This document shows, piece by piece, positions 1-64,000 of a DNA stretch of 64,000 bases. Under the pieces are notes generated by a model that searched no databases, was not told the origin of the DNA, and was given only the letters and a program-made list of their open reading frames with translations. The DNA is from Streptomyces sp. NBC_00091 (lineage in GTDB: Bacteria > Actinomycetota > Actinomycetes > Streptomycetales > Streptomycetaceae). Every line of letters begins with the position of its first letter. Position 1 is the first letter of the stretch. The position numbers were made by a program, and so were the translations under genes. The stretch spans positions 2,294,001 through 2,358,000 of the forward strand of contig NZ_JAPEMA010000001.1 of assembly GCF_026343185.1 (NCBI RefSeq). Reading direction: 5' to 3'.

Positions 1-221
1 CTGGTGCCCTTGGGGCCGCCGCGGCGGGGGGCGGGGCGGCGCTTGGCGGCCTGGCGGGCGATGGCGTTGCTGATGCGGTTCGCCTTGTGCTTCTTGCGGT
101 CCTCGGCCTTGGGGGTGGGGCCCTTGCCCTCCAGGCCCTTGCGCCGCTGGCCACCGCTGCCGACCGTGGCGCCCTTCTTGTTGGACGTGCGGCGGTTCCT
201 GCGCTGGCTGTTCCCGGCCAT
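1..221 (-). CDS. rlmB: 23S rRNA 2'-O-ribose methyltransferase RlmB (TrmH/SpoU family), N-terminal part only
   Basis: Only the first 73 codons are in the window; the gene runs off the left edge. The visible protein starts [16 protein letters not shown] and is a very basic tail rich in Arg, Lys and Gly, as in actinobacterial RlmB-type methyltransferases before the SpoU domain. The catalytic knot domain is not visible, so the call rests on this tail and on position directly downstream of cysS on the same strand, the usual actinobacterial arrangement. The ATG at 221 opens the frame. Confidence 0.75.
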
Positions 222-269
222 GACCTCTACCTGTTTTCGTTGGTGCTGCGATATGTACGTATGAAGAGT

Positions 270-295
270 GTGCCGCCCGGAGCGCCGGGCGGCAC
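270..295 (-). terminator. hairpin between cysS and rlmB
   Basis: A perfect 11-bp stem (GTGCCGCCCGG, 270-280, pairing with 285-295) with a 4-nt loop lies in the 85-bp gap just after the cysS stop. It could end cysS transcription or attenuate read-through into rlmB. There is no long T tract. Confidence 0.6.
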
Positions 296-306
296 AACAT
301 GGCAGC

Positions 307-1707
307 TCAGCGGGGGCCGAGCGTCCACCGCGGGCCGGTCGGGCTGTCCTCGATGACCAGGCCGGACTGCTGGAGCTGGTCGCGGATGGCGTCGGCCGTC
401 GCCCAGTCCTTGCGGGCCCGGGCGGACTCGCGCTGCTCCAGGACCAGGCGTACGAGGGTGTCGACGGCCCCGTGCAGGTCCTCGCCGCGGTCGGCCTCGC
501 CGGCCCAGTGCGGGTCGAGCGGGTCCAGGCCGAGGACGGCCAGCATGGCCCGTACCTCCGACAGGCGGGCGATGGCCGCGTCCTTGTCGTCGGCGGCCAG
601 CGCGCTGTTGCCCTGGCGGACGGTGGTGTGGACGATGGCGAGCGCCTGCGGGACGCCCAGGTCGTCGTCCATCGCCTCGGCGAAGGCCGGCGGGACCTCG
701 GCGGCGGCCTCGACGGGCCCCCCCGCCTTCTCGATGACGCGCTGGTAGAAGCCCTCGATGCGCGCGAAGGCGGACTCCGCCTCGCGCAGTGCCTCCTCGC
801 TGTACTCGATCATCGACCGGTAGTGCGGGGTGCCGAGGTAGTAGCGCAGCACGATCGGGCGCCACTGCTTGACCATCTCGGAGACGAGCACCGAGTTGCC
901 GAGCGACTTCGACATCTTCTCGCCCGACATGGTGACCCAGGCGTTGTGGACCCAGTAGTTCGCGAACGCGTCGCCGAAGGCCTTGGCCTGGGCGATCTCG
1001 TTCTCGTGGTGCGGGAAGATCAGGTCCAGGCCGCCGCCGTGGATGTCGAAGGCCTCGCCGAGGTACTTGTGTGCCATGGCGGAGCATTCGAGGTGCCAGC
1101 CGGGACGGCCGCGGCCCCAGGGGGTCTCCCAGGAGGGCTCGCCGGGCTTGACGGACTTCCACATGGCGAAGTCGCGGGCGTCGCGCTTGCCGGTCTCGCC
1201 GGTGGACTCCGGCTGGCGGATGTTGTCGAGCTCCTGGCGGGAGAGCGAGAGGTAGCCGGGGTACGACTTCACGTCGAAGTAGACGTTGCCCTCGGACTCG
1301 TAGGCGTGGCCGCGCTCGATGAGCCCGCGCATCATCTCGACCATCTCGGTGACGTGTCCGGTCGCGCGGGGCTCGTAGGTGGGCGGCAGGCAGCCGAGGG
1401 CCTGGTAGCCGTCGTTGAAGGCGCGCTCGTTCTCGTAGCCGATGGACCACCAGGGACGGCGCTGCTCGGCCGACTTCGCGATGATCTTGTCGTCGATGTC
1501 CGTGACGTTGCGGATGAAGGTCACGTCGTAGCCGCGGTACGCGAACCAGCGGCGCATCATGTCGAAGTTGAGGCCGGAGCGGATGTGCCCGATGTGCGGA
1601 GCGGCCTGCACGGTCGCGCCACAGAGGTAGATCGAGACGCAGCCCTGGACGAGGGGGATGAAGTCGCGGATCTGCCGGGCGCTGGTGTCGTACAGGCGAA
1701 TAGTCAC
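307..1707 (-). CDS. cysS: cysteinyl-tRNA synthetase
   Basis: Class I aminoacyl-tRNA synthetase that charges tRNA-Cys in the cytoplasm. The protein is 466 aa, normal for the family. Near the N-terminus Cys29 is the expected first zinc ligand, followed by the HIGH-type motif PHIGH (residues 37-41). The KMSKS loop is present in the C-terminal half ([10 protein letters not shown]), and HHENEIAQ lies just before it as expected. The mycothiol ligase MshC is a close paralogue, but the full-length anticodon-binding C-terminal region and the neighbours ispF and rlmB favour CysS. The ATG at 1707 opens the protein at [11 protein letters not shown]. It is the third gene of the minus-strand ispD-ispF-cysS-rlmB series, 115 bp after ispF. 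Confidence 0.95.
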
Positions 1708-1822
1708 GGCATCCAGGGTAGTGCGCCTGTGGCAGTGCCCCGCGACCGTTTGAGGCCGCGGGGACGCTTTGCTGCCGAAGAGGTGACATCCGTAACGACC
1801 GCCTGGCAGTCGTACGTCGCGA

Positions 1823-2344
1823 TCAGCCCCGGTTCGTCCGGTAGACGAGGGCGGTGGCGATGGCGGCGAGCCCTTCGGCGCGGCCGGTGAGGCCGAGGCC
1901 GTCGGTGGTGGTGCCCGAGACGGAGACGGGGGCGCCCGCCGCCGCCGCGAGCGCCTTCTGCGCTTCGTCGCGCCGCTTGCCGATCTTCGGGCGTACGCCG
2001 ATCACCTGGATCGCGATGTTGCCGATCTCGAAGCCCTCGGCGCGGACGATGCGGGCGGCTTCCGCCAGGAGGGTGACCCCGGCGGCGCCGGACCACTCGG
2101 GGCGGGAGGTGCCGAAGTGCGCGCCGAGGTCGCCGACGCCGGCGGCGGAGAAGAGGGCGTCGCAGGCGGCGTGGGCCGCGACGTCGCCGTCGGAGTGACC
2201 GGCGAGGCCGTCCTCCCCTTCCCACAGCAGGCCGGCGCACCACAGCTCGCGGCCGGTCTCGAAGGCGTGCACGTCGGTGCCGATCCCGACGAGCGGGATC
2301 AGCGGGGGCTGGAGCGGGGGCTGGAGCCGGGGCTCAGTAGACAT
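1823..2344 (-). CDS. ispF: 2-C-methyl-D-erythritol 2,4-cyclodiphosphate synthase
   Basis: Forms the cyclic diphosphate intermediate of the MEP isoprenoid pathway from the product of IspD and IspE. The 173-aa protein has the family's metal-site motif GIGTDVHAF near residue 20 and the downstream signature [18 protein letters not shown]. Its start overlaps the end of ispD by 11 nt, so the two are probably translationally coupled. The Gln/Pro/Leu stretch before GIGTDVH is an unusual short extension, coded by a small repeat (ggctggagcggg) at about 2308-2330. Confidence 0.95.
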
Positions 2345-3080
2345 CGGTGGCCCTCCTGCGGGCGAGTACGGCCTCGGCGAGGACCAGGTCGAGCGGGCGG
2401 GTGACCTTGAAGGCCTCCTCGTGGCCGGGGACGACCACGACGGTGACCCCGGTGCGCTCCACCATGCCGGCGTCGTCGGTGGCGCCCTCGCCGCTGACGG
2501 CGATGGCCTCGTGCGCGCGCAGCAGGGTGGCGAGGTCGAAGCCCTGCGGGGTCTGCACGGCGCGCAGCCGGGCCCGCTCGGGCGTGGCGACGACCGGCTC
2601 GGGCGCGCCGGGCTCGCCGGGCTCGACCTCCTTGACGGTGTCGGCCAGGGGCAGTGCGGGGACCACGGCGGGGGCGCCGTCGCGGACGGCCTCGATGACG
2701 GAGTCCACGGTGTCGACGGGCACCAGCGGGCGGGCCGCGTCGTGGATCAGTACGGAGGTGATGTCGGCCGGGAGCGCGTCCAGGCCGGCGCGCACGGACT
2801 CCTGGCGGGTGTCGCCGCCGGGGACGACCAGGATCTCGGTGCGGTCGGGCAGGGCGTGCTCGTCCAGGAGGTGGCGTACCTCGGCGGCCTCGCCGGGCGG
2901 GGCGACGACCACGACGAGGGCGACCGCGCGGGAGCGGGCCATGGCGCGGACGGCGTGGATCAGCATCGGGGTCCCGCCGAGGGCCCGCAGGGCCTTGGGG
3001 GCGCCGGGGCCGAGGCGTACCCCGCGGCCGGCGGCCGGGATCACCGCGGCGGTGCGGTGGGGGCGGGATTCGTCAGACAT
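2334..3080 (-). CDS. ispD: 2-C-methyl-D-erythritol 4-phosphate cytidylyltransferase
   Basis: Transfers CMP to MEP in the non-mevalonate isoprenoid pathway. The 248-aa protein begins [20 protein letters not shown], with the nucleotide-binding loop AAGRGVRLG followed by PKAL. The middle carries DAARPLVP, typical of IspD. An upstream in-frame extension is open for another 80 codons but has no family similarity, so the ATG at 3080 is chosen. The gene follows carD and precedes ispF on the same strand, the common carD-ispD-ispF order of actinobacteria. Confidence 0.93.
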
Positions 3081-3400
3081 CAGTAGCTCCGAGCCAGGTT
3101 TGTGACTTCGGCCGACATGGGTATGGCCTGAAGGGTGCCGGGTGCGACGCCCTCGCCCCTTCCGTGACGACCGGTCGAGCCGGCTGCCCGGACCCGGCAC
3201 GCCAGGTGAGGCCGAGCGTGGGTAGAGCGTAGGACTGTGTACGGGGGCTGCGCGGATGCAGGTCCCGGTGAAGGGTCCCGGGTGCGGGGTGCCGGGGTGC
3301 ATGGTGCCGGGTGCAGACATGCCGCAGCGCCCGGCAACAGCCCTCTCGTGAGAGAGGGTCAGTCATCGGGCACCGCGGCACACTGTGGTCGGTTCGAGCG
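3081..3400. other. 320-bp carD-ispD intergenic region
   Basis: No gene recognised. It contains a compact hairpin at 3341-3358 and imperfect GGTGC/GGGTGC repeats around 3260-3315. The short ORFs crossing it have no ribosome binding site or recognisable product. It probably holds the carD terminator and the ispDF promoter. Confidence 0.5.
3341..3358 (-). terminator. short hairpin downstream of carD
   Basis: CCCTCTC (3341-3347) pairs perfectly with GAGAGGG (3352-3358) around a GTGA tetraloop. It lies 43 bp after the carD stop on the minus strand, without a clear U tract. Confidence 0.45.
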
Positions 3401-3883
3401 TCAGGACGCGAGAACCTCGTCGAGGAGGGCCTCAGCCTTGTCCTCGTTGGTGTTTTCGGCGAGCGCGAGCTCGCTCACCAGAATCTGGCGCGCCTTCGCG
3501 AGCATGCGCTTCTCACCGGCGGAGAGACCGCGCTCACGCTCACGACGCCACAGGTCACGCACGACTTCGGCGACCTTGATGACATCGCCAGAAGCGAGCT
3601 TCTCCAGATTTGCCTTGTAGCGCCGGGACCAGTTCGTCGGCTCTTCTGCATACGGTGCGCGGAGCACCTCGAAGACCCGGTCCAGCCCGTCCTGGCCGAC
3701 TACGTCGCGAACGCCGACGAACTCCGCATTGTCCGCAGGCACACGAACCGTCAGGTCGCCCTGAGCGACCTTGAGCACCAAGTAGGTCTTGTCCACGCCT
3801 TTGATCTGACGAGTCTCAATGGCCTCGATCAGCGCGGCCCCGTGATGGGGATAGACCACGGTGTCGCCAACCTTGAACGTCAT
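3401..3883 (-). CDS. carD: CarD/CdnL-family RNA polymerase-binding transcription factor
   Basis: A 160-aa global regulator that binds the RNA polymerase beta subunit and stabilises open complexes, known mainly from Mycobacterium. The N-terminal RNAP-interaction domain starts [20 protein letters not shown]. The all-helical C-terminal DNA-binding part includes [17 protein letters not shown] and ends LLDEVLAS. Length and sequence are typical. It is the first gene of the minus-strand cluster leading to ispD-ispF. Confidence 0.92.
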
Positions 3884-4437
3884 GTGACAGGTACCCCTTC
3901 CGTGGCTATCCAGGGTAACACGAGAACTGACTGTTATGAATGGCGTTTTCGCAGGTCAGGGCACATCTCGGGGCTTGACAACAGCGACACGAACGTGCTG
4001 CGAAAGGCTTCCGGAAGGGGGTATTCGCAGGTCGGAGGCGCTGTGCGGACCGGGCGAAACGACCACGTTACACCTGACGGACGCGGCCACCCGTGTGACG
4101 TACGTCCCGTTTTGCCGGGTTCCCGGACAGGAAACCGAAGTACTCCGTTCGCCTGGCGGCCACCCGTACGGAGCGGGTTCCGGCCCAATCCGGAATTGAT
4201 CACGAAGACGCGTTCGGGGGAATCCCGGAATTGATCACGCGGCGCCCTCGGGCGGGATAGCGGAATGGAAGATCGCGGGACCGGCCCAGGGCGGGGCGCG
4301 CGCTGCGGAGGGTCGGGTGCGGGGGCGGGGCGGCGGCTCGGTAACCTAAGCGCGCTGACACACCCTTAGGGCGGCTTTACCTCGGCCGTCCCGAGAGCCC
4401 GCCCGCCCGTCCGTACGTCCTAGGAGTTGCCGCAGCC
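3884..4437. other. 554-bp divergent intergenic region between carD and the lipoprotein gene
   Basis: Contains the promoters of both genes. It is less GC-rich than its surroundings near 3900-4000 and repeats GGAATTGATCACG (4191-4203 and 4227-4239). A short ORF on the plus strand here shows no recognisable protein. A typical Streptomyces AGGAG ribosome binding site precedes the 4438 gene. Confidence 0.45.
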
Positions 4438-5124
4438 GTGAGCCGCAGCCTTCGACGCGGCGCCCTCGCCGCTACCGCCGTCGTGTTCTCGATCGCCTCG
4501 CTCGCCGCGTGCGGTGCGGGCAACGACGCGCAGACTCTCGAGATCAAGCCGGACAACGCCGCTGTCACCAAGGGCGACATCAAGATCCAGAACGCCCTGG
4601 TGATCACCAAGGGCGAAAAGGGCAAGAAGGGCCCGGCCGCCGTCACGGCGACCGTCTTCAACGCCGGCGCCAAGCCCCAGACCCTGGACGGGATCACCCT
4701 TGAGGGTGGCAAGTCCAAGGTGGTCCTGAAGGCGGCCGAGGGCTCCGGCAAGATCACCGTGCCCGCCGGCGGCTCCGTGGTGCTCGGTGGCAAGGGCAAC
4801 GCCTCCGCCGTCATCGAGGGCGGCCGCGAGGCCGTCCAGAACGGCAACGTGCAGAACGTCGTCTTCCAGCTGAGCACCGCGGGTGACGTCGCGCTGGACG
4901 CCTTCGTCGTCCCGGCCACCGGCATGTACGCGGGCTACGGCCCGACCGAGGCCCCCGCCGCCCCGGGCGCCGCCCCGTCGGGCGCCCCCTCGGGCTCGGC
5001 CTCCCCCGCCGCGTCGGGCTCCCCCTCGGGCTCCCCCGCCGCCGGCGCCACCCCGTCGGGCGCCGCCTCCGGCACCCCGTCCGGCAAGCCGTCGGGCTCC
5101 CCGTCGCCCACCGCCGGGCACTGA
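4438..5124 (+). CDS. secreted lipoprotein, possibly copper-chaperone-like (DUF461/PCuAC-type)
   Basis: A 228-aa predicted lipoprotein. The signal peptide has basic residues (SRSLRR), a hydrophobic stretch and a lipobox ending LAAC, with lipidated Cys25. The mature part is a beta-rich domain of about 130 residues (VTATVFNAGAKPQTLDG), then a low-complexity tail of Ala/Pro/Ser/Gly. The middle resembles DUF461/PCuAC-like proteins annotated in Streptomyces, but the Met/His copper ligands of true PCuAC proteins are not obvious, so metal binding is unproven. The start is the GTG at 4438, 8 nt after AGGAG. The gene converges on phoP with a strong hairpin between them. Confidence 0.75.
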   Translation: MSRSLRRGALAATAVVFSIASLAACGAGNDAQTLEIKPDNAAVTKGDIKIQNALVITKGEKGKKGPAAVTATVFNAGAKPQTLDGITLEGGKSKVVLKAAEGSGKITVPAGGSVVLGGKGNASAVIEGGREAVQNGNVQNVVFQLSTAGDVALDAFVVPATGMYAGYGPTEAPAAPGAAPSGAPSGSASPAASGSPSGSPAAGATPSGAASGTPSGKPSGSPSPTAGH

Positions 5125-5139
5125 CGCCAGACAACGGGA

Positions 5140-5172
5140 AAGGGCCCCAGCCGCGACGCGGCTGGGGCCCTT
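5140..5172. terminator. bidirectional hairpin terminator between the lipoprotein gene and phoP
   Basis: A near-perfect stem of about 15 bp (5140-5155 with 5157-5172; core GGGCCCCAGCCGC) lies between two convergent genes. The plus side is followed by TTCCTTGTTT. Confidence 0.85.
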
Positions 5173-5199
5173 CCTTGTTTCCGTCCAGGCGGGGCCGGC

Positions 5200-5880
5200 T
5201 TACGGCTCGAACTTGTAGCCCAGGCCGCGGACCGTCACCAGGTAGCGCGGCGCGCCCGGGTCCGGCTCGATCTTGGCGCGGAGCCGCTTGACGTGGACGT
5301 CCAGCGTCTTGGTGTCGCCGACGTAGTCCGCGCCCCAGACCCGGTCGATGAGCTGCATGCGGGTCAGGACGCGGCCCGCGTTGCGCAGGAGCATCTCCAG
5401 CAGGTCGAACTCCTTCAGCGGGAGGTCCACCTTGGCTCCGGCGACGGTGACCACGTGCCGGTCCACGTCCATCCGTACGGGACCCGCCTCCAGGGCCGCC
5501 GGGGTGACCTCCTCCGGCTCGCCGCGGCGGCGCAGGACCGCGCGGATGCGGGCGACCAGCTCCCGGGAGGAGAAGGGCTTCGTGACGTAGTCGTCGGCTC
5601 CTATCTCCAGCCCGACGACCTTGTCGATCTCGCTGTCCTTGGCGGTCACCATGATCACGGGAACGTTGGAGCGGCCGCGCAGCTGCCGGCAGACCTCGGT
5701 GCCCGGCAGGCCGGGCAGCATCAGGTCGAGGAGGACGAGGTCGGCGCCGTTGCGCTCGAACTCGTCGAGCCCGTCGGGCCCCGTCGCGGCGATCGCGACC
5801 TCGAAGCCTTCCTTGCGGAGCATGTAGGACAGGGCGTCGCTGAAGGATTCCTCATCCTCTACGACGAGCACTCGGGTCAC
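5200..5880 (-). CDS. phoP: phosphate-regulon response regulator PhoP
   Basis: OmpR-family response regulator, 226 aa, that activates phosphate scavenging and represses secondary metabolism in Streptomyces by binding PHO boxes. The receiver domain (about 1-120) has acidic residues E8, D9 and E10 and phospho-acceptor D52 (LVLLDLMLPG), with lysine in VTKPFSS. The winged-helix domain ends GDTKTLDVHVKRLRAK and VRGLGYKFEP. From memory, the sequence is nearly identical to S. coelicolor PhoP. Its start overlaps the phoR stop by 4 nt, so phoR-phoP form one operon with phoR first. Confidence 0.96.
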   Translation of the reverse strand: MTRVLVVEDEESFSDALSYMLRKEGFEVAIAATGPDGLDEFERNGADLVLLDLMLPGLPGTEVCRQLRGRSNVPVIMVTAKDSEIDKVVGLEIGADDYVTKPFSSRELVARIRAVLRRRGEPEEVTPAALEAGPVRMDVDRHVVTVAGAKVDLPLKEFDLLEMLLRNAGRVLTRMQLIDRVWGADYVGDTKTLDVHVKRLRAKIEPDPGAPRYLVTVRGLGYKFEP

Positions 5881-7115
5881 GGAAGGACCTCCGGGGCAGG
5901 AATGACTGGTTCTGGTTCAAGCAGGGGTCTGGCGGGTTCCGGGGCCGTCGCCGGGGCCGGCGCGGCCGCCTCGGGGAGTCGCAGGGTGAACGTGGAGCCC
6001 TGGCCCTCGGAGCTCCATACCGACACCTCCCCGCCGTGCGAGGCCGCCACGTGCTTCACGATCGCGAGGCCCAGTCCGGTTCCTCCCGTGGCGCGGGAGC
6101 GGGCGGGGTCCACGCGGTAGAAGCGCTCGAAGATGCGCTCGCGGTCCTTCTCCGGGATGCCGATGCCCTGGTCGGTCACGGCTATCTCGATCAAGTCTCC
6201 ACCCGGCGCGGCCACCCGGCGCGCGGCGATGCCGACGCGGGTGCGGGCGGGGCTGTAGTTGACGGCGTTCTCCACCAGGTTCCCGAGGGCGGCGGCCAGC
6301 TGGCCCCGGTTTCCCCAGACGCGCAGGTCGGCGGTGCCGCCGGCGGCCATGGTGATCTGCTTGGAGGTGGCCGTGTGGCGGCAGCGGTCGATGGCCTCCG
6401 CCACCAGCGTGTCCACCCGTACGGGCTCGGCGTCCTCCAGCGGGTCGTCGTTCTGTACCCGGGAGAGGTCGATGAGCTCCTGCACGAGGTTGATCAGGCG
6501 GGTGGCCTCGATCTGCATGCGGCCCGCGAAGCGGCTGACCGCCTCGGGGTCGTCGGCGGCGTCCATGACCGCCTCGGAGAGCAGGGAGATCGCGCCGACC
6601 GGGGTCTTCAGCTCGTGCGACACGTTCGCGACGAAGTCGCGGCGCACCGCCTCGATGCGGCGGGCCTCGGTGAGGTCCTCGACCAGCAGGAGCACCAGCC
6701 GGGAGCCCAGCGGGGCGACGCGGGCGGAGACCGCGAGGGCTTCGCCGCGGCCGGTGCCGCGCCGGGGCAGGTCGAGCTCGATCTGGCGTATCTCGCCGTC
6801 GCGGCGGGTGTCGCGGGCCATGTGGAGCATGGGCTCCACGGCCAGCTTGCCGCCGCGGACCAGCCCGAGGGCGTACGCCGCCGAGCTGGCCTTGACCACC
6901 GCGTCCCCCTCGTCGAGGACGACGGCGGAGGAGCGGAGTACGGAGAGGACGGTGTCCACTCCGGGTGGGAGTACCGCGTTGATGTCGGGGCGCATGGAGC
7001 TCCGGGTGGGGCGGGCTTGGTCGCGCTCGCTCCAGCGGAACGCCAGCATGGCGATGACGCCGGTGCAGAGACCGGCGATCGCAGCAGCTGCGGCGACCGC
7101 CGCGTTCACGTCCAT
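5877..7115 (-). CDS. phoR: phosphate sensor histidine kinase PhoR
   Basis: 412-aa membrane kinase partner of PhoP. Residues 4-26 form one hydrophobic segment; Streptomyces PhoR has no large extracellular sensor. A PAS-like region follows (about 50-150), then the dimerisation/phosphorylation helix SHELKTPVGA with His167, and a HATPase domain with N box (GNLVENAVNYSP), DQGIGIP and GGTGLGLAIV. The C-terminus is Pro/Ala/Glu-rich. It is divergently transcribed from phoU with a candidate PHO box between them. Confidence 0.94.
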   Translation of the reverse strand: MDVNAAVAAAAAIAGLCTGVIAMLAFRWSERDQARPTRSSMRPDINAVLPPGVDTVLSVLRSSAVVLDEGDAVVKASSAAYALGLVRGGKLAVEPMLHMARDTRRDGEIRQIELDLPRRGTGRGEALAVSARVAPLGSRLVLLLVEDLTEARRIEAVRRDFVANVSHELKTPVGAISLLSEAVMDAADDPEAVSRFAGRMQIEATRLINLVQELIDLSRVQNDDPLEDAEPVRVDTLVAEAIDRCRHTATSKQITMAAGGTADLRVWGNRGQLAAALGNLVENAVNYSPARTRVGIAARRVAAPGGDLIEIAVTDQGIGIPEKDRERIFERFYRVDPARSRATGGTGLGLAIVKHVAASHGGEVSVWSSEGQGSTFTLRLPEAAAPAPATAPEPARPLLEPEPVIPAPEVLP

Positions 7116-7188
7116 GGATCCAGGTTAAGCAGGCTCGGCGACACTTCCACAGCCGTTCGGGTGGCACCTCGAACAGTCGTCGCCCAGA

Positions 7189-7221
7189 GTTCACCCTGAC
7201 GACGGGGTTGATTCACTTGTG
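7189..7221 (+). promoter_or_regulatory. candidate PHO box (PhoP operator) between phoR and phoU
   Basis: GTTCACCCTGA at 7189-7199 and ATTCACTTGTG at 7211-7221 lie exactly 22 nt apart, two 11-nt units on the same face, with a divergent unit between. This matches the known Streptomyces PhoP direct-repeat pattern (GTTCACC core). The position between divergent phoRP and phoU suits autoregulation. Confidence 0.75.
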
Positions 7222-7326
7222 ATGCCGGAGTCGGACGCGTTGGCGACCCAACGTGTCAACGTGGGGCACGACAGTCCACACAGCAGAAGTAGCGAGCAGT
7301 AGGCAAGCCGGTAGGAGAGGGACACC

Positions 7327-8004
7327 ATGCGCGACGCGTACCACGAGGAACTGGACTCGATCGGAGAAAGCCTGGTCGAGATGGCCCGGCTCGTCGGTTC
7401 CGCGATCGGGCGGGCCACGACCTCCATGCTGGACGCCGACCTGAAGCTCGCGGAGAGCGTGATCGCCGCCGACCAGAAGGTGGACGACCTCCAGCACGAC
7501 CTGGAGGCCCGTGCCATCGCGCTGCTGGCCCGCCAGCAGCCGGTCGCCACCGACCTGCGCATCGTGGTGACCTCGCTGCGGATGAGCGCGGACCTGGAGC
7601 GCAGCGGCGACCTGGCGCAGCACGTGGCGAAGCTGGCGCGGCTGCGCTTCCCGGACACGGCGGTGCCGCGTGACCTGCACGCGACGATCCTGGAGATGGG
7701 GCAGCTGGCGCAGCGCCTGATGGCGAAGGCGGCCGAGGTCATCATCACGAAGGACGTCGACCTGGCGCTCCAGCTGGAGCAGGACGACGACGAGATGGAC
7801 CACCTGCACCGCACCCTGTTCCAGCACCTGATGGACGACCGCTGGAAGCACGGCATCGAGACGGCGGTGGACGTGACCCTGCTGGGCCGCTACTACGAGC
7901 GGTTCGCGGACCACGCGGTGTCGGTGGCGAAGCGCGTGGTGTACCTGGTGACGGGTGAGCACGCGGACGAGCTGCAGCAGCCGACGCAGGTCGAGGGCGT
8001 CTGA
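7327..8004 (+). CDS. phoU: phosphate signalling protein PhoU
   Basis: 225-aa cytoplasmic helical protein that links the Pst transporter to PhoR and dampens Pho signalling. It shows the two PhoU repeats, each with a metal-binding ExxxD-type motif: DLRIVVTSLRMSADLERSGD in the first and RYYERFADHAVSVAKRVVY in the second. Length is normal. The ATG at 7327 opens MRDAYHEELDSIGESL, preceded by GGAGAGGG. It is divergent from phoRP. Confidence 0.95.
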   Translation: MRDAYHEELDSIGESLVEMARLVGSAIGRATTSMLDADLKLAESVIAADQKVDDLQHDLEARAIALLARQQPVATDLRIVVTSLRMSADLERSGDLAQHVAKLARLRFPDTAVPRDLHATILEMGQLAQRLMAKAAEVIITKDVDLALQLEQDDDEMDHLHRTLFQHLMDDRWKHGIETAVDVTLLGRYYERFADHAVSVAKRVVYLVTGEHADELQQPTQVEGV

Positions 8005-8123
8005 TCCGCCTTCGCGTCGGCACGCCCCAATGCGCCGTTGACGCGCCGGTGTGGCTGGGCATGAATGAGGGCGAAGGCACTCCGCCATAGGAAGCCCCCG
8101 TACGCCGCCTACGAGGAGGAACC

Positions 8124-8273
8124 ATGCCCGATTCCCCCGTCCCGATCACACCGGAACAGGAGCAGCCGGCCCGCCCGGAGCCCCTGAGCCTCCCGCTGCT
8201 CGCGGCCTGCGGCTGCGGTTCCGGCTGCGGCTGCGGCTGCCAGTCCGGCGCCCCCTGCCAATGCGGCGGCTGA
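8124..8273 (+). CDS. 49-aa Cys-rich metallothionein-like peptide
   Basis: A small ORF opened by ATG at 8124, 3 nt after a very strong ribosome binding site GAGGAGGA (8113-8120). The N-terminal 28 residues are Pro/Glu-rich; the last 21 contain seven Cys, mostly as alternating Cys-Gly (ACGCGSGCGCGCQ, then APCQCGG). That density suggests metal (Zn, Cu or Ni) or thiol binding, but no family is recognised with certainty. It lies 119 bp after phoU and before a strong terminator, so it may be co-transcribed with phoU or have its own promoter. A compositional accident is unlikely given the ribosome binding site and terminator. Confidence 0.65.
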   Translation: MPDSPVPITPEQEQPARPEPLSLPLLAACGCGSGCGCGCQSGAPCQCGG

Positions 8274-8291
8274 CCCCGCCCACGCAGCCCA

Positions 8292-8324
8292 AGAGGGCCC
8301 CGTCCGTTCCGGACGGGGCCCTCT
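8292..8324. terminator. bidirectional terminator hairpin after the Cys-rich gene
   Basis: A perfect 15-bp stem (8292-8306 with 8310-8324; AGAGGGCCCCGTCCG) with a TTC loop. Before the AICE inserted it would also have served gpm converging from the right, since the displaced gpm end is only 30 bp further on. Confidence 0.85.
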
Positions 8325-8353
8325 CGCGTGCCGTACGAGGCCCTGCGGGCCGC

Positions 8354-8380
8354 GGGTTACTTCTTGCCCTGGTTCTTGAC
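8354..8380. repeat. attL core: 27-bp direct repeat of the gpm 3' end
   Basis: These 27 bp are identical to 18829-18855, where they are the last codons and stop of the phosphoglycerate mutase gene. Identity stops abruptly on both sides (C versus A before, C versus G after). This is the displaced original gene end at the left junction of the AICE. The other core copy completes gpm. Confidence 0.88.
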
Positions 8381-8470
8381 CCGGCCTGGGGCTTTACCCG
8401 GCACCCTGGCCCTGACCTGCGGTCGCGCGGTCAGCGGTTGTCACCCTCGGCCACCCTTGGCCGCCGTCCC

Positions 8471-8488
8471 ACGGCCCAGGGACGGCCC
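8471..8488 (+). repeat. left arm-type repeat pair inside the AICE
   Basis: Two copies of ACGGCCCAG at 8471 and 8482 (11-nt spacing), 90 bp inside the left core. The same pair, with one mismatch over 18 nt, is at 18748-18765 near the right core in the same orientation. These are candidate arm sites for the integrase or Xis. Confidence 0.6.
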
Positions 8489-8499
8489 AGCCAAGGCAC

Positions 8500-8895
8500 T
8501 CAGCCGGTCGTCCGCCATGCCGACTTCGCTGCGGTGTGGTCCTGCCAGAGCTGGACGAGCTGCTCAGCCTGCGCCTTCGTGATGACGCCAGCCTCTACCC
8601 CAAGCGCTGTCGCTTCGCGGACAGGCACTCGCTGGATCTCCAGCATCGTCTCCGCCATCTTGTCCGCGTTCCTCGGAGTCCCTTCATGGCCATACGTCAG
8701 GTCACGAGGAAGGAAGGTCTCCACCTTGCCATCGCCGCTCTCGAAGGCAGCTCGGGTCAGCTCCACCTTCACCCTCTTGGTTCCCAGGCTCAGCACTACC
8801 CCGTGAGCGCCCTGCAAGTGGTACGGCCGGTCACTCGTGAAGGAGATGGTCACAGGATCTCCAGGAGCTAGCTGCCTGCCTTCGCGGTCATTCAT
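8500..8895 (-). CDS. AICE hypothetical protein, 131 aa
   Basis: Not recognised. The start at 8895 (MNDREGRQLAPGDPVTISF) is chosen because GGAGG lies 5 nt upstream; the frame is open 10 codons further but without such a site. The first 70 residues look like a small beta-barrel or KOW-like fold (GDPVTISFTSDRPYHLQGA, GVVLSLGTKRVKVEL). The rest is helical and charged (ADKMAETMLEIQRVPVREA). It is the leftmost element gene, reading towards attL. Confidence 0.65.
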   Translation of the reverse strand: MNDREGRQLAPGDPVTISFTSDRPYHLQGAHGVVLSLGTKRVKVELTRAAFESGDGKVETFLPRDLTYGHEGTPRNADKMAETMLEIQRVPVREATALGVEAGVITKAQAEQLVQLWQDHTAAKSAWRTTG

Positions 8896-9468
8896 CGCGG
8901 CCTCCCCAAGACTCGTGCTGATCAAGCAGTCAGGCTAGCGGCGGCACACGATTAACAGGTCCGGCTTGAGTAAATGCCCCCGCGAGAGCCCCCGCCTCGA
9001 CGCACCACCCACCCCAACTCCCATCCCGTCTGCCGTCGACCCACACGTATGTGGAGCGGGCGCGGTGCCGGGCGTCCAGGTGGAGCGCGCCACTGTACGA
9101 ACGACCTGGACGCCCGGTGCCGTGTCTGCTCGGCTTGCCCTGGGTCGACGGCAGACGGGATGGGAGTTCCCCGCCCCCAGCCACATACGGCCGGCACTCG
9201 CGTGCGGCGCCCCCGCCATCCCGGAGCCTGAGCGCCCCCGCCGGAGGCATGTTTGGTGAGAGGCGGATCCAGCGGCCTCTGGGGACTCGGCTCATGCCCT
9301 TGGGCCTATCCCGCCGTAGGGGCGGGCGTCGGCGCAGCGCGCGCGGAGCGGGCCGAAGGCAGGAGCGTCGCGCGGAGCGGAGCCGGGAAGCCCGCCCGGC
9401 GGAGCGGAGCGCAGCCGGGTGCTTGATGAGGTAGAGAAACCTGTAACAGGTCCGCTTGGCTCCTACGG
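8896..9468. other. 573-bp non-coding part of the AICE
   Basis: No convincing gene on either strand; the short ORFs here are by-products of the large palindrome at 9016-9168. The right part (9320-9420) is rich in GGAGCGG/GCGCGGAGC repeats. AICEs need a double-strand origin, single-strand origin and transfer locus; the palindrome makes this stretch a candidate for one of them. Confidence 0.5.
9016..9168. repeat. 153-bp nested palindrome in the AICE
   Basis: A perfect 28-bp inverted repeat (9016-9043 with 9141-9168, containing CCCGTCTGCCGTCGACCCA) encloses a second one, CCGGGCGTCCAGGT (9068-9081 with 9104-9117). Both centre on about 9092. The single strand could fold into a long hairpin with an internal bulge and a 22-nt loop. 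Such structures serve as single-strand origins (sti-like) in Streptomyces rolling-circle plasmids. Function here is inferred. Confidence 0.8.
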
Positions 9469-10161
9469 CTACGCCGTGGTGAATGCGTCGGCGATGGCCT
9501 GCATGGCGTCCGTGATGGCGTCGGCTCCCGCTTCGGCGAAGAGCGCGGCCTTGTGGGGCTTGTTGGCGTAGGCGATGACCGTTGCGCCGGCTGTATGAGC
9601 GGCCTGGACGTCGGTGAGCGAGTCACCAATTAGGGTGCAGTCCTCTACCCCCACCCGCGCCTGCTCCGCCGCCGTGATGATCGGGAACGGGTTGGGCTTC
9701 ATCAGGTGGGGCTGTCCGACTGGGCGCCCGACGATCTCCGCTACGTGACCCCCCAGACCATGGATCTCCAGGAAGCGCTGAACGCACTCGGCAGAGTTGT
9801 TGCTCACCACCAGCACTTCGCGCCCCGAGGAGCGAGCGGCTCGAAGGGCCTCCACCGCTCCAGGAGTCGGCGGGCCGGCCACTGCGACGGCTTCGACCTC
9901 CGCCGCAGTCAGCGCCTGCTCCACCTCCCGGCCGATGGCGGCACCGGCTTCATGGGCGATCCGCAGGACCTCGATCGGATCGTCGGTCTCGGCGGCCTTC
10001 GCGCCCGCGGCTTCGTCCTGGGAAGAGAGCAACGAGGTCAGCTGCTTGGCGACCTCCGGAGCGGGCAGCCCGGCGAACACGTCGCACACCGGCCCGTCGA
10101 AGTCGAAGAAGACAACGCGCGCGTTCGCCAAGACTCCTGAGAGCCGCTCATCGTGCGTCAA
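9469..10161 (-). CDS. HAD-family hydrolase of the AICE
   Basis: 230-aa haloacid dehalogenase-like hydrolase. Motif I is FFDFDGPVCDVF (residues 18-29) with nucleophile Asp and second Asp. Motif II is LVVSNNS, a lysine follows in HLMKPNP, and motif IV is GDSLTDVQAAHTAG. The helical cap lies between motifs I and II. Substrate is unknown; phosphoglycolate-phosphatase-like proteins have this layout. The start is a TTG overlapping the last 14 nt of the upstream GntR gene, so the two are translationally coupled. HAD genes beside GntR regulators recur in AICEs, but their role is not established. Confidence 0.85.
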   Translation of the reverse strand: MTHDERLSGVLANARVVFFDFDGPVCDVFAGLPAPEVAKQLTSLLSSQDEAAGAKAAETDDPIEVLRIAHEAGAAIGREVEQALTAAEVEAVAVAGPPTPGAVEALRAARSSGREVLVVSNNSAECVQRFLEIHGLGGHVAEIVGRPVGQPHLMKPNPFPIITAAEQARVGVEDCTLIGDSLTDVQAAHTAGATVIAYANKPHKAALFAEAGADAITDAMQAIADAFTTA

Positions 10162-11014
10162 GGTCGAAGTCCCTTCCGATGGTCTCCCACACGCTGTCGA
10201 ACCACATGCGGGCCTGCTGGACCTGTTGTGCCCCGCTGGAAGACTCGCCGTCGTTGATCGAGTGGTGGAAGAGCGTGGTGTCCTTGCCCACCAGGTCGTA
10301 GATCTCGATCACCTCGCCCTGGGCGACGACCTTGTTCGGACGGATCGGGTAGTACCCGAAGAACGCGTCCTCTTCGTTGATCACGTAGAGCTTGAAGAAC
10401 TGCGTGCCACTGTGGACGCGGACCTTGATCCGCGCCTCGGCGACGAGACCCAGGTGCTCCAGCTCGGTGATGGCATCCCGAATGCTGCGCGTGTAGCTGA
10501 CCATGATGTCGTGCATGCGGTCGCGGAGCCGCTCGTCGTCCGCTCCGTCCTCCATGCGCACGGGTGCTGCCTGCGGCACGGACATGTCCGGGACGAGTAT
10601 CCGCATGGTGATGCTCGACGGCGTGAGCCGACCGACGCGGATCTTGTCCAGCGGTTCCTGAAGCGCACCGTGCAGCGTCTCGCTGGAGAATCCGGCGAAG
10701 TCGATGGTCACGTGTTCCTTGGCGAAGGCCTGCTCGACGTACGGCCGCAGGCCCGCCGGCCGCTCGGTCCGGTTGCGGACGTAGACACCGCTGCCCTTGC
10801 GGGAGACAACAAGGCCCTCGTCTTCGAGGTCGCGCAGTGCGCGCTGGATCGTCGCCCGCGCGAACCCGTACAGCTCCGTCAGTTCCTTGTGGGACGGGAG
10901 CTTCTCGCCAGGGCCCAGTCGCCTCGTTCGGATGGCAGCGCTGAGGCTGCTGGCCACCTGCTCGTACGGGGCTCGGTCGTCGTCTGGGTCTAGGGGCTCG
11001 GGGACGAAGGTCAT
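10148..11014 (-). CDS. GntR-family transcriptional regulator (KorSA-like) of the AICE
   Basis: 288 aa. The N-terminal winged helix (about 15-85) reads APYEQVASSLSAAIRTRRLG, GEKLPSHKELTELYGFARAT and LEDEGLVVSRKGSGVYV, typical of GntR. The C-terminal part resembles a UTRA effector-binding domain. In pSAM2, KorSA of this type represses transfer and replication genes. It is the first gene of a leftward pair with the HAD hydrolase and is divergent from the transfer operon. The intervening 150 bp carry two palindromes built on GGCTAGCC, probable operators for this protein. Confidence 0.88.
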   Translation of the reverse strand: MTFVPEPLDPDDDRAPYEQVASSLSAAIRTRRLGPGEKLPSHKELTELYGFARATIQRALRDLEDEGLVVSRKGSGVYVRNRTERPAGLRPYVEQAFAKEHVTIDFAGFSSETLHGALQEPLDKIRVGRLTPSSITMRILVPDMSVPQAAPVRMEDGADDERLRDRMHDIMVSYTRSIRDAITELEHLGLVAEARIKVRVHSGTQFFKLYVINEEDAFFGYYPIRPNKVVAQGEVIEIYDLVGKDTTLFHHSINDGESSSGAQQVQQARMWFDSVWETIGRDFDLDAR

Positions 11015-11068
11015 GGGTCGATGGTAGGCGAAACCCCTCCAGGCAGGACAGCCATGCCAGTCATGTTG

Positions 11069-11097
11069 TTGACATGGCTAGCCACGTCTCCTACCTT
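11069..11097 (+). promoter_or_regulatory. consensus-like promoter of the AICE transfer operon
   Basis: TTGACA (11069-11074), a 17-bp spacer and TACCTT (11092-11097) make a near-consensus vegetative promoter, stronger than usual for Streptomyces. The first operator palindrome overlaps the -35 and spacer, so a bound repressor would block RNA polymerase. Confidence 0.7.
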
Positions 11098-11130
11098 CGA
11101 GATGTGACCAACCGGGCTAGCCAAGTTGGT
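11071..11130. promoter_or_regulatory. two palindromic operators for the GntR regulator
   Basis: Site 1 (11071-11088): GAC-TGGCTAGCCA-GTC. Site 2 (11107-11130): ACCAAC, two bases, GGCTAGCC, two bases, GTTGGT. Both are centred on the same 8-bp palindrome GGCTAGCC, 39 bp apart. Site 1 lies in the promoter spacer, site 2 just downstream of the likely start. Assignment to the adjacent GntR protein is inferred. Confidence 0.65.
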
Positions 11131-11167
11131 CATCTAGCTTCCTGCTGGCATCTCTGAAGGAGAAACC

Positions 11168-11497
11168 ATGCCGTCGTTCAAGGTGGACACGTCGACCGCC
11201 GTGGTGTTCGTGGCCACGGCCCCCGTGCCGAAGCTCGTGAGCAAGCAGACCGGTGAGCGCGCCGTCGACCGGGAGACCGGTGCCGGCCTGTCCACGGTGG
11301 GCCTGCTGATCTCGGACGAGGGGGAGGGCAACCTCTACCAGGTGACCGTGCCGGAGACGGGTCTCCCCGAGGGGCTGATGCCGGGCATGCCGGTTTCGGT
11401 GATCGGACTGAAGGCCCGGGACTGGGAGAACACGTTCAACGGCCAGACCCGGCACGGCATCTCGTTCCGCGCCGTCGCCCTCACCGCCGGGGCCTGA
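11168..11497 (+). CDS. conserved AICE protein, 109 aa, possibly SCO3933-type regulatory protein
   Basis: First gene of the rightward AICE operon, preceded by GAAGGAGA. The protein is predicted all-beta (FKVDTSTAVVFVATAPVP, YQVTVPETGLPEGLMPGM, GISFRAVALTAG), suggestive of an OB-like fold. From memory, similar proteins before the FtsK-like gene of AICEs are annotated as an SCO3933-type regulatory family; I cannot confirm this. Its stop is 2 nt before the start of the transfer gene. Confidence 0.75.
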   Translation: MPSFKVDTSTAVVFVATAPVPKLVSKQTGERAVDRETGAGLSTVGLLISDEGEGNLYQVTVPETGLPEGLMPGMPVSVIGLKARDWENTFNGQTRHGISFRAVALTAGA

Positions 11498-11499
11498 CC

Positions 11500-12849
11500 A
11501 TGGCCGACCTGACGACCTTATGGGAGGTCGGCCTCCCCCTGGCCGGTGCGGGCGGAGGTCTCGGCTACGCGAAGATCCGCGCGCCCCGCGTGTTCTGGTC
11601 CCTGGTCGGGCTGCCGGTGGCACGGGTGCGGTTCGCGGTGACGTACCGCTCCACGATGGACGTGTGCGGGCTGACGGTGCAGCCGTCCCGCTTGCGGGCG
11701 TTCCTGGTGCGCAACGTCGCTCGTCGCAGTGACGTGCAGCCCGTACCGCCGAAGGTCCGGCGCGTCCGGGGCTCCTCGACCGGCATGCGGGTCACCCTGC
11801 GTCTGCCGGCCGGTCTGGAACCCGCCGACGTGATCGCGGCCTCCGAACGGCTGCGGCACGCCTGGGGCGTCCGCTCCGTCAACGTGATCGAGACCCGGCC
11901 CGGGTTCGTCGAGCTGCGGATGACCGGCTACGACGTACTCCAGCGGGTGAAGATGCCGCGCCGCCCGCCTGCCGGTCCGATGACGGTGGCGGTCGCGCTC
12001 AGGGAGGACGGCACCGCCTTCGTCCGGGACTACCTCAAGGTCCCCCACGCCCTGACGCTCGGCGCCAACCAGTCGGGCAAGTCCATGTACCTGCGCAACC
12101 TGGTCGTAGGCCTCGCCCGACTGCGGGTCGCCCTCGTCGGGATCGACTGCAAGCGGGGTGTCGAACAGCGGGGATACGCGCCGCGTCTGTCGGCACTTGC
12201 CGTGACGCCGGAAGAGGCCTCGGGGCTTTTGGACGCGCTCGTGGACGAGATGGAAAACCGCTTCGACCTGCTGAGCGATCACGGGGCCGCCGACCTGTGG
12301 GCTCTGCCCGAAGAGGTCCGGCCGGTGCCGGTCGTGCTGCTGGTGGACGAGGTCGCGGAGCTGTTCCTCGTGGCCGGGAAGAAGGACGAGGAACGCCGGG
12401 ACCGGATGGTCATGCAGATGATCCGCCTCGGACAGATGGCCCGCGCCGCCGGCATCTACTTGGAGATCTGCGGCCAGCGGTTCGGGTCTGACCTCGGCAA
12501 GGGTGCCACCGCGCTCCGCGCCCAGCTCACCGGCCGCGTCGTCCACCGCGTCAACGACAAGCAGACCGCCGACATGGGCCTTGGCGACATCGCCCCGGAC
12601 GCGGTGGTAGCGGTGACGACGATCCCGCCCGACCGTCCCGGTGTCGCGGTGGCCGGCGACTCCTCCGGCGGCTGGTCCCGCATGCGCACCCCCGCGTTGA
12701 GCGCGGAGGAGGCCGCTGCGATCTGCACCCAGTACGCGCACCTGACCCCGGACCTTCCGGCTCTCGCCCCGTACCGGCCGGTGGTCCCCACCGAAGCCGC
12801 GTCCGACGGGCCCGTGCCGCTCGTGAAGCCGATCCCGGCGACGGACTAG
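11500..12849 (+). CDS. traSA: FtsK/SpoIIIE-type DNA translocase, conjugal transfer protein TraSA-like
   Basis: 449-aa ATPase expected to move double-stranded element DNA between hyphae, the single-protein conjugation mode of Streptomyces. A short hydrophobic N-terminus (residues 8-45) precedes the motor domain. Walker A is LGANQSGKS near residue 190 and Walker B is VVLLVDEVAEL near 280. C-terminal motifs IYLEICGQRFGSDL and LRAQLTGRVVHRV are typical of FtsK-like Tra proteins. It is shorter than chromosomal FtsK and lacks the multi-TM N-terminus and gamma domain. Confidence 0.88.
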   Translation: MADLTTLWEVGLPLAGAGGGLGYAKIRAPRVFWSLVGLPVARVRFAVTYRSTMDVCGLTVQPSRLRAFLVRNVARRSDVQPVPPKVRRVRGSSTGMRVTLRLPAGLEPADVIAASERLRHAWGVRSVNVIETRPGFVELRMTGYDVLQRVKMPRRPPAGPMTVAVALREDGTAFVRDYLKVPHALTLGANQSGKSMYLRNLVVGLARLRVALVGIDCKRGVEQRGYAPRLSALAVTPEEASGLLDALVDEMENRFDLLSDHGAADLWALPEEVRPVPVVLLVDEVAELFLVAGKKDEERRDRMVMQMIRLGQMARAAGIYLEICGQRFGSDLGKGATALRAQLTGRVVHRVNDKQTADMGLGDIAPDAVVAVTTIPPDRPGVAVAGDSSGGWSRMRTPALSAEEAAAICTQYAHLTPDLPALAPYRPVVPTEAASDGPVPLVKPIPATD

Positions 12850-12927
12850 TCACTCTCCCCCTCGGTCGGCGTGACCGTCTCACGCCAGGTCCCTACCCGA
12901 CCCATGCCCGGAATCGAAGGGAACCCC

Positions 12928-13119
12928 ATGAGCACCACGAAGAAGCCCCCGGCCCCGCGCCGCCGCTCGGCCAAGCCCGCGTCCGCCCCGCCGTCCTGCG
13001 GTACCTGCGCCGGCACCGGGGAGACCGCCACGACGGTCCGGGTTGGGCGCAAGCGCCGGGAGATCGACGCCACTCAGACCGCGCTGTGCCCGGACTGCTT
13101 CGGCACCGGCACCGCCTGA
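12928..13119 (+). CDS. small zinc-ribbon-like AICE protein, 63 aa
   Basis: Start at 12928 (MSTTKKPPAPRRRS), 7 nt after GAAGGGA; the longer upstream frame is rejected. A basic Pro/Ala-rich N-terminus is followed by CGTCAGTG and CPDCFGTG, two CxxCxGxG motifs of the DnaJ zinc-finger type about 35 residues apart. This suggests one zinc site and nucleic-acid or protein binding. A second protein of the same design is encoded at 15180. Confidence 0.75.
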   Translation: MSTTKKPPAPRRRSAKPASAPPSCGTCAGTGETATTVRVGRKRREIDATQTALCPDCFGTGTA

Positions 13120-13140
13120 ACCCAGGAAGGAGACGGCCTC

Positions 13141-13815
13141 ATGTTCCGCACCCTCCGCCTCGACGCCGTACTCATCCAGGCCGTCATCGCCGGGGCCTTG
13201 TCCTTCGCCCACCTGCACGATCTCGCTGCTGCGGCTGGACAGGACGGATGGAAGGCCTGGGCCTACCCGGTGAGCGTGGACCTGCTGTTGGTCGCCGCAT
13301 GGCGACGGATGCGCATGGACGCGGAGAACCGCGACGCCTGGCTCTGGTTCGCCATCGCCCTGATCGCGTCGCTCGGCGCCAACATCGCCACCGCCGGACT
13401 GCTCGACCTGCACAACGTCCCGGCCTGGCTGCGCATCCTCGTCGCCGGATGGCCCGCGCTCGCCTTCCTCGGCGGCACGCTCCTGGCCCACGCACCGACA
13501 CCGGAGCTGGCGACGCCGCACCTGGAGCCCCTGGAACAGCCTCACATCGAACCCGCGCCGGACCTGACGGTGGAGCGCGTCCCGGAACCGGCTCCCGAGC
13601 TTCCGCCGGTCGAACCCGCCCCGGAAGAGGTGCAGCCGGAGCCCGCGCCCACCACAGCCGCCGTACCCGTACCGCCCGCGCTGCTCGATCACGCCCGAAA
13701 GATCGCGGACGCCCATCGCGTCCAGACCGGAGCCCCGATCGACGCGGCAACCCTCCGGAGCCGCCTCGGCGTACCTGCCGCCCTGGCTGACTCGATCGCC
13801 CTCCAACTCGCCTGA
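13141..13815 (+). CDS. DUF2637-type membrane protein, probable spread (Spd) protein
   Basis: 224 aa. About four transmembrane segments fill residues 8-115 (VLIQAVIAGALSFAHLHDL, WAYPVSVDLLLVAAWRR, LWFAIALIASLGANIATAG, ILVAGWPALAFLGGTLLA). Then a Pro/Glu linker (about 118-180) and a short helical C-terminus follow. The topology matches DUF2637 proteins common on Streptomyces plasmids and AICEs. Position after the transfer gene suggests a role in intramycelial spread, inferred from pSAM2 and pIJ101. Confidence 0.75.
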   Translation: MFRTLRLDAVLIQAVIAGALSFAHLHDLAAAAGQDGWKAWAYPVSVDLLLVAAWRRMRMDAENRDAWLWFAIALIASLGANIATAGLLDLHNVPAWLRILVAGWPALAFLGGTLLAHAPTPELATPHLEPLEQPHIEPAPDLTVERVPEPAPELPPVEPAPEEVQPEPAPTTAAVPVPPALLDHARKIADAHRVQTGAPIDAATLRSRLGVPAALADSIALQLA

Positions 13816-13835
13816 CAGGAAAGGAGATCGCCACC

Positions 13836-14024
13836 ATGCGCCCGAAGCGCTTCTACAACGTCGTCCGCATCGGCCCGGTACGCGTCGGCACCTACCGCGA
13901 CGGCCACGGCCGCACCAAGCACGCCGCCGCCTGCACCGCCCCTGAGTGCGGCTTCTCCGCCGACTACAGCAGCCGCGCCAGCGCCGAACTCGCCGCCCGC
14001 ACTCACCGCTGCAACCCGCGCTGA
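13836..14024 (+). CDS. small mobile-element transfer protein, 62 aa
   Basis: MRPKRFYNVVRIGPVRVG and the later CTAPECGFSADYSSRASAEL match, from memory, a short family annotated as mobile element transfer protein in Streptomyces AICEs. Cys residues in ACTAPECG and HRCNPR plus His suggest a small zinc finger. AAAGGAGA precedes the ATG. It lies in the tight spd cluster with 20-bp gaps. Confidence 0.75.
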   Translation: MRPKRFYNVVRIGPVRVGTYRDGHGRTKHAAACTAPECGFSADYSSRASAELAARTHRCNPR

Positions 14025-14043
14025 TCGCGAAGGAGACCACCTC

Positions 14044-14199
14044 ATGGACGTCCCGCTCTGGCTCGCCCTGATCGTCGTCGGCGCCCTGGGAATCAAGCTC
14101 ATCCGCCCGCCCTGGTGGCTCGTCGCCGTGATCCTCCTCGGCGGCTACCTCCTCGCCGACAGCTTCCTGGCCCCGCTCGCCGACCCGATCACCAAGTAG
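14044..14199 (+). CDS. 51-aa membrane peptide of the AICE spd cluster
   Basis: A short ORF with ribosome binding site GAAGGAGA 8 nt before the ATG. It encodes two hydrophobic helices (LWLALIVVGALGIKLI and WWLVAVILLGGYLLADSFLA) joined by RPP. It sits between the 62-aa protein and SpdD-like gene with gaps of 19 and 12 bp, so it is part of the transfer/spread operon. No specific homology is claimed. Confidence 0.75.
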   Translation: MDVPLWLALIVVGALGIKLIRPPWWLVAVILLGGYLLADSFLAPLADPITK

Positions 14200-14211
14200 G
14201 GAGATCCCGCC

Positions 14212-14532
14212 ATGCTTCGACCGCGCATCCCGGTCAACCCGCTCCCGACCGGCATCGTCACCCCGCTCGCGCAGTCCGTCACCACGTCCGACGTCGAGCC
14301 CCGCCACGAGTCCTCGCCGACGGCCGCCGCCCCGAACGCCCCGGCCCGCACCACGGTCCAGCTCACCCCCGGCAGCGTGGTCGCCCTCGCCGCCGGCGGT
14401 GGCGCCGTGGTCCTGGTCGTCGGCGCCGTCCTCGTCTCGATGCTCCTCGCGGTCGCCATCACCGGCGTCTCCGTGGCCGTGATCGCGGTGGTCCTGCGCC
14501 TGCTCATCAAGGACCTCCAGAAGGGGCGGTGA
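14212..14532 (+). CDS. SpdD-like spread protein
   Basis: 106 aa. A polar N-terminal half (about 1-55) is followed by a long hydrophobic segment (VVALAAGGGAVVLVVGAVLV and continuing to about 98) and a basic end KDLQKGR. Size, topology and position match SpdD-type proteins of Streptomyces plasmids, which aid spread of the element in the recipient mycelium. Mechanism unknown. Confidence 0.7.
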   Translation: MLRPRIPVNPLPTGIVTPLAQSVTTSDVEPRHESSPTAAAPNAPARTTVQLTPGSVVALAAGGGAVVLVVGAVLVSMLLAVAITGVSVAVIAVVLRLLIKDLQKGR

Positions 14533-14539
14533 CCCCCTC

Positions 14540-15085
14540 ATGGACACGCACGTCATCGCTGCGGGCTTACCGTCCCTGGGCTGGGCCCTGCACGGCGGGC
14601 TGCTCCTGCGCCGCCTGGCCACCGCCCGCCGCGACCCCCTGACCGGCCTGCACACCCGCTCCGGGTGGACCGCCCGCGCCGAACACCTGATGGCCAAGCA
14701 CCCCAGCGCCCTCGTGATCCTGGTCGACCTGGACGACTTCAAGGCCATCAACGACACCCACGGCCACGCCGCCGGCGACACGGTCCTCACCACGACCGCC
14801 CGCCGCCTGACCACTTGGTGCGGACGCCACGGCATCGCCGCCCGCCTCGGCGGGGACGAGTTCGCCGCCATCGTCACCGACCCCGGCCTCACCCAGGGCC
14901 TCCACGCCCTCCGGACCACGTTGGACCAGCCGGTCACGCACGACGGCTGCGCCCTGCCGGTCTCGGCCTCGGTCGGCCACTGCCACCGCGAGCACCTGCC
15001 GGTGCCCGCCCTCACCGACGCGCTGTCGGCCGCCGACTCCTCGATGTACACGGTCAAGGGCCACGGCAGGCGCAACACACGCTGA
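14540..15085 (+). CDS. GGDEF-domain protein (putative diguanylate cyclase) carried by the AICE
   Basis: 181 aa. After a short hydrophobic N-terminus (about 5-25) nearly the whole protein is a GGDEF domain: RDPLTGLHTR, metal-binding LVDLDDFKAIND (Asp63 region), and the intact signature LGGDEF (GGDEF at 104-108). An active enzyme would make c-di-GMP from two GTP. There is no sensor domain and no RxxD inhibitory site five residues before GGDEF, so activity may not be product-inhibited. It lies 7 nt after the SpdD-like gene, so it is co-expressed with transfer genes. In Streptomyces c-di-GMP controls development through BldD and RsiG-WhiG; whether the element exploits this is unknown. Confidence 0.85.
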   Translation: MDTHVIAAGLPSLGWALHGGLLLRRLATARRDPLTGLHTRSGWTARAEHLMAKHPSALVILVDLDDFKAINDTHGHAAGDTVLTTTARRLTTWCGRHGIAARLGGDEFAAIVTDPGLTQGLHALRTTLDQPVTHDGCALPVSASVGHCHREHLPVPALTDALSAADSSMYTVKGHGRRNTR

Positions 15086-15179
15086 GCGGCCCCCGGGACG
15101 GCCTCGGTCGCCAAACTTCCGCCACCCCGGGCGCCTGGACCCATCCCAGATCCAACGGACCCGAAAGGGAGAGCTCATC

Positions 15180-15353
15180 ATGCCCCAGAGCACCTCGACC
15201 CCGTGCCGCGACTGCGACGGCTTCGCCACCGCCACGATCACCACCGGCGCCCGCACCTCCGATGGCACCCGGGCCACCATCCCCGTCCACTGCCCCGCCT
15301 GCGAGGGACTCGGCCGCTCCACCACCGCCGTCCTCGTCCGCGTCGGTAAGTGA
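15180..15353 (+). CDS. small zinc-ribbon-like AICE protein, 57 aa
   Basis: ATG at 15180 preceded by GAAAGGGAGA. The protein has CRDCDGFA and CPACEGLGRS, two CxxC motifs about 35 residues apart with the DnaJ-like CxxCxGxG pattern, resembling the 63-aa protein at 12928. It lies just before the initiator gene, whose probable GTG start is 4 nt after this stop, suggesting translational coupling. Confidence 0.75.
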   Translation: MPQSTSTPCRDCDGFATATITTGARTSDGTRATIPVHCPACEGLGRSTTAVLVRVGK

Positions 15354-15357
15354 TCAC

Positions 15358-16764
15358 GTGATCTACACCGCCACTGCGGCGGGCCTGGACCCGGCCACCC
15401 TGAGCGACCTGCTCCGGGTGGCCGGGTCCCCCGGCTTCGACCGCCTTCACGAGCAGATCCGCCGCACCGGAGGATGCGCCGCCCCCATCCGCCTTTCCGG
15501 CGGCACCAAGCTCCTCGACCCGGCCACCCGCACCGTGCTCCACGCCTACACCACCGACACCGAACCCGGCGGCGTCCTGCGCGTCGCCTGCGGCAACCGC
15601 CGCGCCTCCCGCTGCCCCGCCTGCGCCTGGACCTACGCCGGCGACACCTATCACCTCATCCGCGCCGGGCTCATCGGCGACCGGGCCAAGGGCACCCCCG
15701 ACACGATCCGCGATCACCCCCGCGTCTTCGCCACCCTCACCGCCCCCTCCTTCGGCCCCGTTCACAACCGCCCCGGCACCCGACCCTGCCGCTGCGGCGT
15801 CCGGCACTCCGAGGACGCTGCCGAACTGGGCACCCCGCTCGACCCGGCCACGTACGACTACGCGGGTGCGGTGCTGTGGAACAACCACGCCTCCGAGCTG
15901 TGGCGCTACTTCACGATCTACCTCCGCCGCGAGATCGCTGCTCGCGCCGGCCTGACCCAGAAGGCTGCTCGCGAGCAGTCGCGGGTCTCTTTCGGCAAGG
16001 TCGCCGAGTACCAAAAGCGCGGGGCCGTCCACTTCCACGCCGTCATCCGCTTCGACGGACCCGACGGGCCCGACTCCCCGCCGCCCGCCTGGGCCACCCT
16101 CGATCTCCTCACCGAGGCCATCCGGGCCGCCGCTGCCCGCGTCCGCGTCGTCGTCCCCGCCACCCCGGAACACGGGATCGAGGACGAGTGGGTGCTGCGG
16201 TGGGGCGAGCAGATCGACGTCCAGCCCATCGGCGCCTTCGGGAACGGGGAGGAGCTGACGGAACAGGCGGTCGCCTCCTACGTCGCCAAGTACGCCACCA
16301 AAGCGGCCGAGACGACAGGCACCGTGGACCACCCGGTGGGCAACAAGGAGGCACTCGTCCTCCTCGGCGTGCCCGAGCACCCCCGGCGGCTGATGGAAGC
16401 CTGCATGGACCTCGACCGGGCCTACCCGGACCGGCGGCTGCGGGCCTGGGCTCACATGCTCGGCTTCCGTGGCCACTTCTCCACCAAGTCGCGCCGCTAC
16501 TCGACCACCCTCGGCGCCTTACGCCAGGTCCGCGCCGACTACCGCGCCGCCCAGCAACGCGCCTCGCTCGGCCTGCCCGACCCCGACGCGAACCCGGAGG
16601 CCACCCTCCTCGTCGTCGCGCACTGGTCCTACGCCGGCCACGGCGCGACCCCCGGTGAGTCCTGGCTCGCCGCCAACGTCCGCCGGGACCTCCAGCACAA
16701 CCGCGATCACGCCCGCGAGATCCGCGCCGAACTCGACGCCGCCGACACCAATGGGGAGTGGTGA
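15358..16764 (+). CDS. repSA: RepSA-type replication initiator protein
   Basis: Rolling-circle initiator of pSAM2-type AICEs, 468 aa from the GTG at 15358 (VIYTATAAGLDPATLSDLL). The frame is open far upstream but that part overlaps the GGDEF and zinc-ribbon genes. Recognisable stretches are CGNRRASRCPACAWTYAGDT (zinc-binding), VFATLTAPSFGPVH, the HUH-type metal motif AVHFHAVIR, and SYVAKYATKAAE with the candidate catalytic Tyr. Initiation probably depends on coupling with the preceding gene, since no strong ribosome binding site precedes 15358. It overlaps the ribosome binding region of xis. Confidence 0.88.
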   Translation: MIYTATAAGLDPATLSDLLRVAGSPGFDRLHEQIRRTGGCAAPIRLSGGTKLLDPATRTVLHAYTTDTEPGGVLRVACGNRRASRCPACAWTYAGDTYHLIRAGLIGDRAKGTPDTIRDHPRVFATLTAPSFGPVHNRPGTRPCRCGVRHSEDAAELGTPLDPATYDYAGAVLWNNHASELWRYFTIYLRREIAARAGLTQKAAREQSRVSFGKVAEYQKRGAVHFHAVIRFDGPDGPDSPPPAWATLDLLTEAIRAAAARVRVVVPATPEHGIEDEWVLRWGEQIDVQPIGAFGNGEELTEQAVASYVAKYATKAAETTGTVDHPVGNKEALVLLGVPEHPRRLMEACMDLDRAYPDRRLRAWAHMLGFRGHFSTKSRRYSTTLGALRQVRADYRAAQQRASLGLPDPDANPEATLLVVAHWSYAGHGATPGESWLAANVRRDLQHNRDHAREIRAELDAADTNGEW

Positions 16765-16766
16765 CC

Positions 16767-16967
16767 ATGGCCCGCGCTCTGCCCGAGCGCTACCTCACGC
16801 CGACCGATCTGGCGGACCTCTTGGGTGTCCCGCTGGAGACCGTCTACCAGTGGCGCCGGAAGCGGACCGGGCCGCGTGGTTTCCGGGTCGGGGTCCACCT
16901 CCGGTACGACCCGGAGGACGTCCGTACGTGGGTCAGCTCGCTCATAAATGAGGAGAGTGCTGCCTGA
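16767..16967 (+). CDS. xis: excisionase Xis (MerR-like helix-turn-helix)
   Basis: 66-aa DNA-binding protein: RYLTPTDLADLLGVPLETVYQWRRKRTGP is a classic excisionase-type helix-turn-helix with wing (FRVGVHLRYDPEDVRTWV). It directs Int towards excision. The ATG at 16767 is chosen for GGGGAG 8 nt upstream; in-frame GTG codons at 16758 and 16761 are alternatives. Its TGA overlaps the integrase ATG (ATGA), so the two are translationally coupled. Confidence 0.9.
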   Translation: MARALPERYLTPTDLADLLGVPLETVYQWRRKRTGPRGFRVGVHLRYDPEDVRTWVSSLINEESAA

Positions 16968-18244
16968 TGGCCGGACACATCCAGGACCGCTGGTACAAGA
17001 TCGAGACTGGGCCCGGCGGCAAGCCCGTCAAGGTCAAGACCGAGCGCTACGGATCCGGGCTGCGCTATCGGGCCCGGTACGTCGGGCCGGACGGCACCGA
17101 GAAGAGCAAGTCCTTCCCGGACCGCCAGAAGCGTCTGGCAGAGCAGTGGCTCGCGCACATCGAGGCCGACATGTCGCGCGGCGCGTACATCGACCCGAAG
17201 GCCAGCCGGATCACGTTCCAGCAGTACGCGGAACGCTGGCTCGGCAACCACGGCGCCGACCCGAACACGGGGTTCTCGATGGAGTCGCAGCTGCGACTGC
17301 ACGCCTTCCCGTACCTGGGGTCGCGACCGCTGGCGTCCTTCCAGCCCGCCCACATCCGGGACTGGGTGGCCAAGCTCAAGGCGGTCGGCGTAACCGGGTC
17401 GTACGCGAGGGTCATCTACTCCAACGTGCGGAGCGTGCTGAACGCGGCGGTGGATGACACCCTGCTCACCAAGAATCCGTGCGCGGCCCGGTCGGTCAAG
17501 GCTCCGACCGTGGAGGCCAAACGGGTGATTCCCTGGACCGCCGAGCGGGTCTTCGCCGTGCAGGCCGAGCTGCCGGAGCGGTATCGCGCGCTCGTGGACC
17601 TGGGTGCCGGGTGCGGGCTGCGGCAGGGCGAGATCCTGGGCATCGACGTGGACGCGATCGACTTCGACACGGACACGGTCCACGTGGTCCAGCAGCTGAA
17701 GCTGAGCCGGAGCAAGGCCGTGTTCGCCCCACCGAAGGGCGGCAAGCTCCGGGACGTCCCGCTGCCGGGCCCGGTCGCTGATGCGCTGCGCGCCCACATG
17801 AAGCACTGCCCGCCCGTCGCGATCACCCTGCCGTGGGGGGTGGCCGGCGGCCCCCTGGTGACGAAGCGGCTCGTCTTCACCGCGCCGATGGGCGGCCACG
17901 TATGGCGCGGCATGTTCAACACCGACCAGTGGAAGCCGGCCCTCGCCGCCGCAGGGGTCATCGCCGAGAGGGAGAAGGGACAGGAGAGCTATGCCTCCGC
18001 CCGGGAGCACGGGATGCATGCGCTGAGGCACTTCTACGCTTCGGTGCTGCTGGACGCGGGGGAGAACGTGAAAGCTCTGGCTGAGTACCTGGGTCACTCG
18101 GACCCTGGCCTCACCCTTCGCGTCTACGCACATCTGATGCCGAGTAGCCAGGAGCGGACCCGCACGGCCGTCGCGACGGTGTACGGGCGACTTGAGAAGC
18201 CCAGCCACCACGGAAAACGGGGCTCTATTGAACCAACAACTTGA
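16967..18244 (+). CDS. int: tyrosine site-specific integrase
   Basis: 425-aa phage-type integrase. An arm-binding N-terminus (to about 65) and a SAM-like core-binding domain (about 75-165, ITFQQYAERWL) precede the catalytic domain. Catalytic residues are visible: Arg in GCGLRQGEILGI, HALRH (HxxR), the second His in YLGHSDPGL and nucleophile Tyr in LRVYAHL. Its C-terminus ends 585 bp from the right core repeat, the expected place for an AICE integrase. It probably recognises the 27-bp core in the gpm 3' end. Confidence 0.95.
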   Translation: MAGHIQDRWYKIETGPGGKPVKVKTERYGSGLRYRARYVGPDGTEKSKSFPDRQKRLAEQWLAHIEADMSRGAYIDPKASRITFQQYAERWLGNHGADPNTGFSMESQLRLHAFPYLGSRPLASFQPAHIRDWVAKLKAVGVTGSYARVIYSNVRSVLNAAVDDTLLTKNPCAARSVKAPTVEAKRVIPWTAERVFAVQAELPERYRALVDLGAGCGLRQGEILGIDVDAIDFDTDTVHVVQQLKLSRSKAVFAPPKGGKLRDVPLPGPVADALRAHMKHCPPVAITLPWGVAGGPLVTKRLVFTAPMGGHVWRGMFNTDQWKPALAAAGVIAEREKGQESYASAREHGMHALRHFYASVLLDAGENVKALAEYLGHSDPGLTLRVYAHLMPSSQERTRTAVATVYGRLEKPSHHGKRGSIEPTT

Positions 18245-18577
18245 GGGTATTAGTTACGCACGCGCGAGCCAACCATCCAGAAGCCTTCCCGCATGCATGC
18301 ATGCACGCACGCACGGATAGGCGTACATGAAATAGCAACCACGCCATTGAAAAGCATCTTCGCAGGTCAGAGGGACAAGGATGCGTCAACTTGGCGATCC
18401 AACATGAAATACCAGGTTTAGCCCGACAGCCCCACCTGCACGTTTGTCTCACGTCAGGAACGCTCTGTAAGCTCACCAAAGCGCAAAAAGAGAGCCGCCC
18501 CGGCTAGGGCGGCTCTCACTTCCGTCTGCGCCTGCACGACCTCTTGTCTTGGACCTACGAGCACATCTGGAGCCTCC
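18245..18577. other. 333-bp lower-GC attP-proximal region
   Basis: Clearly more A+T-rich than the rest of the window, with an alternating purine-pyrimidine run of GCAT and GCAC units at 18291-18315 and a hairpin at 18490-18517. No gene recognised. Such DNA next to int commonly binds Int, Xis and host bending proteins; that role is inferred. Confidence 0.5.
18490..18517 (-). terminator. rho-independent-type terminator reading leftward in the AICE
   Basis: GAGAGCCGCCC (18490-18500) pairs with 18507-18517 around a 6-nt loop. On the minus strand the stem is followed by a run of five T, so it would stop transcripts coming from gpm into the element. It may also end int transcripts. Confidence 0.7.
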
Positions 18578-18748
18578 ATGGTGCCACGCCCGGGATTGAC
18601 CATCGACATCTCGCTACGCGAACTACCGTTCTTGGTGATCGGCGCCGGAGCCACGGCGCTCCCCGCCTGGACCGAGGTCCCACCAGCCGCCGTTCTGCCC
18701 CTGGCCGTCCTGATTGCCGTGCAGATCCGCGTCCGTCGGCGCGCCTGA
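18578..18748 (+). CDS. 56-aa putative membrane peptide at the right end of the AICE
   Basis: ATG at 18578 with GGAG 5 nt upstream; the frame ends at TGA 18746-18748. The protein has two hydrophobic stretches (LPFLVIGAGATALPAW and VLPLAVLIAVQIRV) and a basic tail RVRRRA. Its stop codon shares a base with the right arm-type repeat. No homologue recognised; the call rests on ribosome binding site and hydrophobicity. Confidence 0.45.
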   Translation: MVPRPGLTIDISLRELPFLVIGAGATALPAWTEVPPAAVLPLAVLIAVQIRVRRRA

Positions 18749-18765
18749 CGGCCCAGAGACGGCCC
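18748..18765 (+). repeat. right arm-type repeat pair inside the AICE
   Basis: ACGGCCCAG at 18748 followed by ACGGCCC at 18759, 11 nt apart, in the same orientation and with one mismatch to 8471-8488. It lies 63 bp inside the right core. Candidate integrase or Xis arm site. Confidence 0.6.
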
Positions 18766-18774
18766 CAGAGCAAC

Positions 18775-18819
18775 AAGAAGCCCCCCATCTGCGGAGAACC
18801 AGCAGGTGGGGGGCTTCTT
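18775..18819. terminator. strong hairpin between the AICE and gpm
   Basis: An 18-bp stem (18775-18792 with 18802-18819; core GAAGCCCCCC) with one wobble pair and a 9-nt loop sits just inside the right core. It replaces the original gpm terminator that insertion left at 8292-8324. Confidence 0.8.
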
Positions 18820-18828
18820 CGTGCGTAA

Positions 18829-18855
18829 GGGTTACTTCTTGCCCTGGTTCTTGAC
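18829..18855. repeat. attR core: 27-bp direct repeat within gpm
   Basis: Identical to 8354-8380. It encodes the last residues VKNQGKK and the stop of gpm, so insertion keeps the enzyme intact. Confidence 0.88.
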
Positions 18856-19590
18856 GGCTTCGATGGCGGCCGCGGCGGCGGCCGGGTCGAGGTAGGTGCC
18901 GCCCGGGTTGAGGGGCTTGAAGGCGGCGTCGAGCTCGTAGGCGAGCGGGATGCCGGTGGGGATGTTCAGGCCCGCGATGTCGGCGTCGGAGATGCCGTCC
19001 AGGTGCTTGACCAGGGCGCGCAGGGAGTTGCCGTGCGCGGCGACGAGCACGGTGTGGCCGTCCAGCAGGTCCGGGACGATCGAGTCGTACCAGTACGGCA
19101 GCATGCGGACGACGACGTCCTTGAGGCACTCGGTGCGCGGGCGCAGCTCCGGCGGGATCGACGCGTAGCGCGGGTCCGCGGACTGCGAGAACTCCGTGCC
19201 GTCCTCGAGGGCCGGCGGCGGGGTGTCGTAGGAGCGGCGCCACAGCATGAACTGCTCCTCGCCGAACTCGGCGAGGGTCTGGGCCTTGTCCTTGCCCTGG
19301 AGGGCGCCGTAGTGGCGCTCGTTCAGGCGCCAGGAGCGGTGGACCGGGATCCAGTGGCGGTCGGCGGCCTCGAGCGCCAGCTGCGCGGTGCGGATCGCGC
19401 GCTTCTGGAGCGAGGTGTGGACCACGTCGGGGAGGAGGTCGGCGTCCTTCAGGAGTTCGCCACCGCGGACTGCCTCCTTCTCGCCCTTCTCGTTGAGGTT
19501 GACGTCCACCCAGCCGGTGAACAGGTTCTTCGCGTTCCACTCGCTCTCGCCGTGGCGGAGGAGGATCAGCTTGTACGGTGCGTCGGCCAT
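18832..19590 (-). CDS. gpmA: 2,3-bisphosphoglycerate-dependent phosphoglycerate mutase
   Basis: Glycolytic enzyme interconverting 3- and 2-phosphoglycerate. 252 aa from the ATG at 19590 ([19 protein letters not shown]); the frame is open far upstream but without family similarity. The phosphohistidine motif LRHGESEWN is at residues 11-19. [15 protein letters not shown] and [16 protein letters not shown] carry the other active-site residues. The last eight codons including the stop are the AICE core repeat, so the 3' end is supplied by the element but the protein is unchanged. Confidence 0.95.
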
Positions 19591-19658
19591 GCGTACGAGC
19601 CTAATGGACGCCATGGGGCGCCCGCGCGCGGTCCGTGGTCGGTCGTGGAGGGCCCTCG

Positions 19659-19677
19659 ATTGACGGTCGGCGTCAAT
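19659..19677. promoter_or_regulatory. inverted repeat in the gpm-MFS divergent promoter region
   Basis: ATTGACG (19659-19665) and CGTCAAT (19671-19677) form a perfect 7-bp dyad with a 5-bp gap, 75 bp before the MFS start. It includes a TTGACG -35-like hexamer. The regulator is unknown. Confidence 0.4.
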
Positions 19678-19752
19678 CCAGTGGACGGCGGCGGACCCCG
19701 CTCGTAACGTGCGGGGAGATCCAGGGACTCTTACATCATCGGGGGAACACGT

Positions 19753-21087
19753 ATGTCCGCTGCCAGTCTGAGACGGGCCGCCCGGGAAAGCGTCTCGGGT
19801 CTGCCGAGCGCCTTCTGGTGGCTGTGGGCCAGCACGCTCGTCAACCGGCTCGGGGCCTTCGTCGCCACGTTCATGACCTTGTACCTGACCCTGGACCGGG
19901 GCTATTCGGCCTCCTTCGCGGGGCTTGTGGTCGCCCTGCACGGGCTCGGCGGGGTGGTGTCCTCGCTCGGGGCCGGGGTGATGACCGACCGGCTGGGGCG
20001 GCGGCCGACGATGCTGGCGGCGAACGTCTCGACGGCCTTCTCGGTGGCGCTGCTCGGCTTCATGGAGCATCCGGTGGCGATCGCCGCGGTGGCGGGGCTG
20101 GTCGGGATGACCTCGAACGCCTCGCGCCCGGCGGTCTCGGCGATGATGGCGGACATCGTCCGGCCGGAGGACCGGGTACGGGCCTTCGCGCTGAACTACT
20201 GGGCCATCAACATGGGCTTCGGGATCAGCGCGGTGGTGGCGGGCGTGGTGGCGGAGTACAGCTACCTGGCCGGCTTCCTGGGCGAGGCCGCGCTGACGCT
20301 GCTGTGCGCGGTGCTGGTGTTCGTGAAGCTGCCGGAGTCGCGGCCGGTGCGGGACAGCGCCGCGGTCGCCGACGACGGGCCGGAGATCGGGCTGGGGACC
20401 GTGCTGCGGGACGGGCGGTTCATGGCGGTGGTCGGGCTGTCGTTCGTCATCTCGCTGATCTTCACGCAGGGCTCGGTGGGGCTGCCGGCGGCGATGGGCG
20501 CGGCCGGGTTCTCGCCAGGGGACTACGGGCTGGTCGTGGCGGCGAACGGGCTGCTGATCGTGGTGCTCCAGATCCCGGTGACGCGGTTCATCGAGCACCG
20601 CGACCCGCGCCGGCTGCTGGTGATCTCGGCGCTGCTGGCGGGGTACGGGTTCGCGATGACGGCCTTCGCGGGGTCGCTGTGGGCGTACGCGCTGACGGTG
20701 TGCGTGTGGACGCTGGCGGAGATCGTGAACTCGCCGACGCAGATGGGGCTGGTGGTGCGGCTGTCGCCGGTGCACGGGCGCGGCCGGTACCAGGGGATGT
20801 ACACGATGTCGTGGGCGGTGGCCGCGCTGGTGGCTCCGCTGATGGCGGGGTTCGTGATCGACCGGCTGGGCGCGGACTGGCTGTGGGGGGCCACGGGGGT
20901 ACTGGGGACCGTGGCGGCGCTGGGGTACTGGCTGCTGATGCGGAACCTGCAGGATGCGGATTCCGGCAAGGGTCCGGACGCGGGTGTGGGTGTGGGTGTG
21001 GGTGCGGGTGTGGGTGCGGAGGCGAAGGGGAGCGGCGCGGTGGCCGCTTCCGGGGCCGCCGCGGCGGCCAGTCCGGCCGCCGTCTGA
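19753..21087 (+). CDS. major facilitator superfamily transporter
   Basis: 444 aa with about 12 transmembrane segments. The conserved MFS loop between TM2 and TM3 is present ([13 protein letters not shown]). Family resemblance is to drug/metabolite exporters, but the substrate is unknown. The C-terminal tail (about 412-444) is Gly/Val/Ala low-complexity, coded by GTGGGT-type repeats at 20982-21019, and is not part of the fold. It is divergent from gpm. Confidence 0.88.
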
Positions 21088-21109
21088 CCCGCCCGAACGG
21101 CCCGTCCGG

Positions 21110-21595
21110 TCAGGCCGGGCGGGTCAGGTGCTTGAAGGCGTCCAGGTTGTGCGTCGGTTCGCCGCGCGAGACGCGCCATTCGTACTCGCGCTTGATCGCG
21201 CCGGCGAAGCCGAGCTCCAGCAGGGTGTTGAAGGCACCGTCCGCCGCCTCCAGGACGGTGCCCAGGAGCCGGTCGAGGTCGTCGGGGGTGACGACCGAGA
21301 GGGGGAGGCGGGCCGTGAGGTAGACGTCGCCGAGCGGGTCGACCGCGTAGGCCATCCCGTACAGCTTGAGGTTGCGCTCGAGCAGCCAGCGGTGGACGCC
21401 CGCCTCGTTCTCGTCGGGGTGGCGGATGACGAAGGCGTTCACCGACAGGGAATGCCGGCCGATCTTGAGCGAGCAGGTGGTGCTCAGCTTGCGGGTGCCG
21501 GGGAGCTGGACGACGTACGAGCCCGGCTCGGGGCTTTCCCAGCTCAGCTCGGCGCCGGCCAGCGTGGACTCGATGATCGCGGCGGTGTCAGCCAT
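21110..21595 (-). CDS. YbjN-domain protein
   Basis: 161 aa from the ATG at 21595 ([19 protein letters not shown]). It shows the YbjN alpha/beta pattern also seen in type III secretion chaperone-like folds ([40 protein letters not shown]). Function unknown. The start overlaps the mshA stop by 8 nt, so it is co-transcribed with mshA, as in other streptomycetes. Confidence 0.85.
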
Positions 21596-22970
21596 GGTGG
21601 GAGCGTACGCGACGGCGGTGATCATGCATGGCCGCGGTGTACACGTCGGCGGTTCCGCTGGCGGCGGTGTCCCAGCCGAAGAACTGCGCGTGCCGCGCGG
21701 CCTCGGCGCCCATCCGGGCCGTGAGGCCGGGTTCGTCCACGAAGCGCCGCAGCTCGCGGGCGTAGTCCACCGGGTCGTGCCCGGGTACGAGGATCCCCGT
21801 CACCCCGTCGTTGACGGCGACGGGCAGTCCTCCGACCTCGGCGGCGAGGACCGGCGTACCGGTGGCCTGGGCCTCGATGGCGACGAGGCCGAAGGATTCG
21901 CTGTAGGACGGCATGACCAGCACGGACGCCGCCCGGAACCAGTCGGCGAGCTGGTCCTGGGCCACCGGCGGGTGGAAGTGGACGAGGTCGGCGATGCCGA
22001 GCTTCGCGGCGAGCTTCTGCAGCCCCTCCGGCTTGGCGAGGCCGCTGCCGCTGGGGCCGCCGACGACGGGGACGAAGAGGCGACCGCGCAGTGAAGGGTC
22101 CCGGTCCACCAGCTCCGCGACGGCCCGCAGCAGGATGTCGGGGGCCTTGAGGGGCTGGATGCGGCCCGCGAAGAGCGGGATCACGGCGTCCTGGGGCAGG
22201 CCGAGGCGGGCGCGGGCGGCGGCCCGGCCGTCGCCGGTGGTGAAGCGGTCGAGGTTGACGCCGGGGTGGACGACGGCCACCTTGCCGGGGTCGGCGTCGT
22301 AGTGCCGTACGAGTTCCTCGGCCTCTTCGGCGGTGTTCGCGATGAGCCGGTCGGCGGCGGACACGATCTGGGTCTCGCCGATGACGCGGGCGGCGGGCTC
22401 GGGGGTGTCGCCCTCGGCCAGTGCGGCGTTCTTGACCTTGGCCATGGTGTGCATGGCGTGTACGAGCGGCACGCCCCAGCGCTCGGCTGCGAGCCAGCCG
22501 ACGTGCCCGGAGAGCCAGTAGTGGGAGTGGACGAGGTCGTAGTAGCCGGGGCGGTGGCCGGCCCAGGCCTGCATGACGCCGTGGGTGAAGGCGCACAGCT
22601 GGGCGGGCAGCTCCTCCTTGGCGAGGCCTTCGTACGGGCCGGCGTCCACGTGCCGTACGAGGACCCCGGGCGCGAGCTCGACCACGGGCGGCAGGCCGCC
22701 GGTGGTGGCGCGGGTGAAGATCTCGACCTCTATGTTGATCGCGGCGAGGCGCTTGGCCAGCTCCACGATGTAGACGTTCATGCCGCCGGCGTCGCCGGTG
22801 CCGGGCTGGTGCAGCGGTGAGGTGTGCACGCTGAGCATGGCCACGCGGCGGGGCTTGCGGTGGTGGCCGACGGCCGGGAGCCGCAGGCGGGGCTGGTCGT
22901 GGCGGGCGCCGCGCGCGGCGGCGATGCGGCCGCTGATGCTGCCGCCGAGACGGGACACGTACTGGCTCAA
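21588..22970 (-). CDS. mshA: D-inositol-3-phosphate glycosyltransferase MshA
   Basis: Catalyses the first committed step of mycothiol synthesis, joining UDP-GlcNAc to inositol 3-phosphate. 460 aa; GT-B fold, family GT4. N-terminal domain: [20 protein letters not shown] and [16 protein letters not shown]. Nucleotide-sugar domain: [17 protein letters not shown] and [20 protein letters not shown]. The chosen start is a TTG at 22970 (reading [10 protein letters not shown]), matching the known Streptomyces N-terminus from memory, with GAGAGGA upstream; the open frame beyond has no similarity. The insertion before RKPRRVAML ([15 protein letters not shown]) looks strain-specific. Confidence 0.95.
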
Positions 22971-23192
22971 GGGAGCAGTTCCTCTCGCTCGGACGACGGC
23001 CGAAGGACCTCTGCGACCTCGCTCTGGCGGCGGGTCGGCAGCGCCGGTGGGGCGGCATGGCTGCGGGAGCGCGGTCGGCGCCCTGCAAGGAGTGCAACCC
23101 GGATGGAGGTCCGCCGCATTCCGGGGCTCCGGAAGTTCCTTCTCGTTTGCCGGATTTTTATCTCGGCCGGGCCCTCCGCTTACGCTCGGCGC

Positions 23193-24005
23193 ATGGTCTC
23201 CCGCAGCACTCCGCCACCCCCGAAACGCCCCGTGGGCACCGTGACGCGCGGGACGACGAACCCGAACCGGCTGCGCCGCATGGACCGCTGGATCGCCGCC
23301 ACGCACGGGGCCGCGCTGCGGCGGGCGGACGCGCCGGTGGCGGTGGACCTCGGGTACGGGGCCGCGCCCTGGACGGCGGTCGAGCTGCTGGCGCGGCTGC
23401 GGGAGGCGGCGCCGGGGGTGCGGGTGGTCGGCATCGAGATCGAACCGGCGCGGGTGGCGGGGGCCAAGCCGTACGAGCGGGAGGGGCTGAGCTTTCGGCA
23501 CGGCGGCTTCGAGGTGCCCCTGGACGGCGGGGAGCGCCCGGCGCTGATCCGTGCGGCGAACGTCCTGCGCCAGTACGACGAGGAGCAGGTCGCCGAGGTG
23601 TGGCGGCGGCTCTGCGACCGGCTGGCCCCGGGCGGGCTTGTGGTGGAGGGGACCTGCGACGAGATCGGCCGGCGCCACGTGTGGGTGGCGCTCGGACCGG
23701 AGGGGCCGCGCACGGTGACCTTCGCGACCCGGCTGGGCTCCCTGGAGCGCCCGTCGGATCTGGCGGAGCGGCTGCCGAAGGCGCTGATCCACCGGAACGT
23801 GCCGGGCGAGCCGGTGTACGCGTTCCTGCGCGACTTCGACCGGGCGTGGGCGGCGGCGGCTCCGTACGCCTCGTACGGGGCACGGCAGCGCTGGATCCGG
23901 ACGGCGCGGGCGCTGGCCGTCGACTGGCCGCTGGCGGACGGGCCGGTGCGGTGGCGGCAGGGGGAACTGACGGTGCGGTGGGAGGCGTTGCGCCCGGCGG
24001 GGTGA
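23193..24005 (+). CDS. class I SAM-dependent methyltransferase
   Basis: 270 aa. Motif I is [18 protein letters not shown], then an acidic loop VVGIEIEP and a post-II region [18 protein letters not shown]. The N-terminus is basic and Pro-rich. Substrate unknown. The ATG at 23193 is chosen because upstream codons of the open frame fall in the mshA promoter region. It is divergent from mshA with a 222-bp gap. Confidence 0.8.
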
Positions 24006-24215
24006 AACTCGCGGGGTGGGGAACCGGTGTCGGGGGCGGCCCGTTGAGTCGGCAGGGGTGGGCGGGGCGTGGCCGGTCATGATCGGAGCGGCATCCGGAG
24101 GGTGTTGGAATTCACCGAGTCGTGGCACCATCCCGGAGACAGTGCCAAGTTACTGATGAATAGTCAGATGTGATGTCCGGTGACATCAGCCTGACTCGGG
24201 GCGCCTGGGGGAGCC

Positions 24216-25340
24216 ATGGGGACCGTGAAGCGAGCGTCGTCGCGAGGACAGAAGGTGTCCGCTCTCACGCTGCTGTGCGCCATGGCGATACTGACGGCCC
24301 CGGGGCTCGCGGTGGGCACCGCGTACGCCGCCCCGTCCGCCCCCTCCGCGCCCTCCGCGCCTTCGGCTCCGGCCGCGCCCGCCGCTCCCACGCCGGAGCC
24401 GGGCGCCAAGTCCCTGGAGCAGGTCCGCAAGGAGATAGAGGACCTCTACCGCCAGGCCGGCACCGCGACGGACGCCTACAACCTCGCGCAGAGCGAGACC
24501 AAGGCGCAGTCCGAGCGGATCGTCCAGATCGCCAATCTGGTGGTGGCGGGCCAGGACCGGATCTCCGGCCTGAAGGACCGCGCGGGCGCCGCCGCCCGTG
24601 CCCAGTACCGCTCGGGCGGGCTGCCGCCCGGCGCGCGGCTGGCGCTGAGCGACAGCCCGGCCGACTACCTGGACGGGACGGGCCGGTTGCGGCAGGGCGA
24701 GAAGGCCACCACGGACCTGCTATCCGAACTGAACCGCACCCAGACCGACTTGGAGCGGTACGCCAAGGAAGCGGGCGCCCTCTGGCAGAAGATGGAGGAC
24801 AACAGGGTCAAGAAGGAAGCCGCCAAGAAGGAGATCGAGGAGAAGATCAAGACGGCGGAGGCCCTGGAGAACAAGCTGGCGGCCGAGGAGAAGGCCCGGC
24901 TGCTCCAGCTGGAGCAGGAAGCGCAGTACAAGGCGCAGACGGCCTGGCTGTCGACGGGCGCGATGAAGGACGTCAACGGCGCGGCGACCGATGCCGGCAA
25001 GCGGGCCGTGCAGTTCGCCACCGCGCAGATAGGGAAGCCGTACGTCTGGGGCGCCGAGGGTCCGGCCTCCTTCGACTGCTCCGGGCTGACCTCGCAGGCC
25101 TGGCTGGCGGCGGGGCGGGGCATCCCGCGCACCTCGCAGGAGCAGCTGCGGCTGCTGCCGAAGGTCCCGGTCAAGGACATGCGCCCGGGCGATCTGATCA
25201 TCTACTTCGACGACGCGAGCCACGTGGGCATGTACGTCGGCGACGGCGCGATGGTCCACGCCCCGCGGCCCGGCCGCACGGTGACGATGGCCGGCGCGGG
25301 CTCGATGCCGATCAAGGCCGTGGTCCGCCCCGACGCGTAG
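24216..25340 (+). CDS. secreted NlpC/P60 peptidoglycan endopeptidase
   Basis: 374 aa with a signal peptide (VSALTLLCAMAILTAPGLAV, cleavage near AYA-AP). After an Ala/Pro/Ser linker comes a long coiled coil (about 65-235, rich in Lys/Glu, e.g. KKEAAKKEIEEKIKTAEALE), then the NlpC/P60 domain (about 255-374). Catalytic Cys is in FDCSGLTSQAW, with His in DASHVGMYVGD and a later His in AMVHAPRPG. This is the RipA/CwlO layout; it probably cleaves D-Glu-diaminopimelate links during growth. A 7-bp hairpin TGATGTC/GACATCA lies 30 bp upstream. Confidence 0.92.
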   Translation: MGTVKRASSRGQKVSALTLLCAMAILTAPGLAVGTAYAAPSAPSAPSAPSAPAAPAAPTPEPGAKSLEQVRKEIEDLYRQAGTATDAYNLAQSETKAQSERIVQIANLVVAGQDRISGLKDRAGAAARAQYRSGGLPPGARLALSDSPADYLDGTGRLRQGEKATTDLLSELNRTQTDLERYAKEAGALWQKMEDNRVKKEAAKKEIEEKIKTAEALENKLAAEEKARLLQLEQEAQYKAQTAWLSTGAMKDVNGAATDAGKRAVQFATAQIGKPYVWGAEGPASFDCSGLTSQAWLAAGRGIPRTSQEQLRLLPKVPVKDMRPGDLIIYFDDASHVGMYVGDGAMVHAPRPGRTVTMAGAGSMPIKAVVRPDA

Positions 25341-25430
25341 GCCCTGGCCGGGCGCCGACCGGCCCCGGGGCCGCGGCCGGCCCCAGGAACCCCGCCCGGG
25401 GCGCGTACCGCCGGGCGCGGGGCGCGGGCG

Positions 25431-25493
25431 CCGTCGCGGGCGCGGGGGGCGCCGTCGCGGGCGCGGGGGGCGCCGTCGCGGGCGCGGGGTGCC
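25431..25493. repeat. 21-nt tandem repeat, three copies
   Basis: Unit CCGTCGCGGGCGCGGGGGGCG-type, period exactly 21 (starts at 25431, 25452, 25473), with degenerate continuation to the right. Confidence 0.75.
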
Positions 25494-25663
25494 GTCGCGC
25501 GCGGGCGCCTCGCGGGCGGGTGCCGTCGCGGGCGGCGGGCGTCTCGCGCGGGGTGCCGTCGCGGGCGGCGGCCGGTATCTCGCTGGGCGGGACGGTGGGG
25601 GGGTTCCCCGTGACGTTTGTCATCCCGCCGGCTCGCTTTTCCCCCGCGATAAGGGCATATGAC

Positions 25664-25684
25664 GGAGGCCTTCACAAGGCCTCC
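25664..25684. terminator. 9-bp perfect hairpin upstream of the phosphatase gene
   Basis: GGAGGCCTT pairs with AAGGCCTCC around CAC. It could end the NlpC/P60 transcript or sit in the following promoter region. Confidence 0.5.
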
Positions 25685-25760
25685 ATTCCGCTCGCCGGAC
25701 CCGCCCGCTAGGGTCTGCCGCATGAGCGCACCCTCGGGGGGAGGCAAGGAACCGGAGACG

Positions 25761-26984
25761 ATGCCCGTACCCGTACCGCGGCAAAGGGACAGCCTGGCCA
25801 CGGACAGCGGCCCCGCACCGCAGGCGTCGCTGACGCTGCTGGTGGTGGAGGACGACCCCGCAGGCGGCCTGACCGTCCCCGAGATCCTCGACGCCGACGG
25901 CCACCGGATCCGGATCCGCAGCGCCCGCAACCTCACCGAGGCCGCGCGACTGCTCACCCCCGACGTGCACTGCGTCCTGCTCGACCTGGCCCTGCCCGGC
26001 CCCGGCGAGGACGGCCTCGGCGCCCTGCGCGAGGTCCTGCGCATCGCCCCCCGCCACGCCGTACTCGTCCTCACCGCCGAGGCCGACGCCGACCGCGCCG
26101 CCGAGGCCGTCCGCGTGGGCGCCCAGGACTTCCTCTACCGCGACGAGCTCGACGGCCGGCTGCTGAGCCGCGCCATCCGCTACGCCGTGGAGAGAAAACG
26201 GGCGGACATCGCCCAGTACAAACTTGCAGAATCGAAACTGCGCGCCCAGGAGAACGCCCGCCTGGAACGCGGCCTGCTCCCCACACCCCTCCTGGACGGC
26301 TCCGACCTCCGCTTCGCCGCCCGCTACCGCCCCGGCCGCAGCCGGGCCCTGCTCGGCGGCGACTTCTACGACACCGTCCGCACCCCCGACGGCACCGTCC
26401 ACGCCATGATCGGCGACGTCTGCGGCCACGGCCCCGACGAGGCGGCCCTCGGGGTCGAGCTGCGCATCGCCTGGCGCGCCCTGACCCTGGCCGGCCTGTG
26501 CGGGGACGACCTGCTCGCCACCCTCCAGGAGGTCCTGGAGGTGGAGCGGCCCTGCGAAGAGATCTTCGCGACGCTGTGCACGGTGGACATCTCCCCGGAC
26601 GGCCGGCGCGCGGGCCTGTGCCTGGCCGGGCATCCGGCCCCGCTGATATCCCGGCCGGGCCGGGCCGCGCGGCTCCTCCCGTACGAGAACAGCGGCCCGG
26701 CGCTCGGACTGCTGCCCCGGGCCCGCTGGCCCCGCCGCCAGGTCGACCTGGGCGGCACCTGGAGCCTGATGCTCTACACCGACGGCCTCATCGAGGGCCG
26801 CATCGGCAACGGCCGCGAGCGCCTCGGGCAGGACGGCATGGTCGAGATGATCAATCGCCACCTGGACCGCGGCCTGAGCGGCGAGGCCCTGCTGGAGGCG
26901 TCCGTCACCGAGGCCCGCCGGCTCAACGGCGGCGAGCTCACCGACGACGTCGCCGTCGTCCTGCTCTCCCGCGCGGCCGGCTGA
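25761..26984 (+). CDS. response-regulator-linked PP2C/SpoIIE serine phosphatase
   Basis: 407 aa from the ATG at 25761, chosen because GGGGGAGG and AAGGA lie upstream and a TAGGGT -10-like box at 25709 would give a short leader. An in-frame ATG at 25722 would add 13 residues. Domain 1: receiver (LLVVEDDPAGG, phospho-acceptor in CVLLDLALPGPGEDG). A coiled-coil linker ERKRADIAQYKLAESKLRAQ follows. Domain 2: SpoIIE/RsbU-like phosphatase with LGGDFYDTV, MIGDVCGHGPDEAAL, LMLYTDGLIEGR and LTDDVAVVLL metal-binding Asp/Gly motifs. Such proteins dephosphorylate anti-sigma antagonists in partner-switching cascades. The target is unknown. Confidence 0.88.
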   Translation: MPVPVPRQRDSLATDSGPAPQASLTLLVVEDDPAGGLTVPEILDADGHRIRIRSARNLTEAARLLTPDVHCVLLDLALPGPGEDGLGALREVLRIAPRHAVLVLTAEADADRAAEAVRVGAQDFLYRDELDGRLLSRAIRYAVERKRADIAQYKLAESKLRAQENARLERGLLPTPLLDGSDLRFAARYRPGRSRALLGGDFYDTVRTPDGTVHAMIGDVCGHGPDEAALGVELRIAWRALTLAGLCGDDLLATLQEVLEVERPCEEIFATLCTVDISPDGRRAGLCLAGHPAPLISRPGRAARLLPYENSGPALGLLPRARWPRRQVDLGGTWSLMLYTDGLIEGRIGNGRERLGQDGMVEMINRHLDRGLSGEALLEASVTEARRLNGGELTDDVAVVLLSRAAG

Positions 26985-26998
26985 ACCGCGGGCTCCGC

Positions 26999-27337
26999 CT
27001 ACCGCCCGCCGTTGTAGGGCCCGTACGGCCCGTCGCTGCTGCTGCCGCCGCGGCGCGGTCCGCCGCCCGAGACCTGCTTGAGGGCGGGGCGCACGTCCAC
27101 GAAGAAGACGATGCTGGCCACCAGGCCCGCGATCTGCAGGAACAGCATCCCGAGGAAGAAGTCGACCAGGACGGTCACGCCCAGGATGACCAGCCAGAAG
27201 GTCTTGGTCTGCTTCTCGGCGGCCCGGTACGCGTCCTCGCGCGCCAGCAGCGCCAGCACGAAGGCCGCGACGGCGAGCGCCAGCATGGCGTAGCCGAGCA
27301 ACGGGAGCACCCCGTTATCGAACCCCTGCATCAGCAT
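26999..27337 (-). CDS. DUF2516 small membrane protein
   Basis: 112 aa with three hydrophobic segments (LPLLGYAMLALAVAAFVLAL, WLVILGVTVLVDFFLGMLF, LQIAGLVASIVFFVDV) and a Gly/Ser/Arg-rich tail. From memory this matches the actinobacterial DUF2516 family, function unknown, usually next to the HBHA-like and XRE genes seen here. The ATG at 27337 is used; the ATG at 27331 is an equal alternative. Confidence 0.8.
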   Translation of the reverse strand: MLMQGFDNGVLPLLGYAMLALAVAAFVLALLAREDAYRAAEKQTKTFWLVILGVTVLVDFFLGMLFLQIAGLVASIVFFVDVRPALKQVSGGGPRRGGSSSDGPYGPYNGGR

Positions 27338-27414
27338 CGTCTCGACCGCCTTCTCGCATCCGGCACCACTGACTCCACGCTACCGCCGGAGCCGCCTTCC
27401 CAAACGACAACGAA

Positions 27415-27437
27415 CCGGGCACCCGCCGGGTGCCCGG
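27415..27437. terminator. hairpin downstream of the HBHA-like gene
   Basis: CCGGGCACCC (27415-27424) pairs perfectly with GGGTGCCCGG (27428-27437), 17 bp after the stop at 27454. Confidence 0.7.
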
Positions 27438-27453
27438 CCCGGAATCGGGTCGT

Positions 27454-28008
27454 TCAGCTCTCCTCGCCGGGCGTGGCGGCGGCCTTCTTGGCCGTGCCGC
27501 GGCGCGCGGTGGTCTTCTTCGCGGCGGGCTTCTCCTCGGCGGAGGCCTCGGCCGGCTCCGCGTCCCCGGCCTGCTCCGGCTCCTGCGTCGCGGGCTCCGG
27601 CTCGACCGCCTCGGCGATGTCGACGATCTCCTCGGCGACCTCGCCGCGCCAGGTCCGTACGGCCTGCTCGCCGTGCTCGGCGACCTTGTCGTAGGTCTCC
27701 TTCGCCCGAACGGCGTACTCGGCGGCGACGCCCACACCGCGCAGCGCGAGGTCCTGGGCGGTCTCGCCCAGCTTCTTCGGGTCGATCGACCCGAGCACCT
27801 CGGTGACCTTGGCGGTGACGGCCTCCTGCACGGCCTTCGGGTCGGTGTTCTTCACGGCCTCGATGCGCGCGGGGGCCTCGGCGCGCAGCTGCTCGATGAG
27901 CGCGGGCACCTTCTTGGCCTGCTGGACGGCGAGGTCGGCCGTGCCGGCGGCGAAGTAGAGGGGGGTGGGGTCCTTGAGAGTCTTCTTCAGGTCATCGGCG
28001 ATGGCCAT
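27454..28008 (-). CDS. HBHA-like Lys/Ala-rich helical protein
   Basis: 184 aa from the ATG at 28008 (MAIADDLKKTLKDPTPLYFA). The layout resembles mycobacterial heparin-binding haemagglutinin: a short hydrophobic start, a long coiled coil (about 30-125, VQQAKKVPALIEQLRAEAPA), an acidic stretch (about 125-155) and a basic Lys/Ala tail (PAAKKTTARRGTAKKAAA). In Streptomyces the role is unknown; cell-surface, lipid or nucleoid association are possibilities. It follows the XRE regulator on the same strand with a 23-bp gap, so they are probably one operon. Confidence 0.75.
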   Translation of the reverse strand: MAIADDLKKTLKDPTPLYFAAGTADLAVQQAKKVPALIEQLRAEAPARIEAVKNTDPKAVQEAVTAKVTEVLGSIDPKKLGETAQDLALRGVGVAAEYAVRAKETYDKVAEHGEQAVRTWRGEVAEEIVDIAEAVEPEPATQEPEQAGDAEPAEASAEEKPAAKKTTARRGTAKKAAATPGEES

Positions 28009-28031
28009 GTGCGGGTCCTCCCGGATCACAG

Positions 28032-28463
28032 TCAGTTCGTAGGGGGCATCGCCGCGTCGTCCCCGGCGCCGGCGTTCGCGCTCGCGTCCGCGTCCGCGCC
28101 GGGAGCCTCGTCGGCCTCCAGCGCGTTCTCCTTGCGGAACGCGTCGTAGATCTGGAGCAGCACCTGCTTCTGCCGCTCGTTGATCGACGGGTCGGAGAGG
28201 ATGACGGCCCGCGTCTCCACCTCGTCCCGGTCCCGCTCGTCGAGGATCCCGGCCTGCACGTACAGCGTCTCCGCGGAGATCCGCAGCGCCTTGGCCAGCT
28301 GCTGGAGGATGTCCGCGCTCGGCTTGCGCAGCCCGCGCTCGATCTGGCTCAGGTACGGATTCGACACCCCCGCCGCCTCGGCCAGCTGCCGCAGCGAGAG
28401 CTGGGCCTGCCGCCGCTGCTCACGGAGGTATTCGCCGAGGTTTCCGACGTTGAGCGATGCCAT
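28032..28463 (-). CDS. XRE-family helix-turn-helix regulator
   Basis: 143 aa. N-terminal HTH_3 domain: LGEYLREQRRQAQLSLRQLA, EAAGVSNPYLSQIERGLRKP and ADILQQLAKALRISAETLY (about 8-70). A helical part with ILSDPSINERQKQVLLQIYD follows, then an acidic Ala/Asp tail. It is upstream of the HBHA-like gene. A perfect 11-bp palindrome (28490-28515) lies 27 bp before the start, a probable autoregulatory operator. Confidence 0.88.
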   Translation of the reverse strand: MASLNVGNLGEYLREQRRQAQLSLRQLAEAAGVSNPYLSQIERGLRKPSADILQQLAKALRISAETLYVQAGILDERDRDEVETRAVILSDPSINERQKQVLLQIYDAFRKENALEADEAPGADADASANAGAGDDAAMPPTN

Positions 28464-28489
28464 GCCCCGATCCTGCCGCACCCTGCTAA

Positions 28490-28515
28490 CTATTGCAAGC
28501 GGCTGCTTGCAATAG
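28490..28515. promoter_or_regulatory. palindromic operator upstream of the XRE regulator
   Basis: CTATTGCAAGC (28490-28500), GGCT, GCTTGCAATAG (28505-28515): perfect 11-bp arms, noticeably A+T-rich for this genome. Binding by the adjacent XRE protein is inferred. Confidence 0.65.
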
Positions 28516-28671
28516 CTCCCACACCGCCGGGGTGCGGGCACCCACCTTTTTGTGGGTACTTGGCGGCCGGCCGGCGCCGGGCGAAGCTGGTCGAGGCGGA
28601 CGGGAAGGCCCCGGACCACGGGAAAGCCGGAGAGCCGGAAGGGCGGGTGACGGCATGAGGGTCCAGGAGGT

Positions 28672-29022
28672 TCAGGAGGCCGGCCGGGCCGCGGCGAGCT
28701 TCTCCAGGCGGCGATGGCCCCAGTCGGACAAGGGCGCCACCGCCTCGGCCAGTTCGCGCCCGAACGCGGTCAGGGAGTACTCGGTCTTCAGCGGGAGCAC
28801 GTCGTGCACCTCCCGGTGCACGATCTCGTCGGCCTCCATCTCCCGCAGCGCCTGAGTCAGCACCTTCTCGCTGAGGCCCGGCAGCCGGCGCCTCAGCTCG
28901 CCCGGACGCTGCGGACCGGACTCCAGCAGCCAGAGCAGGGCCGTCTTCCACTTCCCGTCGATCACGGCGATCGCGGCGGTCACCCCACAGACATCCAGGT
29001 CCTGGGCGCGGCTGCGCGTCAT
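28672..29022 (-). CDS. HxlR-family winged-helix regulator
   Basis: 116 aa from the ATG at 29022, preceded by GGAGGGGGACGAGG. HxlR signatures: CGVTAAIAVIDGKWKTALLW with the family Cys, GPQRPGELRRRLPGLSEKVL and MEADEIVHREVHDVLPLKTE. Such proteins sense reactive or electrophilic compounds and control an adjacent oxidoreductase. It is divergent from the NADP oxidoreductase gene with a short A+T-rich gap containing ATGGA/TCCAT (29051-29071), a candidate operator. Confidence 0.88.
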   Translation of the reverse strand: MTRSRAQDLDVCGVTAAIAVIDGKWKTALLWLLESGPQRPGELRRRLPGLSEKVLTQALREMEADEIVHREVHDVLPLKTEYSLTAFGRELAEAVAPLSDWGHRRLEKLAAARPAS

Positions 29023-29083
29023 CCTCGTCCCCCTCCGCACGACTTTTGTTATGGATTACTCATATTTCCATGGGAGTTGAGTC

Positions 29084-29983
29084 ATGTCTTCGAACACCGG
29101 ACAGCAGCCCGCAGTGACCGTACTCGGCCTCGGCCCGATGGGCCGGGCCCTGGCGGGCGCCTTCCTGGACGCCGGCCTGCGCACCACGGTCTGGAACCGC
29201 ACCCCCGGCCGCGACCAGGAGCTGGTCGTGCGGGGCGCCGTCGGCGCCCGGTCCGCCGAGGAGGCGGTCGCCGCGAGCCCGCTGACCGTGGTCTGCGTGG
29301 TCGACTACGACGCCGCCGACGCGATCCTGCGGCCCGGGGCCGTCACCGGCGCGCTCAAGGGCCGCACCCTGGTCAACCTGAGCGCCGACACCCCGGCCCG
29401 GGCCCGGGAGAGCGCCGCCTGGGCGGCCGGGCACGGCATCGACTACCTCGACGGGGCGATCATGACCCCGGCCCCGACCATCGGAACCCCGGACGCGGTG
29501 TTCCTCCACAGCGGCCCCCAGGACCTCTACCACCGGCACCGGCCGGTGCTGGACGCCCTGGGCGGCACCCACACCCACCTCGGCGAGGACCCCGGCCGGG
29601 CGGCGGCGTACGACATCGCGCTGCTCGACATCTTCTGGACCGCGATGGCGGGCTACGCGCACGCCCTGGCCCTGGCGAAGGCCGAGGGAGTCACGGCCCG
29701 CGAACTGGCCCCCTTCGCCCAGGGGATCGGCGCGATCCTGCCGCCGCTCTTCGAGGAGTTCGCCGAGGACGTGGACAGCGGCGGCTTCTCCGGCGCGATC
29801 AACCCGCTGACCTCGGCTGCCTCGTCCATGGCCCACATCATCCACACCTCCGAGGCGCACGGCATCGACGCCGGCGTGATGCGCGCGACCGAGGGCCTGG
29901 CCCGCCGGGCGATCGGCCTCGGCCACGGCGGCGACGGATTCATCCGCGTCGCCGAACTCCTCGGCAGGTCCGCCGGAAAATAA
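29084..29983 (+). CDS. NAD(P)-dependent oxidoreductase, imine reductase/6PGDH-like
   Basis: 299 aa. The N-terminal Rossmann domain begins VTVLGLGPMGRALAGAFLDA (GxGxxG) with VWNRTPGR defining NADP preference. The C-terminal helical domain is of the 6-phosphogluconate dehydrogenase/imine reductase type (LLDIFWTAMAGYAHALALAK). The physiological substrate is unknown. The adjacent divergent HxlR regulator probably controls it. Confidence 0.85.
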   Translation: MSSNTGQQPAVTVLGLGPMGRALAGAFLDAGLRTTVWNRTPGRDQELVVRGAVGARSAEEAVAASPLTVVCVVDYDAADAILRPGAVTGALKGRTLVNLSADTPARARESAAWAAGHGIDYLDGAIMTPAPTIGTPDAVFLHSGPQDLYHRHRPVLDALGGTHTHLGEDPGRAAAYDIALLDIFWTAMAGYAHALALAKAEGVTARELAPFAQGIGAILPPLFEEFAEDVDSGGFSGAINPLTSAASSMAHIIHTSEAHGIDAGVMRATEGLARRAIGLGHGGDGFIRVAELLGRSAGK

Positions 29984-30066
29984 ATCCGGCGGGCTGTCAC
30001 ATCCGCCCGGGCCGCCGGGTCATAGGGGTGTCGAACGCAAGAGAGACCGCCCCGAAGGAGCCCGCA

Positions 30067-30405
30067 ATGTCCACCACCGCCACCGTCATCACCCTCGTCG
30101 CCGCTTTCATGGCCGGCTTCTCCGGCATCTCGATCTTCGCCGGCGCCAAGTTCACCCTCGAGCCGCTCGCCCAGTACGGCGTCCCGCGCGGCTGGTGGAA
30201 CTGGCTCGGCGCCGCCAAGGTCGCGGGCGCCGTGGGCCTCCTCGCCGGGTTCCTCGTCCCCGCCATCGGGATCGCCGCCGCCATCGGGCTGGTCCTCTAC
30301 TTCACCGGCGCCGTCATCACCGTCCTGCGGGCCCGCGCCTACGGCCACGCGATCTTCCCGGTGATCTACGCCGCCCCCGCCGTCGCCGTCCTCGCCCTGG
30401 TCTGA
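30067..30405 (+). CDS. DoxX-family membrane protein
   Basis: 112 aa with four transmembrane helices. KFTLEPLAQYGVPRGWWNWL matches the first DoxX loop, then GAAKVAGAVGLLAGFLVPAI. GAAGGAG lies 8 nt before the ATG at 30067. DoxX proteins are linked to quinone or thiol redox functions. It lies 83 bp after the oxidoreductase and converges with the ECF sigma gene; DoxX and oxidoreductase genes often accompany SigJ/ECF41-type sigma factors. Confidence 0.85.
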   Translation: MSTTATVITLVAAFMAGFSGISIFAGAKFTLEPLAQYGVPRGWWNWLGAAKVAGAVGLLAGFLVPAIGIAAAIGLVLYFTGAVITVLRARAYGHAIFPVIYAAPAVAVLALV

Positions 30406-30439
30406 GACAAGGGCGGGGACGGCGCGAGCCGGACCCGAC

Positions 30440-31339
30440 TCAGCCCTCCAGGGCCGCCAGGTCCAGCCCCTTCAGGCGATCCGGGTCCGCCAGGACGTCG
30501 ATCGCCACGATCTTCCCGCCGACGACCGTGAAGGCCATGACCGACACCGCCTTCGCCTTCGGCACGACGACCACGCCGGCAGCGCCGTTGACCAGCGCCG
30601 GGCGTACGAACGGGCTGAGCACCCGGTAGGTGACCGCCTGGCTCGCCACCGCCCGCGCACCGGTGAGCACCACCGTCGCCCGGCCGCCCACGCCCCCGTC
30701 GGAGCGCAGCACCACATCCGGGTCGAGCACCGCGACCAGCGCCTCGAACTCCCCGTCCCGCGCGGCGGCGAAGAAGGCGTCCACCGCCTCCCGCTGCCGG
30801 GCGAGGTCCGCGTCGGGAGCCGGAGCCTGCCCCTGCACCTTGCGCCGGGCCCGGCTGGCGAGCTGCCGGGTCGCGGCGGCGGACTTCTCGATCAGCGGGG
30901 CGATCTCGTCGAACGGCACCGCGAACATGTCGTGCAGGACGAACGCCAGCCGCTCCGCCGGCGCCAGCGACTCCATCACCACCATCAGCGCCAGCCCGAC
31001 CGAGTCGGCGAGCAGCACCTCGTGCTCGGGATCGATCCGCCGCTCGGAGCCGATGAGGGGATCGGGGATCCGCGTCTCCAGCCGCTCCATCGGGTCCTCG
31101 CGCCGCTGCTCACGGGCGCGCAGCAGGTTGAGGCACACCCGCGAGACCACGGTCGTCAGCCACCCGCCGAGGTTCTCTATCGCGCTCACGTCGGTGCGGC
31201 TCAGGCGCAGCCAGGTCTCCTGGATGGCGTCGTCGGCCTCGCTGAGCGAGCCGAGCATCCGGTAGGAGACCGCCCTGAGATGGCTGCGGTGCTCCTCGAA
31301 ACGCCCGGTCAGCTCAGATCTGTCGGCGTCCAGGTCCAT
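30440..31339 (-). CDS. ECF sigma factor of the SigJ/ECF41 type with SnoaL-like C-terminal domain
   Basis: 299 aa. Sigma2 region: HRSHLRAVSYRMLGSLSEAD and AIQETWLRLSRTD. Sigma4 region: ESLAPAERLAFVLHDMF and PLIEKSAAATRQLASRARRK. An extra C-terminal NTF2/SnoaL-like domain (about 185-299) includes SDGGVGG, equivalent to the DGGGK motif of ECF41, which regulates activity in cis, so no separate anti-sigma is expected. Likely targets are the neighbouring DoxX and oxidoreductase genes, by analogy only. Confidence 0.88.
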   Translation of the reverse strand: MDLDADRSELTGRFEEHRSHLRAVSYRMLGSLSEADDAIQETWLRLSRTDVSAIENLGGWLTTVVSRVCLNLLRAREQRREDPMERLETRIPDPLIGSERRIDPEHEVLLADSVGLALMVVMESLAPAERLAFVLHDMFAVPFDEIAPLIEKSAAATRQLASRARRKVQGQAPAPDADLARQREAVDAFFAAARDGEFEALVAVLDPDVVLRSDGGVGGRATVVLTGARAVASQAVTYRVLSPFVRPALVNGAAGVVVVPKAKAVSVMAFTVVGGKIVAIDVLADPDRLKGLDLAALEG

Positions 31340-31365
31340 GCGTCAATCCCTCCCCCACCGCCGGA

Positions 31366-32133
31366 TCACGGCAGCATCCGTCCGATCACCACGGTCGCGT
31401 ACAGCTCCTCCGAGGTGACGGCCCGCACCACGAGCCCGCCCCCGGTCAGCGCGGACGCCGTCAGCGGCGCCTGCCGGGCACTGGTCTCGATCAGCAGGTG
31501 CCCGCCCGGAGCCAGCCACTGCCCCGCCGCCTCCGCCACCCGGCGGTGGACGTCCAGGCCGTCCGAGCCCCCGTCGAGGGAGACCAGCGGCTCGTGGTCG
31601 CGGGCCTCGGGCGGCATGAGCCCGATCTCCTCCGTCGGCACGTACGGGGCGTTGACCACCAGTACGTCCACCCGCCCCCGCAGCTGCGCCGGGAGCGCCG
31701 CGTACAGGTCGCCCTCCCACACCGTGCCCCCGTACGGGGCCACGTTGCGCCGGGCGTAGGCCAGCGCGCCCGGGTCGATGTCGGCCACGTGCAGCTCGAC
31801 CCCGCCCGGGACCTGGGCGGCGACCGCCGCGCCGAGGGCGCCGACCCCGCAGCACAGGTCCAGCACGACCGCGCCGGGCCGGGCCAGCTCCAACGCTTCC
31901 TGGACGAGGAACTCGGTGCGCCGGCGCGGTACGAAGGCCCCCGCGCCCACCTCCACGCGCAGCCCGCAGAACTCCGCCCAGCCGACGACGTGCTCCAGCG
32001 GTTCGCCCTCCACCCGGCGGGCGACCATGCCCTCCAGCTGTCCCTCGTCGGCGGCGGCCGCGACCAGCAGGTCCGCCTCCTCCTCCGCGAAGACGCAACC
32101 CGCGGCGCGCAGCCGTTCAACAATCGATGTCAC
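31366..32133 (-). CDS. PrmC/HemK-like putative protein N5-glutamine methyltransferase
   Basis: 255 aa from the GTG at 32133 (VTSIVERLRAAG), with GAGGATTGAG just upstream; the open frame beyond belongs to the next gene's antisense. Motif I is VVLDLCCGVGALGAAVAAQV and the acidic motif VADIDPGAL. The catalytic NPPY of PrmC is NAPY here (VVNAPYVPTEEIG). That variant suggests a paralogue (from memory, the PrmC-related family) rather than the release-factor enzyme itself. Confidence 0.82.
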   Translation of the reverse strand: MTSIVERLRAAGCVFAEEEADLLVAAAADEGQLEGMVARRVEGEPLEHVVGWAEFCGLRVEVGAGAFVPRRRTEFLVQEALELARPGAVVLDLCCGVGALGAAVAAQVPGGVELHVADIDPGALAYARRNVAPYGGTVWEGDLYAALPAQLRGRVDVLVVNAPYVPTEEIGLMPPEARDHEPLVSLDGGSDGLDVHRRVAEAAGQWLAPGGHLLIETSARQAPLTASALTGGGLVVRAVTSEELYATVVIGRMLP

Positions 32134-32260
32134 GTAGCTCAATCCTCTTGGTCTTCCACAACAGTGGCATCCGTGGACGCCGGTCGCGACGATAGGCCGC
32201 CGGGTACGGACCGCTCCGCCCGGGAGGCCGGGTCCGTCATGTCGCCCGCGGGTCCGCGGC

Positions 32261-33505
32261 TCAGAACACGTCCGGGCACCACGGCCGGCGGGCGGTACGG
32301 AACACCGCGTCCGCCAGCGCCACGGCACCCGGCCGCTCCTCCGCCACTTGGCCCAGCGCCGCCAGCCGCACCGCCGACGCGTCGCCCAGGTACAGGGAGC
32401 CCAGCGCGGACACGTCCAGCCGCAGGTCGGCCGGCTCCTCGGTACGCGTGCACGCGCCGGTGCCCGCGTCCAGCCGGTAGCGGCCACCCGCCGGGCCGGC
32501 CGGGTCGGTGACGTCCAGGACGAGCACCCCGGGCACGGCGTACGTCCGCGCGCCCAGCGCCCGTACGACGTCCAGCAGGCGCACCCACAGGAAGTCGGCG
32601 GCCGACACCGGCCGGGCCGCGCGCGCGTCGGGCAGCAGCTGCGGCAGCAGGTCGTCGGGGGCACGGTTGCCGGTGCGGACCTTCAGCACCCAGTCGATGG
32701 AGCACAGGAAGTGCCACAGCGCCCGCTCGGCCTGCGGGGTGAGCGCGAGGAAGTCCCGGACGTGGACGGTGTTCAGCGGGGTCTTGGAGTCCGTCCAGTG
32801 GTCGTCGGCCTGGTAGGCGGCGAGCCCGGCCACCTCGCCCGCCGCGTCCCGGTACACCGCGTACATCTTCTCCTTGTACGGGCGGTGGGACATCTCCTCC
32901 AGGCCGGTCGTCAGGCTCCACCAGCGCTCGTCCCGGTCGATGACGCCGTGGCGGGCGGCCCGCAGCCGCTCGTGCAGGGCCGGTCCCACCCGGCGCACCT
33001 CGGCGGCGTCGACCAGGTCGAGCCGGCCGCCGTCGACCGGCGCGGGCCGGCTCCGGTCGAGGCCGGTGCGGGTGACGTCGACCTCCCACTCGGCGTGGAC
33101 GGTCGCGGGCCCGTAGCCGTAGCGCCCGTAGATCGGGTACTCGGCGGCGATCAGGGTGGACAGGACGTCACCGCGCGCGTGGGAGGCGGCCAGTTCGGCC
33201 TCCATCATCCGCGTCAGCAGGCCCTGGCGGCGGTGGGTGGGCAGCACGGCGACGTTCGAGAGCGCGCTGCACGGGACGGCGGCCCCGCCGGGCACGGTCA
33301 GTTCCTGGGCGAAGGAGCGGAAGGTGGCGACGCACCGCCCGGTCTCCTTGTCGAAGGCGCCCTGCATCCGGGCGAGGTCGTCGTTCGCGGCGCGCTGGGC
33401 CACATCGGATTCGGTGGGCGGGCCCGGGATCAGGAAGCCGGTCTTCAGCGTGGTCAGCCAGGCGGGGAGTTCGGAGGCGGCGATCGGCCGCACGTCAGCG
33501 CTCAT
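32261..33505 (-). CDS. Eis-like GNAT N-acetyltransferase
   Basis: 414 aa. N-terminal GNAT domain with acetyl-CoA loop VLPTHRRQGLLTRMM, a second GNAT-like domain with YGRYGYGPA at its border, and a C-terminal SCP2-like domain ending CPDVF. In Eis the terminal carboxylate is catalytic; the final Phe is consistent. Eis enzymes acetylate aminoglycosides or protein lysines; substrate here unknown. ATG at 33505. Confidence 0.88.
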   Translation of the reverse strand: MSADVRPIAASELPAWLTTLKTGFLIPGPPTESDVAQRAANDDLARMQGAFDKETGRCVATFRSFAQELTVPGGAAVPCSALSNVAVLPTHRRQGLLTRMMEAELAASHARGDVLSTLIAAEYPIYGRYGYGPATVHAEWEVDVTRTGLDRSRPAPVDGGRLDLVDAAEVRRVGPALHERLRAARHGVIDRDERWWSLTTGLEEMSHRPYKEKMYAVYRDAAGEVAGLAAYQADDHWTDSKTPLNTVHVRDFLALTPQAERALWHFLCSIDWVLKVRTGNRAPDDLLPQLLPDARAARPVSAADFLWVRLLDVVRALGARTYAVPGVLVLDVTDPAGPAGGRYRLDAGTGACTRTEEPADLRLDVSALGSLYLGDASAVRLAALGQVAEERPGAVALADAVFRTARRPWCPDVF

Positions 33506-33577
33506 GACCGGCCACGCTAACCGCCGCCACCCGGCCCGGTCGCCCGAATTTCCGCCCGCCCGGGCGGCCCGGGCGCC

Positions 33578-34159
33578 CTACGCGAGCAGGTCGTCCACCT
33601 GTGCCTCGCCCTCCCGGTAGCGGCGGGTGATCTCCGCGCTCGAGTCGTCGGCCATCCGCTGGAGCTGCTGGCGGCGCCGCGAGACCTGCTGCTCGTAGCG
33701 GACCAGCCGGCCCATCGCGTCGTGCAGTTCGGTGTCCGTGCGCGCGTCCAGGTCGGACAGCTCCACGTCGGACAGCATCTCCGCCGCCAGCAGCCGGTAC
33801 TCCTCGTTGTGCGGGGTGCCGAGGGTGACGTGCCGGGCGGAGGCGCTGCGGCGGGAAGGGGCGTCGGCGAGGATCTCCGAGAGCCGGTCCACCACCGGCG
33901 CCTCGGGGTCCGTCCGGCGGGCGAGCTCGGCGCGCAGGATGTCGATGCGGCCCTGCAGGAGTCTGCGTACGTAGCTCAGGTCGGCCTCGTCGCGCTGCGC
34001 GTCGCGCCGCAGCGCGCGCAGCTCGGGCAGGCCCAGGGCGGTGGCGGGGGTGGTCAGCCCCTCGCTCTCGCCGGTGCGCTGCGCGGGCGGTCGGACCGCG
34101 GACGCGGGTGCGTCGGCGGGTGATACGGGTGCAGGTGCGGAGGTACCAGAAGTGTTCAT
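33578..34159 (-). CDS. rsiG: RsiG, c-di-GMP-binding anti-sigma factor for WhiG
   Basis: 193 aa. Two predicted antiparallel helices each carry a complete copy of the published RsiG c-di-GMP-binding pattern E-x3-S-x2-R-x3-Q-x3-D: E58, S62, R65, Q69, D73 ([17 protein letters not shown]) and E156, S160, R163, Q167, D171 ([16 protein letters not shown]). RsiG with c-di-GMP sequesters the sporulation sigma factor WhiG in Streptomyces. The N-terminal 40 residues are Pro/Ala/Ser-rich and probably disordered. The ATG at 34159 is chosen; upstream codons of the long frame lie in the dtd promoter. Confidence 0.92.
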
Positions 34160-34291
34160 GCGTTCGTGTCCGTCCCCTCGACCGGTGCTGGGGGCACCGC
34201 CTGCGAGCATCGTGCCACTCTCCGTGGTCCCGACGCAGTCCCCGTCCACCCGATCGGCCCCGGACGGGTGCACGCCTGGTACACAGGTGGT

Positions 34292-34717
34292 ATGCGAGCA
34301 GTGGTGCAGAGGGTGGACGGCGCGAGCGTGGTCGTGGCCGGCGAGACGGTCGGCGAGATCGTCGGCGAGGGTTTGTGCGTGCTGGTGGGGGTGACCCACG
34401 ACGACACCCCGGAGAAGGCGGCGCTGCTGGCGCGCAAGCTGTGGTCCGTACGGATCCTGGAGGCGGAGAAGTCCTGTAGCGACGTGGACGCGCCGCTGCT
34501 GGTGATCTCGCAGTTCACGCTCTACGGGGACGCGCGCAAGGGCCGTCGCCCCACGTGGAACGCGGCCGCGCCCGGCCCGGTGGCCGAGCCGCTGGTCGAG
34601 GAGGTCGTGGCGCAGCTGCGGGCGCTGGGCGCGACGGTGGCGACGGGCCGGTTCGGCGCGGACATGCGGGTCTCGCTGACCAACCACGGCCCGTTCACCA
34701 TCGTCATCGACATCTAG
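34292..34717 (+). CDS. dtd: D-aminoacyl-tRNA deacylase
   Basis: 141-aa editing enzyme that removes D-amino acids from tRNA. It begins [15 protein letters not shown] and has the catalytic-site motif ISQFTLYGD. The second signature is [12 protein letters not shown]. Usual length; ATG at 34292. It is divergent from rsiG. Confidence 0.93.
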
Positions 34718-34724
34718 CCGTAGC

Positions 34725-34772
34725 TACGGCTACGGCTACGGCCACGGCCACGGCCACGGCCACGGCTACGGC
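34725..34772. repeat. hexanucleotide tandem repeat, eight units
   Basis: Three TACGGC, four CACGGC and one TACGGC, directly after the dtd stop. The stop codon of the convergent ygfZ-like gene (34766-34768) lies inside the repeat. Confidence 0.9.
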
Positions 34773-35734
34773 GCTACGACGACCTCCTGCGCGGCGGCCG
34801 TCTTCCCGGCCAGCAGCAGGGCGTCGACCGGGACGTTCCGCTTCACCAGGGCGAGCGCGATCGGGCCGAGCTCGTGGTGGCGTACGGCGGTGGTGACGAA
34901 GCCGAGCTGGCGGCCGTCCTCCCCGTCGGCGGCGAGCCGTACGGGCGTCCCGTGCGCCGGGAGCAGCACCTCGGAGCCGTCCAGGTGCAGGAAGACCAGG
35001 CGGCGCGGGGGCTTCCCCAGGTTGTGGACGCGGGCGACGGTCTCCTGGCCCCGGTAGCAGCCCTTCTGGAGGTGCACGGCGGTGCCGATCCAGCCCAGCT
35101 CGTGCGGGATGGTGCGGTGGTCGGTCTCCAGGCCGACGCGCGGCCGGTGGGCCTCGACGCGCAGGGCCTCGTAGGCGAGGAGCCCGGCGGCGGGGCCGTG
35201 GGCGGCGGCGAAGGCCTCCAGCTCGGCGCGCGGGAGGAAGACGTCGCGGCCGTGGGGGGTCTCGCGTACGGCCGTCTCCTTGGGAAGCTCGGCGATCGAG
35301 CCGGCCGGCAGGTGGACGACGGCGAAGTCGGCGGTGCGGTCGGCGACTTCGACGCGGTAGAAGAACTTCATCGACTCCAGGTAGGCGATGAGCGCCTCCT
35401 GGGTGCCGGGCTCGACGTGGGCCCAGACCGTCTCGCCGTCGTCGACGAGGTACAGGGCGTGCTCGATGTGCCCGTTCGCGGAGAGGATCAGCGCCTCGGT
35501 GGCCTGCCCGGCCGGGAGGTCGCTGACGTGCTGGGTGAGCAGCAGGTGCAGCCAGCTGAGCCGGTCCGGTCCGGTGACGGTGACGACCCCGCGGTGGGAG
35601 AGGTCGACGAAGCCGCGGCCGCCGGCGAGGGCGCGCTGTTCGCCGTAGAGCTCTCCGTAGTGGGCGGCGACGCCCTCGTCACGGCCTTCGGCCGGTACGG
35701 CGCCGGGGAGATGGAGCAAGGGGCTGCTGGTCAT
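34766..35734 (-). CDS. ygfZ: YgfZ/CAF17-like folate-binding protein
   Basis: 322 aa, GcvT-like fold, linked to maturation or repair of certain Fe-S proteins. The family signature is intact: KGCYRGQETVARV (KGCYxGQE). The N-terminus shows VDLSHRGVVTVTGPDRLSWL typical of tetrahydrofolate-binding aminomethyltransferase relatives. The C-terminal end is coded next to a hexamer repeat. Confidence 0.92.
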   Translation of the reverse strand: MTSSPLLHLPGAVPAEGRDEGVAAHYGELYGEQRALAGGRGFVDLSHRGVVTVTGPDRLSWLHLLLTQHVSDLPAGQATEALILSANGHIEHALYLVDDGETVWAHVEPGTQEALIAYLESMKFFYRVEVADRTADFAVVHLPAGSIAELPKETAVRETPHGRDVFLPRAELEAFAAAHGPAAGLLAYEALRVEAHRPRVGLETDHRTIPHELGWIGTAVHLQKGCYRGQETVARVHNLGKPPRRLVFLHLDGSEVLLPAHGTPVRLAADGEDGRQLGFVTTAVRHHELGPIALALVKRNVPVDALLLAGKTAAAQEVVVAP

Positions 35735-35754
35735 GCCACCAGCCTACGACGCTG

Positions 35755-36222
35755 CTACGCCGGGCCGTCCTGGGCTGCCTGGCCGGCCTGGCCGGCCTGG
35801 CGCTTGGCGGCCGCGCACTTCTTGCACAGCCCGAAGATCGCGAAGTGCTTCATGTCGGTCTCGAAGCCGAAGGTGGCGCGCAGCTTCGCCGTGAAATCGG
35901 CGGCGATGTCCACATCGGCCTCGATGACGTCACTGCAGTCGCGGCAGACGAGGTGGATGTGGTGGTGCCGGTCGGCGAGGTGGTAGGTGGGGGCCCCGTG
36001 CCCGAGGTGGGCGTGGGAGACCAGTCCCAGCTCCTCCAGGAGCTCCAGGGTCCGGTAGACGGTGGAGATGTTGACCCCGGAGGCGGTCCTGCGCACCTCC
36101 ACGAGGATCTCGTCGGGGGTGGCGTGCTCCAGGGCGTCGACCGCCTCCAGCACGAGCTGGCGCTGCGGTGTCAGCCGGTAACCGCGCTGCCGCAGGTCGC
36201 TCTTCCAGTCTGTGGTCACCAC
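35755..36222 (-). CDS. nur: nickel-responsive Fur-family regulator Nur
   Basis: 155 aa from the GTG at 36222 (a second GTG follows at once). Winged-helix domain: WKSDLRQRGYRLTPQRQLVL and ISTVYRTLELLEELGLVSH. Metal and dimerisation domain: YHLADRHHHIHLVCRDCSDV with two CxxC pairs (CRDC and CKKC) for structural zinc. From memory the sequence closely follows S. coelicolor Nur, which represses nickel uptake genes and sodF when nickel is bound. The C-terminus is extended by an Ala/Gln/Gly repeat (QAGQAGQAAQ). Confidence 0.88.
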   Translation of the reverse strand: MVTTDWKSDLRQRGYRLTPQRQLVLEAVDALEHATPDEILVEVRRTASGVNISTVYRTLELLEELGLVSHAHLGHGAPTYHLADRHHHIHLVCRDCSDVIEADVDIAADFTAKLRATFGFETDMKHFAIFGLCKKCAAAKRQAGQAGQAAQDGPA

Positions 36223-36242
36223 GGGGCCAGTGTATGCGCGGA

Positions 36243-36273
36243 AAGGGGACCGCGGTCTGCCCGCGGCCCCCTT
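36243..36273 (-). terminator. hairpin between the nitrobindin-like gene and nur
   Basis: AAGGGG-A-CCGCGG (36243-36255) pairs with CCGCGG-C-CCCCTT (36261-36273) with a single A/C mismatch, 30 bp after the stop at 36303. Confidence 0.7.
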
Positions 36274-36302
36274 CGTTACGGCTCCGGTGTACCCGTCGCG
36301 GC

Positions 36303-36875
36303 TCAGCGGAAGAAGGCGATGCCGTCTTCGGGCAGCTCCGGGAGGTTGCGCGCCATGTCGGCGATCTGCTCCGGGGTGACGACCTTCTTCAGCTGGGCCG
36401 ACTTGTACGGGCGCAGCTCGACATCGGGGGTGGCCTTCTCCCCGACCCACATCAGGTCGCCGTTGACGTACCCGTAGAGGCGCTTGCCGCCGCTGTGCGG
36501 GCGAGCGGTGGCCGTACGCGCCACCGCGTCGGTGACCAGGTCGATCTGCGGCTTCTGGTGGGCCAGCTCGCCGTACCAGACCTCGACGACGCCCTGGTCG
36601 CGGACCATGACGATCTCGACCTTGCGGTCCTTGTCGATGCGCCAGTAGCCCGCCTCGGACTCCAGCGGGCGCACCTTGTTGCCCTCGGCGTCGAGCACCC
36701 AGGTATGCGAGTGGTACTCCAGGAAGTCCCGGCCGTCGTGGGTGAAGACGACTTCCTGGCCGAAGTTGCACTTCTCCTCGCCGGGGTAGTCGAAGACGCC
36801 GGCGCCTTCCCAGGTACCGAGGAGGAAGGCGAGGGGGACGAGGCCCGGGTTCAGGTCGGACGGGATCTGGATCAT
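36303..36875 (-). CDS. FABP/nitrobindin-like haem protein
   Basis: 190-aa ten-strand beta-barrel protein of the DUF1794/THAP4 family. The diagnostic GxWxGxG motif is LGTWEGAGVF near residue 20. RLYGYVNGDLMWVGE and the later HKP/His residues fit a ferric haem pocket; nitrobindins can isomerise peroxynitrite. Function in this organism is inferred. ATG at 36875. The small membrane peptide gene lies 58 bp upstream on the same strand. Confidence 0.85.
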   Translation of the reverse strand: MIQIPSDLNPGLVPLAFLLGTWEGAGVFDYPGEEKCNFGQEVVFTHDGRDFLEYHSHTWVLDAEGNKVRPLESEAGYWRIDKDRKVEIVMVRDQGVVEVWYGELAHQKPQIDLVTDAVARTATARPHSGGKRLYGYVNGDLMWVGEKATPDVELRPYKSAQLKKVVTPEQIADMARNLPELPEDGIAFFR

Positions 36876-36933
36876 GGTTGGCTGCTCAGGCGATCTGTGG
36901 GAGGGGTTCCGGGGCGGTCGGCTGGGCGGATGC

Positions 36934-37035
36934 TCAGCGCTGACCCTGGTACAGCTTCTTGACGGCCAGGCCGGTGAAGGCCATGACGCCGACGCAGACC
37001 AGGACCAGCAGGGAGGTGAAGACTGCCTCAAGCAC
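36934..37035 (-). CDS. 33-aa small membrane protein
   Basis: GTG at 37035, with a strong site GAGGAG 6 nt upstream. Sequence: a transmembrane helix (VFTSLLVLVCVGVMAFTGLA) followed by VKKLYQGQR. This is a typical stand-alone membrane micropeptide that resembles unnamed small proteins in other streptomycetes. Co-directional with the nitrobindin-like gene. Confidence 0.75.
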   Translation of the reverse strand: MLEAVFTSLLVLVCVGVMAFTGLAVKKLYQGQR

Positions 37036-37276
37036 GGGGTGCTCCTCGGAGGTTTCGGTGCGGTGTACGGGGCCGGTCCCCAAGCCTACTGGCCCGGGGA
37101 CCGGCGCACGGTGTGAGGTAGGCCGTACCGCTCAGTGGAGCAGCTGGTCCTGGAGGCGCCCGCCCCTGAAGGCGCTCGCGCCAGACACGGCCACGATGGA
37201 CAAGGCGATCAACGCCGCCCGCCGGCACAAGACGGCAGTCGTGCACACCACGATCACGTTGACACATCGCGGCGTT

Positions 37277-37540
37277 TCAGTCCTCAGGACGCCGCTTTCC
37301 GTCCAGTTCGTCCCACCACTCGTCCGATTTCGGATCCCCCGAGGGGTCGTCCCACCAGCGGTCGTCCGGGCCCCGGCGGTTCGCGACCATCGCGGCGACC
37401 GGCGGGATGACCATGGCGACCACGCACAGCGCGACCGCGGCCTCCACCGAGAACAGGCGCACGAAGGACCAGGCGGAGACGAAGAGGAACAGGCATCCGC
37501 CCATGAGCAGGAAATAGGCGCGCCGACGCCGGGCGTACAT
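37277..37540 (-). CDS. DUF3099 small membrane protein
   Basis: 87 aa from the ATG at 37540 (MYARRRRAYFLLMGGCLFLF). Two transmembrane helices (to about 57) are followed by a hydrophilic tail rich in Trp and Asp (DDRWWDDPSG, DEWWDELD). Matches DUF3099 from memory; function unknown. Confidence 0.78.
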   Translation of the reverse strand: MYARRRRAYFLLMGGCLFLFVSAWSFVRLFSVEAAVALCVVAMVIPPVAAMVANRRGPDDRWWDDPSGDPKSDEWWDELDGKRRPED

Positions 37541-37588
37541 GCCTCCAGCGTAGGGCCGGCCCCTGCGATGACAAGGCGTGGACGGCGC

Positions 37589-37641
37589 GAAGGGCCGCAC
37601 CCCGTTCCAGTGGCGTCCAACCCCCGGGGGTGCGGCCCTTC
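37589..37641. terminator. long-stem hairpin between the DUF1416 and DUF3099 genes
   Basis: GAAGGGCCGCACCCC (37589-37603) is perfectly complementary to 37627-37641, with a 23-nt loop. It lies 20 bp after the DUF1416 stop on the minus strand. Confidence 0.75.
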
Positions 37642-37660
37642 GGCCGGTTCAGCGAATCGC

Positions 37661-37951
37661 TCAGACGGCGATGGCGACGTCCGTCACGCCGCCGGCCTCG
37701 GCGACCACGACGGCGCGGTCGGCCTGGGCACCCGGGACGAGCGCGCGCAGCGTCCAGGAGCCGGTGGCGGCGTAGAAGCGGAACTGACCGGTCGCCGAGG
37801 TCGGGACCTCGGCGGTGAACTCGCCGGTCGAGTCCAGCAGGCGGACGTAGCCGCTGATGGGCTCGCCGTCCTTGGTCACCTGGCCCTGGATCGCGGTCTC
37901 ACCGGGCTTGAGCGTCGAGAGGTCGGGCCCGCCGATCTGTGCTCCACACAT
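37661..37951 (-). CDS. DUF1416 protein, sulfurtransferase partner
   Basis: 96 aa, predicted beta-sandwich (IQGQVTKDGEPISGYVRLLD, TGQFRFYAATGSWTLRALV), starting MCGAQIGGPDL. From memory, DUF1416 genes regularly follow the actinobacterial rhodanese gene as here, 65 bp downstream on the same strand. A role in sulfur trafficking is inferred from this linkage; Cys2 is the only cysteine. Confidence 0.85.
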   Translation of the reverse strand: MCGAQIGGPDLSTLKPGETAIQGQVTKDGEPISGYVRLLDSTGEFTAEVPTSATGQFRFYAATGSWTLRALVPGAQADRAVVVAEAGGVTDVAIAV

Positions 37952-38016
37952 GTTCTCTGTCCTGTCCTAGAGAGGTTCTGCTGCCTACGGGGCGGGCGTC
38001 GCGTGCCCGGCCGGGA

Positions 38017-38862
38017 TTACTTGTTCGGGCCGAGCTCGATCGGCACGCCGACGAGCGAGCCGTACTCGGTCCAGGAGCCGTCGTAGTTCTTGACGTTCTC
38101 CTGGCCCAGGAGCTCGTGCAGCACGAACCACGTGAGCGCGGAGCGCTCACCGATGCGGCAGTAGGCGATGGTGTCCTTCGCCAGGTCCACCTGCTCGGCC
38201 TGGTAGAGGGCGGTCAGCTCCTCGTCGGACTTGAAGGTGCCGTCGTCGTTGGCGTTCTTCGACCACGGGATGTTGCGGGCGCTCGGGATGTGACCCGGAC
38301 GCTGCGACTGCTCCTGCGGGAGGTGCGCCGGGGCGAGCAGCTTGCCGCTGAACTCGTCGGGCGAGCGCACGTCGACCAGGTTCTTCGTGCCGATCGCGGC
38401 GACCGCGTCGTCACGGAAGGCGCGGATCGAGGTGTCCTGGGGCTTGGCCTTGTACTCGGTGGCCGGGCGGTTCGGGACGTCCTTGCCGTCGACCAGGTCG
38501 CGGGAGTCGAGCTCCCACTTCTTGCGGCCGCCGTCGAGGAGCTTGACGTCCTGGTGGCCGTAGAGCTTGAAGTACCAGTAGGCGTAGGACGCGAACCAGT
38601 TGTTGTTGCCGCCGTAGAGGACGACGGTGTCGCCGTTGGAGATGCCCTTGGCGGAGAGGAGCTTCTCGAAGCCCTCCTGGTCCACGAAGTCGCGGCGGAC
38701 CGGGTCCTGGAGGTCCTTCTTCCAGTCGATCCGGACGGCGTTGGTGATGTGGTTCTTGTCGTACGCGGACGTGTCCTCGTCCACCTCGACGATGACGACG
38801 TCGGCGTCGTTCAGGTGGGCCTCGACCCAGTCGGCGTCTACGAGGACGTCGCTGCGGCTCAT
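38017..38862 (-). CDS. sseA: thiosulfate sulfurtransferase (rhodanese)
   Basis: 281 aa, two rhodanese domains. The C-terminal domain holds the catalytic Cys in IAYCRIGERSALTWF; the N-terminal domain (DADVVIVEVDEDTSAYDK, VVLYGGNNNWFA) lacks it. GGAGGAG lies 6 nt before the ATG at 38862. A 200-bp leader region and a Cys-containing leader peptide (39063-39146) lie upstream, suggesting control by cysteine supply. Confidence 0.92.
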   Translation of the reverse strand: MSRSDVLVDADWVEAHLNDADVVIVEVDEDTSAYDKNHITNAVRIDWKKDLQDPVRRDFVDQEGFEKLLSAKGISNGDTVVLYGGNNNWFASYAYWYFKLYGHQDVKLLDGGRKKWELDSRDLVDGKDVPNRPATEYKAKPQDTSIRAFRDDAVAAIGTKNLVDVRSPDEFSGKLLAPAHLPQEQSQRPGHIPSARNIPWSKNANDDGTFKSDEELTALYQAEQVDLAKDTIAYCRIGERSALTWFVLHELLGQENVKNYDGSWTEYGSLVGVPIELGPNK

Positions 38863-39062
38863 GGTGTTCTCCTCCGGGGCAGTGTGCGGCGGGGCTGTGC
38901 TGGTGCTGCTGCGAAGCGGGCTGTGCTGGTGCGCGCCGTTCCGGGTGCGGCTCTCGGGCCCTGCGCGGGGAGGCGTCAGGGGGACAGGAGGCTTATGCGG
39001 TGCGGTGCGGTCACGCGGGATGAAGGGCCGTCGTCCGGCCGGTGGAGCGGAAGGCTCACACC

Positions 39063-39146
39063 TCACATGGAGCGACAGAGCATGGCGGCGACGCGACACA
39101 GGTCTACTGCCCGCCGCTTCGTGAGGTCCGCCTGCTGATGCTTCAT
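39063..39146 (-). CDS. 27-aa putative Cys-containing leader peptide of the sulfurtransferase operon
   Basis: ATG at 39146. The peptide runs MKHQQADLTKRRAVDLCR and ends VAAMLCRSM, with Cys-Arg twice. From memory, actinobacterial leader peptides with an RRAVDL..R...LCR pattern precede sulfur-assimilation operons. Ribosome stalling at the Cys codons could modulate the downstream sseA transcript. There are 200 nt between its stop and sseA. Attenuation is inferred. Confidence 0.65.
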   Translation of the reverse strand: MKHQQADLTKRRAVDLCRVAAMLCRSM

Positions 39147-39232
39147 AGGCATGGATCGTAGGGACGAACCGGCCACCCTGTCACCGGCGTGTCATATATC
39201 GAGACAGGATCGTCCGTATAGCGGGATGAGAA

Positions 39233-39267
39233 AGCCCCGGACGGCCGCCTCGCGGCCCTCCGGGGCT
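39233..39267 (-). terminator. terminator of the LmeA-like gene
   Basis: Outer stem AGCCCCGGA (39233-39241) with TCCGGGGCT (39259-39267), continued by an inner stem GGCCGC/GCGGCC. It lies 42 bp after the stop at 39309; the minus strand continues with TTTCTCATC. Confidence 0.8.
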
Positions 39268-39308
39268 CCTCGTGCGGCCCGTCCTTCTGCGGATCGGACC
39301 GCGCCGTC

Positions 39309-40016
39309 TCACGATCCGGCCAGTGACACGTCCGTCCCGCTCAGCGTGAGGTGCACACCGGAGTCGTCCGAGGTCAGCGCGGAGAGCTTGAGTCCGGCCG
39401 GCAGCCCGTCGTCGATGCGGCGGTCGAAGTCGGTCCGCTTGCGGACCGCGCTCTCGATGCCCGGGATGCCCTCGCCCGGCACGGAGTCCGCACGCACCCG
39501 GACGACCTTGCCGCTGCCCGAATCCACGAGCGCGACCGTCGACACCACGCTGCGGGTGACCGACTTGCCGAGGAAGTCCACGGTCGCGGTGACCTTCACC
39601 TTGTTCGGCGCGCCGCCGTAGGTCAGGACCACGCCGTTCTGGGAGGCCTTGGTGAGGTCCTCGTACGTGATCAGCGCGGTGCCCTGGGCCCGCTTGGCAG
39701 TGCCCCCGCTGTAGTCCCCGTTCAGCTTCACCTCGTGGAACTCGGCCTCGAGCTCCGAGAGGCGCGTCTTGCGGCCGTCGGCGGTGGCGTCCACGCCCGT
39801 CAGCTTCAGGTCGACCTGCTCCAGGTCGTGGCTGAGCGCCTGGGTCAGGAAGGGGAAACCGTGGATCTCCACCTCGGCGCTGCCCGCCAGCCCCTGCCGG
39901 GACTGGACGCGGTCGGCCAGCCGGTTCTCGGCATAGCCGACCGCCCAGCGGTCGACGCCCACGAACAGGCCCCCCAGCACCACTCCGATGATCACCACGA
40001 CACGTAGAAAACGCAC
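39309..40016 (-). CDS. DUF2993/LmeA-like phospholipid-binding protein
   Basis: 235 aa. An N-terminal hydrophobic anchor or signal (FLRVVVIIGVVLGGLFVGV) precedes an elongated beta-rich domain (VEIHGFPFLTQALSHDLEQV, ALITYEDLTKASQNGVVLTY). The motif HGFPFLTQ is characteristic of DUF2993; the mycobacterial relative LmeA binds phosphatidylinositides and supports lipomannan elongation. Role in Streptomyces unknown. Confidence 0.85.
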   Translation of the reverse strand: MRFLRVVVIIGVVLGGLFVGVDRWAVGYAENRLADRVQSRQGLAGSAEVEIHGFPFLTQALSHDLEQVDLKLTGVDATADGRKTRLSELEAEFHEVKLNGDYSGGTAKRAQGTALITYEDLTKASQNGVVLTYGGAPNKVKVTATVDFLGKSVTRSVVSTVALVDSGSGKVVRVRADSVPGEGIPGIESAVRKRTDFDRRIDDGLPAGLKLSALTSDDSGVHLTLSGTDVSLAGS

Positions 40017-40116
40017 GTGCCCCTCCCCCTACTAGTCGGTACGTGCGTTCTAGTGGACCATGACCGGCCGTGAGGGCGATGTCAGTGCCGTAGCGGTGCG
40101 GGCCCGCCCGGCGCCC

Positions 40117-41922
40117 TCAGCCCACCACCCGGCCCATCAGGTAGACCGCGGGCGCAGCGGCGGCCAGCGGCAGCGCCACACCGGCCGTCATGTGGACGAA
40201 CTTGGACGGGTAGTCGTACGCGGCCACGCGCAGCCCGATCAGCGCGCACACCCCGGCCGCCAGGCCGACCAGCGCCCCGCCCGCACCCAGCCCGGTCAGA
40301 CCACCCACCGCGATGCCCGCACCGGCCGCGGCGGCCAGCGAGACACCGACGGAGGGCGCGGTCGGCAGCGGCAGGGCCCGCGCGAACACGGCGACCGCGA
40401 CGGCCGCGGCGCCGGTGGCCACCGGCTCCCAGTCCGCCGCCAGGAAGCCGGCGCACACGATGGCCAGCGCGGCGGAGGCCACGGAGGCCATCAGCCCGTA
40501 CATCCGCTCGTCGGGGTCCGCGTGGCTGCGCAGCTGGAGGACCAGCGTGAGCAGCACCCAGGCCCCGAGGGTGCCGATGATCGCGCCGGGCCCGTACGTA
40601 CGGTCGACCGCGAGCACCGCTCCGTCGGCGACGAGGGCTCCGGCGAAGGCGAGGACGATGCCCTGGCGGGCCGGCCACATGCCGTTGAGGCGGAACCAGC
40701 CGGCCGCGGTGAGGCCCTGGAGGGCGATCAGCGGCACGAGGAGGGCGTACTGGCCGAGCGCCGCGGCACCGGCCAGCAGCAGCCCGAGGGCGGCGGTCAG
40801 TATGGCCGGCTGCGGACCCGGGTCGATGATCGGCGACCGGCCCTCGGCGCGGGCCTGGGCGGGGTCGACGGCGCGCAGGGTGTTGCCGCCGAGGGTCGGC
40901 GGCGAGTACTCGGCGGGCGGCCCGGGCGCGGGCTGCGCCTGCGGCTGCGGCTCCGGCGGCACCGGGGGGAGGTACGCCGTCTGCTCGGCGGCGGCGTCGG
41001 CTCCGGCCGGGGCCTGCGGGGCCGGGTCGCGGAACCAGGCCTCGGGGGCGGCGGCCTGCGGCTGCGCCTGCCCGGGGCCCGGGTAGGGCGGCAGGTACGC
41101 GGTCTGCTCGGCGGCGGCTTCGCGCACCGGGGGCAGGTACGCCGTCTGCTCGGCAGCCGCGCCGGCGGCCTCCCGGACGGGGGGCAGGTACGCGGTCTGC
41201 TCGGCAGCGGAGCCGGCGGCCTCGCGGACCGGCGGGAGGTACGCCGTCTGCTCGGCAGCCGCGCCGGCGGCCTCGCGGACCGGGGGCAGGTACGCGGTCT
41301 CGGCGGCGGAGGCGGCGGAGGCGGCGGAGGCGGCCTGCGGCTCCTCGCGGAACCAGCCCTCCGGCGCGGCCGGGGCCGGCTCCCGCACGGGCGGGAGGTA
41401 CGCCGTCTGCTCGGCGGCCGAACCGTCGGGCCACGGCGCGGCCGGAGCCTGCGGCTGGGGGTACGCCTGCTGCGGCTCGTCGCGGAACCAGCCCTCGGGC
41501 ACGGCGGGCTGCTGCTGCGGCTGCTGCTGTTGCTGCGGCACCGGCGGGAGGTACGCCGTCTGCTCGGCGGCCGGACCGTCCGGCCACGGCGCGGCCGGGG
41601 CCTGCGGCTGCTCGTCGCGGAACCAGCCCTCGGGCGCGGCGGGCTGCGCCTGCTGCTGCTGTTGCTGATGCTGCGGCACCGGTGGCAGGTACGCCGTCTG
41701 CTCGGCGGCCGGACCGTCCGGCCACGGCGCGGCGCCGCCACCGGTCTGCCCCCACTCCCCCTGCGGCGCGGCCGGCTGGCCGGGCACCGAGCCCAGCGGC
41801 GGGTGCACCGGCTGGTAGCCGGTCTCCCAGGTGTCGGCCTGCCAGGTCTGGGTTCCGTACGGGTCCTGCTCGGCAGCCTGCTGCTGCTGCCGCTGTCGCT
41901 GCTGTTCCTCGGGGGTGCTCAT
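40117..41922 (-). CDS. Gln/Pro-rich repeat protein with multi-pass membrane C-terminus
   Basis: 601 aa. The N-terminal 340 residues are low-complexity cytoplasmic sequence with nine copies of a TAYLPPV-type motif (usually AAEQTAYLPPV), separated by GWFRDE and poly-Gln segments. The C-terminal 230 residues hold about eight to nine transmembrane helices (AALGLLLAGAAALGQYALLV onward). No enzyme family recognised. It lies 10 bp after the MoaD-like gene on the same strand. Confidence 0.8.
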   Translation of the reverse strand: MSTPEEQQRQRQQQQAAEQDPYGTQTWQADTWETGYQPVHPPLGSVPGQPAAPQGEWGQTGGGAAPWPDGPAAEQTAYLPPVPQHQQQQQQAQPAAPEGWFRDEQPQAPAAPWPDGPAAEQTAYLPPVPQQQQQPQQQPAVPEGWFRDEPQQAYPQPQAPAAPWPDGSAAEQTAYLPPVREPAPAAPEGWFREEPQAASAASAASAAETAYLPPVREAAGAAAEQTAYLPPVREAAGSAAEQTAYLPPVREAAGAAAEQTAYLPPVREAAAEQTAYLPPYPGPGQAQPQAAAPEAWFRDPAPQAPAGADAAAEQTAYLPPVPPEPQPQAQPAPGPPAEYSPPTLGGNTLRAVDPAQARAEGRSPIIDPGPQPAILTAALGLLLAGAAALGQYALLVPLIALQGLTAAGWFRLNGMWPARQGIVLAFAGALVADGAVLAVDRTYGPGAIIGTLGAWVLLTLVLQLRSHADPDERMYGLMASVASAALAIVCAGFLAADWEPVATGAAAVAVAVFARALPLPTAPSVGVSLAAAAGAGIAVGGLTGLGAGGALVGLAAGVCALIGLRVAAYDYPSKFVHMTAGVALPLAAAAPAVYLMGRVVG

Positions 41923-41932
41923 CGGTTTCCGC

Positions 41933-42187
41933 TCACCCGCCCGCGAACGGCGGGAGCACCTCTACGGTGCCCCCCTCGGTCAGCAGGACGGCATCGTGCG
42001 GGCGCTTGCCCACGGGCTCTTCGTTCACGAGGAAGGAGCAGCGCTGCAGGACCCGGGTCAGTTCCCCGGGATGGCGGTCCCGCACCGCGTCGAGCGCCTC
42101 GGCCAGCGTGTGCGCCGAGTACGGCTCCTCCGCCGTCTCGGCGGCGGCTTTCGCCGCCGCCCAGTAGCGGATGGTTCCGGTTGCCAC
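41933..42187 (-). CDS. MoaD/ThiS-family sulfur-carrier protein
   Basis: 84 aa from the GTG at 42187, with GGAG 5 nt upstream. Ubiquitin-like fold ([31 protein letters not shown]) ending in the functional Gly-Gly (LPPFAGG), which is adenylylated or thiocarboxylated. It could serve molybdopterin or thiamine synthesis or another sulfur pathway; neighbours do not decide. Divergent from glnR. Confidence 0.88.
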
Positions 42188-42437
42188 TGCAGCTCCTATC
42201 GGTCGGCTCCGTCGGCTCTCTACCGTCGGCCTCCATGATGACCCCTCCGGCCCGCCACCCCGGCGTGCCTCCGCGCGCCGTACGTGCGCCCGGAAGGCCC
42301 TCGGGACCGGTGGGCGGGCTGCTCGATCCGGCGAAACCAGGGCATACGCAGGAGGAAGGCGTGGCGCGAACCACAGAATGCGGTGCACGGCAGCCCTCGG
42401 CCCCGAAAGGGCGGGTGGGCTATTCTGGCGGCGTAGA

Positions 42438-42469
42438 GGATCCGGGCAACGTAGCCCCCGGGTCCTTTT
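42438..42469 (+). terminator. terminator-like hairpin in the glnR leader
   Basis: GGATCCGGG (42438-42446) pairs with CCCGGGTCC (42457-42465) with one wobble, followed at once by TTTT. No plus-strand gene lies upstream before the divergent MoaD-like gene, so it may be an attenuator in a long glnR leader. Confidence 0.5.
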
Positions 42470-42478
42470 GTGCTTTCA

Positions 42479-42500
42479 GCACGTTGAACGGACCGAGAAC
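42479..42500 (-). promoter_or_regulatory. candidate PhoP-binding 11-nt repeats upstream of glnR
   Basis: On the minus strand, GTTCTCGGTCC and GTTCAACGTGC are directly adjacent 11-nt units that share GTTC. PhoP control of glnR is reported for S. coelicolor; the match to the PHO consensus here is moderate. Confidence 0.4.
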
Positions 42501-42609
42501 AGTGGTATCCATCCGGACCCCAGGGCGCGGGGGCCGCGGCGGATGCCAGGCCAGGCGTACGAAGCAGTACCACGCACGTCCTCGACGGGACCGAGGAGGA
42601 ACCGACGTG

Positions 42610-42669
42610 ATGGACCAGCGAAGCAAACAGGTGCACGGACACCCGACCCGGGCAGGTGGTCGGGCATGA
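42610..42669 (+). CDS. 19-aa upstream ORF coupled to glnR
   Basis: GTG-ATG at 42607/42610 follow the strongest ribosome binding site in this part of the window (GAGGAGGA). The ORF ([19 protein letters not shown]) ends in TGA at 42667, overlapping the glnR ATG as ATGA. glnR itself has only a weak site, so translation of this peptide probably feeds glnR. Product function, if any, is unknown. Confidence 0.5.
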
Positions 42670-43520
42670 GCTCTCTTCTCCTGCTGACCAATGCCCTGCA
42701 GCCGTCGACCGAGGTGCTGCCCGCACTCGGCCTGCTGCTGCACAACGTCCGGGTGGCTCCCGCCGAGGGCCCGGCCCTGGTGGACACCCCGGGCGCGGAC
42801 GTCATCCTCGTGGACGGCCGCCGCGACCTGCCGCAGGTACGGTCGCTGTGCCAGCTGCTGCGGTCCACCGGACCCGGCTGCCCCCTGATCCTCGTCGTCA
42901 CCGAGGGCGGTCTCGCGGCCGTCACCGCCGACTGGGGCATCGACGACGTACTCCTCGACACCGCCGGCCCCGCCGAGGTCGAGGCGCGGCTGCGGCTGGC
43001 CACCGGCCGCCAGCAGCTGGGCTCGGACGACTCCCCGATGGAGATCCGCAACGGCGACCTGTCGGTCGACGAGGCGACGTACAGCGCGAAGCTGAAGGGC
43101 CGGGTCCTGGACCTGACCTTCAAGGAGTTCGAGCTGCTGAAGTACCTCGCCCAGCACCCGGGCCGGGTCTTCACCCGCGCACAGCTCCTCCAGGAGGTCT
43201 GGGGCTACGACTACTTCGGCGGCACCCGGACGGTGGACGTCCACGTACGGCGGCTGCGCGCCAAGCTCGGCCCCGAGCACGAGTCCCTGATCGGTACGGT
43301 CCGCAACGTCGGCTACCGCTTCGTCACCCCGGAGAAGGTCGAGCGGGCGGCCGCCGAGGCCGCCGCCAAGAAGGCTGCGGCGCAGGCCTCGGCACAGACC
43401 TCGGCACAGACCCCGGCACAGGCCTCTGCGCAGCCCGCGCCGCAGGCACCGGAGGACGTAGCCCGTTCGGAGGAAGCTCCTGTGACCATCCAGTCGGCCA
43501 AACACCCTGCCCAGAGGTAG
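42666..43520 (+). CDS. glnR: global nitrogen regulator GlnR
   Basis: 284-aa OmpR-family orphan regulator that controls ammonium assimilation genes (glnA, amtB and others) in Streptomyces. The receiver-like domain (1-115) has Asp50 ([10 protein letters not shown]) but lacks the usual acidic triad, as in GlnR proteins that work unphosphorylated. The winged-helix domain (about 125-220) includes [20 protein letters not shown] and [15 protein letters not shown]. From memory it is nearly identical to S. coelicolor GlnR up to about 225; the Ala/Gln/Pro tail is lineage-variable. Confidence 0.95.
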
Positions 43521-43544
43521 GTCACCCCGCGTAGACTCCCGTGC

Positions 43545-44573
43545 GTGGCCAAGGTGACGCGGGATGACGTGGCGCGACTTGCGGGTACTTCTACCGCCGT
43601 CGTGAGCTACGTCATCAACAACGGACCCCGGCCGGTTGCCCCGGCCACGCGCGAGCGTGTCCTCGCCGCGATCAAGGATCTGGGCTACCGCCCGGACCGG
43701 GTCGCGCAGGCGATGGCCTCACGGCGTACCGACCTCATAGGCATGATCGTCCCGGACGCCCGCCAGCCGTTCTTCGCGGAGATGGCGCACGCGGTCGAGC
43801 AGGCCGCCGCCGAGCGCGGAAAGATGGTCCTGGTCGGGAACTCCGACTACCGGGACGAGCGCGAGGTCCACTACCTGCGGGCCTTCCTCGGCATGCGGGT
43901 GTCCGGACTGATCCTGGTCAGCCAGGGCATGAGCGAGCGCGCCGCGACGGAGATCGACGCGTGGGACGCGCGGGTGGTGCTGCTGCACGAGCGGCCCGAG
44001 GCGATCGACGACGTCGCGGTCGTCACCGACGACATCGGCGGCGCGCAGCTCGCCACCCGCCACCTGCTGGAACACGGGCACGAGTACGTCGCCTGCATCG
44101 GCGGCATCGAGAACACCCCGTCCGTCGGCGACCCGGTGGCCGACCACGTCGAGGGCTGGCGCCGGGCCATGCTGGAGGCCGGTCGGTCGATCGAGGGCCG
44201 GCTCATCGAGGCCCCGTACAACCGCTACGACGCGTACACCGTCGCCCTGGAGGTCCTGGCCCGGCCGGACCGGCCGACGGCGATCTTCTGCGCGACGGAC
44301 GACCAGGCCATCGGGGTGCTGCGCGCCGCCCGTGAGCTGCGCATCGACGTGCCCGAGGAGCTGGCGGTGGCCGGCTTCGACGACGTCAAGGAGGCGGCCC
44401 TGACGGACCCGCCGCTGACGACGATCGCCTCGGACCGCCCGGCGATGGCCCGCGCGGCGGTGGACCTCGTCCTGGACGACGCCCTGCGCGTGGCCGGCTC
44501 GCGCCGGGAGCGCCTGAAGCAGTTCCCCTCCGCCCTGGTAATCCGCCGCTCCTGCGGCTGCCGCCCTTCTTAA
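43545..44573 (+). CDS. LacI-family transcriptional regulator
   Basis: 342 aa from the GTG at 43545. Helix-turn-helix at residues 3-25 ([20 protein letters not shown]) and hinge helix, then a periplasmic-binding-like effector domain ([40 protein letters not shown]). The C-terminus RRSCGCRPS is common in the Streptomyces subgroup. Effector unknown. Its final codons and stop lie at the edge of dispersed repeat copy A. Confidence 0.9.
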
Positions 44574-45070
44574 CGCGCCGCTCGCACGGCTCGGCCCTGG
44601 CGGGCCTTACCGGCTTCGCGCCGCTGCGCCGGCCTCCGGCCGTCGGGTGCCGGGCGGGCCACGGGCCCGGGTCGAGGTCGTCCTTCGCCTGCGGGTAGTG
44701 CCCGCTGCGCGGGGCTTGGTCCCCATACCCGCCCTTCCCCCGTTCCCCGGGCGCTGCCCGGACCCGCGCCTCAAACGCCGGCGGGGCTGGGTTCTCAGCA
44801 GCACATCCGCGCGGGGCTCAGCCACATCCAGCCCCGCCGGCGCTTGAGGCGCGGGGGTCCGGGGGCTGGCCCCCGGCAACGAACCCGCAGGCGCACGGCT
44901 GCCGCAGCCACAACCAGCCCCGCCGGCGTTTGAGGCGCGGGGGTCCGGGGGCTGGCCCCCGGGGGCGGGCCCGCAGGCGCACGGCTGCCGCAGCCACAAC
45001 CAGCCTCGCCGGCGTTTGAGGCGCGGGGTCTGGGGCGGAGTCCCGGGAGGGCCCGGCGCGCCCTCGCCAT
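44564..45070. repeat. dispersed intergenic repeat, copy A
   Basis: Fills most of the LacI-HtrA gap. Shared blocks with copies B and C in order: CCCTTCTTNACGCG, CTCGCAC, GGCTTCGCGCCGCTGCGCCG, GGGCCAC, CGCCTGCGG, CGCTGCGCGGG, TACCCGCCCTTC, CCGTTCC, then CAGCCCCGCCGGCG/TTGAGGCGCGGGG elements. No coding potential. The first block supplies the last LacI codons and stop. Confidence 0.8.
44828..45028. repeat. 86-nt tandem array of the palindromic repeat
   Basis: CCAGCCCCGCCGGCG-TTGAGGCG units start at 44828, 44914 and 45000, exactly 86 nt apart, with an inverted copy at 44766-44790. The inverted copy and the first unit can form a long stem. Confidence 0.85.
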
Positions 45071-45161
45071 CCCAGCGCCTCATGTCGGGCATACGCGGTT
45101 CTGTCGGGCTTCTCAGCCGGGACTCAGGAAGCTCTCATGATGCGCGGACAGAGTCGTAGCC

Positions 45162-46346
45162 ATGACCGAGAGCTTCCGCCGCGAAGGCGAGTACCCGCAG
45201 GAGAACGGCCCGACCCAGAACGCGCCCTTCGGCGAGGACTGGCAGCGGGGGCGCGACCGGCTGGCGCGGGACGCCCGGGCGGGGGCGTATCCGCCGCCGC
45301 CCGCCTACCCGCCGGCGGCTTCGGCGCCCGGCTGGCACGAGGCGCACCAGCCTCCGGTCATCCAGGGCGAGACCCTCCCCGCAGGCCCGGCAGGGCCCGC
45401 GCACGCGGCCCGCGCCAAGCGCCCCGTCGCGCTCCTCGCCGCCGTCGCCCTCGCGGCGGCCGTGGTCGGCGGCGGGACGGCCGCCGCCGTGCAGCAGTTC
45501 CTCGGCCAGGGCGGGGCCGCCGGCGGAGGCGTGAACGGCACCAACGTCTCGCAGTCCAGCAACGGCACCGTCTCCGGCGTCTCCGAGCAGGTCAGCCCGT
45601 CCGTCGTCCGCATCGACACCCGCACCGGCTCCGGCCAGGGCACCGGCTCCGGCATCGTGCTCACCGCCGACGGCGAGATCGCCACCAACAACCACGTCAT
45701 CAACGGCGCCTCCGCGATCGAGGTGACCATGAGCGACGGCAAGAAGTACCCGGCCAAGATCGTCGGCACCGACCCCGCCAAGGACCTCGCCCTGATCAAG
45801 CTCCAGGGCGCGAGCGGCCTCAAGCCCGCCAAGCTCGGCAACTCCGACGGCCTCAAGGTCGGCGACCAGGTCGTCGCCATCGGCTCCCCCGACCGCCTCA
45901 CCGGCACCGTCACCAGCGGCATCGTCTCGGCACTGAACCGCGAGGTGAACGTCCCGAAGTCCGAGAGCCAGCAGCAGCAGCGGCGCCAGCAGGGCGGCGG
46001 CGGGGGCTGGCCGTTCTCGTACGACGGTCAGCAGTTCAACGGCGACACCGGCTCGAACACCACCTCGTACAAGGCCATCCAGACCGACGCCTCCCTCAAC
46101 CCCGGCAACTCCGGCGGCGCCCTCGTCAACATGAACGGCGAGATCGTCGGGATGCCCTCCGCGATCTACTCCCCCTCCAACGACAGCTCCAGCGCCGGCA
46201 GCGTCGGCCTCGGCTTCGCCATCCCGGTCAACACCATCAAGGCCGACCTCGACTCCCTCCGCAAGGGCGGCACGGGCGCCAACACCGGCAGTGGCGGAAG
46301 TGGCAGCAGCGACAACGGCACCACCGGCTTCGGCACCTCCTTCTGA
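45162..46346 (+). CDS. HtrA/DegP-like membrane-anchored serine protease
   Basis: 394 aa. A cytoplasmic Pro-rich N-terminus (1-88) and one transmembrane helix (about 89-111, VALLAAVALAAAVVGGGTAA) precede an extracellular trypsin-like domain. Catalytic triad visible: His in TNNHVINGA, Asp in KDLALIKLQG, Ser in NPGNSGGALVN. No PDZ domain; the C-terminus is a Gly/Ser tail, so this is a truncated HtrA. It precedes a two-component system on the same strand, as in other actinobacteria where MprAB controls an HtrA protease. Confidence 0.9.
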   Translation: MTESFRREGEYPQENGPTQNAPFGEDWQRGRDRLARDARAGAYPPPPAYPPAASAPGWHEAHQPPVIQGETLPAGPAGPAHAARAKRPVALLAAVALAAAVVGGGTAAAVQQFLGQGGAAGGGVNGTNVSQSSNGTVSGVSEQVSPSVVRIDTRTGSGQGTGSGIVLTADGEIATNNHVINGASAIEVTMSDGKKYPAKIVGTDPAKDLALIKLQGASGLKPAKLGNSDGLKVGDQVVAIGSPDRLTGTVTSGIVSALNREVNVPKSESQQQQRRQQGGGGGWPFSYDGQQFNGDTGSNTTSYKAIQTDASLNPGNSGGALVNMNGEIVGMPSAIYSPSNDSSSAGSVGLGFAIPVNTIKADLDSLRKGGTGANTGSGGSGSSDNGTTGFGTSF

Positions 46347-46397
46347 GACCCTGGGAGGTGCCCCGCGCACCGACCACCACCCCTGGGGGGACCCACC

Positions 46398-47132
46398 GTG
46401 AATCCTGCCGAAGGCGACCCGCAGCGGATTCTCGTCGTCGACGACGAGCCGGCCGTCCGTGAGGCCCTGCGCCGCAGCCTCGCCTTCGAGGGGTACGCCG
46501 TGGCGACCGCGGTCGACGGGCTCGACGCCCTCGACCAGGCGGCCTCGTACGCCCCGGACCTGATCGTCCTGGACATCCAGATGCCCCGGATGGACGGTCT
46601 GACGGCGGCCCGCCGGCTGCGCGCCAGTGGCAGCGTCACCCCGGTGCTGATGCTGACCGCCCGCGACACCGTCGGCGACCGCGTCACCGGCCTCGACGCG
46701 GGCGCCGACGACTACCTGGTGAAGCCCTTCGAGCTGGACGAGCTGTTCGCGCGCGTCCGCGCGCTGCTGCGCCGCAGCTCCTACGCCGCCCCCGCCGCCG
46801 GGGCGGAACCGGACGGGGACGCCCTCACCTTCGGCGACCTGCGCATGGACCTCGCCACCCGCGAGGTCACCCGCGGCGGACGCCCGGTGGAGCTGACCCG
46901 TACGGAGTTCACGCTGCTGGAGATGTTCCTCGCGCACCCGCGCCAGGTGCTGACCCGCGAACAGATCCTCAAGACGGTCTGGGGCTTCGACTTCGAGCCC
47001 AGCTCCAACTCCCTGGACGTGTACGTGATGTACCTGCGCCGCAAGACCGAGGCCGGCGGCGAGCCCCGCCTGGTCCACACCGTGCGCGGGGTGGGCTACG
47101 TACTGCGCGCCGGCGAGAGCGGGCCCGAGTGA
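46398..47132 (+). CDS. OmpR-family response regulator (MprA-like)
   Basis: 244 aa from the GTG at 46398. Receiver domain: [20 protein letters not shown], phospho-acceptor Asp in [13 protein letters not shown], Lys in [10 protein letters not shown]-binding wing: [20 protein letters not shown] and [24 protein letters not shown]. Its stop overlaps the kinase start (ATG/GTG coupling, 4 nt). Similar to envelope-stress regulator MprA by sequence and by linkage to the HtrA-like protease. Confidence 0.9.
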
Positions 47133-48553
47133 GCCCGGCCGCCAGATTCCGCGGCCTGCCGCTGCGCTCCCGGCTGGCGCTGCTGGTCGCGGTCGCGGTG
47201 GCGCTGGCCGTGGCCGCGGTGGCGGGGGTGTCCTGGGTGATGGTCCGGGCACAGCTGAACGACCAGCTGAACCAGTCCCTGGTGGCCACCGACCCCAATG
47301 AGCAGGTGCTACGCACCCTGCGCGAGGGCTGCGCGACCCGCCCGGCCCAGACGGTGCCGAACATCGCCGAAGAGCTGAACGCGACGGTCCAGATCGTCAC
47401 CGCCGACGGTGACCGGTGCCTGGTGGACGGGCGAACGGACCTGCCGGTCACCCAAGCCGACCAGCAGGTCGCGTCGACCCCGAACAGCAGCAGGCTGCAC
47501 GACGTGACGACCGCCGACGGAGTCGACATGCGCGTCTACACCAAGTCCGCCAGTCTCCCCGGCGGCCAGCGCTTCGCGATCTCCATCGCCAAACCCCTCG
47601 CCGACATCGACAAGCCCCTGTCCACCCTGGCCTGGGTGCTGCTCCTGGTCTCCGGCGTCGGGGTCGTCGGCGCCGGTGCGGCCGGGCTGTGGGTGGCCCG
47701 TACGGGGCTGCGGCCCGTCGACGAACTCACCGGTGTGGTCGAGCACATCGCCCGCACCGAGGACCTGACGGTACGGATCCCCGAGGAGGGCGACGACGAG
47801 ATCGCCCGCCTGTCACGGTCCTTCAACTCGATGACGGCCGCGCTCGCCTCCTCCCAGGAGCGCCAGGCCCAGCTGATCGCGGACGCCGGGCACGAGCTGC
47901 GTACGCCGCTCACCTCGCTCCGTACCAACATCGAGCTGCTCGCGCGCAGCGAGGAGACCGGCCGGGCCATCCCGCCCGAGGACCGCAGGGAGCTGCTCGC
48001 CTCGGTCAAGGCGCAGATGACGGAGCTGGCCGCGCTGATCGGGGACCTCCAGGAGCTGTCGCGCCCGGACGCGGCCCCGCACGGGCCGCTGGGGGTGGTG
48101 GCCCTGCACGAGATCGCCGCCTCGGCCCTGTCCCGGGCCCGGCTGCGCGGTCCCGAGCTGGTCTTCACCTCGGCCCTGGAGCCCTGGTACGTGCGGGGCG
48201 AGGCGGCGGCGCTGGAGCGGGCGGTGGTCAACGTCCTGGACAACGCGGTGAAGTTCAGCCCGCCGGGCGGCGCGGTCGAGGTGTCGCTGCGGGCGGGCGA
48301 GCTGACCGTACGCGACCACGGCCCGGGCATCCCGGCGGAGGACCTCCCGCACGTCTTCGAGCGGTTCTGGCGCTCCCCGTCGGCCCGCGCCCTGCCCGGC
48401 AGCGGGCTGGGCCTGTCGATCGTGGCCCGTACGGCGGCCCGCGCGGGCGGCAGCGCGGAACTGCGCGCCGCGCCGGACGGCGCCGGCGGCACGGAAGCCC
48501 TCCTCCGCATCCCGGGCGCCCCCACCCCACCGCCGTCGCAGATGACGGGCTAG
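47129..48553 (+). CDS. sensor histidine kinase (MprB-like)
   Basis: 474 aa, GTG start. TM1 (about 16-36), an extracellular domain of about 130 residues, TM2 (about 166-190, [20 protein letters not shown]), a HAMP linker ([20 protein letters not shown]), phospho-acceptor His in [14 protein letters not shown], then the ATPase domain with [18 protein letters not shown] and GSGLGLSIV. Partner of the preceding regulator. The 3' end overlaps the stop of the toxin remnant on the other strand. Confidence 0.92.
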
Positions 48554-48808
48554 GCGGTCAGCCGTCGCCTGACCTCCGCCGCGAACTGCACCGAACCAGC
48601 CGCGGCCAGCCGGTCCAGCAGTCCGTGCAGATCGCGCGGCTCCCGCGCGTACCGGGCGGCCTGCTCGCTCAGTACGCCCGACACCCGCCGCGGCGCCAGC
48701 CGCAGCGAGCACGTGGCGGCCCTTCAGGTCGTTGCCCATCACCGGGATCAGCTGCTCGTAGCCGGCAACGGCGCTGTCGGGAAAGGCCGATGCCACAGCA
48801 CGCTGCAA
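48550..48808 (-). pseudogene. remnant of a PIN-domain toxin gene
   Basis: Downstream of the antitoxin gene on the same strand. One frame gives AVASAFPDSAVAGYEQLIPV followed by NDLKGRHVLAAA, the typical C-terminal half of a PIN ribonuclease (NDxKDRHVLAAA). Another frame then gives the helical tail (VSGVLSEQAARYAREPRDLH) to a stop at 48550. The N-terminal half with the first catalytic Asp, and the segment between the two blocks, are missing, so the toxin is dead. Confidence 0.7.
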
Positions 48809-48820
48809 GACGCCCCAGGG

Positions 48821-49267
48821 TCAGTCGTCGTAAAGGCCGGCTTCCTCTGTCAGATCGACGAGTTCGTCCAGGCCTGAACGCCGCTTGGCGCGACGTTGCT
48901 CCCGGAACTCGATGAGATCTGCGAGCAGCACTCGGCGGTGCCGCCCGGGGCGGGAGTACGACAGCTCGCCCCGATCGAGGATCTTGACGAGGGTGGGCCT
49001 GCTGACGCCCAGGAGATCCGCGGCTTCCTGGGTCGTCAGAGTGGTGTGCACGGGGGCGACCGTGACGGCCTTTCCTTCGGACAGGGCGCGTACGACGACG
49101 AGCAGCGCCTCGTACACCTCGGCGGGCAATGCCTTGGCCGTCCCGTCGGGCCCCCACAGGACGGCGGGCTCGGCGGCCTCGGGCGCTGCGTCCAGGAACG
49201 CGCGCAGCTCTGCGATCTCCGCCCGGTGCTCCGGAAGGAGCGTCCGGTCCTCGGTGATACCAGCCAT
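48821..49267 (-). CDS. excisionase-type HTH antitoxin (partner of a PIN toxin)
   Basis: 148 aa from the ATG at 49267, with GAAGGAGG 6 nt upstream. The centre carries a MerR/excisionase helix-turn-helix (LTTQEAADLLGVSRPTLVKI, then LSYSRPGRHRRVLLADLIEF). The C-terminal part (RRSGLDELVDLTEEAGLYDD) would bind the toxin. Directly followed by the broken PIN gene, so it is now an orphan antitoxin or regulator. Confidence 0.8.
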   Translation of the reverse strand: MAGITEDRTLLPEHRAEIAELRAFLDAAPEAAEPAVLWGPDGTAKALPAEVYEALLVVVRALSEGKAVTVAPVHTTLTTQEAADLLGVSRPTLVKILDRGELSYSRPGRHRRVLLADLIEFREQRRAKRRSGLDELVDLTEEAGLYDD

Positions 49268-49332
49268 GTCCAGCCTCCTTCGACTCCGCAAGCATCGCAG
49301 AATTCGAAAGAAACGCAACCTGCGCCCGGAGG

Positions 49333-50217
49333 TCAGTTGTGCCGGATCAGTGAGGTGACCAGGCCGGCTCGGGTGTTGGGGAAGTCCATCGGGACGATGC
49401 CGAGGCCGGTGCGGCCGGCCAGTTCGGAGCCGTCGACGAAGGCGTGGACCTGCGGGTTGAGGCGGTCGGAGTTCCAGCGCGGGGGCATGTACGCCGAGGT
49501 GCTGGTGTAGTTCACGAAGAGCTTGCCGGGCTGCTGGACGGCCTTGCGGAAGTGGTTCTCGATCCGGCCGCGTTTGGCGAAGGGCTCGGTGTTGTAGTCG
49601 TCCTGGATGTCGAAGACGTTGCCGTCGCCGTAGCGCAGGCCGGGCAGTCCGGCGTTGTCGGCGAGCAGGACGACCTTGCCGCGGGCCTGTCCGAGCGCGG
49701 GCAGGGCGGCGTCGATCCGGAAGAGCGGGCGCCAGCCCCGGTTGTCGAGGTAGTCGTCGAAGACGGCGCGGAAGGTGGCGTCGCTGTCGGTGGAGTACTC
49801 CTGCTTGACCCGCATCAGCACGGTCTCGGAGGGGTGCGCGGCGAGGAAGTTCCCGCAGGCGGCGAGCACGTCGCCGAACATCAGGTTCTGGTAGAACGCG
49901 CCGTGGTGGATGGCGAAGGAGCCGCCGGTCACCCGGCAGCGGACGTCGAGGAAGCGGATCCCGGAGTCGAGCTGCTCGGCGATCGAGGTGTTCTGGCAGG
50001 CGACGTAGGCCCCGCCCTGGCGGGCGCCGGAGTCGTGGGTGCCGGGGATGGTCATCCGCTGGAGGGCGGTGGAGTCGGCGAGGCCGGACATCCAGTCCTG
50101 TGTGCCGAGGGTGCGCGCGGAGGCCGGAGCCACCGCCCCGAGGGACAGGAGCGCGCCCGCGCCCACCGCCGTAACCCCGGTCAGAAAAGCCCGCCGGTCC
50201 AGTGCCATGCCCGCCAT
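49333..50217 (-). CDS. secreted phosphatidylinositol-specific phospholipase C (PLC-X domain)
   Basis: 294 aa. N-terminal Tat-like signal (LDRRAFLTGVTAVGAGALLS, cleavage near ASA). Catalytic His residues are in MTIPGTHDSGAR and SFAIHHGAFYQ; FLDVRCRVTGG and VLMRVKQEYS are further family motifs. It cleaves inositol phospholipids or GPI-type anchors; calcium dependence cannot be judged. ATG at 50217; a second ATG at 50208 would place the RR motif closer to the N-terminus. Confidence 0.88.
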   Translation of the reverse strand: MAGMALDRRAFLTGVTAVGAGALLSLGAVAPASARTLGTQDWMSGLADSTALQRMTIPGTHDSGARQGGAYVACQNTSIAEQLDSGIRFLDVRCRVTGGSFAIHHGAFYQNLMFGDVLAACGNFLAAHPSETVLMRVKQEYSTDSDATFRAVFDDYLDNRGWRPLFRIDAALPALGQARGKVVLLADNAGLPGLRYGDGNVFDIQDDYNTEPFAKRGRIENHFRKAVQQPGKLFVNYTSTSAYMPPRWNSDRLNPQVHAFVDGSELAGRTGLGIVPMDFPNTRAGLVTSLIRHN

Positions 50218-50275
50218 GCCCGCCCCTTCGCCGACCCGTTGGTGGACGGATTATGGCGTGCGGGACCCGCCTTTA

Positions 50276-50863
50276 CTACCTGTCGGTAGGGACCGGATTT
50301 TCCAGCAACTCCACCATTCTGCGCAGCCCTTGGACGAGCTCCTGCCCGGTCGGCGCCTGTTCCGGGTCGGTCAGCGCCTGCACCATCACCCCGCTCAGCA
50401 GCGCGAGGTGCACCGACCCGAGGGCCCGTACGTCCTCCTCGGCGACCGCCTCCTCGGACACCCCGGCCAGCTGCGCGGCCACCATGCGCCGGGACCGGCG
50501 CTGGCCCTCGGCGAGGGCCGCGAGCAGCTCGGGCGAGGACTGGGCGTGCACGAAGGCCTCGATGTTCGCGATCCACAGCCAGCGCATGTCGAGGAAGTCG
50601 CGGCTCTTGCGGTCCCAGGTGTCGGCGTACCGCTCCTCCGCCGTGCCGCCCTGCCCGGCGAGCCGGCCGGAGCCCGCGGCCCAGTCGTCCATGGCGGCGA
50701 ACAGCGCCTGGTTGAGCAGCGCCTCGCGCGATCCGAAGTGGTAGCCGATCGCGGCCATGCTCACCTGCGCCGCCGAGGCGATGTCGCGCACGGTCGTGCG
50801 CGCGTACCCCTTCTCCTCCAGGCAGCGGCGCGCTCCGGCCAGCAGGTCCTCGCGATTTCCCAT
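50276..50863 (-). CDS. TetR-family transcriptional repressor
   Basis: 195 aa from the ATG at 50863. N-terminal DNA-binding domain: ARRCLEEKGYARTTVRDIAS and AAQVSMAAIGYHFGSREALL. The remainder is a helical ligand-binding domain. Divergent from an alpha/beta hydrolase with a perfect 28-bp palindrome between them, so it probably represses both. Confidence 0.92.
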   Translation of the reverse strand: MGNREDLLAGARRCLEEKGYARTTVRDIASAAQVSMAAIGYHFGSREALLNQALFAAMDDWAAGSGRLAGQGGTAEERYADTWDRKSRDFLDMRWLWIANIEAFVHAQSSPELLAALAEGQRRSRRMVAAQLAGVSEEAVAEEDVRALGSVHLALLSGVMVQALTDPEQAPTGQELVQGLRRMVELLENPVPTDR

Positions 50864-50884
50864 GCCGGGATGGTATCCGCGGGC

Positions 50885-50912
50885 ATCGTCTTGGGCGCTC
50901 GCCCAAGACGAT
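50885..50912. promoter_or_regulatory. TetR operator palindrome
   Basis: ATCGTCTTGGGCG and CGCCCAAGACGAT form perfect 13-bp arms around CT. A degenerate second half-site (GCTTGCCCAAA) follows at about 50923. Placed between divergent tetR and hydrolase genes. Confidence 0.75.
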
Positions 50913-50986
50913 CGTATTGCACGCTTGCCCAAATCCTGGCAGGCTGATGCCCGTCACCGCGGGAACCGAACGGGGAGAGCCGAACC

Positions 50987-51772
50987 ATGCGCCACACGCT
51001 GAGCATCGACGGACGCGCACTGTCCTACCTGGACTTCGGCGGCGCCGGCCGCCCGCTGCTCGCCCTGCACGGCGGGATGTCCGAAGCCGCCGCCTTCACC
51101 GGCCTGGCCGCCGTCCTCGGCGACGAGTGGCGGGTCATCGCGCCCGACCAGCGCGGCCACGGCGACTCCGACCGGGCCCCGCACTACCGCCGCGAGGGAT
51201 ACGTCGCCGACGCCGTCGCCCTCCTCGACCACCTCGGCCTGACCGACCCCGTCGCCGTGCTCGGCTACTCCGTCGGCGGGCTCAACGCCTACCACCTGGC
51301 CGCCGCCCACCCCGACCGGACCGGCGCCCTGATCGGCGTGGACGCCACCGTGGAGATCTCCATCCCCTCCGGGCCGCAGTGGTACGACTTCCTCGGCGGC
51401 CTGCCCTACACCGCGCCCACCCGCGAGGAACTGCTCGCCACAGTCGGCCCGGCCGCCGCGCCCTTCGTCGCCGACGGCCTGCGCCCGCTGCCCGACGGCA
51501 CCGGCTGGCGGCTGGCGTTCCACGGGCAGGACATGCTCGACTCCATCCACGCCTGCGAGGGCGACCACTGGGACACCTGGCTCGCGAGCACCTGCCCGGC
51601 CCTGCTGATCCACGCCGGCCGCAGCCAGGCGCTCCCGCAGGCCACCGCCGACGCGATGGTCTCCCGGCGCCCGGGGACCTCGTACGCGGTCCTCGACGGG
51701 GACCACTTCGTGCCGTTCACGGACCCGGAGGGCTTCCACGCGGCCGTCGCGAAGTTCCTGGCGACGCTGTGA
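50987..51772 (+). CDS. alpha/beta-hydrolase
   Basis: 261 aa. Oxyanion motif LLALHGGMSE, GHGDSDRAP, nucleophile elbow LGYSVGGLNA and catalytic His in LDGDHFVPFTD. Substrate unknown; esterase- or dehalogenase-like. GGGGAGA precedes the ATG. Under likely control of the divergent TetR repressor. Confidence 0.88.
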   Translation: MRHTLSIDGRALSYLDFGGAGRPLLALHGGMSEAAAFTGLAAVLGDEWRVIAPDQRGHGDSDRAPHYRREGYVADAVALLDHLGLTDPVAVLGYSVGGLNAYHLAAAHPDRTGALIGVDATVEISIPSGPQWYDFLGGLPYTAPTREELLATVGPAAAPFVADGLRPLPDGTGWRLAFHGQDMLDSIHACEGDHWDTWLASTCPALLIHAGRSQALPQATADAMVSRRPGTSYAVLDGDHFVPFTDPEGFHAAVAKFLATL

Positions 51773-51801
51773 ACCGCTGCGCCACCGGTCACGGGGGAAA
51801 G

Positions 51802-51840
51802 CCGGAGGGGCGGCGGGCCCGTGGCCCACCGCCCCTCCGG
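51802..51840. terminator. bidirectional hairpin between hydrolase and nucleotidase genes
   Basis: CCGGAGGGGCGG (51802-51813) pairs perfectly with 51829-51840 between two convergent genes. Confidence 0.8.
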
Positions 51841-51878
51841 GGACGTACGTACTACGCGTCCTGTGTGACCTGCTCGAC

Positions 51879-53696
51879 CTACTTGACGACCGTGATGCGG
51901 TCCGCCGCCGGCGGGGCGATCGGGCTCGCCGCGCTCGACTTCGCCAGGTAGGCGTTGAAGGCGTCCAGGTCGGACGCGCCCACCAGCTTGTTCTTGTGCT
52001 CCTTCAGGACGGTGAAGCCGTCACCGCCGCCCGCGAGGAACTCGTTCATGACGACCCGGTAGGTCTTCGCGGGGTCGATCGCCACGCCGTTCAGCTTCAC
52101 CGAGCCCGCGACGATGCGGTCGGCGCCCGTCTTCGTCAGGTCCAGGGTGTAGGTGAAGCCCTTCGAGACCTGGAGGATCTTCGGGTTCGGGCCGTTGACC
52201 GGGCCCGTGACCTGCTGCTGGAGCGCGGTGACCAGCTGCGCGCCCGTCAGGTCCACCACGTTCATCAGGTTGTTGAACGGCTGGACCGTGTAGGACTCGC
52301 CGTACGTCACGACGCCGTCGCCCTCGTCACCCGCGGCCTTGTAGGCCAGGTCGGCACGGATGCCGCCCGGGTTCATGATGGCCAGCTGCGCGCCGCCCTT
52401 GTCCGCCGGGGCCGTGGCCTCCAGCTGCGCGTCGGCGATCAGGTCACCGAGGGGCTTCTCCGGCGCCTCCGAACCGCGGCCCGGGATGTCGGCCGAGACG
52501 TAGCCCATCGGACGGTTCGCCACCGGGGCGGCCAGCGCCTTCCAGCGGGTGATCAGCTCGGACATGTCCGCGGCCTTCGGCTGCTCACGGCCGACGAGCT
52601 TGTTCACCGGCTTCGGCGAGGCGGCCGGGGTGCGGACGATGTCCTTGGTGGCCCGGTCGTACGTCAGCGTGGTGTCCGTGAACAGCCGGCCGTACGAGGC
52701 GGCCGAGGTGACCGTACGCGGGTTGCCCGCCGGGTCGGGGATGTTGCAGGAGTACGCCTGGTGCGTGTGGCCGGTCACCAGCGCGTCGACCTTCGGGTCG
52801 ACGTTCTTGGCGATGTCGACGATCGCACCCGAGATGCCGGCGCCCGCGCCCGGCGCGTCGCAGTCGTAGTTGTACGCGCCGCTCGCGGGCAGACCGCCCT
52901 CGTGGATCAGCGCCACGATCGACTTCACGCCCTGCCGGTTCAGCTCGGCGGCGTACTTGTTGATCGTCTCGACCTCGTCGCCGAACTTCAGGCCCTTGAC
53001 GCCCTCGGCGGTCACGACGTCCGGAGTGCCCTCCAGGGTGACGCCGATGAAGCCGATCTTCACGTCCCCCTTCTTCCAGACGAAGGTGGGGTTCATCATC
53101 GGACGCTTGGTCTTCTCGTCCGTCACGTTCGCGGCGAGGTACTTGAACTGCGCTCCGGTGAAGGTCTTGCCGTACTCGAAACAGCCTTCGACCGGGTGAC
53201 AACCGCCGTACGCCATCCGGCGCAGCTCGGTCTTGCCCTCGTCGAACTCGTGGTTGCCGACGCTCGACACGTCGAGGTTCAGCTTGTTGAGCGCCTCGAC
53301 GGTCGGCTCGTCGTGGAAGAGACCGGACAGCATCGGGCTGCCGCCGATCATGTCGCCGGCCGCGGCCGTGACGGAGTACTCGTGACCCTTGCGGGCCTCG
53401 CGCAGGCTGGTGGCGAGGTACTCGACCCCACCTGCGGGTATTGCCTTGGTGGTGCCGTCTGCCTGACGTTCGCTCACGGTGCCGGAGGAGCCCTGCGGGG
53501 GCTCCAGCGTGCCGTGGAAGTCGTTGAACGAAAGCATCTGTACGTCGACGGTGCGGGCCTTCGGGGCCGCACCGCCACCACTCGCGGCACCGGCCGGCAG
53601 TGCGACGGCGACCATCGCGCCGGCACCCGCCGTGAGGGCGAGAGCGCCGAAGGTCAACCGGCGGGCCGTGCGGGGCCGTTGTGGCTTCGCTGACAT
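51879..53696 (-). CDS. secreted 5'-nucleotidase/2',3'-cyclic phosphodiesterase (UshA-like)
   Basis: 605 aa with signal peptide (LTFGALALTAGAGAMVAVAL, cleavage near AGAAS). Metallophosphatase domain: MLSFNDFHGTLEPP, AAGDMIGGSPMLSG, SSVGNHEFDEG, ALIHEGG and VTGHTHQAYS carry the di-metal ligands. C-terminal nucleotidase domain: IMNPGGIRADL and VVTYGESYTVQPFNNLMNVV, with NEFLAGGGDGFTVLKE binding the base. It releases phosphate from extracellular nucleotides; no clear PHO box was seen upstream. Confidence 0.93.
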   Translation of the reverse strand: MSAKPQRPRTARRLTFGALALTAGAGAMVAVALPAGAASGGGAAPKARTVDVQMLSFNDFHGTLEPPQGSSGTVSERQADGTTKAIPAGGVEYLATSLREARKGHEYSVTAAAGDMIGGSPMLSGLFHDEPTVEALNKLNLDVSSVGNHEFDEGKTELRRMAYGGCHPVEGCFEYGKTFTGAQFKYLAANVTDEKTKRPMMNPTFVWKKGDVKIGFIGVTLEGTPDVVTAEGVKGLKFGDEVETINKYAAELNRQGVKSIVALIHEGGLPASGAYNYDCDAPGAGAGISGAIVDIAKNVDPKVDALVTGHTHQAYSCNIPDPAGNPRTVTSAASYGRLFTDTTLTYDRATKDIVRTPAASPKPVNKLVGREQPKAADMSELITRWKALAAPVANRPMGYVSADIPGRGSEAPEKPLGDLIADAQLEATAPADKGGAQLAIMNPGGIRADLAYKAAGDEGDGVVTYGESYTVQPFNNLMNVVDLTGAQLVTALQQQVTGPVNGPNPKILQVSKGFTYTLDLTKTGADRIVAGSVKLNGVAIDPAKTYRVVMNEFLAGGGDGFTVLKEHKNKLVGASDLDAFNAYLAKSSAASPIAPPAADRITVVK

Positions 53697-53834
53697 TTAG
53701 TCCCCTTTGTGGACAGCGAGACAACTTGGGAAGTGCCCCGAAGCCTATGGTCAACGCGCGTAGCACGACAGGGGGTAGCGGGTTGCGAGCTGGTTACGCG
53801 CGGCCGTCGGGCGGTGGCGCCGTAGGCTCGGAAC

Positions 53835-54764
53835 ATGACTGACGCAGCAGCGGCCCTGGAGCCGGGACGGCAGATTGACATCCTCGACGAACTGACCGAG
53901 GAGCAGGCCGGCGCCGTACTGGCGCTGATCGGGGAAGCGGCCCGCACCGACGGCACCACCGCCGTCTCCGAGCAGGGCCGCCTCCAGCTGCGCGGCGGCC
54001 CGCGCGAGGGGATCCGGCACTTCCTCCTCACCGACGGCGGCCGACTGTGCGGCTACGGGCAGCTGGAGGACACCGACCCGGTGGAGGCCCCCGCCGCCGA
54101 ACTCGTCGTCCACCCCGCCCTGCGCGGCCGCGGCCACGGCCGGGCGCTGGGCACCGCCCTGCTGGCCGCCTCCGGCAAGCGGATCCGGGTGTGGGCGCAC
54201 GGCGGCAAGTCCGCCGCCCGGCACCTCGCCCAGGTCCTCGGCCTGACCCTCTTCCGCGAACTGCGCCAGCTGCGCCGCCCCCTGGGCCCCGACGCGCCGC
54301 CGCTCCCGGAGGCCGTCCTCCCCGCCGGGGTGACGGTACGCACCTTCGTGCCCGGGCAGGACGACGCCGCCTGGCTCGCCGCCAACGCCGCCGCCTTCGC
54401 CCACCACCCGGAGCAGGGCGCGCTGACGCAGCGGGACCTGAACGACCGGATCGCGCAGCCGTGGTTCGACGCCAAGGGCTTCTTCCTCGCGGAGCGGGAG
54501 GGCGAGCTGGTCGGCTTCCACTGGACGAAGGTCCACGCCGAGGAGCGGCTCGGCGAGGTCTACGTCGTCGGCGTCCGCCCCGGCGCGCAGGGCGGCGGCC
54601 TCGGCAAGGCCCTCACGGCCATCGGCCTCCACCACCTCGCCGCCGCGGGCCTGCCGACGGCGATGCTCTACGTCGACGCCGACAACCCGGCGGCACTGGC
54701 GGTGTACGAGGGCCTCGGCTTCACGACGCACGAGATCGACCTGATGTACCGCACGGAAAGCTGA
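53835..54764 (+). CDS. mshD: mycothiol synthase MshD
   Basis: Last enzyme of mycothiol synthesis, acetylating Cys-GlcN-Ins. 309 aa with two GNAT domains: the N-terminal domain has AELVVHPALRGRGHGRALGT; the C-terminal active domain has VYVVGVRPGAQGGGLGKALT and MLYVDADNPAALAVYEGLGF. Length and motifs match actinobacterial MshD. Divergent from the nucleotidase gene. Confidence 0.95.
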   Translation: MTDAAAALEPGRQIDILDELTEEQAGAVLALIGEAARTDGTTAVSEQGRLQLRGGPREGIRHFLLTDGGRLCGYGQLEDTDPVEAPAAELVVHPALRGRGHGRALGTALLAASGKRIRVWAHGGKSAARHLAQVLGLTLFRELRQLRRPLGPDAPPLPEAVLPAGVTVRTFVPGQDDAAWLAANAAAFAHHPEQGALTQRDLNDRIAQPWFDAKGFFLAEREGELVGFHWTKVHAEERLGEVYVVGVRPGAQGGGLGKALTAIGLHHLAAAGLPTAMLYVDADNPAALAVYEGLGFTTHEIDLMYRTES

Positions 54765-54820
54765 GGCGGGGGGTACGCCATCTCCCGCTCGAGCCCCCGG
54801 GCCCGGGCGGGAGATGGGTC

Positions 54821-55282
54821 GGGGGTGGGCGGGGTTTCGGCTGGACGGTCTCACAGCCGGTTTGGGGGTTTCCCGTCAGTCCCATCGTCCTTCCGGTTCG
54901 GGCCGGCCTGTCAAGGGCGCTCCCTTCGGTCGCGTCGCTTCGCGATGGCCTTCGGCCACCCTTGACAGCCCGTCCCGCCCCGGAAAGCCGAAAGACTGCC
55001 GAGAACCCCCCAAAAGAACGGTCACGGGGCAAGAGCAGGAGGAGCGGGTCCGTCAGGGATGAGGCGAGGGGCCGGGCCTTGCCACGCCGGGCATCCGGGC
55101 CTGTCCAGGGAGGGCCCAGGGCCGGGGGCCCGGGCGCGACAGATCGCTACGCGCTCCTCATATCTCGGCGTCCGGCGGCCGCCTGGGGCTGATCCCTGCA
55201 CCAAATGTTGATCAGAGCGGTGTGGGAAGCGCATGGGCGCAGCAGATCGCTACGCGCTCCTGTGGTCTCGGCGGCCGACGGT
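54821..55282 (+). repeat. left arm of a 460-bp inverted repeat
   Basis: Reverse complement of 57017-57477 with only scattered differences (by eye about 95% identity). It starts GGGGGTGGGCGGGGTTTCGG and includes an internal dyad CTGTCAAGGG...CCCTTGACAG (54908-54967), ATCCCTGCACCAAATGTTGA and two copies of CAGATCGCTACGCGCTCCT (55139 and 55243). No gene lies in it except the 3' end of the 85-aa ORF. It fills the 485 bp after mshD. Confidence 0.9.
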
Positions 55283-55507
55283 GGTCTGGGGCTGGTCAAG
55301 GGCGGGCTCGACGTTGGCGGCGGCGGTGGTGAATTCGCGGCCGGATGCGCCTCGGATGTATGCCAGCTCTACCCAGTGCTCACGCAGGGCCGAGTCCGAG
55401 ACGTTCTCGTTGATCACAGCCATCAGCTCGCCCTCGGCACCGGAGGCGACATCGCGGACACGACGGCGCAGGAGCCGATGCGGCACGTACTCGTAGCACT
55501 CACTCAT
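55250..55507 (-). CDS. conserved Streptomyces-type small protein, 85 aa
   Basis: ATG at 55507. VRDVASGAEGELMAVINENV and LAYIRGASGREFTTAAANVE give a small beta-rich domain similar, from memory, to unnamed Streptomyces proteins encoded beside HTH regulators. The last residues (TTVGRRDHRSA) are coded by the inverted-repeat arm; the same 3' end is repeated at other places in both arms. Overlaps the upstream 44-aa gene by 8 nt. Confidence 0.65.
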   Translation of the reverse strand: MSECYEYVPHRLLRRRVRDVASGAEGELMAVINENVSDSALREHWVELAYIRGASGREFTTAAANVEPALDQPQTTVGRRDHRSA

Positions 55508-55634
55508 CGGACAGCTCCACCATGGACGCGATGAAGCGCTCCCAGCCGACGAGAGCGCGGTCCAAGAGCTCCTGGCTGAGCTCGCCCCTAACCACCGGTC
55601 TTGGCCAGGGGTCGTCTTGGGCGTCGTGATTCAC
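55500..55634 (-). CDS. small conserved protein, 44 aa
   Basis: GTG at 55634 with GGAGGT 6 nt upstream. VNHDAQDDPWPRPVVRGELS is followed by QELLDRALVGWERFIASMVE. It resembles short Streptomyces ORFs that precede the 85-aa type. An upstream ATG at 55694 is possible but has no ribosome binding site. Divergent from the XRE pseudogene. Confidence 0.6.
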   Translation of the reverse strand: MNHDAQDDPWPRPVVRGELSQELLDRALVGWERFIASMVELSDE

Positions 55635-55802
55635 GGTCAGACCTCCGATTCCAGGCGACGATGAGCGCATGCGGGTTAATCGCTTTTCCAGCACAAACCG
55701 ATCGTGGATCCCACGTCAGGGCGTTACCACTCCGTTTGCGGGACGTTTGGGACGCTTCGCCACTACCGTCTGATCCGTCCCCGACGGCCTACGGAGAGAC
55801 CT

Positions 55803-56538
55803 GTGAATCACGCACTCCGCCGCGCGATGGCAAATGCCAAGATGACTGAACAACAGCTCGCTGAAGCCTGTGGGGTAGACGCGAAGACGGTGGGGCGGTG
55901 GATTACCGAGCCGAACCGCGTCCCCCACGCCCGGCATCGGTGGGCAGCCTGCGAGGCATTAGGCGAGGAGGAGACAGCCTTGTGGCCCAACGCCGTCCGT
56001 GCGGCTCTCACGAGCGGTCCCGACAATGAGATCGTCCAGGTCTTTCCCTACCGGTCGGCAGCTCCTTCGAGCCTGTGGCGCTCGCTGGTAACGAAGGCAC
56101 AGCACGACCTGGTGTTCGCCGGATACACCAACTACTTCCTGTGGTTGGAGCAGGCGAGCCCTGAGCGGTTGTCGCATCCGATTCCTCATGGGCGATCCCG
56201 ACAGCCCGGTCACTGCAGCACGGGAGGCGGAGGAGGGCGTACCCCTGACTCTCTCGACTCGTATCGCCGTGACCTTGAACGAGCTCGCGAAGCTGCGTGA
56301 TGTCAGTGGCATCGAGGGCCGTTTCGAGACGGGTCACGTCAATCTCTCGGTGTTCCGGTTCGATGACGAGATGATCGTGACACCCATCCTGGCCCGGCGA
56401 GTCGGGCACGACTCTCCGATGATGCATCTACGACGCCGTCAGGCGGACGGCATGTTCGACCGGTTCGCGGCGCATGTCGAGGAGTTGTGGGGCCGGGGCC
56501 GCGACATCAGGGAGAGCGACGACGATGGCCAGGCGTGA
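55803..56538 (+). pseudogene. frame-shifted XRE-type regulator gene
   Basis: GTG at 55803 with GGAGAG just upstream. Frame 1 gives a helix-turn-helix (ALRRAMANAKMTEQQLAEAC, GVDAKTVGRWITEPNRVPHA) and FAGYTNYFLWLEQ, then becomes nonsense from about 56150. The continuation is in the next frame: GCRIRFLMGDPDSPVTAARE through VGHDSPMMHLRRRQADGMFD to a stop at 56538. Homologues known to me are continuous here, so a 1-nt insertion or 2-nt deletion near 56140-56175 broke the gene, unless it is a sequencing error. Its end overlaps the NUDIX gene by 14 nt. Confidence 0.8.
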
Positions 56539-56992
56539 CTACGAAGACGACCCCCACGCACCGCAGGCGAACAGCCTTGTGCCTGCTGCTTCCGCCGTCG
56601 TGGTGGACGAGGACGGCCGGGTGTTGTTGCAGCGCCGGACGGACAACGGGATGTGGGCCCTTCCCGGCGGGAAGATGGATCTCGGCGAGTCCATCGGTGA
56701 TTGCGCGGTCCGGGAAACCTACGAGGAGACCGGCATCACCGTCGAGATCACGGGCATCGTGGGCACCTACACCAACCCTGGCCACGTGTTCGCCTACGAC
56801 GACGGCGAGGTGCGTCAGGAGTTCTCCATCTGCCTCCTGGCCCGCCCCACCGGCGGCACCCTCCGCCCCTCGGACGAGTCCTTCGAAGTCGCCTGGTTCG
56901 CGCCACAGGAGATCAACGATCTCCCTATGGTGTCCAGCATTCGCAAGCGCCTCAACGACTGGCGATCCGGTCGCGGTCCCGTCGTCCGATGA
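56525..56992 (+). CDS. NUDIX hydrolase
   Basis: 155 aa, ATG at 56525. The NUDIX box is complete: GGKMDLGES, then AVRETYEETGI (GX5EX7REUXEEXGU). It hydrolyses nucleoside diphosphates linked to another moiety; substrate unknown. The start lies within the end of the XRE-type gene, showing coupling before that gene broke. The right inverted-repeat arm begins 25 bp after its stop. Confidence 0.9.
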   Translation: MARRDYEDDPHAPQANSLVPAASAVVVDEDGRVLLQRRTDNGMWALPGGKMDLGESIGDCAVRETYEETGITVEITGIVGTYTNPGHVFAYDDGEVRQEFSICLLARPTGGTLRPSDESFEVAWFAPQEINDLPMVSSIRKRLNDWRSGRGPVVR

Positions 56993-57016
56993 CACCCGTC
57001 GCCTGCCCCACGACAG

Positions 57017-57477
57017 CCGCCGGACGCCGAGACCCGAGGAGCGCGTAGCGATCTGTCGCGCCCATGCGCTTCCCGCGCCGCTCTGATCAACATTTGGTGC
57101 AGGGATCAGCCGCAGGCGGCCGCCGGACGCCGAGATATGAGGAGCGCGTAGCGATCTGTCGCGCCCGGGCCCCCGGCCCTGGGCCCTCCTTGAACGGGCC
57201 CGGATGCCCGGCGTGGCAAGGCCCGGCCCCTCGCCTCATCCCTGACGGACCCGCTCCTCCTGCTCTTGCCCCGTGACCGTTCCTTTGGGGGCTTCCCGGC
57301 AGTCTTTCGGCTTTCCGGGGCGGGACGGTCTGTCAAGGGTGGCCGAAGGCCATCGCGAAGCGACGCGACCGAAGGGAGCGCCCTTGACAGGCCGGCCCGA
57401 ACCGGAAGGACGATGGGACTGACGGGAAACCCCCAAACCAGCTATGACACCGCCCCGCCGAAACCCCGCCCACCCCC
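57017..57477 (-). repeat. right arm of the 460-bp inverted repeat
   Basis: Reverse complement of 54821-55282. It contains the same internal dyad, the ACATTTGGTGCAGGGAT segment and two copies of the GGAGCGCGTAGCGATCTG motif. The stretch from 56993 to the GNAT start at 57632 holds this arm and a C-rich 150 bp with no gene. Confidence 0.9.
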
Positions 57478-57631
57478 CGGCCCCGCCCCGCCACCGCCGG
57501 GCGGGGCCGCCCCTTCTTGACGCGGGGCGGGGCCCGGGCCCGGGCTGGGGCCGGCCGCCGCCTGCGGTTGCCCCGGCGGGGCCCGCGGCCGCACGGACCG
57601 GGGTGTCAGAGGGCGGTGCCATGATCATCGG

Positions 57632-58174
57632 ATGACCTCTGACTCCCCCACCTTCCGGCAGCTCACCTCTCCCGGCGACGTCCCTCCCCAGCTCCGCCGC
57701 GCCCTCGCCGACTGCTGGGTCGAGGTCACCAACGCGGGCGGCGCGGCCGGCTTCCCCTTCCCCCCGGTCGACGCCGCCACCGTGACCCCGGCCCTCGACC
57801 AGATCATCGACCAGCTCTCCCCCGACACCAGCCGGCTCCTCACGGCGACCGTGGACGGGGAACTGGCGGGCTGGCTCAACGTCCGCCGCGACCCCTTCGA
57901 GCTGATCGCGCACTGGGGCACGCTCCACCACGTCCAGACCCGCACCGCCCTGCGCGGGCGCGGGGTCGGACGTGCCCTGATCCACGAGGTACGGAAAGTC
58001 GCCCGGGACGAGATGGGCCTGGAACAGCTGCACCTCGCCGCCCGCGGCGGGGTCGGCCTGGAGGACTTCTACGGCCGCCTCGGCTGGAGGGAAATAGGCC
58101 GCTGGCCCGGCGCCCTCCGGCTCGCCGCCGCCGACGACCGCGACGAGATCCTCATGCTCCTCGCCCCGCTGTAA
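57632..58174 (+). CDS. GNAT-family N-acetyltransferase
   Basis: 180 aa, ATG at 57632. Acetyl-CoA loop in QTRTALRGRGVGRALIHEVR, and GVGLEDFYGRLGWREIGRWP near the C-terminus. Substrate unknown. Its stop is at the left edge of dispersed repeat copy B. Confidence 0.88.
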   Translation: MTSDSPTFRQLTSPGDVPPQLRRALADCWVEVTNAGGAAGFPFPPVDAATVTPALDQIIDQLSPDTSRLLTATVDGELAGWLNVRRDPFELIAHWGTLHHVQTRTALRGRGVGRALIHEVRKVARDEMGLEQLHLAARGGVGLEDFYGRLGWREIGRWPGALRLAAADDRDEILMLLAPL

Positions 58175-58632
58175 CCCTTCTTGACGCGCCCCTCGCACCG
58201 CTCAGCGCTGGCGCGCCACCCCTTCTGTACGCGCCCCTCGCACGGCTCGGCCGCAGGCGGCCTCCCCGGCTTCGCGCCGCTGCGCCGGACTCCGTCCGCC
58301 GGACCTCGGGCCGGGCCACAGACCCGCGCTGAGGTCCGGCCGCCGCCTGCGGGCGGTGGCCGCTGCGCGGGCGTTCCCCTACCCGCCCTTCCACCGTTCC
58401 CCGGGGCTGCGCCCCGGACCCCCGGCAACCGACCCGCAGGCGCACGGCTACCGCAGCCAAATCCAGCCCCGCCGGCGCTTGAGGCGTGCGGTCCGGGGCG
58501 GAGCCCCAGGAGCCCGGGCACCGCCCAGCCCCGGCGACGGGCCCGCAGGCAACCGCCTCGCCGCACAAAAACCAGCCCCGCCGGCGCTTGAGGCGCGGGG
58601 TCCGGGGCGGAGCCCCAGAGGCCCGGGCGCAG
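58175..58632. repeat. dispersed intergenic repeat, copy B
   Basis: Fills most of the gap between the GNAT gene and ppk. It starts CCCTTCTTGACGCGCCCCTC, with a partial internal duplication of that block at 58223, and continues through GGCTTCGCGCCGCTGCGCCG and TACCCGCCCTTC. It ends with two CCAGCCCCGCCGGCGCTTGA elements at 58463 and 58572. No gene recognised. Confidence 0.8.
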
Positions 58633-58702
58633 CCCGGGCCGGGCCCGGCTGCGATGGGGGGCGGGCAAGCGTGCATCAGGCGGAGCCTGGAAGCCATACG
58701 CC

Positions 58703-58724
58703 ATTAACCGGGCATTCAGACGCG
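58703..58724 (+). promoter_or_regulatory. weak candidate PHO box upstream of ppk
   Basis: ATTAACCGGGC and ATTCAGACGCG are adjacent 11-nt units sharing ATT-A, 93 bp before the ppk start. ppk is under PhoP in S. lividans. The match to the consensus is poor. Confidence 0.35.
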
Positions 58725-58816
58725 CTTGCGAGTCTCGCGACATGCAGCCCCGACTCCGCCTGACGGCAGACACTTCCGACGCGCCTGTCCTGCCGCGTGC
58801 GCGGAAGAATGGAGTC

Positions 58817-61129
58817 ATGAGCCACCAGCCCAGCGCAGGCCCCACCGAGGTCCCCGCCCAGCACCCGTCTCACACCCCCGGAACCGGAACCGGAACCGCC
58901 ACCGGCACCGCCAGCGCCAGCGGAACCGGCACCGCGAAGTCCTCCCTCGGCTCCATAGCCGCCCACCGCCCCCACGCCGGCCGCGCGGTCGGCCACGTCG
59001 ACCTGGATCCCGACCTCGACGCCGACCTGGACGCCTACGAGGACAAGGACGAGACCGGCGAGCTGCCCGCGAACCGCTTCCTCGACCGGGAGCGCAGCTG
59101 GCTGGCCTTCAACGAGCGGGTGCTCGAGCTCGCCGAGGACCCGAACACCCCGCTCCTCGAGCGCGCCAACTTCCTGGCGATCTTCGCGAGCAACCTCGAC
59201 GAGTTCTTCATGGTCCGCGTCGCCGGCCTCAAGCGCCGCATCGCGACCGGCGTCGCCACCCGTTCGGCCTCAGGCCTCCAGCCGCGTGAGGTGCTGGACC
59301 TGATCTGGACCCGCTCGCGCGAGCTCATGGCCCGGCACGCCGCCTGCTACCAGCACGACATCGCCCCCCAGCTCGCCGAGGAGGGCATCCACCTCATCCG
59401 GTGGCCCGACCTCACCGAGAAGGAGCAGGCGCGCCTCTTCACCCTGTTCCGCAACCAGATCTTCCCGGTGCTCACCCCGCTGGCCGTGGACCCCGCGCAC
59501 CCGTTCCCGTACATCTCCGGCCTCTCCCTGAACCTGGCCGTCGTCGTACGCAACCCCGTCAGCGGCCACCGCCACTTCGCCCGGGTCAAGGTCCCGCCCC
59601 TCCTCTCCCGCTTCCTGGAGGCCTCCCCGCAGCGCTACGTCCCCCTCGAGGACGTCATCGCCGCGCACCTGGAGGAGCTGTTCCCCGGCATGGAGGTGCT
59701 CGCGCACCACATGTTCCGCGTGACCCGCAACGAGGACCTCGAGGTCGAGGAGGACGACGCCGAGAACCTCCTCCAGGCCCTGGAGAAGGAACTCATGCGG
59801 CGCCGCTTCGGCCCGCCCGTGCGCCTGGAGGTCGAGGAATCCATCGACCCCGGCGTCCTGGACCTGCTCGTACAGGAGCTGAAGGTCAGCGCCGCCGAGG
59901 TGTACCCGCTGCCCGGCCCCCTCGACCTGACCGCCCTCTTCGGGATCTCCTCCCTGGACCGGCCCGAGCTGAAGTACCCCAAGTTCGTCGCCGGCACCCA
60001 CCGTGACCTCGCCGAGGTGGAGTCCGCGTCCGCGCCCGACATCTTCGCCGCGCTGCGCGAACGCGACGTGCTCCTGCACCACCCGTACGACTCCTTCTCC
60101 ACCTCCGTGCAGGCCTTCCTGGAACAGGCCGCCGGCGACCCCGACGTACTCGCGATCAAGCAGACCCTGTACCGGACCTCCGGCGACTCCCCCATAGTCG
60201 ACGCCCTGATCGACGCCGCCGAGTCCGGCAAGCAGGTCCTCGTACTCGTCGAGATCAAGGCCCGCTTCGACGAGCAGGCCAACATCAAGTGGGCGCGCAA
60301 GCTGGAGGAGTCCGGCTGCCACGTGGTCTACGGCCTGGTCGGCCTCAAGACCCACTGCAAGCTCTCCCTCGTCGTCCGCCAGGAGGGCGACACCCTGCGC
60401 CGCTACTCCCACGTCGGCACCGGCAACTACCACCCCAAGACCGCCCGCCTGTACGAGGACCTCGGCCTGCTCACCGCCGACCCGCAGGTCGGCGCGGACC
60501 TCTCCGACCTCTTCAACCGGCTGTCCGGCTACTCGCGGCGCGAGACCTACCGCCGGCTGCTGACCGCCCCGAAGTCCCTGCGCGACGGACTGATCTCGCG
60601 CATCGACAAGGAGGCCGACCACCACCGGGCCGGCCGCCCCGCGTCGGTCCGCCTGAAGATGAACTCGATCGTCGACGAGGCCCTCATCGACTCCCTCTAC
60701 CGGGCCTCCCAGGCGGGCGTCCCCATCGACATCTGGGTACGCGGCATCTGCGCCGTACGCCCCGGAGTCCCCGGGCTGTCGGAGAACGTCCGCGTCCGTT
60801 CGATCCTCGGCCGCTTCCTGGAGCACTCCCGGGTCTTCGCCTTCGGCAACGGCGGCGAACCCGAGGTGTGGATCGGCAGCGCCGACATGATGCACCGCAA
60901 CCTCGACCGCCGCATCGAGGCACTGGTCAGGGTCACCGACCCGGCCCACCGCGCGGCACTGGACCGGATGCTGGAGACCGGCATGTCCGCCGCCACCTCC
61001 TCCTGGCACCTGGGCCCGGACGGCGAATGGACCCGGCACAGCACCGACGCCGAAGGCCAGCCGCTGCGGCACGTACAGGAGATGCTCATAGACGCCCGGA
61101 GGCGCCGGCGTGGCTCAGCCAAACCATGA
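58817..61129 (+). CDS. ppk: polyphosphate kinase
   Basis: 770 aa from the ATG at 58817 ([16 protein letters not shown]); an in-frame ATG at 58742 would add 25 residues of little family likeness. Reversibly makes polyphosphate from ATP. After a variable Thr/Gly/Ala N-terminus, the PPK domain begins [20 protein letters not shown] and [20 protein letters not shown]. The phospho-acceptor His is in [12 protein letters not shown], with [20 protein letters not shown] beyond. The downstream CHAD gene overlaps its end by 20 nt. Confidence 0.94.
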
Positions 61130-62138
61130 CGACCTGACCGCAGGTGACGTGCTCGGCGTCTACCTCCGCTCCCAGGCCACCGCTTTCCTGCGCGCCCTGC
61201 GCCTGCACGACGCGGGCGCGCCGGGCGGCGCGGACCCGGCGGACAGCAGCGAGGCGGCGCACGGCCTGCGGGGCGCGGCGCGGCGGATCGCCGGGTCCCT
61301 GAGCACGTTCCGGGTGGTGACCGAGTCGGGCTGGGCGGACTCGCTGCGCACGGAGCTCGTCTGGCTGTCCTCCACCCTGGCCGACGAGCACGCGTACGCC
61401 GCCCGGCTGGCCCGGCTCATGGAGGCCCTGCAACGCCTCTCCGGCTCCCCGGACGTCCCCTCGCCCCGGGTCGGCTCGGCCTCCTCCGGCGCGCTCACCG
61501 TGGGCTCGGCGCGGGCGGGCGCCCTGCTGGAACGCCAGCTGACGCTCGCGCGCACCCGGGCCCACTCCACCATCCTCCAGGCTCTCGGGTCGGCCCGCTT
61601 CCACGCGGTGGCGGACGCGGTCGCGGTGCTGGCCTCGGAGGTCCCGCTGGACCCGGTGGCCGCGCGGGGCCGGGTCGGGGAGGTCCTCCACCCGCTTGCG
61701 GCGCTCACCGAGACCCGCCTCGCCGGAGCCGTCGCCGCCCTCCCCGCCGCGGAGGGCACCCCGTACGCCGCGCACGAGGACGGCGCCTGGCACGAGGTAC
61801 GCCGGCTCCTGCGGGTGCACCGGTACGCGCGGGAGGCCCTCGGCGAGGACGTGGCCCGGCTCGCGGCCGCGGGCGAGGCGCTGGACCGGCACCGGGACGC
61901 CTCCGAGGCCGCCGCCGCCTCGGCGACGGCCGCCCGTACCCCGCGCATCGCCCCGGCGACGGCCTACGCCCTGGGCGTCCTGCACGCCGACCAGCGCCAC
62001 GCGGTGGAGGCGGCCCGCATCGCCTTCCACCACATCTGGCACCCCGCCGCCCTTCCCGACGCGCCCCTCGCACCACTCAGCCCTGGCGGGCCTCCCGGGC
62101 TTCGCGCCGCTGCGCCGGACTCCGTCCGCCGGGTCTAG
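61110..62138 (+). CDS. CHAD-domain protein (polyphosphate-associated)
   Basis: 342 aa, GTG at 61110, translationally coupled to ppk. CHAD proteins are helical with conserved His and basic residues that bind polyphosphate; here [40 protein letters not shown] and [15 protein letters not shown]. Linkage to ppk supports a polyphosphate role. The last 30 residues (from about [12 protein letters not shown]) are coded by repeat copy C and are unlike a CHAD end, so the original C-terminus may have been replaced. Confidence 0.88.
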
Positions 62139-62420
62139 AGCGGGGCCACGGGCCCGGGCCGGGGTCGGTCGTCCGCCTGCGGATGGTGGGCCGCTGCGCG
62201 GGGCTGGGTCCCCTACCCGCCCTTCGCCCGTTCCCGCCTCAATCGCCGGCGGGGCTCGACGGACCCGGGGCTCCGCCCTGGACCGCGAGCGCGGCTCACT
62301 ACACGGCGCTCCGCGCCCGCGCCTCAAACGCCGGCGGGGCTGGGTTATCCAGCCCCGCCGGCGTTTGAGGCGCGGGGTCTGGGGCGGAGCCCCAGGGAGC
62401 GGGGGCCGGGGCAGCGCGCC
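62049..62420. repeat. dispersed intergenic repeat, copy C
   Basis: Begins inside the CHAD coding sequence (CCCTTCCCGACGCGCCCCTC) and contains the same ordered blocks as copies A and B. It ends with an inverted pair of the CAGCCCCGCCGGCG element: 62316-62343 with 62349-62376 make a perfect 28-bp stem and 5-nt loop, a likely strong terminator. Confidence 0.85.
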
Positions 62421-62639
62421 CCGGGGAACGGTGGAAGGGTGGGTAGGGGACCCGCTCCGCGCAGCGGCCCCCCACCCCACCCCGCCGGACAGGGCGCCGG
62501 GCACGACCCGGCCACGGCAGGGACGGTATCCAGCCACCCCACCGCCGGCCAGGCGAAGGTCACGGCGGCATAACGGGCGGATAACGCCCGATTACGCCCA
62601 GGTACAAACCACCCCATCCGCACCGGCCCGTCCGCCATG

Positions 62640-62683
62640 GTTCACCCGCCGTTCACCAAGCGCGGTCGACCGCTTCACCTGTT
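62640..62683 (+). promoter_or_regulatory. PHO box of pstS
   Basis: Four 11-nt units: GTTCACCCGCC (62640), GTTCACCAAGC (62651), a divergent unit (62662) and CTTCACCTGTT (62673). This is the classical Streptomyces PhoP operator arrangement, 138 bp before pstS. Between 62421 and 62639 nothing else is recognised. Confidence 0.9.
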
Positions 62684-62820
62684 CTGCCTAATTTCGGTAC
62701 TGCACGGTGCGAGCCGATCGGGAAAACACGGCGCCGCACCACACAAGCCCCGTAGTCCTCTTCGCACGCCGCCCCGATACAGAAAGCGGCCGGCGGCCCC
62801 TCGGAAGGAACACCCGAACA

Positions 62821-63960
62821 GTGAAGCTTCAGCGCAAGAACCGGCTTCGTGCCTCCGCCCTCGGGGCTCTCGTCGTGTCCGGCGCCCTGGTCCTCACGGC
62901 GTGCGGCTCGGACGACAACACGAAGACCGGCGCCGACGGCACCCCGAAGGCCTCGGCCCCGGCGCCCGGCGACATCAAGTGCGACGGCGCCAAGGGCAAG
63001 CTCCTCGCCTCCGGCTCCTCCGCGCAGAAGAACGCGGTCGACCTGTGGGTGAAGAACTACATGGCCGCCTGCTCCGGCGTCGAGGTGAACTACAAGTCCT
63101 CCTCCTCCGGTGAGGGCATCGTCGCCTTCAACCAGGGCACCGTCGGCTTCGCCGGCTCGGACTCCGCGCTGAAGCCCGAGCAGGTCGAGGAGTCGAAGAA
63201 GATCTGCACCGGCGGCCAGGGCATCAACCTGCCGATGGTCGGCGGCCCCATCGCCCTCGGCTTCAACGTCTCCGGCGTGGACAAGCTGAACCTCGACGCC
63301 GCGACCCTCGCCAACATCTTCAACGACAAGATCAAGAAGTGGGACGACGAGGCGATCAAGAAGCTGAACCCGGGCGTCACGCTTCCCTCCACCGCCATCC
63401 AGGCCTTCCACCGCTCCGAGGACTCGGGCACCACCGAGAACCTGGGCAAGTACCTCAAGGCCGCCGCCCCTGACGCCTGGTCCTACGAGGCCTCGAAGAA
63501 GTGGCCGGCCCCCGGTGGCCAGGCCGCCTCCGGCTCCGCCGGTGTCGCCTCCCAGGTCAAGGCCGTCGACGGCGCGATCGGCTACTTCGAGCTCTCGTAC
63601 GCGACCTCGCAGAGCATCAAGACGGTCGACGTCAACACCGGCGCCGGCGCCCCGGTCAAGGCCACCCCGGAGAACGCCTCCAAGGCCATCGCCGCCGCGA
63701 AGGTCACCGGCACCGGCTCCGACCTGGCCCTGAAGCTCGACTACACGACCAAGGCCGAGGGCGCGTACCCGATCGTCCTGGTCACCTACGAGGTCGTCTG
63801 CGACAAGGGCAACAAGGCCGAGACCCTCGCCACCGTGAAGTCCTTCCTCGAGTACACCTCCTCGGACGCGGGCCAGAAGGTCCTCACCGAGAACGGCTAC
63901 GCGCCGATCCCGGCCGAGATCAACACCAAGGTCCGCGAAGTCGTCAAGTCGCTGTCCTAG
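62821..63960 (+). CDS. pstS: phosphate ABC transporter substrate-binding lipoprotein PstS
   Basis: 379 aa from the GTG at 62821, with GGAAGG upstream. Lipoprotein signal with lipobox LTAC (Cys28). The phosphate-binding fold shows LLASGSSAQKNAVDLWVKNY, VGFAGSDSALKPE and FHRSEDSGTTENL, with Ser, Asp and Arg ligands. High-affinity phosphate uptake for the PstCAB transporter, whose genes probably follow beyond the window. Control by PhoP is supported by the upstream PHO box. Confidence 0.96.
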   Translation: MKLQRKNRLRASALGALVVSGALVLTACGSDDNTKTGADGTPKASAPAPGDIKCDGAKGKLLASGSSAQKNAVDLWVKNYMAACSGVEVNYKSSSSGEGIVAFNQGTVGFAGSDSALKPEQVEESKKICTGGQGINLPMVGGPIALGFNVSGVDKLNLDAATLANIFNDKIKKWDDEAIKKLNPGVTLPSTAIQAFHRSEDSGTTENLGKYLKAAAPDAWSYEASKKWPAPGGQAASGSAGVASQVKAVDGAIGYFELSYATSQSIKTVDVNTGAGAPVKATPENASKAIAAAKVTGTGSDLALKLDYTTKAEGAYPIVLVTYEVVCDKGNKAETLATVKSFLEYTSSDAGQKVLTENGYAPIPAEINTKVREVVKSLS

Positions 63961-63976
63961 TACGACCCTCCCGGCC

Positions 63977-64000
63977 CGGGCCGATCCTGCGATCGGCCCG
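63977..64000. terminator. hairpin after pstS at the window edge
   Basis: CGGGCCGATC (63977-63986) pairs with GATCGGCCCG (63991-64000) around CTGC. The following sequence is not visible. Such a hairpin could lower expression of pstCAB relative to pstS. Confidence 0.6.

Follow-up and report, generated by a model that had tools for sequence, protein, structure and literature searches.

A predicted RepSA-type AICE and its tyrosine integrase at the 3′ end of the phosphoglycerate mutase gene of Streptomyces

The 64,000-nucleotide stretch of Streptomyces DNA analysed here (the window) contains a 27-bp direct repeat whose copies, at 8354–8380 and 18829–18855, are identical at 27 of 27 positions and lie 10,475 bp apart, start to start. 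The 27-mer occurs only twice in the window. It is the longest exact repeat between positions 7000 and 20500, where removal of one copy leaves a next-longest repeat of 15, and the longest repeats in 100 dinucleotide shuffles all fell short of 27 (mean 14.7, largest 22); a chance origin was therefore rejected. Read on the minus strand, the repeat translates as VKNQGKK-stop, the end of the phosphoglycerate mutase gene, gpm (18832–19590, minus strand). Of the 199 genomes sampled from the genus, 198 contain a match to this gene with E no higher than 1e-90; among the matches listed, residues 1–251 are covered at up to 97% identity. The left copy is designated attL and the right copy, which forms the gpm end, attR; both are in minus-strand orientation. 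The first-pass annotation had proposed that the repeat bounds a Rep/Tra/Xis/Int element and equals the last codons and stop of phosphoglycerate mutase. Both statements proved exact, and all four modules are open.

To the left of attL lie two chromosomal plus-strand genes, phoU (7327–8004; 89–99% identity in seven loci without the element, see below) and a gene for a 49-aa Cys-rich peptide (8124–8273; conserved in a DNA alignment of seven loci). The cargo of the element, on the minus strand, comprises an ORF without assigned family (8500–8898; zero matches in Pfam or NCBIfam) and a HAD-family hydrolase (9469–10161; PF00702, 1.1e-17). Between the two, a nested inverted repeat (9016–9168, plus strand), common to several AICE-like loci, is a candidate single-strand origin or transfer site; its structure and its pair counts come from one and the same alignment. 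Next comes a GntR-family regulator (10148–11014, minus strand; PF00392, 2.2e-20), which we take from its position to be KorSA-like. The plus strand then encodes an SCO3933-family regulatory protein (11168–11497; NF051478, 5.1e-41, 139 bits with a cut-off of 80), an FtsK/SpoIIIE-type translocase, Tra (11500–12849; PF01580, 2.6e-30), a DUF2637 protein, presumably SpdB-like (13141–13815; PF10935, 7.8e-23), a GGDEF-domain protein with an intact GGDEF motif (14540–15085; PF00990, 1.1e-30), the RepSA replication initiator (15361–16764; PF20199, 3.2e-153), the HTH_17 protein Xis (16767–16967; PF12728, 5.9e-11 on 16758–16967) and a tyrosine integrase, Int (16967–18244; PF00589, 1.6e-15). Int lies on the gpm side of the element, 584 bp from attR. 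Its catalytic set R-K-H-R-H-Y is present, by motif position, as R219, K257/K260, H351, R354, H377 and Y387, whose roles we presume.

AICEs of the pSAM2 type carry RepSA, KorSA, Tra, Xis and Int. The window element resembles them in its RepSA family, GntR regulator, FtsK-type Tra, DUF2637 protein and Xis-Int pair beside att. It differs in its cargo of a HAD hydrolase and an unassigned ORF, in that no NUDIX (Pif-like) domain was found among the element ORFs scanned, and in its place at the gpm 3′ end, pSAM2 using a tRNA site. PMC3218068 defines AICEs by a site-specific recombinase gene at one end beside att, an FtsK/SpoIIIE-type Tra, a RepSA, RepAM or Prim-Pol protein, the order att-tra-rep-int-att with direct repeats, and the capacity for excision, circular replication and conjugative transfer. 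The window element has Int at one end next to att, a Tra and a replication protein of the kinds named, and the order att-tra-rep-int-att with direct repeats; judged by its sequence, the 10.5-kb element is an AICE inserted at the 3′ end of gpm. ARAGORN found no tRNA genes in the 64-kb window.

Both repeat copies are accompanied by a hairpin. Beside the gpm stop, the element itself carries a terminator-like hairpin (18770–18824, minus strand; −40.7 kcal/mol, z −6.7). The 72 nt at this position fold at −32 kcal/mol or below in all 36 gpm-adjacent loci described below, as against 59 of 180 random windows at −30 or below. On the old chromosomal side, the only hairpin (8290–8326) lies 27 bp from the left repeat copy (8290–8345 folds at −40.8 kcal/mol, z −6.0), and a similar one is present in locus L105. 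Arm-like sites are found at ACGGCCCAGGGACGGCCC (8471–8488, plus strand), 117 bp from the attL start, and at ACGGCCCAGAGACGGCCC (18748–18765, plus strand), 81 bp before attR. At two mismatches or fewer the arm-like sequence has two matches in the window, both exact, where 0.2 are expected; two matches were seen in one of 100 shuffles. These ACGGCCC repeats may bind Int or Xis. Of 44 loci that lack gpm, 31 have a related motif (raw count), and the motif therefore does not encode gpm specificity.

Uninterrupted phoU-peptide-gpm junctions were found in seven loci, which show no Int, Rep or Tra match between these genes. The most compact are L094 and L105, with phoU-gpm distances of 441 and 548 bp; the other five have 790–942 bp. 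L105 carries the identical 27-mer in a single copy. These seven, integrase-free and with phoU 3′ of gpm, come from 34 short gpm loci (L081–L114); four more have an integrase (L081, L082, L084, L114), and the remaining 23 have neither phoU nor integrase within 1.5 kb, one of them, L085, holding decayed elements (L148). By eye, all seven uninterrupted loci show a hairpin directly at the gpm stop and some a second one after the peptide gene. The proposal that insertion restored gpm on one side and left the displaced end and old terminator on the other is supported, with the refinement that some uninterrupted loci carry two hairpins where the window has kept one on its left side.

The search for related integrases found 233 relatives, of which 80 loci were kept. 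The 28 best-ranked of these (75–83% identity) all lie 3′ of gpm, at 1.1 kb or less; over the 80, a gpm 3′ end convergent with int is found within 1.1 kb in 36. Within the DNA fetched, 76 loci have no tRNA gene and the remaining four have one more than 6 kb from int. In a quick integrase tree of 106 rows, built without bootstrap, all 50 gpm-adjacent rows, the window included, fall in one branch of 55 (99*). The other five rows of this branch are the second-site copy L130, L032 (a tandem at gpm) and a group (99*) formed by L029, L128 and L033, the last of which adjoins an NlpC gene and has 40-nt repeats. Within the fetched flank, only 10 of the 36 gpm loci had a further core copy of at least 18 nt, and arms were examined in eight of these ten (L020 and L032 left out). 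An integrase of this kind lies within 1.5 kb of gpm in 21 of the 199 sampled genomes, or in 20 of 198 if the search centre, G001, picked for carrying such an integrase, is left out. The two outcomes named as refuting in the first-pass annotation, a lack of empty sites and integrase relatives at tRNA genes with another core, were both contradicted: uninterrupted loci exist, and the closest relatives share both the gpm position and the core. A distinct specificity of the integrase for the gpm 3′ end, as predicted from these loci, is well supported.

Related integrases adjoin other protein genes: glnA, miaA and the cdsA-rlmN gap. Mapping six labelled targets on the tree takes five changes, the minimum, with 15 unlabelled rows and one tandem row left out; labels denote proximity up to 2.5 kb, and 16 of the 106 rows have none. 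The “cdsA” labels are 152 to 2,356 nt away and the NlpC label of L029 2.3 kb away. Among the 37 non-gpm loci, repeats of at least 40 nt are found in L033, L045, L065 and L070 only. Several shorter repeats in non-gpm loci resemble chance, and most loci have none. The miaA and thioester-gene assignments therefore reflect proximity.

Genome G073 allowed the exchange point to be placed. An 11,073-bp match is present there twice, once at gpm and once at a second site; the copies have four differences, all at the core edges. Their comparison puts the exchange point within the GCC of TTCTTGCC. The two copies of this 11-kb relative are internally identical, which indicates recent movement. The exchange point in the window element is presumably the same. 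The second-site copy, together with the NlpC position of L033, shows that gpm specificity is strong but not absolute. Another relative, at gpm in S. hydrogenans JCM 4771 (L001/L147), is collinear with the window element from the SCO3933-family gene to Int (Rep 88%, Tra 84%, Int 81%) and has the gpm core at both ends; it differs in its GntR regulator (38% alike, over 66 residues only), its left-end cargo, a distance of about 14.7 kb between cores and one mismatch in the left core. More distant integrases include that of L145, an 18.4-kb circular record (59%). The gpm core was not found, at up to four mismatches, in the plasmid-borne relatives L145 and L146, and L145 is therefore not an element of the gpm kind. 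The integrases of phages are only distantly related, the best place being below 60% in all 936 records.

Taking together the boundaries, the modules, the uninterrupted sites, the consistent gpm position of the clade and the exchange point in a relative, we put at roughly 0.94 the probability that the window holds a RepSA-type AICE with a tyrosine integrase for which attB is the gpm 3′ end; the figure concerns identity and site specificity, not present activity. Exchange would occur within the codon of the last Gly of gpm. In this reading, the attP half of the element supplies, upon integration, the final two Lys codons, the stop and a new terminator-like hairpin, and gpm stays whole for that reason; the phoU side is left with the old hairpin and the gpm end that was displaced. 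Recombination between the two 27-bp copies, carried out by Int with the aid of Xis, would excise the element as a circle, which could then undergo replication and Tra-mediated transfer.

Whether the window copy itself excises and transfers bears on an alternative that shares the identification and differs on present activity, namely that a former AICE is now immobile at gpm. The mobility of the window copy is deduced from its genes and ends; in G050, a close relative, only decayed, tandem elements are found at gpm, and the integrase of G140 has two stops. Against this, the module genes of the window element are open, its att copies are identical, and the G073 relative has moved recently. A fixed remnant appears rather unlikely, and the window copy may be able to excise and transfer. 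A repeat of this kind would, by itself, fit equally well a gpm end that had undergone segmental duplication, without any att site; this reading was rejected as highly improbable, given second core copies in ten other gpm loci with differing backbones, an exchange confined to a few bases in G073, and the existence of loci without the element. pSAM2 and SLP1 have their attB in a tRNA gene, which would favour a tRNA-site integrase found at gpm by chance or as a secondary site. PMC3218068 likewise places most AICE tyrosine integrases at tRNA genes, but with a tRNA-free window, every tRNA gene in the DNA fetched for the 80 loci more than 6 kb away from int, the best-ranked 28 all at gpm and a tree that agrees, the chance that attB is a tRNA gene is negligible, and it was rejected.

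The preferred reading, an AICE with gpm as attB, is no break with what is known. PMC9513070 places ICEs, AICEs and derivatives at 36 tRNA, 14 protein-coding and one intergenic sites, including AICE03 of strain RLB3-6 in rlmN, and PMC3218068 treats the pSLS integrase subfamily as a whole as an exception to the tRNA rule. The first-pass annotation had set a gpm attB apart from tRNA sites as a distinct integrase specificity: the specificity stands (28 of 28 best-ranked loci), whereas the contrast with tRNA genes is less new than supposed. gpm is not mentioned as an integration site of such elements in the literature searched, the supplementary site table of PMC9513070 lying outside its scope. From its description, AICE03 shares with the window element a protein-gene site, but in another gene and with 11-nt repeats; its site may be the cdsA-rlmN gap of a related integrase clade, where rlmN was seen in one locus, L065. 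The pSLS subfamily, compared by description only, likewise has AICE tyrosine integrases away from tRNA genes. As described in PMC4057263, PAISt is a Streptomyces element with a tyrosine recombinase at a protein gene 3′ end (bacA), but the island spans 674 kb and its core is an 8-bp palindrome. The dusA-specific integrases reported in PMC4482086 resemble the window integrase in using a protein gene as dedicated target in many genomes; they differ in using the 5′ end of dusA and in belonging to other islands.

On balance we favour a wider picture in which the spread of this integrase family through the AICEs of Streptomyces involved changes from one protein-gene site to another (gpm, glnA, miaA, an NlpC gene or the cdsA-rlmN gap). 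Throughout, a single attP plan would have been conserved, with ACGGCCC arm repeats in a pair, a terminator of its own and a core that, at least for gpm and glnA, copies the end of the host gene. The attP would act as a prosthesis returning the last codons and the transcription stop, and Int modules would pass from one backbone to another uncoupled from Rep and Tra. The related clades, which share an attP plan but differ in their protein-gene sites, would constitute a natural experiment on how tyrosine integrase specificity changes, one in which a secondary site has already been caught in one genome (G073). The integrase is also a candidate enzyme for integration vectors, since its attB gene is present in 198 of the 199 sampled genomes, and a gpm-site vector should be compatible with vectors that use tRNA or phage sites.

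The perfect 27-bp direct repeat bounding the element (8354-8380 and 18829-18855; 10,475 bp start-to-start) has no third copy in the 64-kb window. None of 100 dinucleotide shuffles of 7000-20500 contained an exact repeat longer than 22 (mean of the longest, 14.7), and the real segment minus one 27-bp copy leaves a longest repeat of 15. As claimed in the first-pass annotation, the repeat is the end of the phosphoglycerate mutase gene, gpm (complement 18832-19590), reading VKNQGKK-stop plus three bases on the minus strand. This gpm shows up to 97% identity to genomes of the S. hydrogenans genus, and ARAGORN found no tRNA gene in the window.

The Rep/Tra/Xis/Int content proposed for the interval was also found. 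Between the repeats lie, in order and with small ORFs interspersed, an unknown ORF, a HAD hydrolase, a GntR regulator, an SCO3933-family regulator, an FtsK/SpoIIIE translocase, a DUF2637 protein, a GGDEF protein, RepSA, an HTH_17 protein (Xis) and a tyrosine integrase. Integrase residues R219, K257 or K260, H351, R354, H377 and Y387 occupy the usual catalytic places. The GGDEF-domain protein, encoded at 14540-15085 between Tra and Rep, has an intact motif and counterparts in the S. hydrogenans element (83%) and in a circular record, L145 (48%). The module set is the one that defines AICEs in PMC3218068.

A single contig scan yielded 233 relatives of the integrase, from which 80 loci were kept, some of them cut short by contig ends. 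A convergent gpm 3′ end lies no more than 1.1 kb downstream of int in 36 of the 80, and accompanies int in all 28 best-ranked loci (75-83% integrase identity). tRNA genes are absent from 76 loci and more than 6 kb from int in the other four. Among 199 genomes from the genus of G001, gpm is present in 198 (E 1e-90) and an integrase of this kind in 53 (E 1e-160); search coordinates and reading of the loci put such an integrase no more than 1.5 kb from gpm in 21 (G001, G020, G027, G033, G050, G069, G073, G079, G088, G096, G100, G108, G113, G115, G133, G140, G143, G181, G182, G198 and G201), G050 and G140 having broken copies. Because G001, the sample centre, was picked for carrying an element, 20/198 is the fairer frequency. 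Outside Streptomyces, gpm-adjacent integrases occur in Kitasatospora (L035), Streptantibioticus (L026) and Catenulispora (L038). Tandem elements were seen at gpm in L032, with two integrases from different subclades, and, decayed and with an att-like junction between them, in L148.

A tree of 106 integrases (quick method, no bootstrap) puts all 50 gpm-adjacent rows, the window's among them, in a single 99* branch of 55 rows. With all 28 best-ranked relatives at gpm, this bears out the distinct integrase specificity proposed earlier. Of the other five rows, L032 is the tandem at gpm and L130 the second copy from G073; L033 adjoins an NlpC gene and forms a 99* group with L029 and L128. With targets labelled by proximity, and leaving out the tandem row and 15 rows that had no label, the six labelled targets require five changes, the minimum possible. 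Integrases at 60-68% identity adjoin glnA, miaA or a thioester-domain gene, or are near cdsA, with rlmN on the other side from cdsA in one locus, L065. Repeats of at least 40 nt at both ends were found in 4 of 37 loci tested: L033 (NlpC), L045 and L065 (cdsA-rlmN) and L070 (glnA). The cdsA-rlmN gap, home of a related integrase clade, holds a conserved core, AGTTCTCCGGG...CCAGTGTCGCAGA (L045, 11331-11372 and 438-479; L065, 1253-1294). PMC9513070 describes an AICE in rlmN whose integrase is unlike that of its tRNA-Val sister; that site is likely the same gap. Reps 77-78% like the window's accompany cdsA-rlmN clade integrases (L042, L067) and a thioester-gene site integrase (L068), and most gpm-site loci have a Rep of 52-57% identity or no match. 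This distribution indicates that integrase modules are exchanged between element backbones.

The uninterrupted phoU-peptide-gpm junctions that the gpm reading calls for exist. In seven of 34 short gpm loci (L086, L087, L093, L094, L105, L106 and L108) the stretch from phoU through the Cys-rich peptide gene to gpm contains no Int, Rep or Tra match; L105 has the identical 27-mer, once. phoU and gpm are 441 bp apart in L094 and 548 bp apart in L105; in the remaining five, extra DNA widens the interval to 790-942 bp. The peptide gene (49 aa; window 8124-8273, in the phoU-gpm interval) is present at the DNA level in 7/7 aligned uninterrupted loci.

A second core copy of at least 18 nt lies within the fetched flank of 10 of the 36 gpm loci. 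Their common core is TACTTCTTCTTGCCCTGG, or TTACTTCTTGCCCTGG in the shorter gpm form, with divergence soon after. In G073 (L153, L154) an 11,073-bp match occurs twice in one chromosome, at gpm and about 1.1 Mb away; the flanks differ, which argues against an assembly error. Only four positions distinguish the copies, each of them at an edge of the core, and the sequence between is identical. The second site reads GCTTCTCGCC-ATGGTCCTTTACGGC and gpm there TTCTTCTTGCC-CTGGTTCTTCACGGC, making GCC the apparent exchange point in this relative. By analogy, the window element would provide the final two Lys codons of gpm, its stop and the sequence beyond. Next to gpm the element brings its own terminator-like hairpin (-40.7 kcal/mol, z -6.7), and a hairpin at 8290-8326 is kept on the old chromosomal side, where the earlier view had the old terminator. 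A hairpin of -32 kcal/mol or lower sits beside gpm in 36/36 gpm-adjacent loci, -30 being reached by 59 of 180 random 72-nt windows. Uninterrupted gpm genes have, by eye, a hairpin at the same place; the element therefore replaces like with like.

Between the cores, the arm-like site ACGGCCCAGNGACGGCCC has only two window matches when up to two mismatches are allowed, and each is exact (8471-8488 and 18748-18765; 0.2 expected, two matches in 1/100 shuffles). Eight of the ten two-core pairs entered the distance test; in 8/8 the best matches (at most two mismatches) give a left arm starting 112-130 nt from the left core start and a right arm that precedes the right core by 78-84 nt. A right arm falls within 140 nt in 36/36 gpm loci (up to three mismatches), and 31 of the 44 loci that lack gpm show a related pattern on the downstream side of int. 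These sites may bind Int or Xis.

Outside the called genes, a nested inverted repeat (9016-9168; outer 28-nt perfect arms) has blastn matches in 16 fetched loci with different integrases, L001 and L147 being one locus, at 78-90% identity except for one short match. It is 78.6% identical in pMR2 of Micromonospora, whose Rep has no match to the window element's and whose Tra shares 26% identity with it. In an alignment of 14 sequences, from which the structure itself was derived, 99.3% of cells are paired and nine pairs change on both sides; shuffles equalled this in 0/500 for four of five measures and 20/500 for pair types. Rfam gave no match. Constant G-U pairs suggest that the + strand folds. 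The repeat is a candidate single-strand origin or transfer site.

Among the literature matches listed (in some cases the first 20 of 27, of 98 or of 817), no title or abstract opening names gpm as an integration site. "gpm", "phosphoglycerate" and "mutase" are absent from the main texts of two AICE surveys (PMC3218068, PMC9513070), and "gpm" from PMC12884075; the target may be listed in supplements or subscription papers. The first-pass finding is right in substance: gpm is a new target for elements of a known kind, of which the window copy may still be mobile, and the variety of protein-gene sites used by related integrases adds to its interest.
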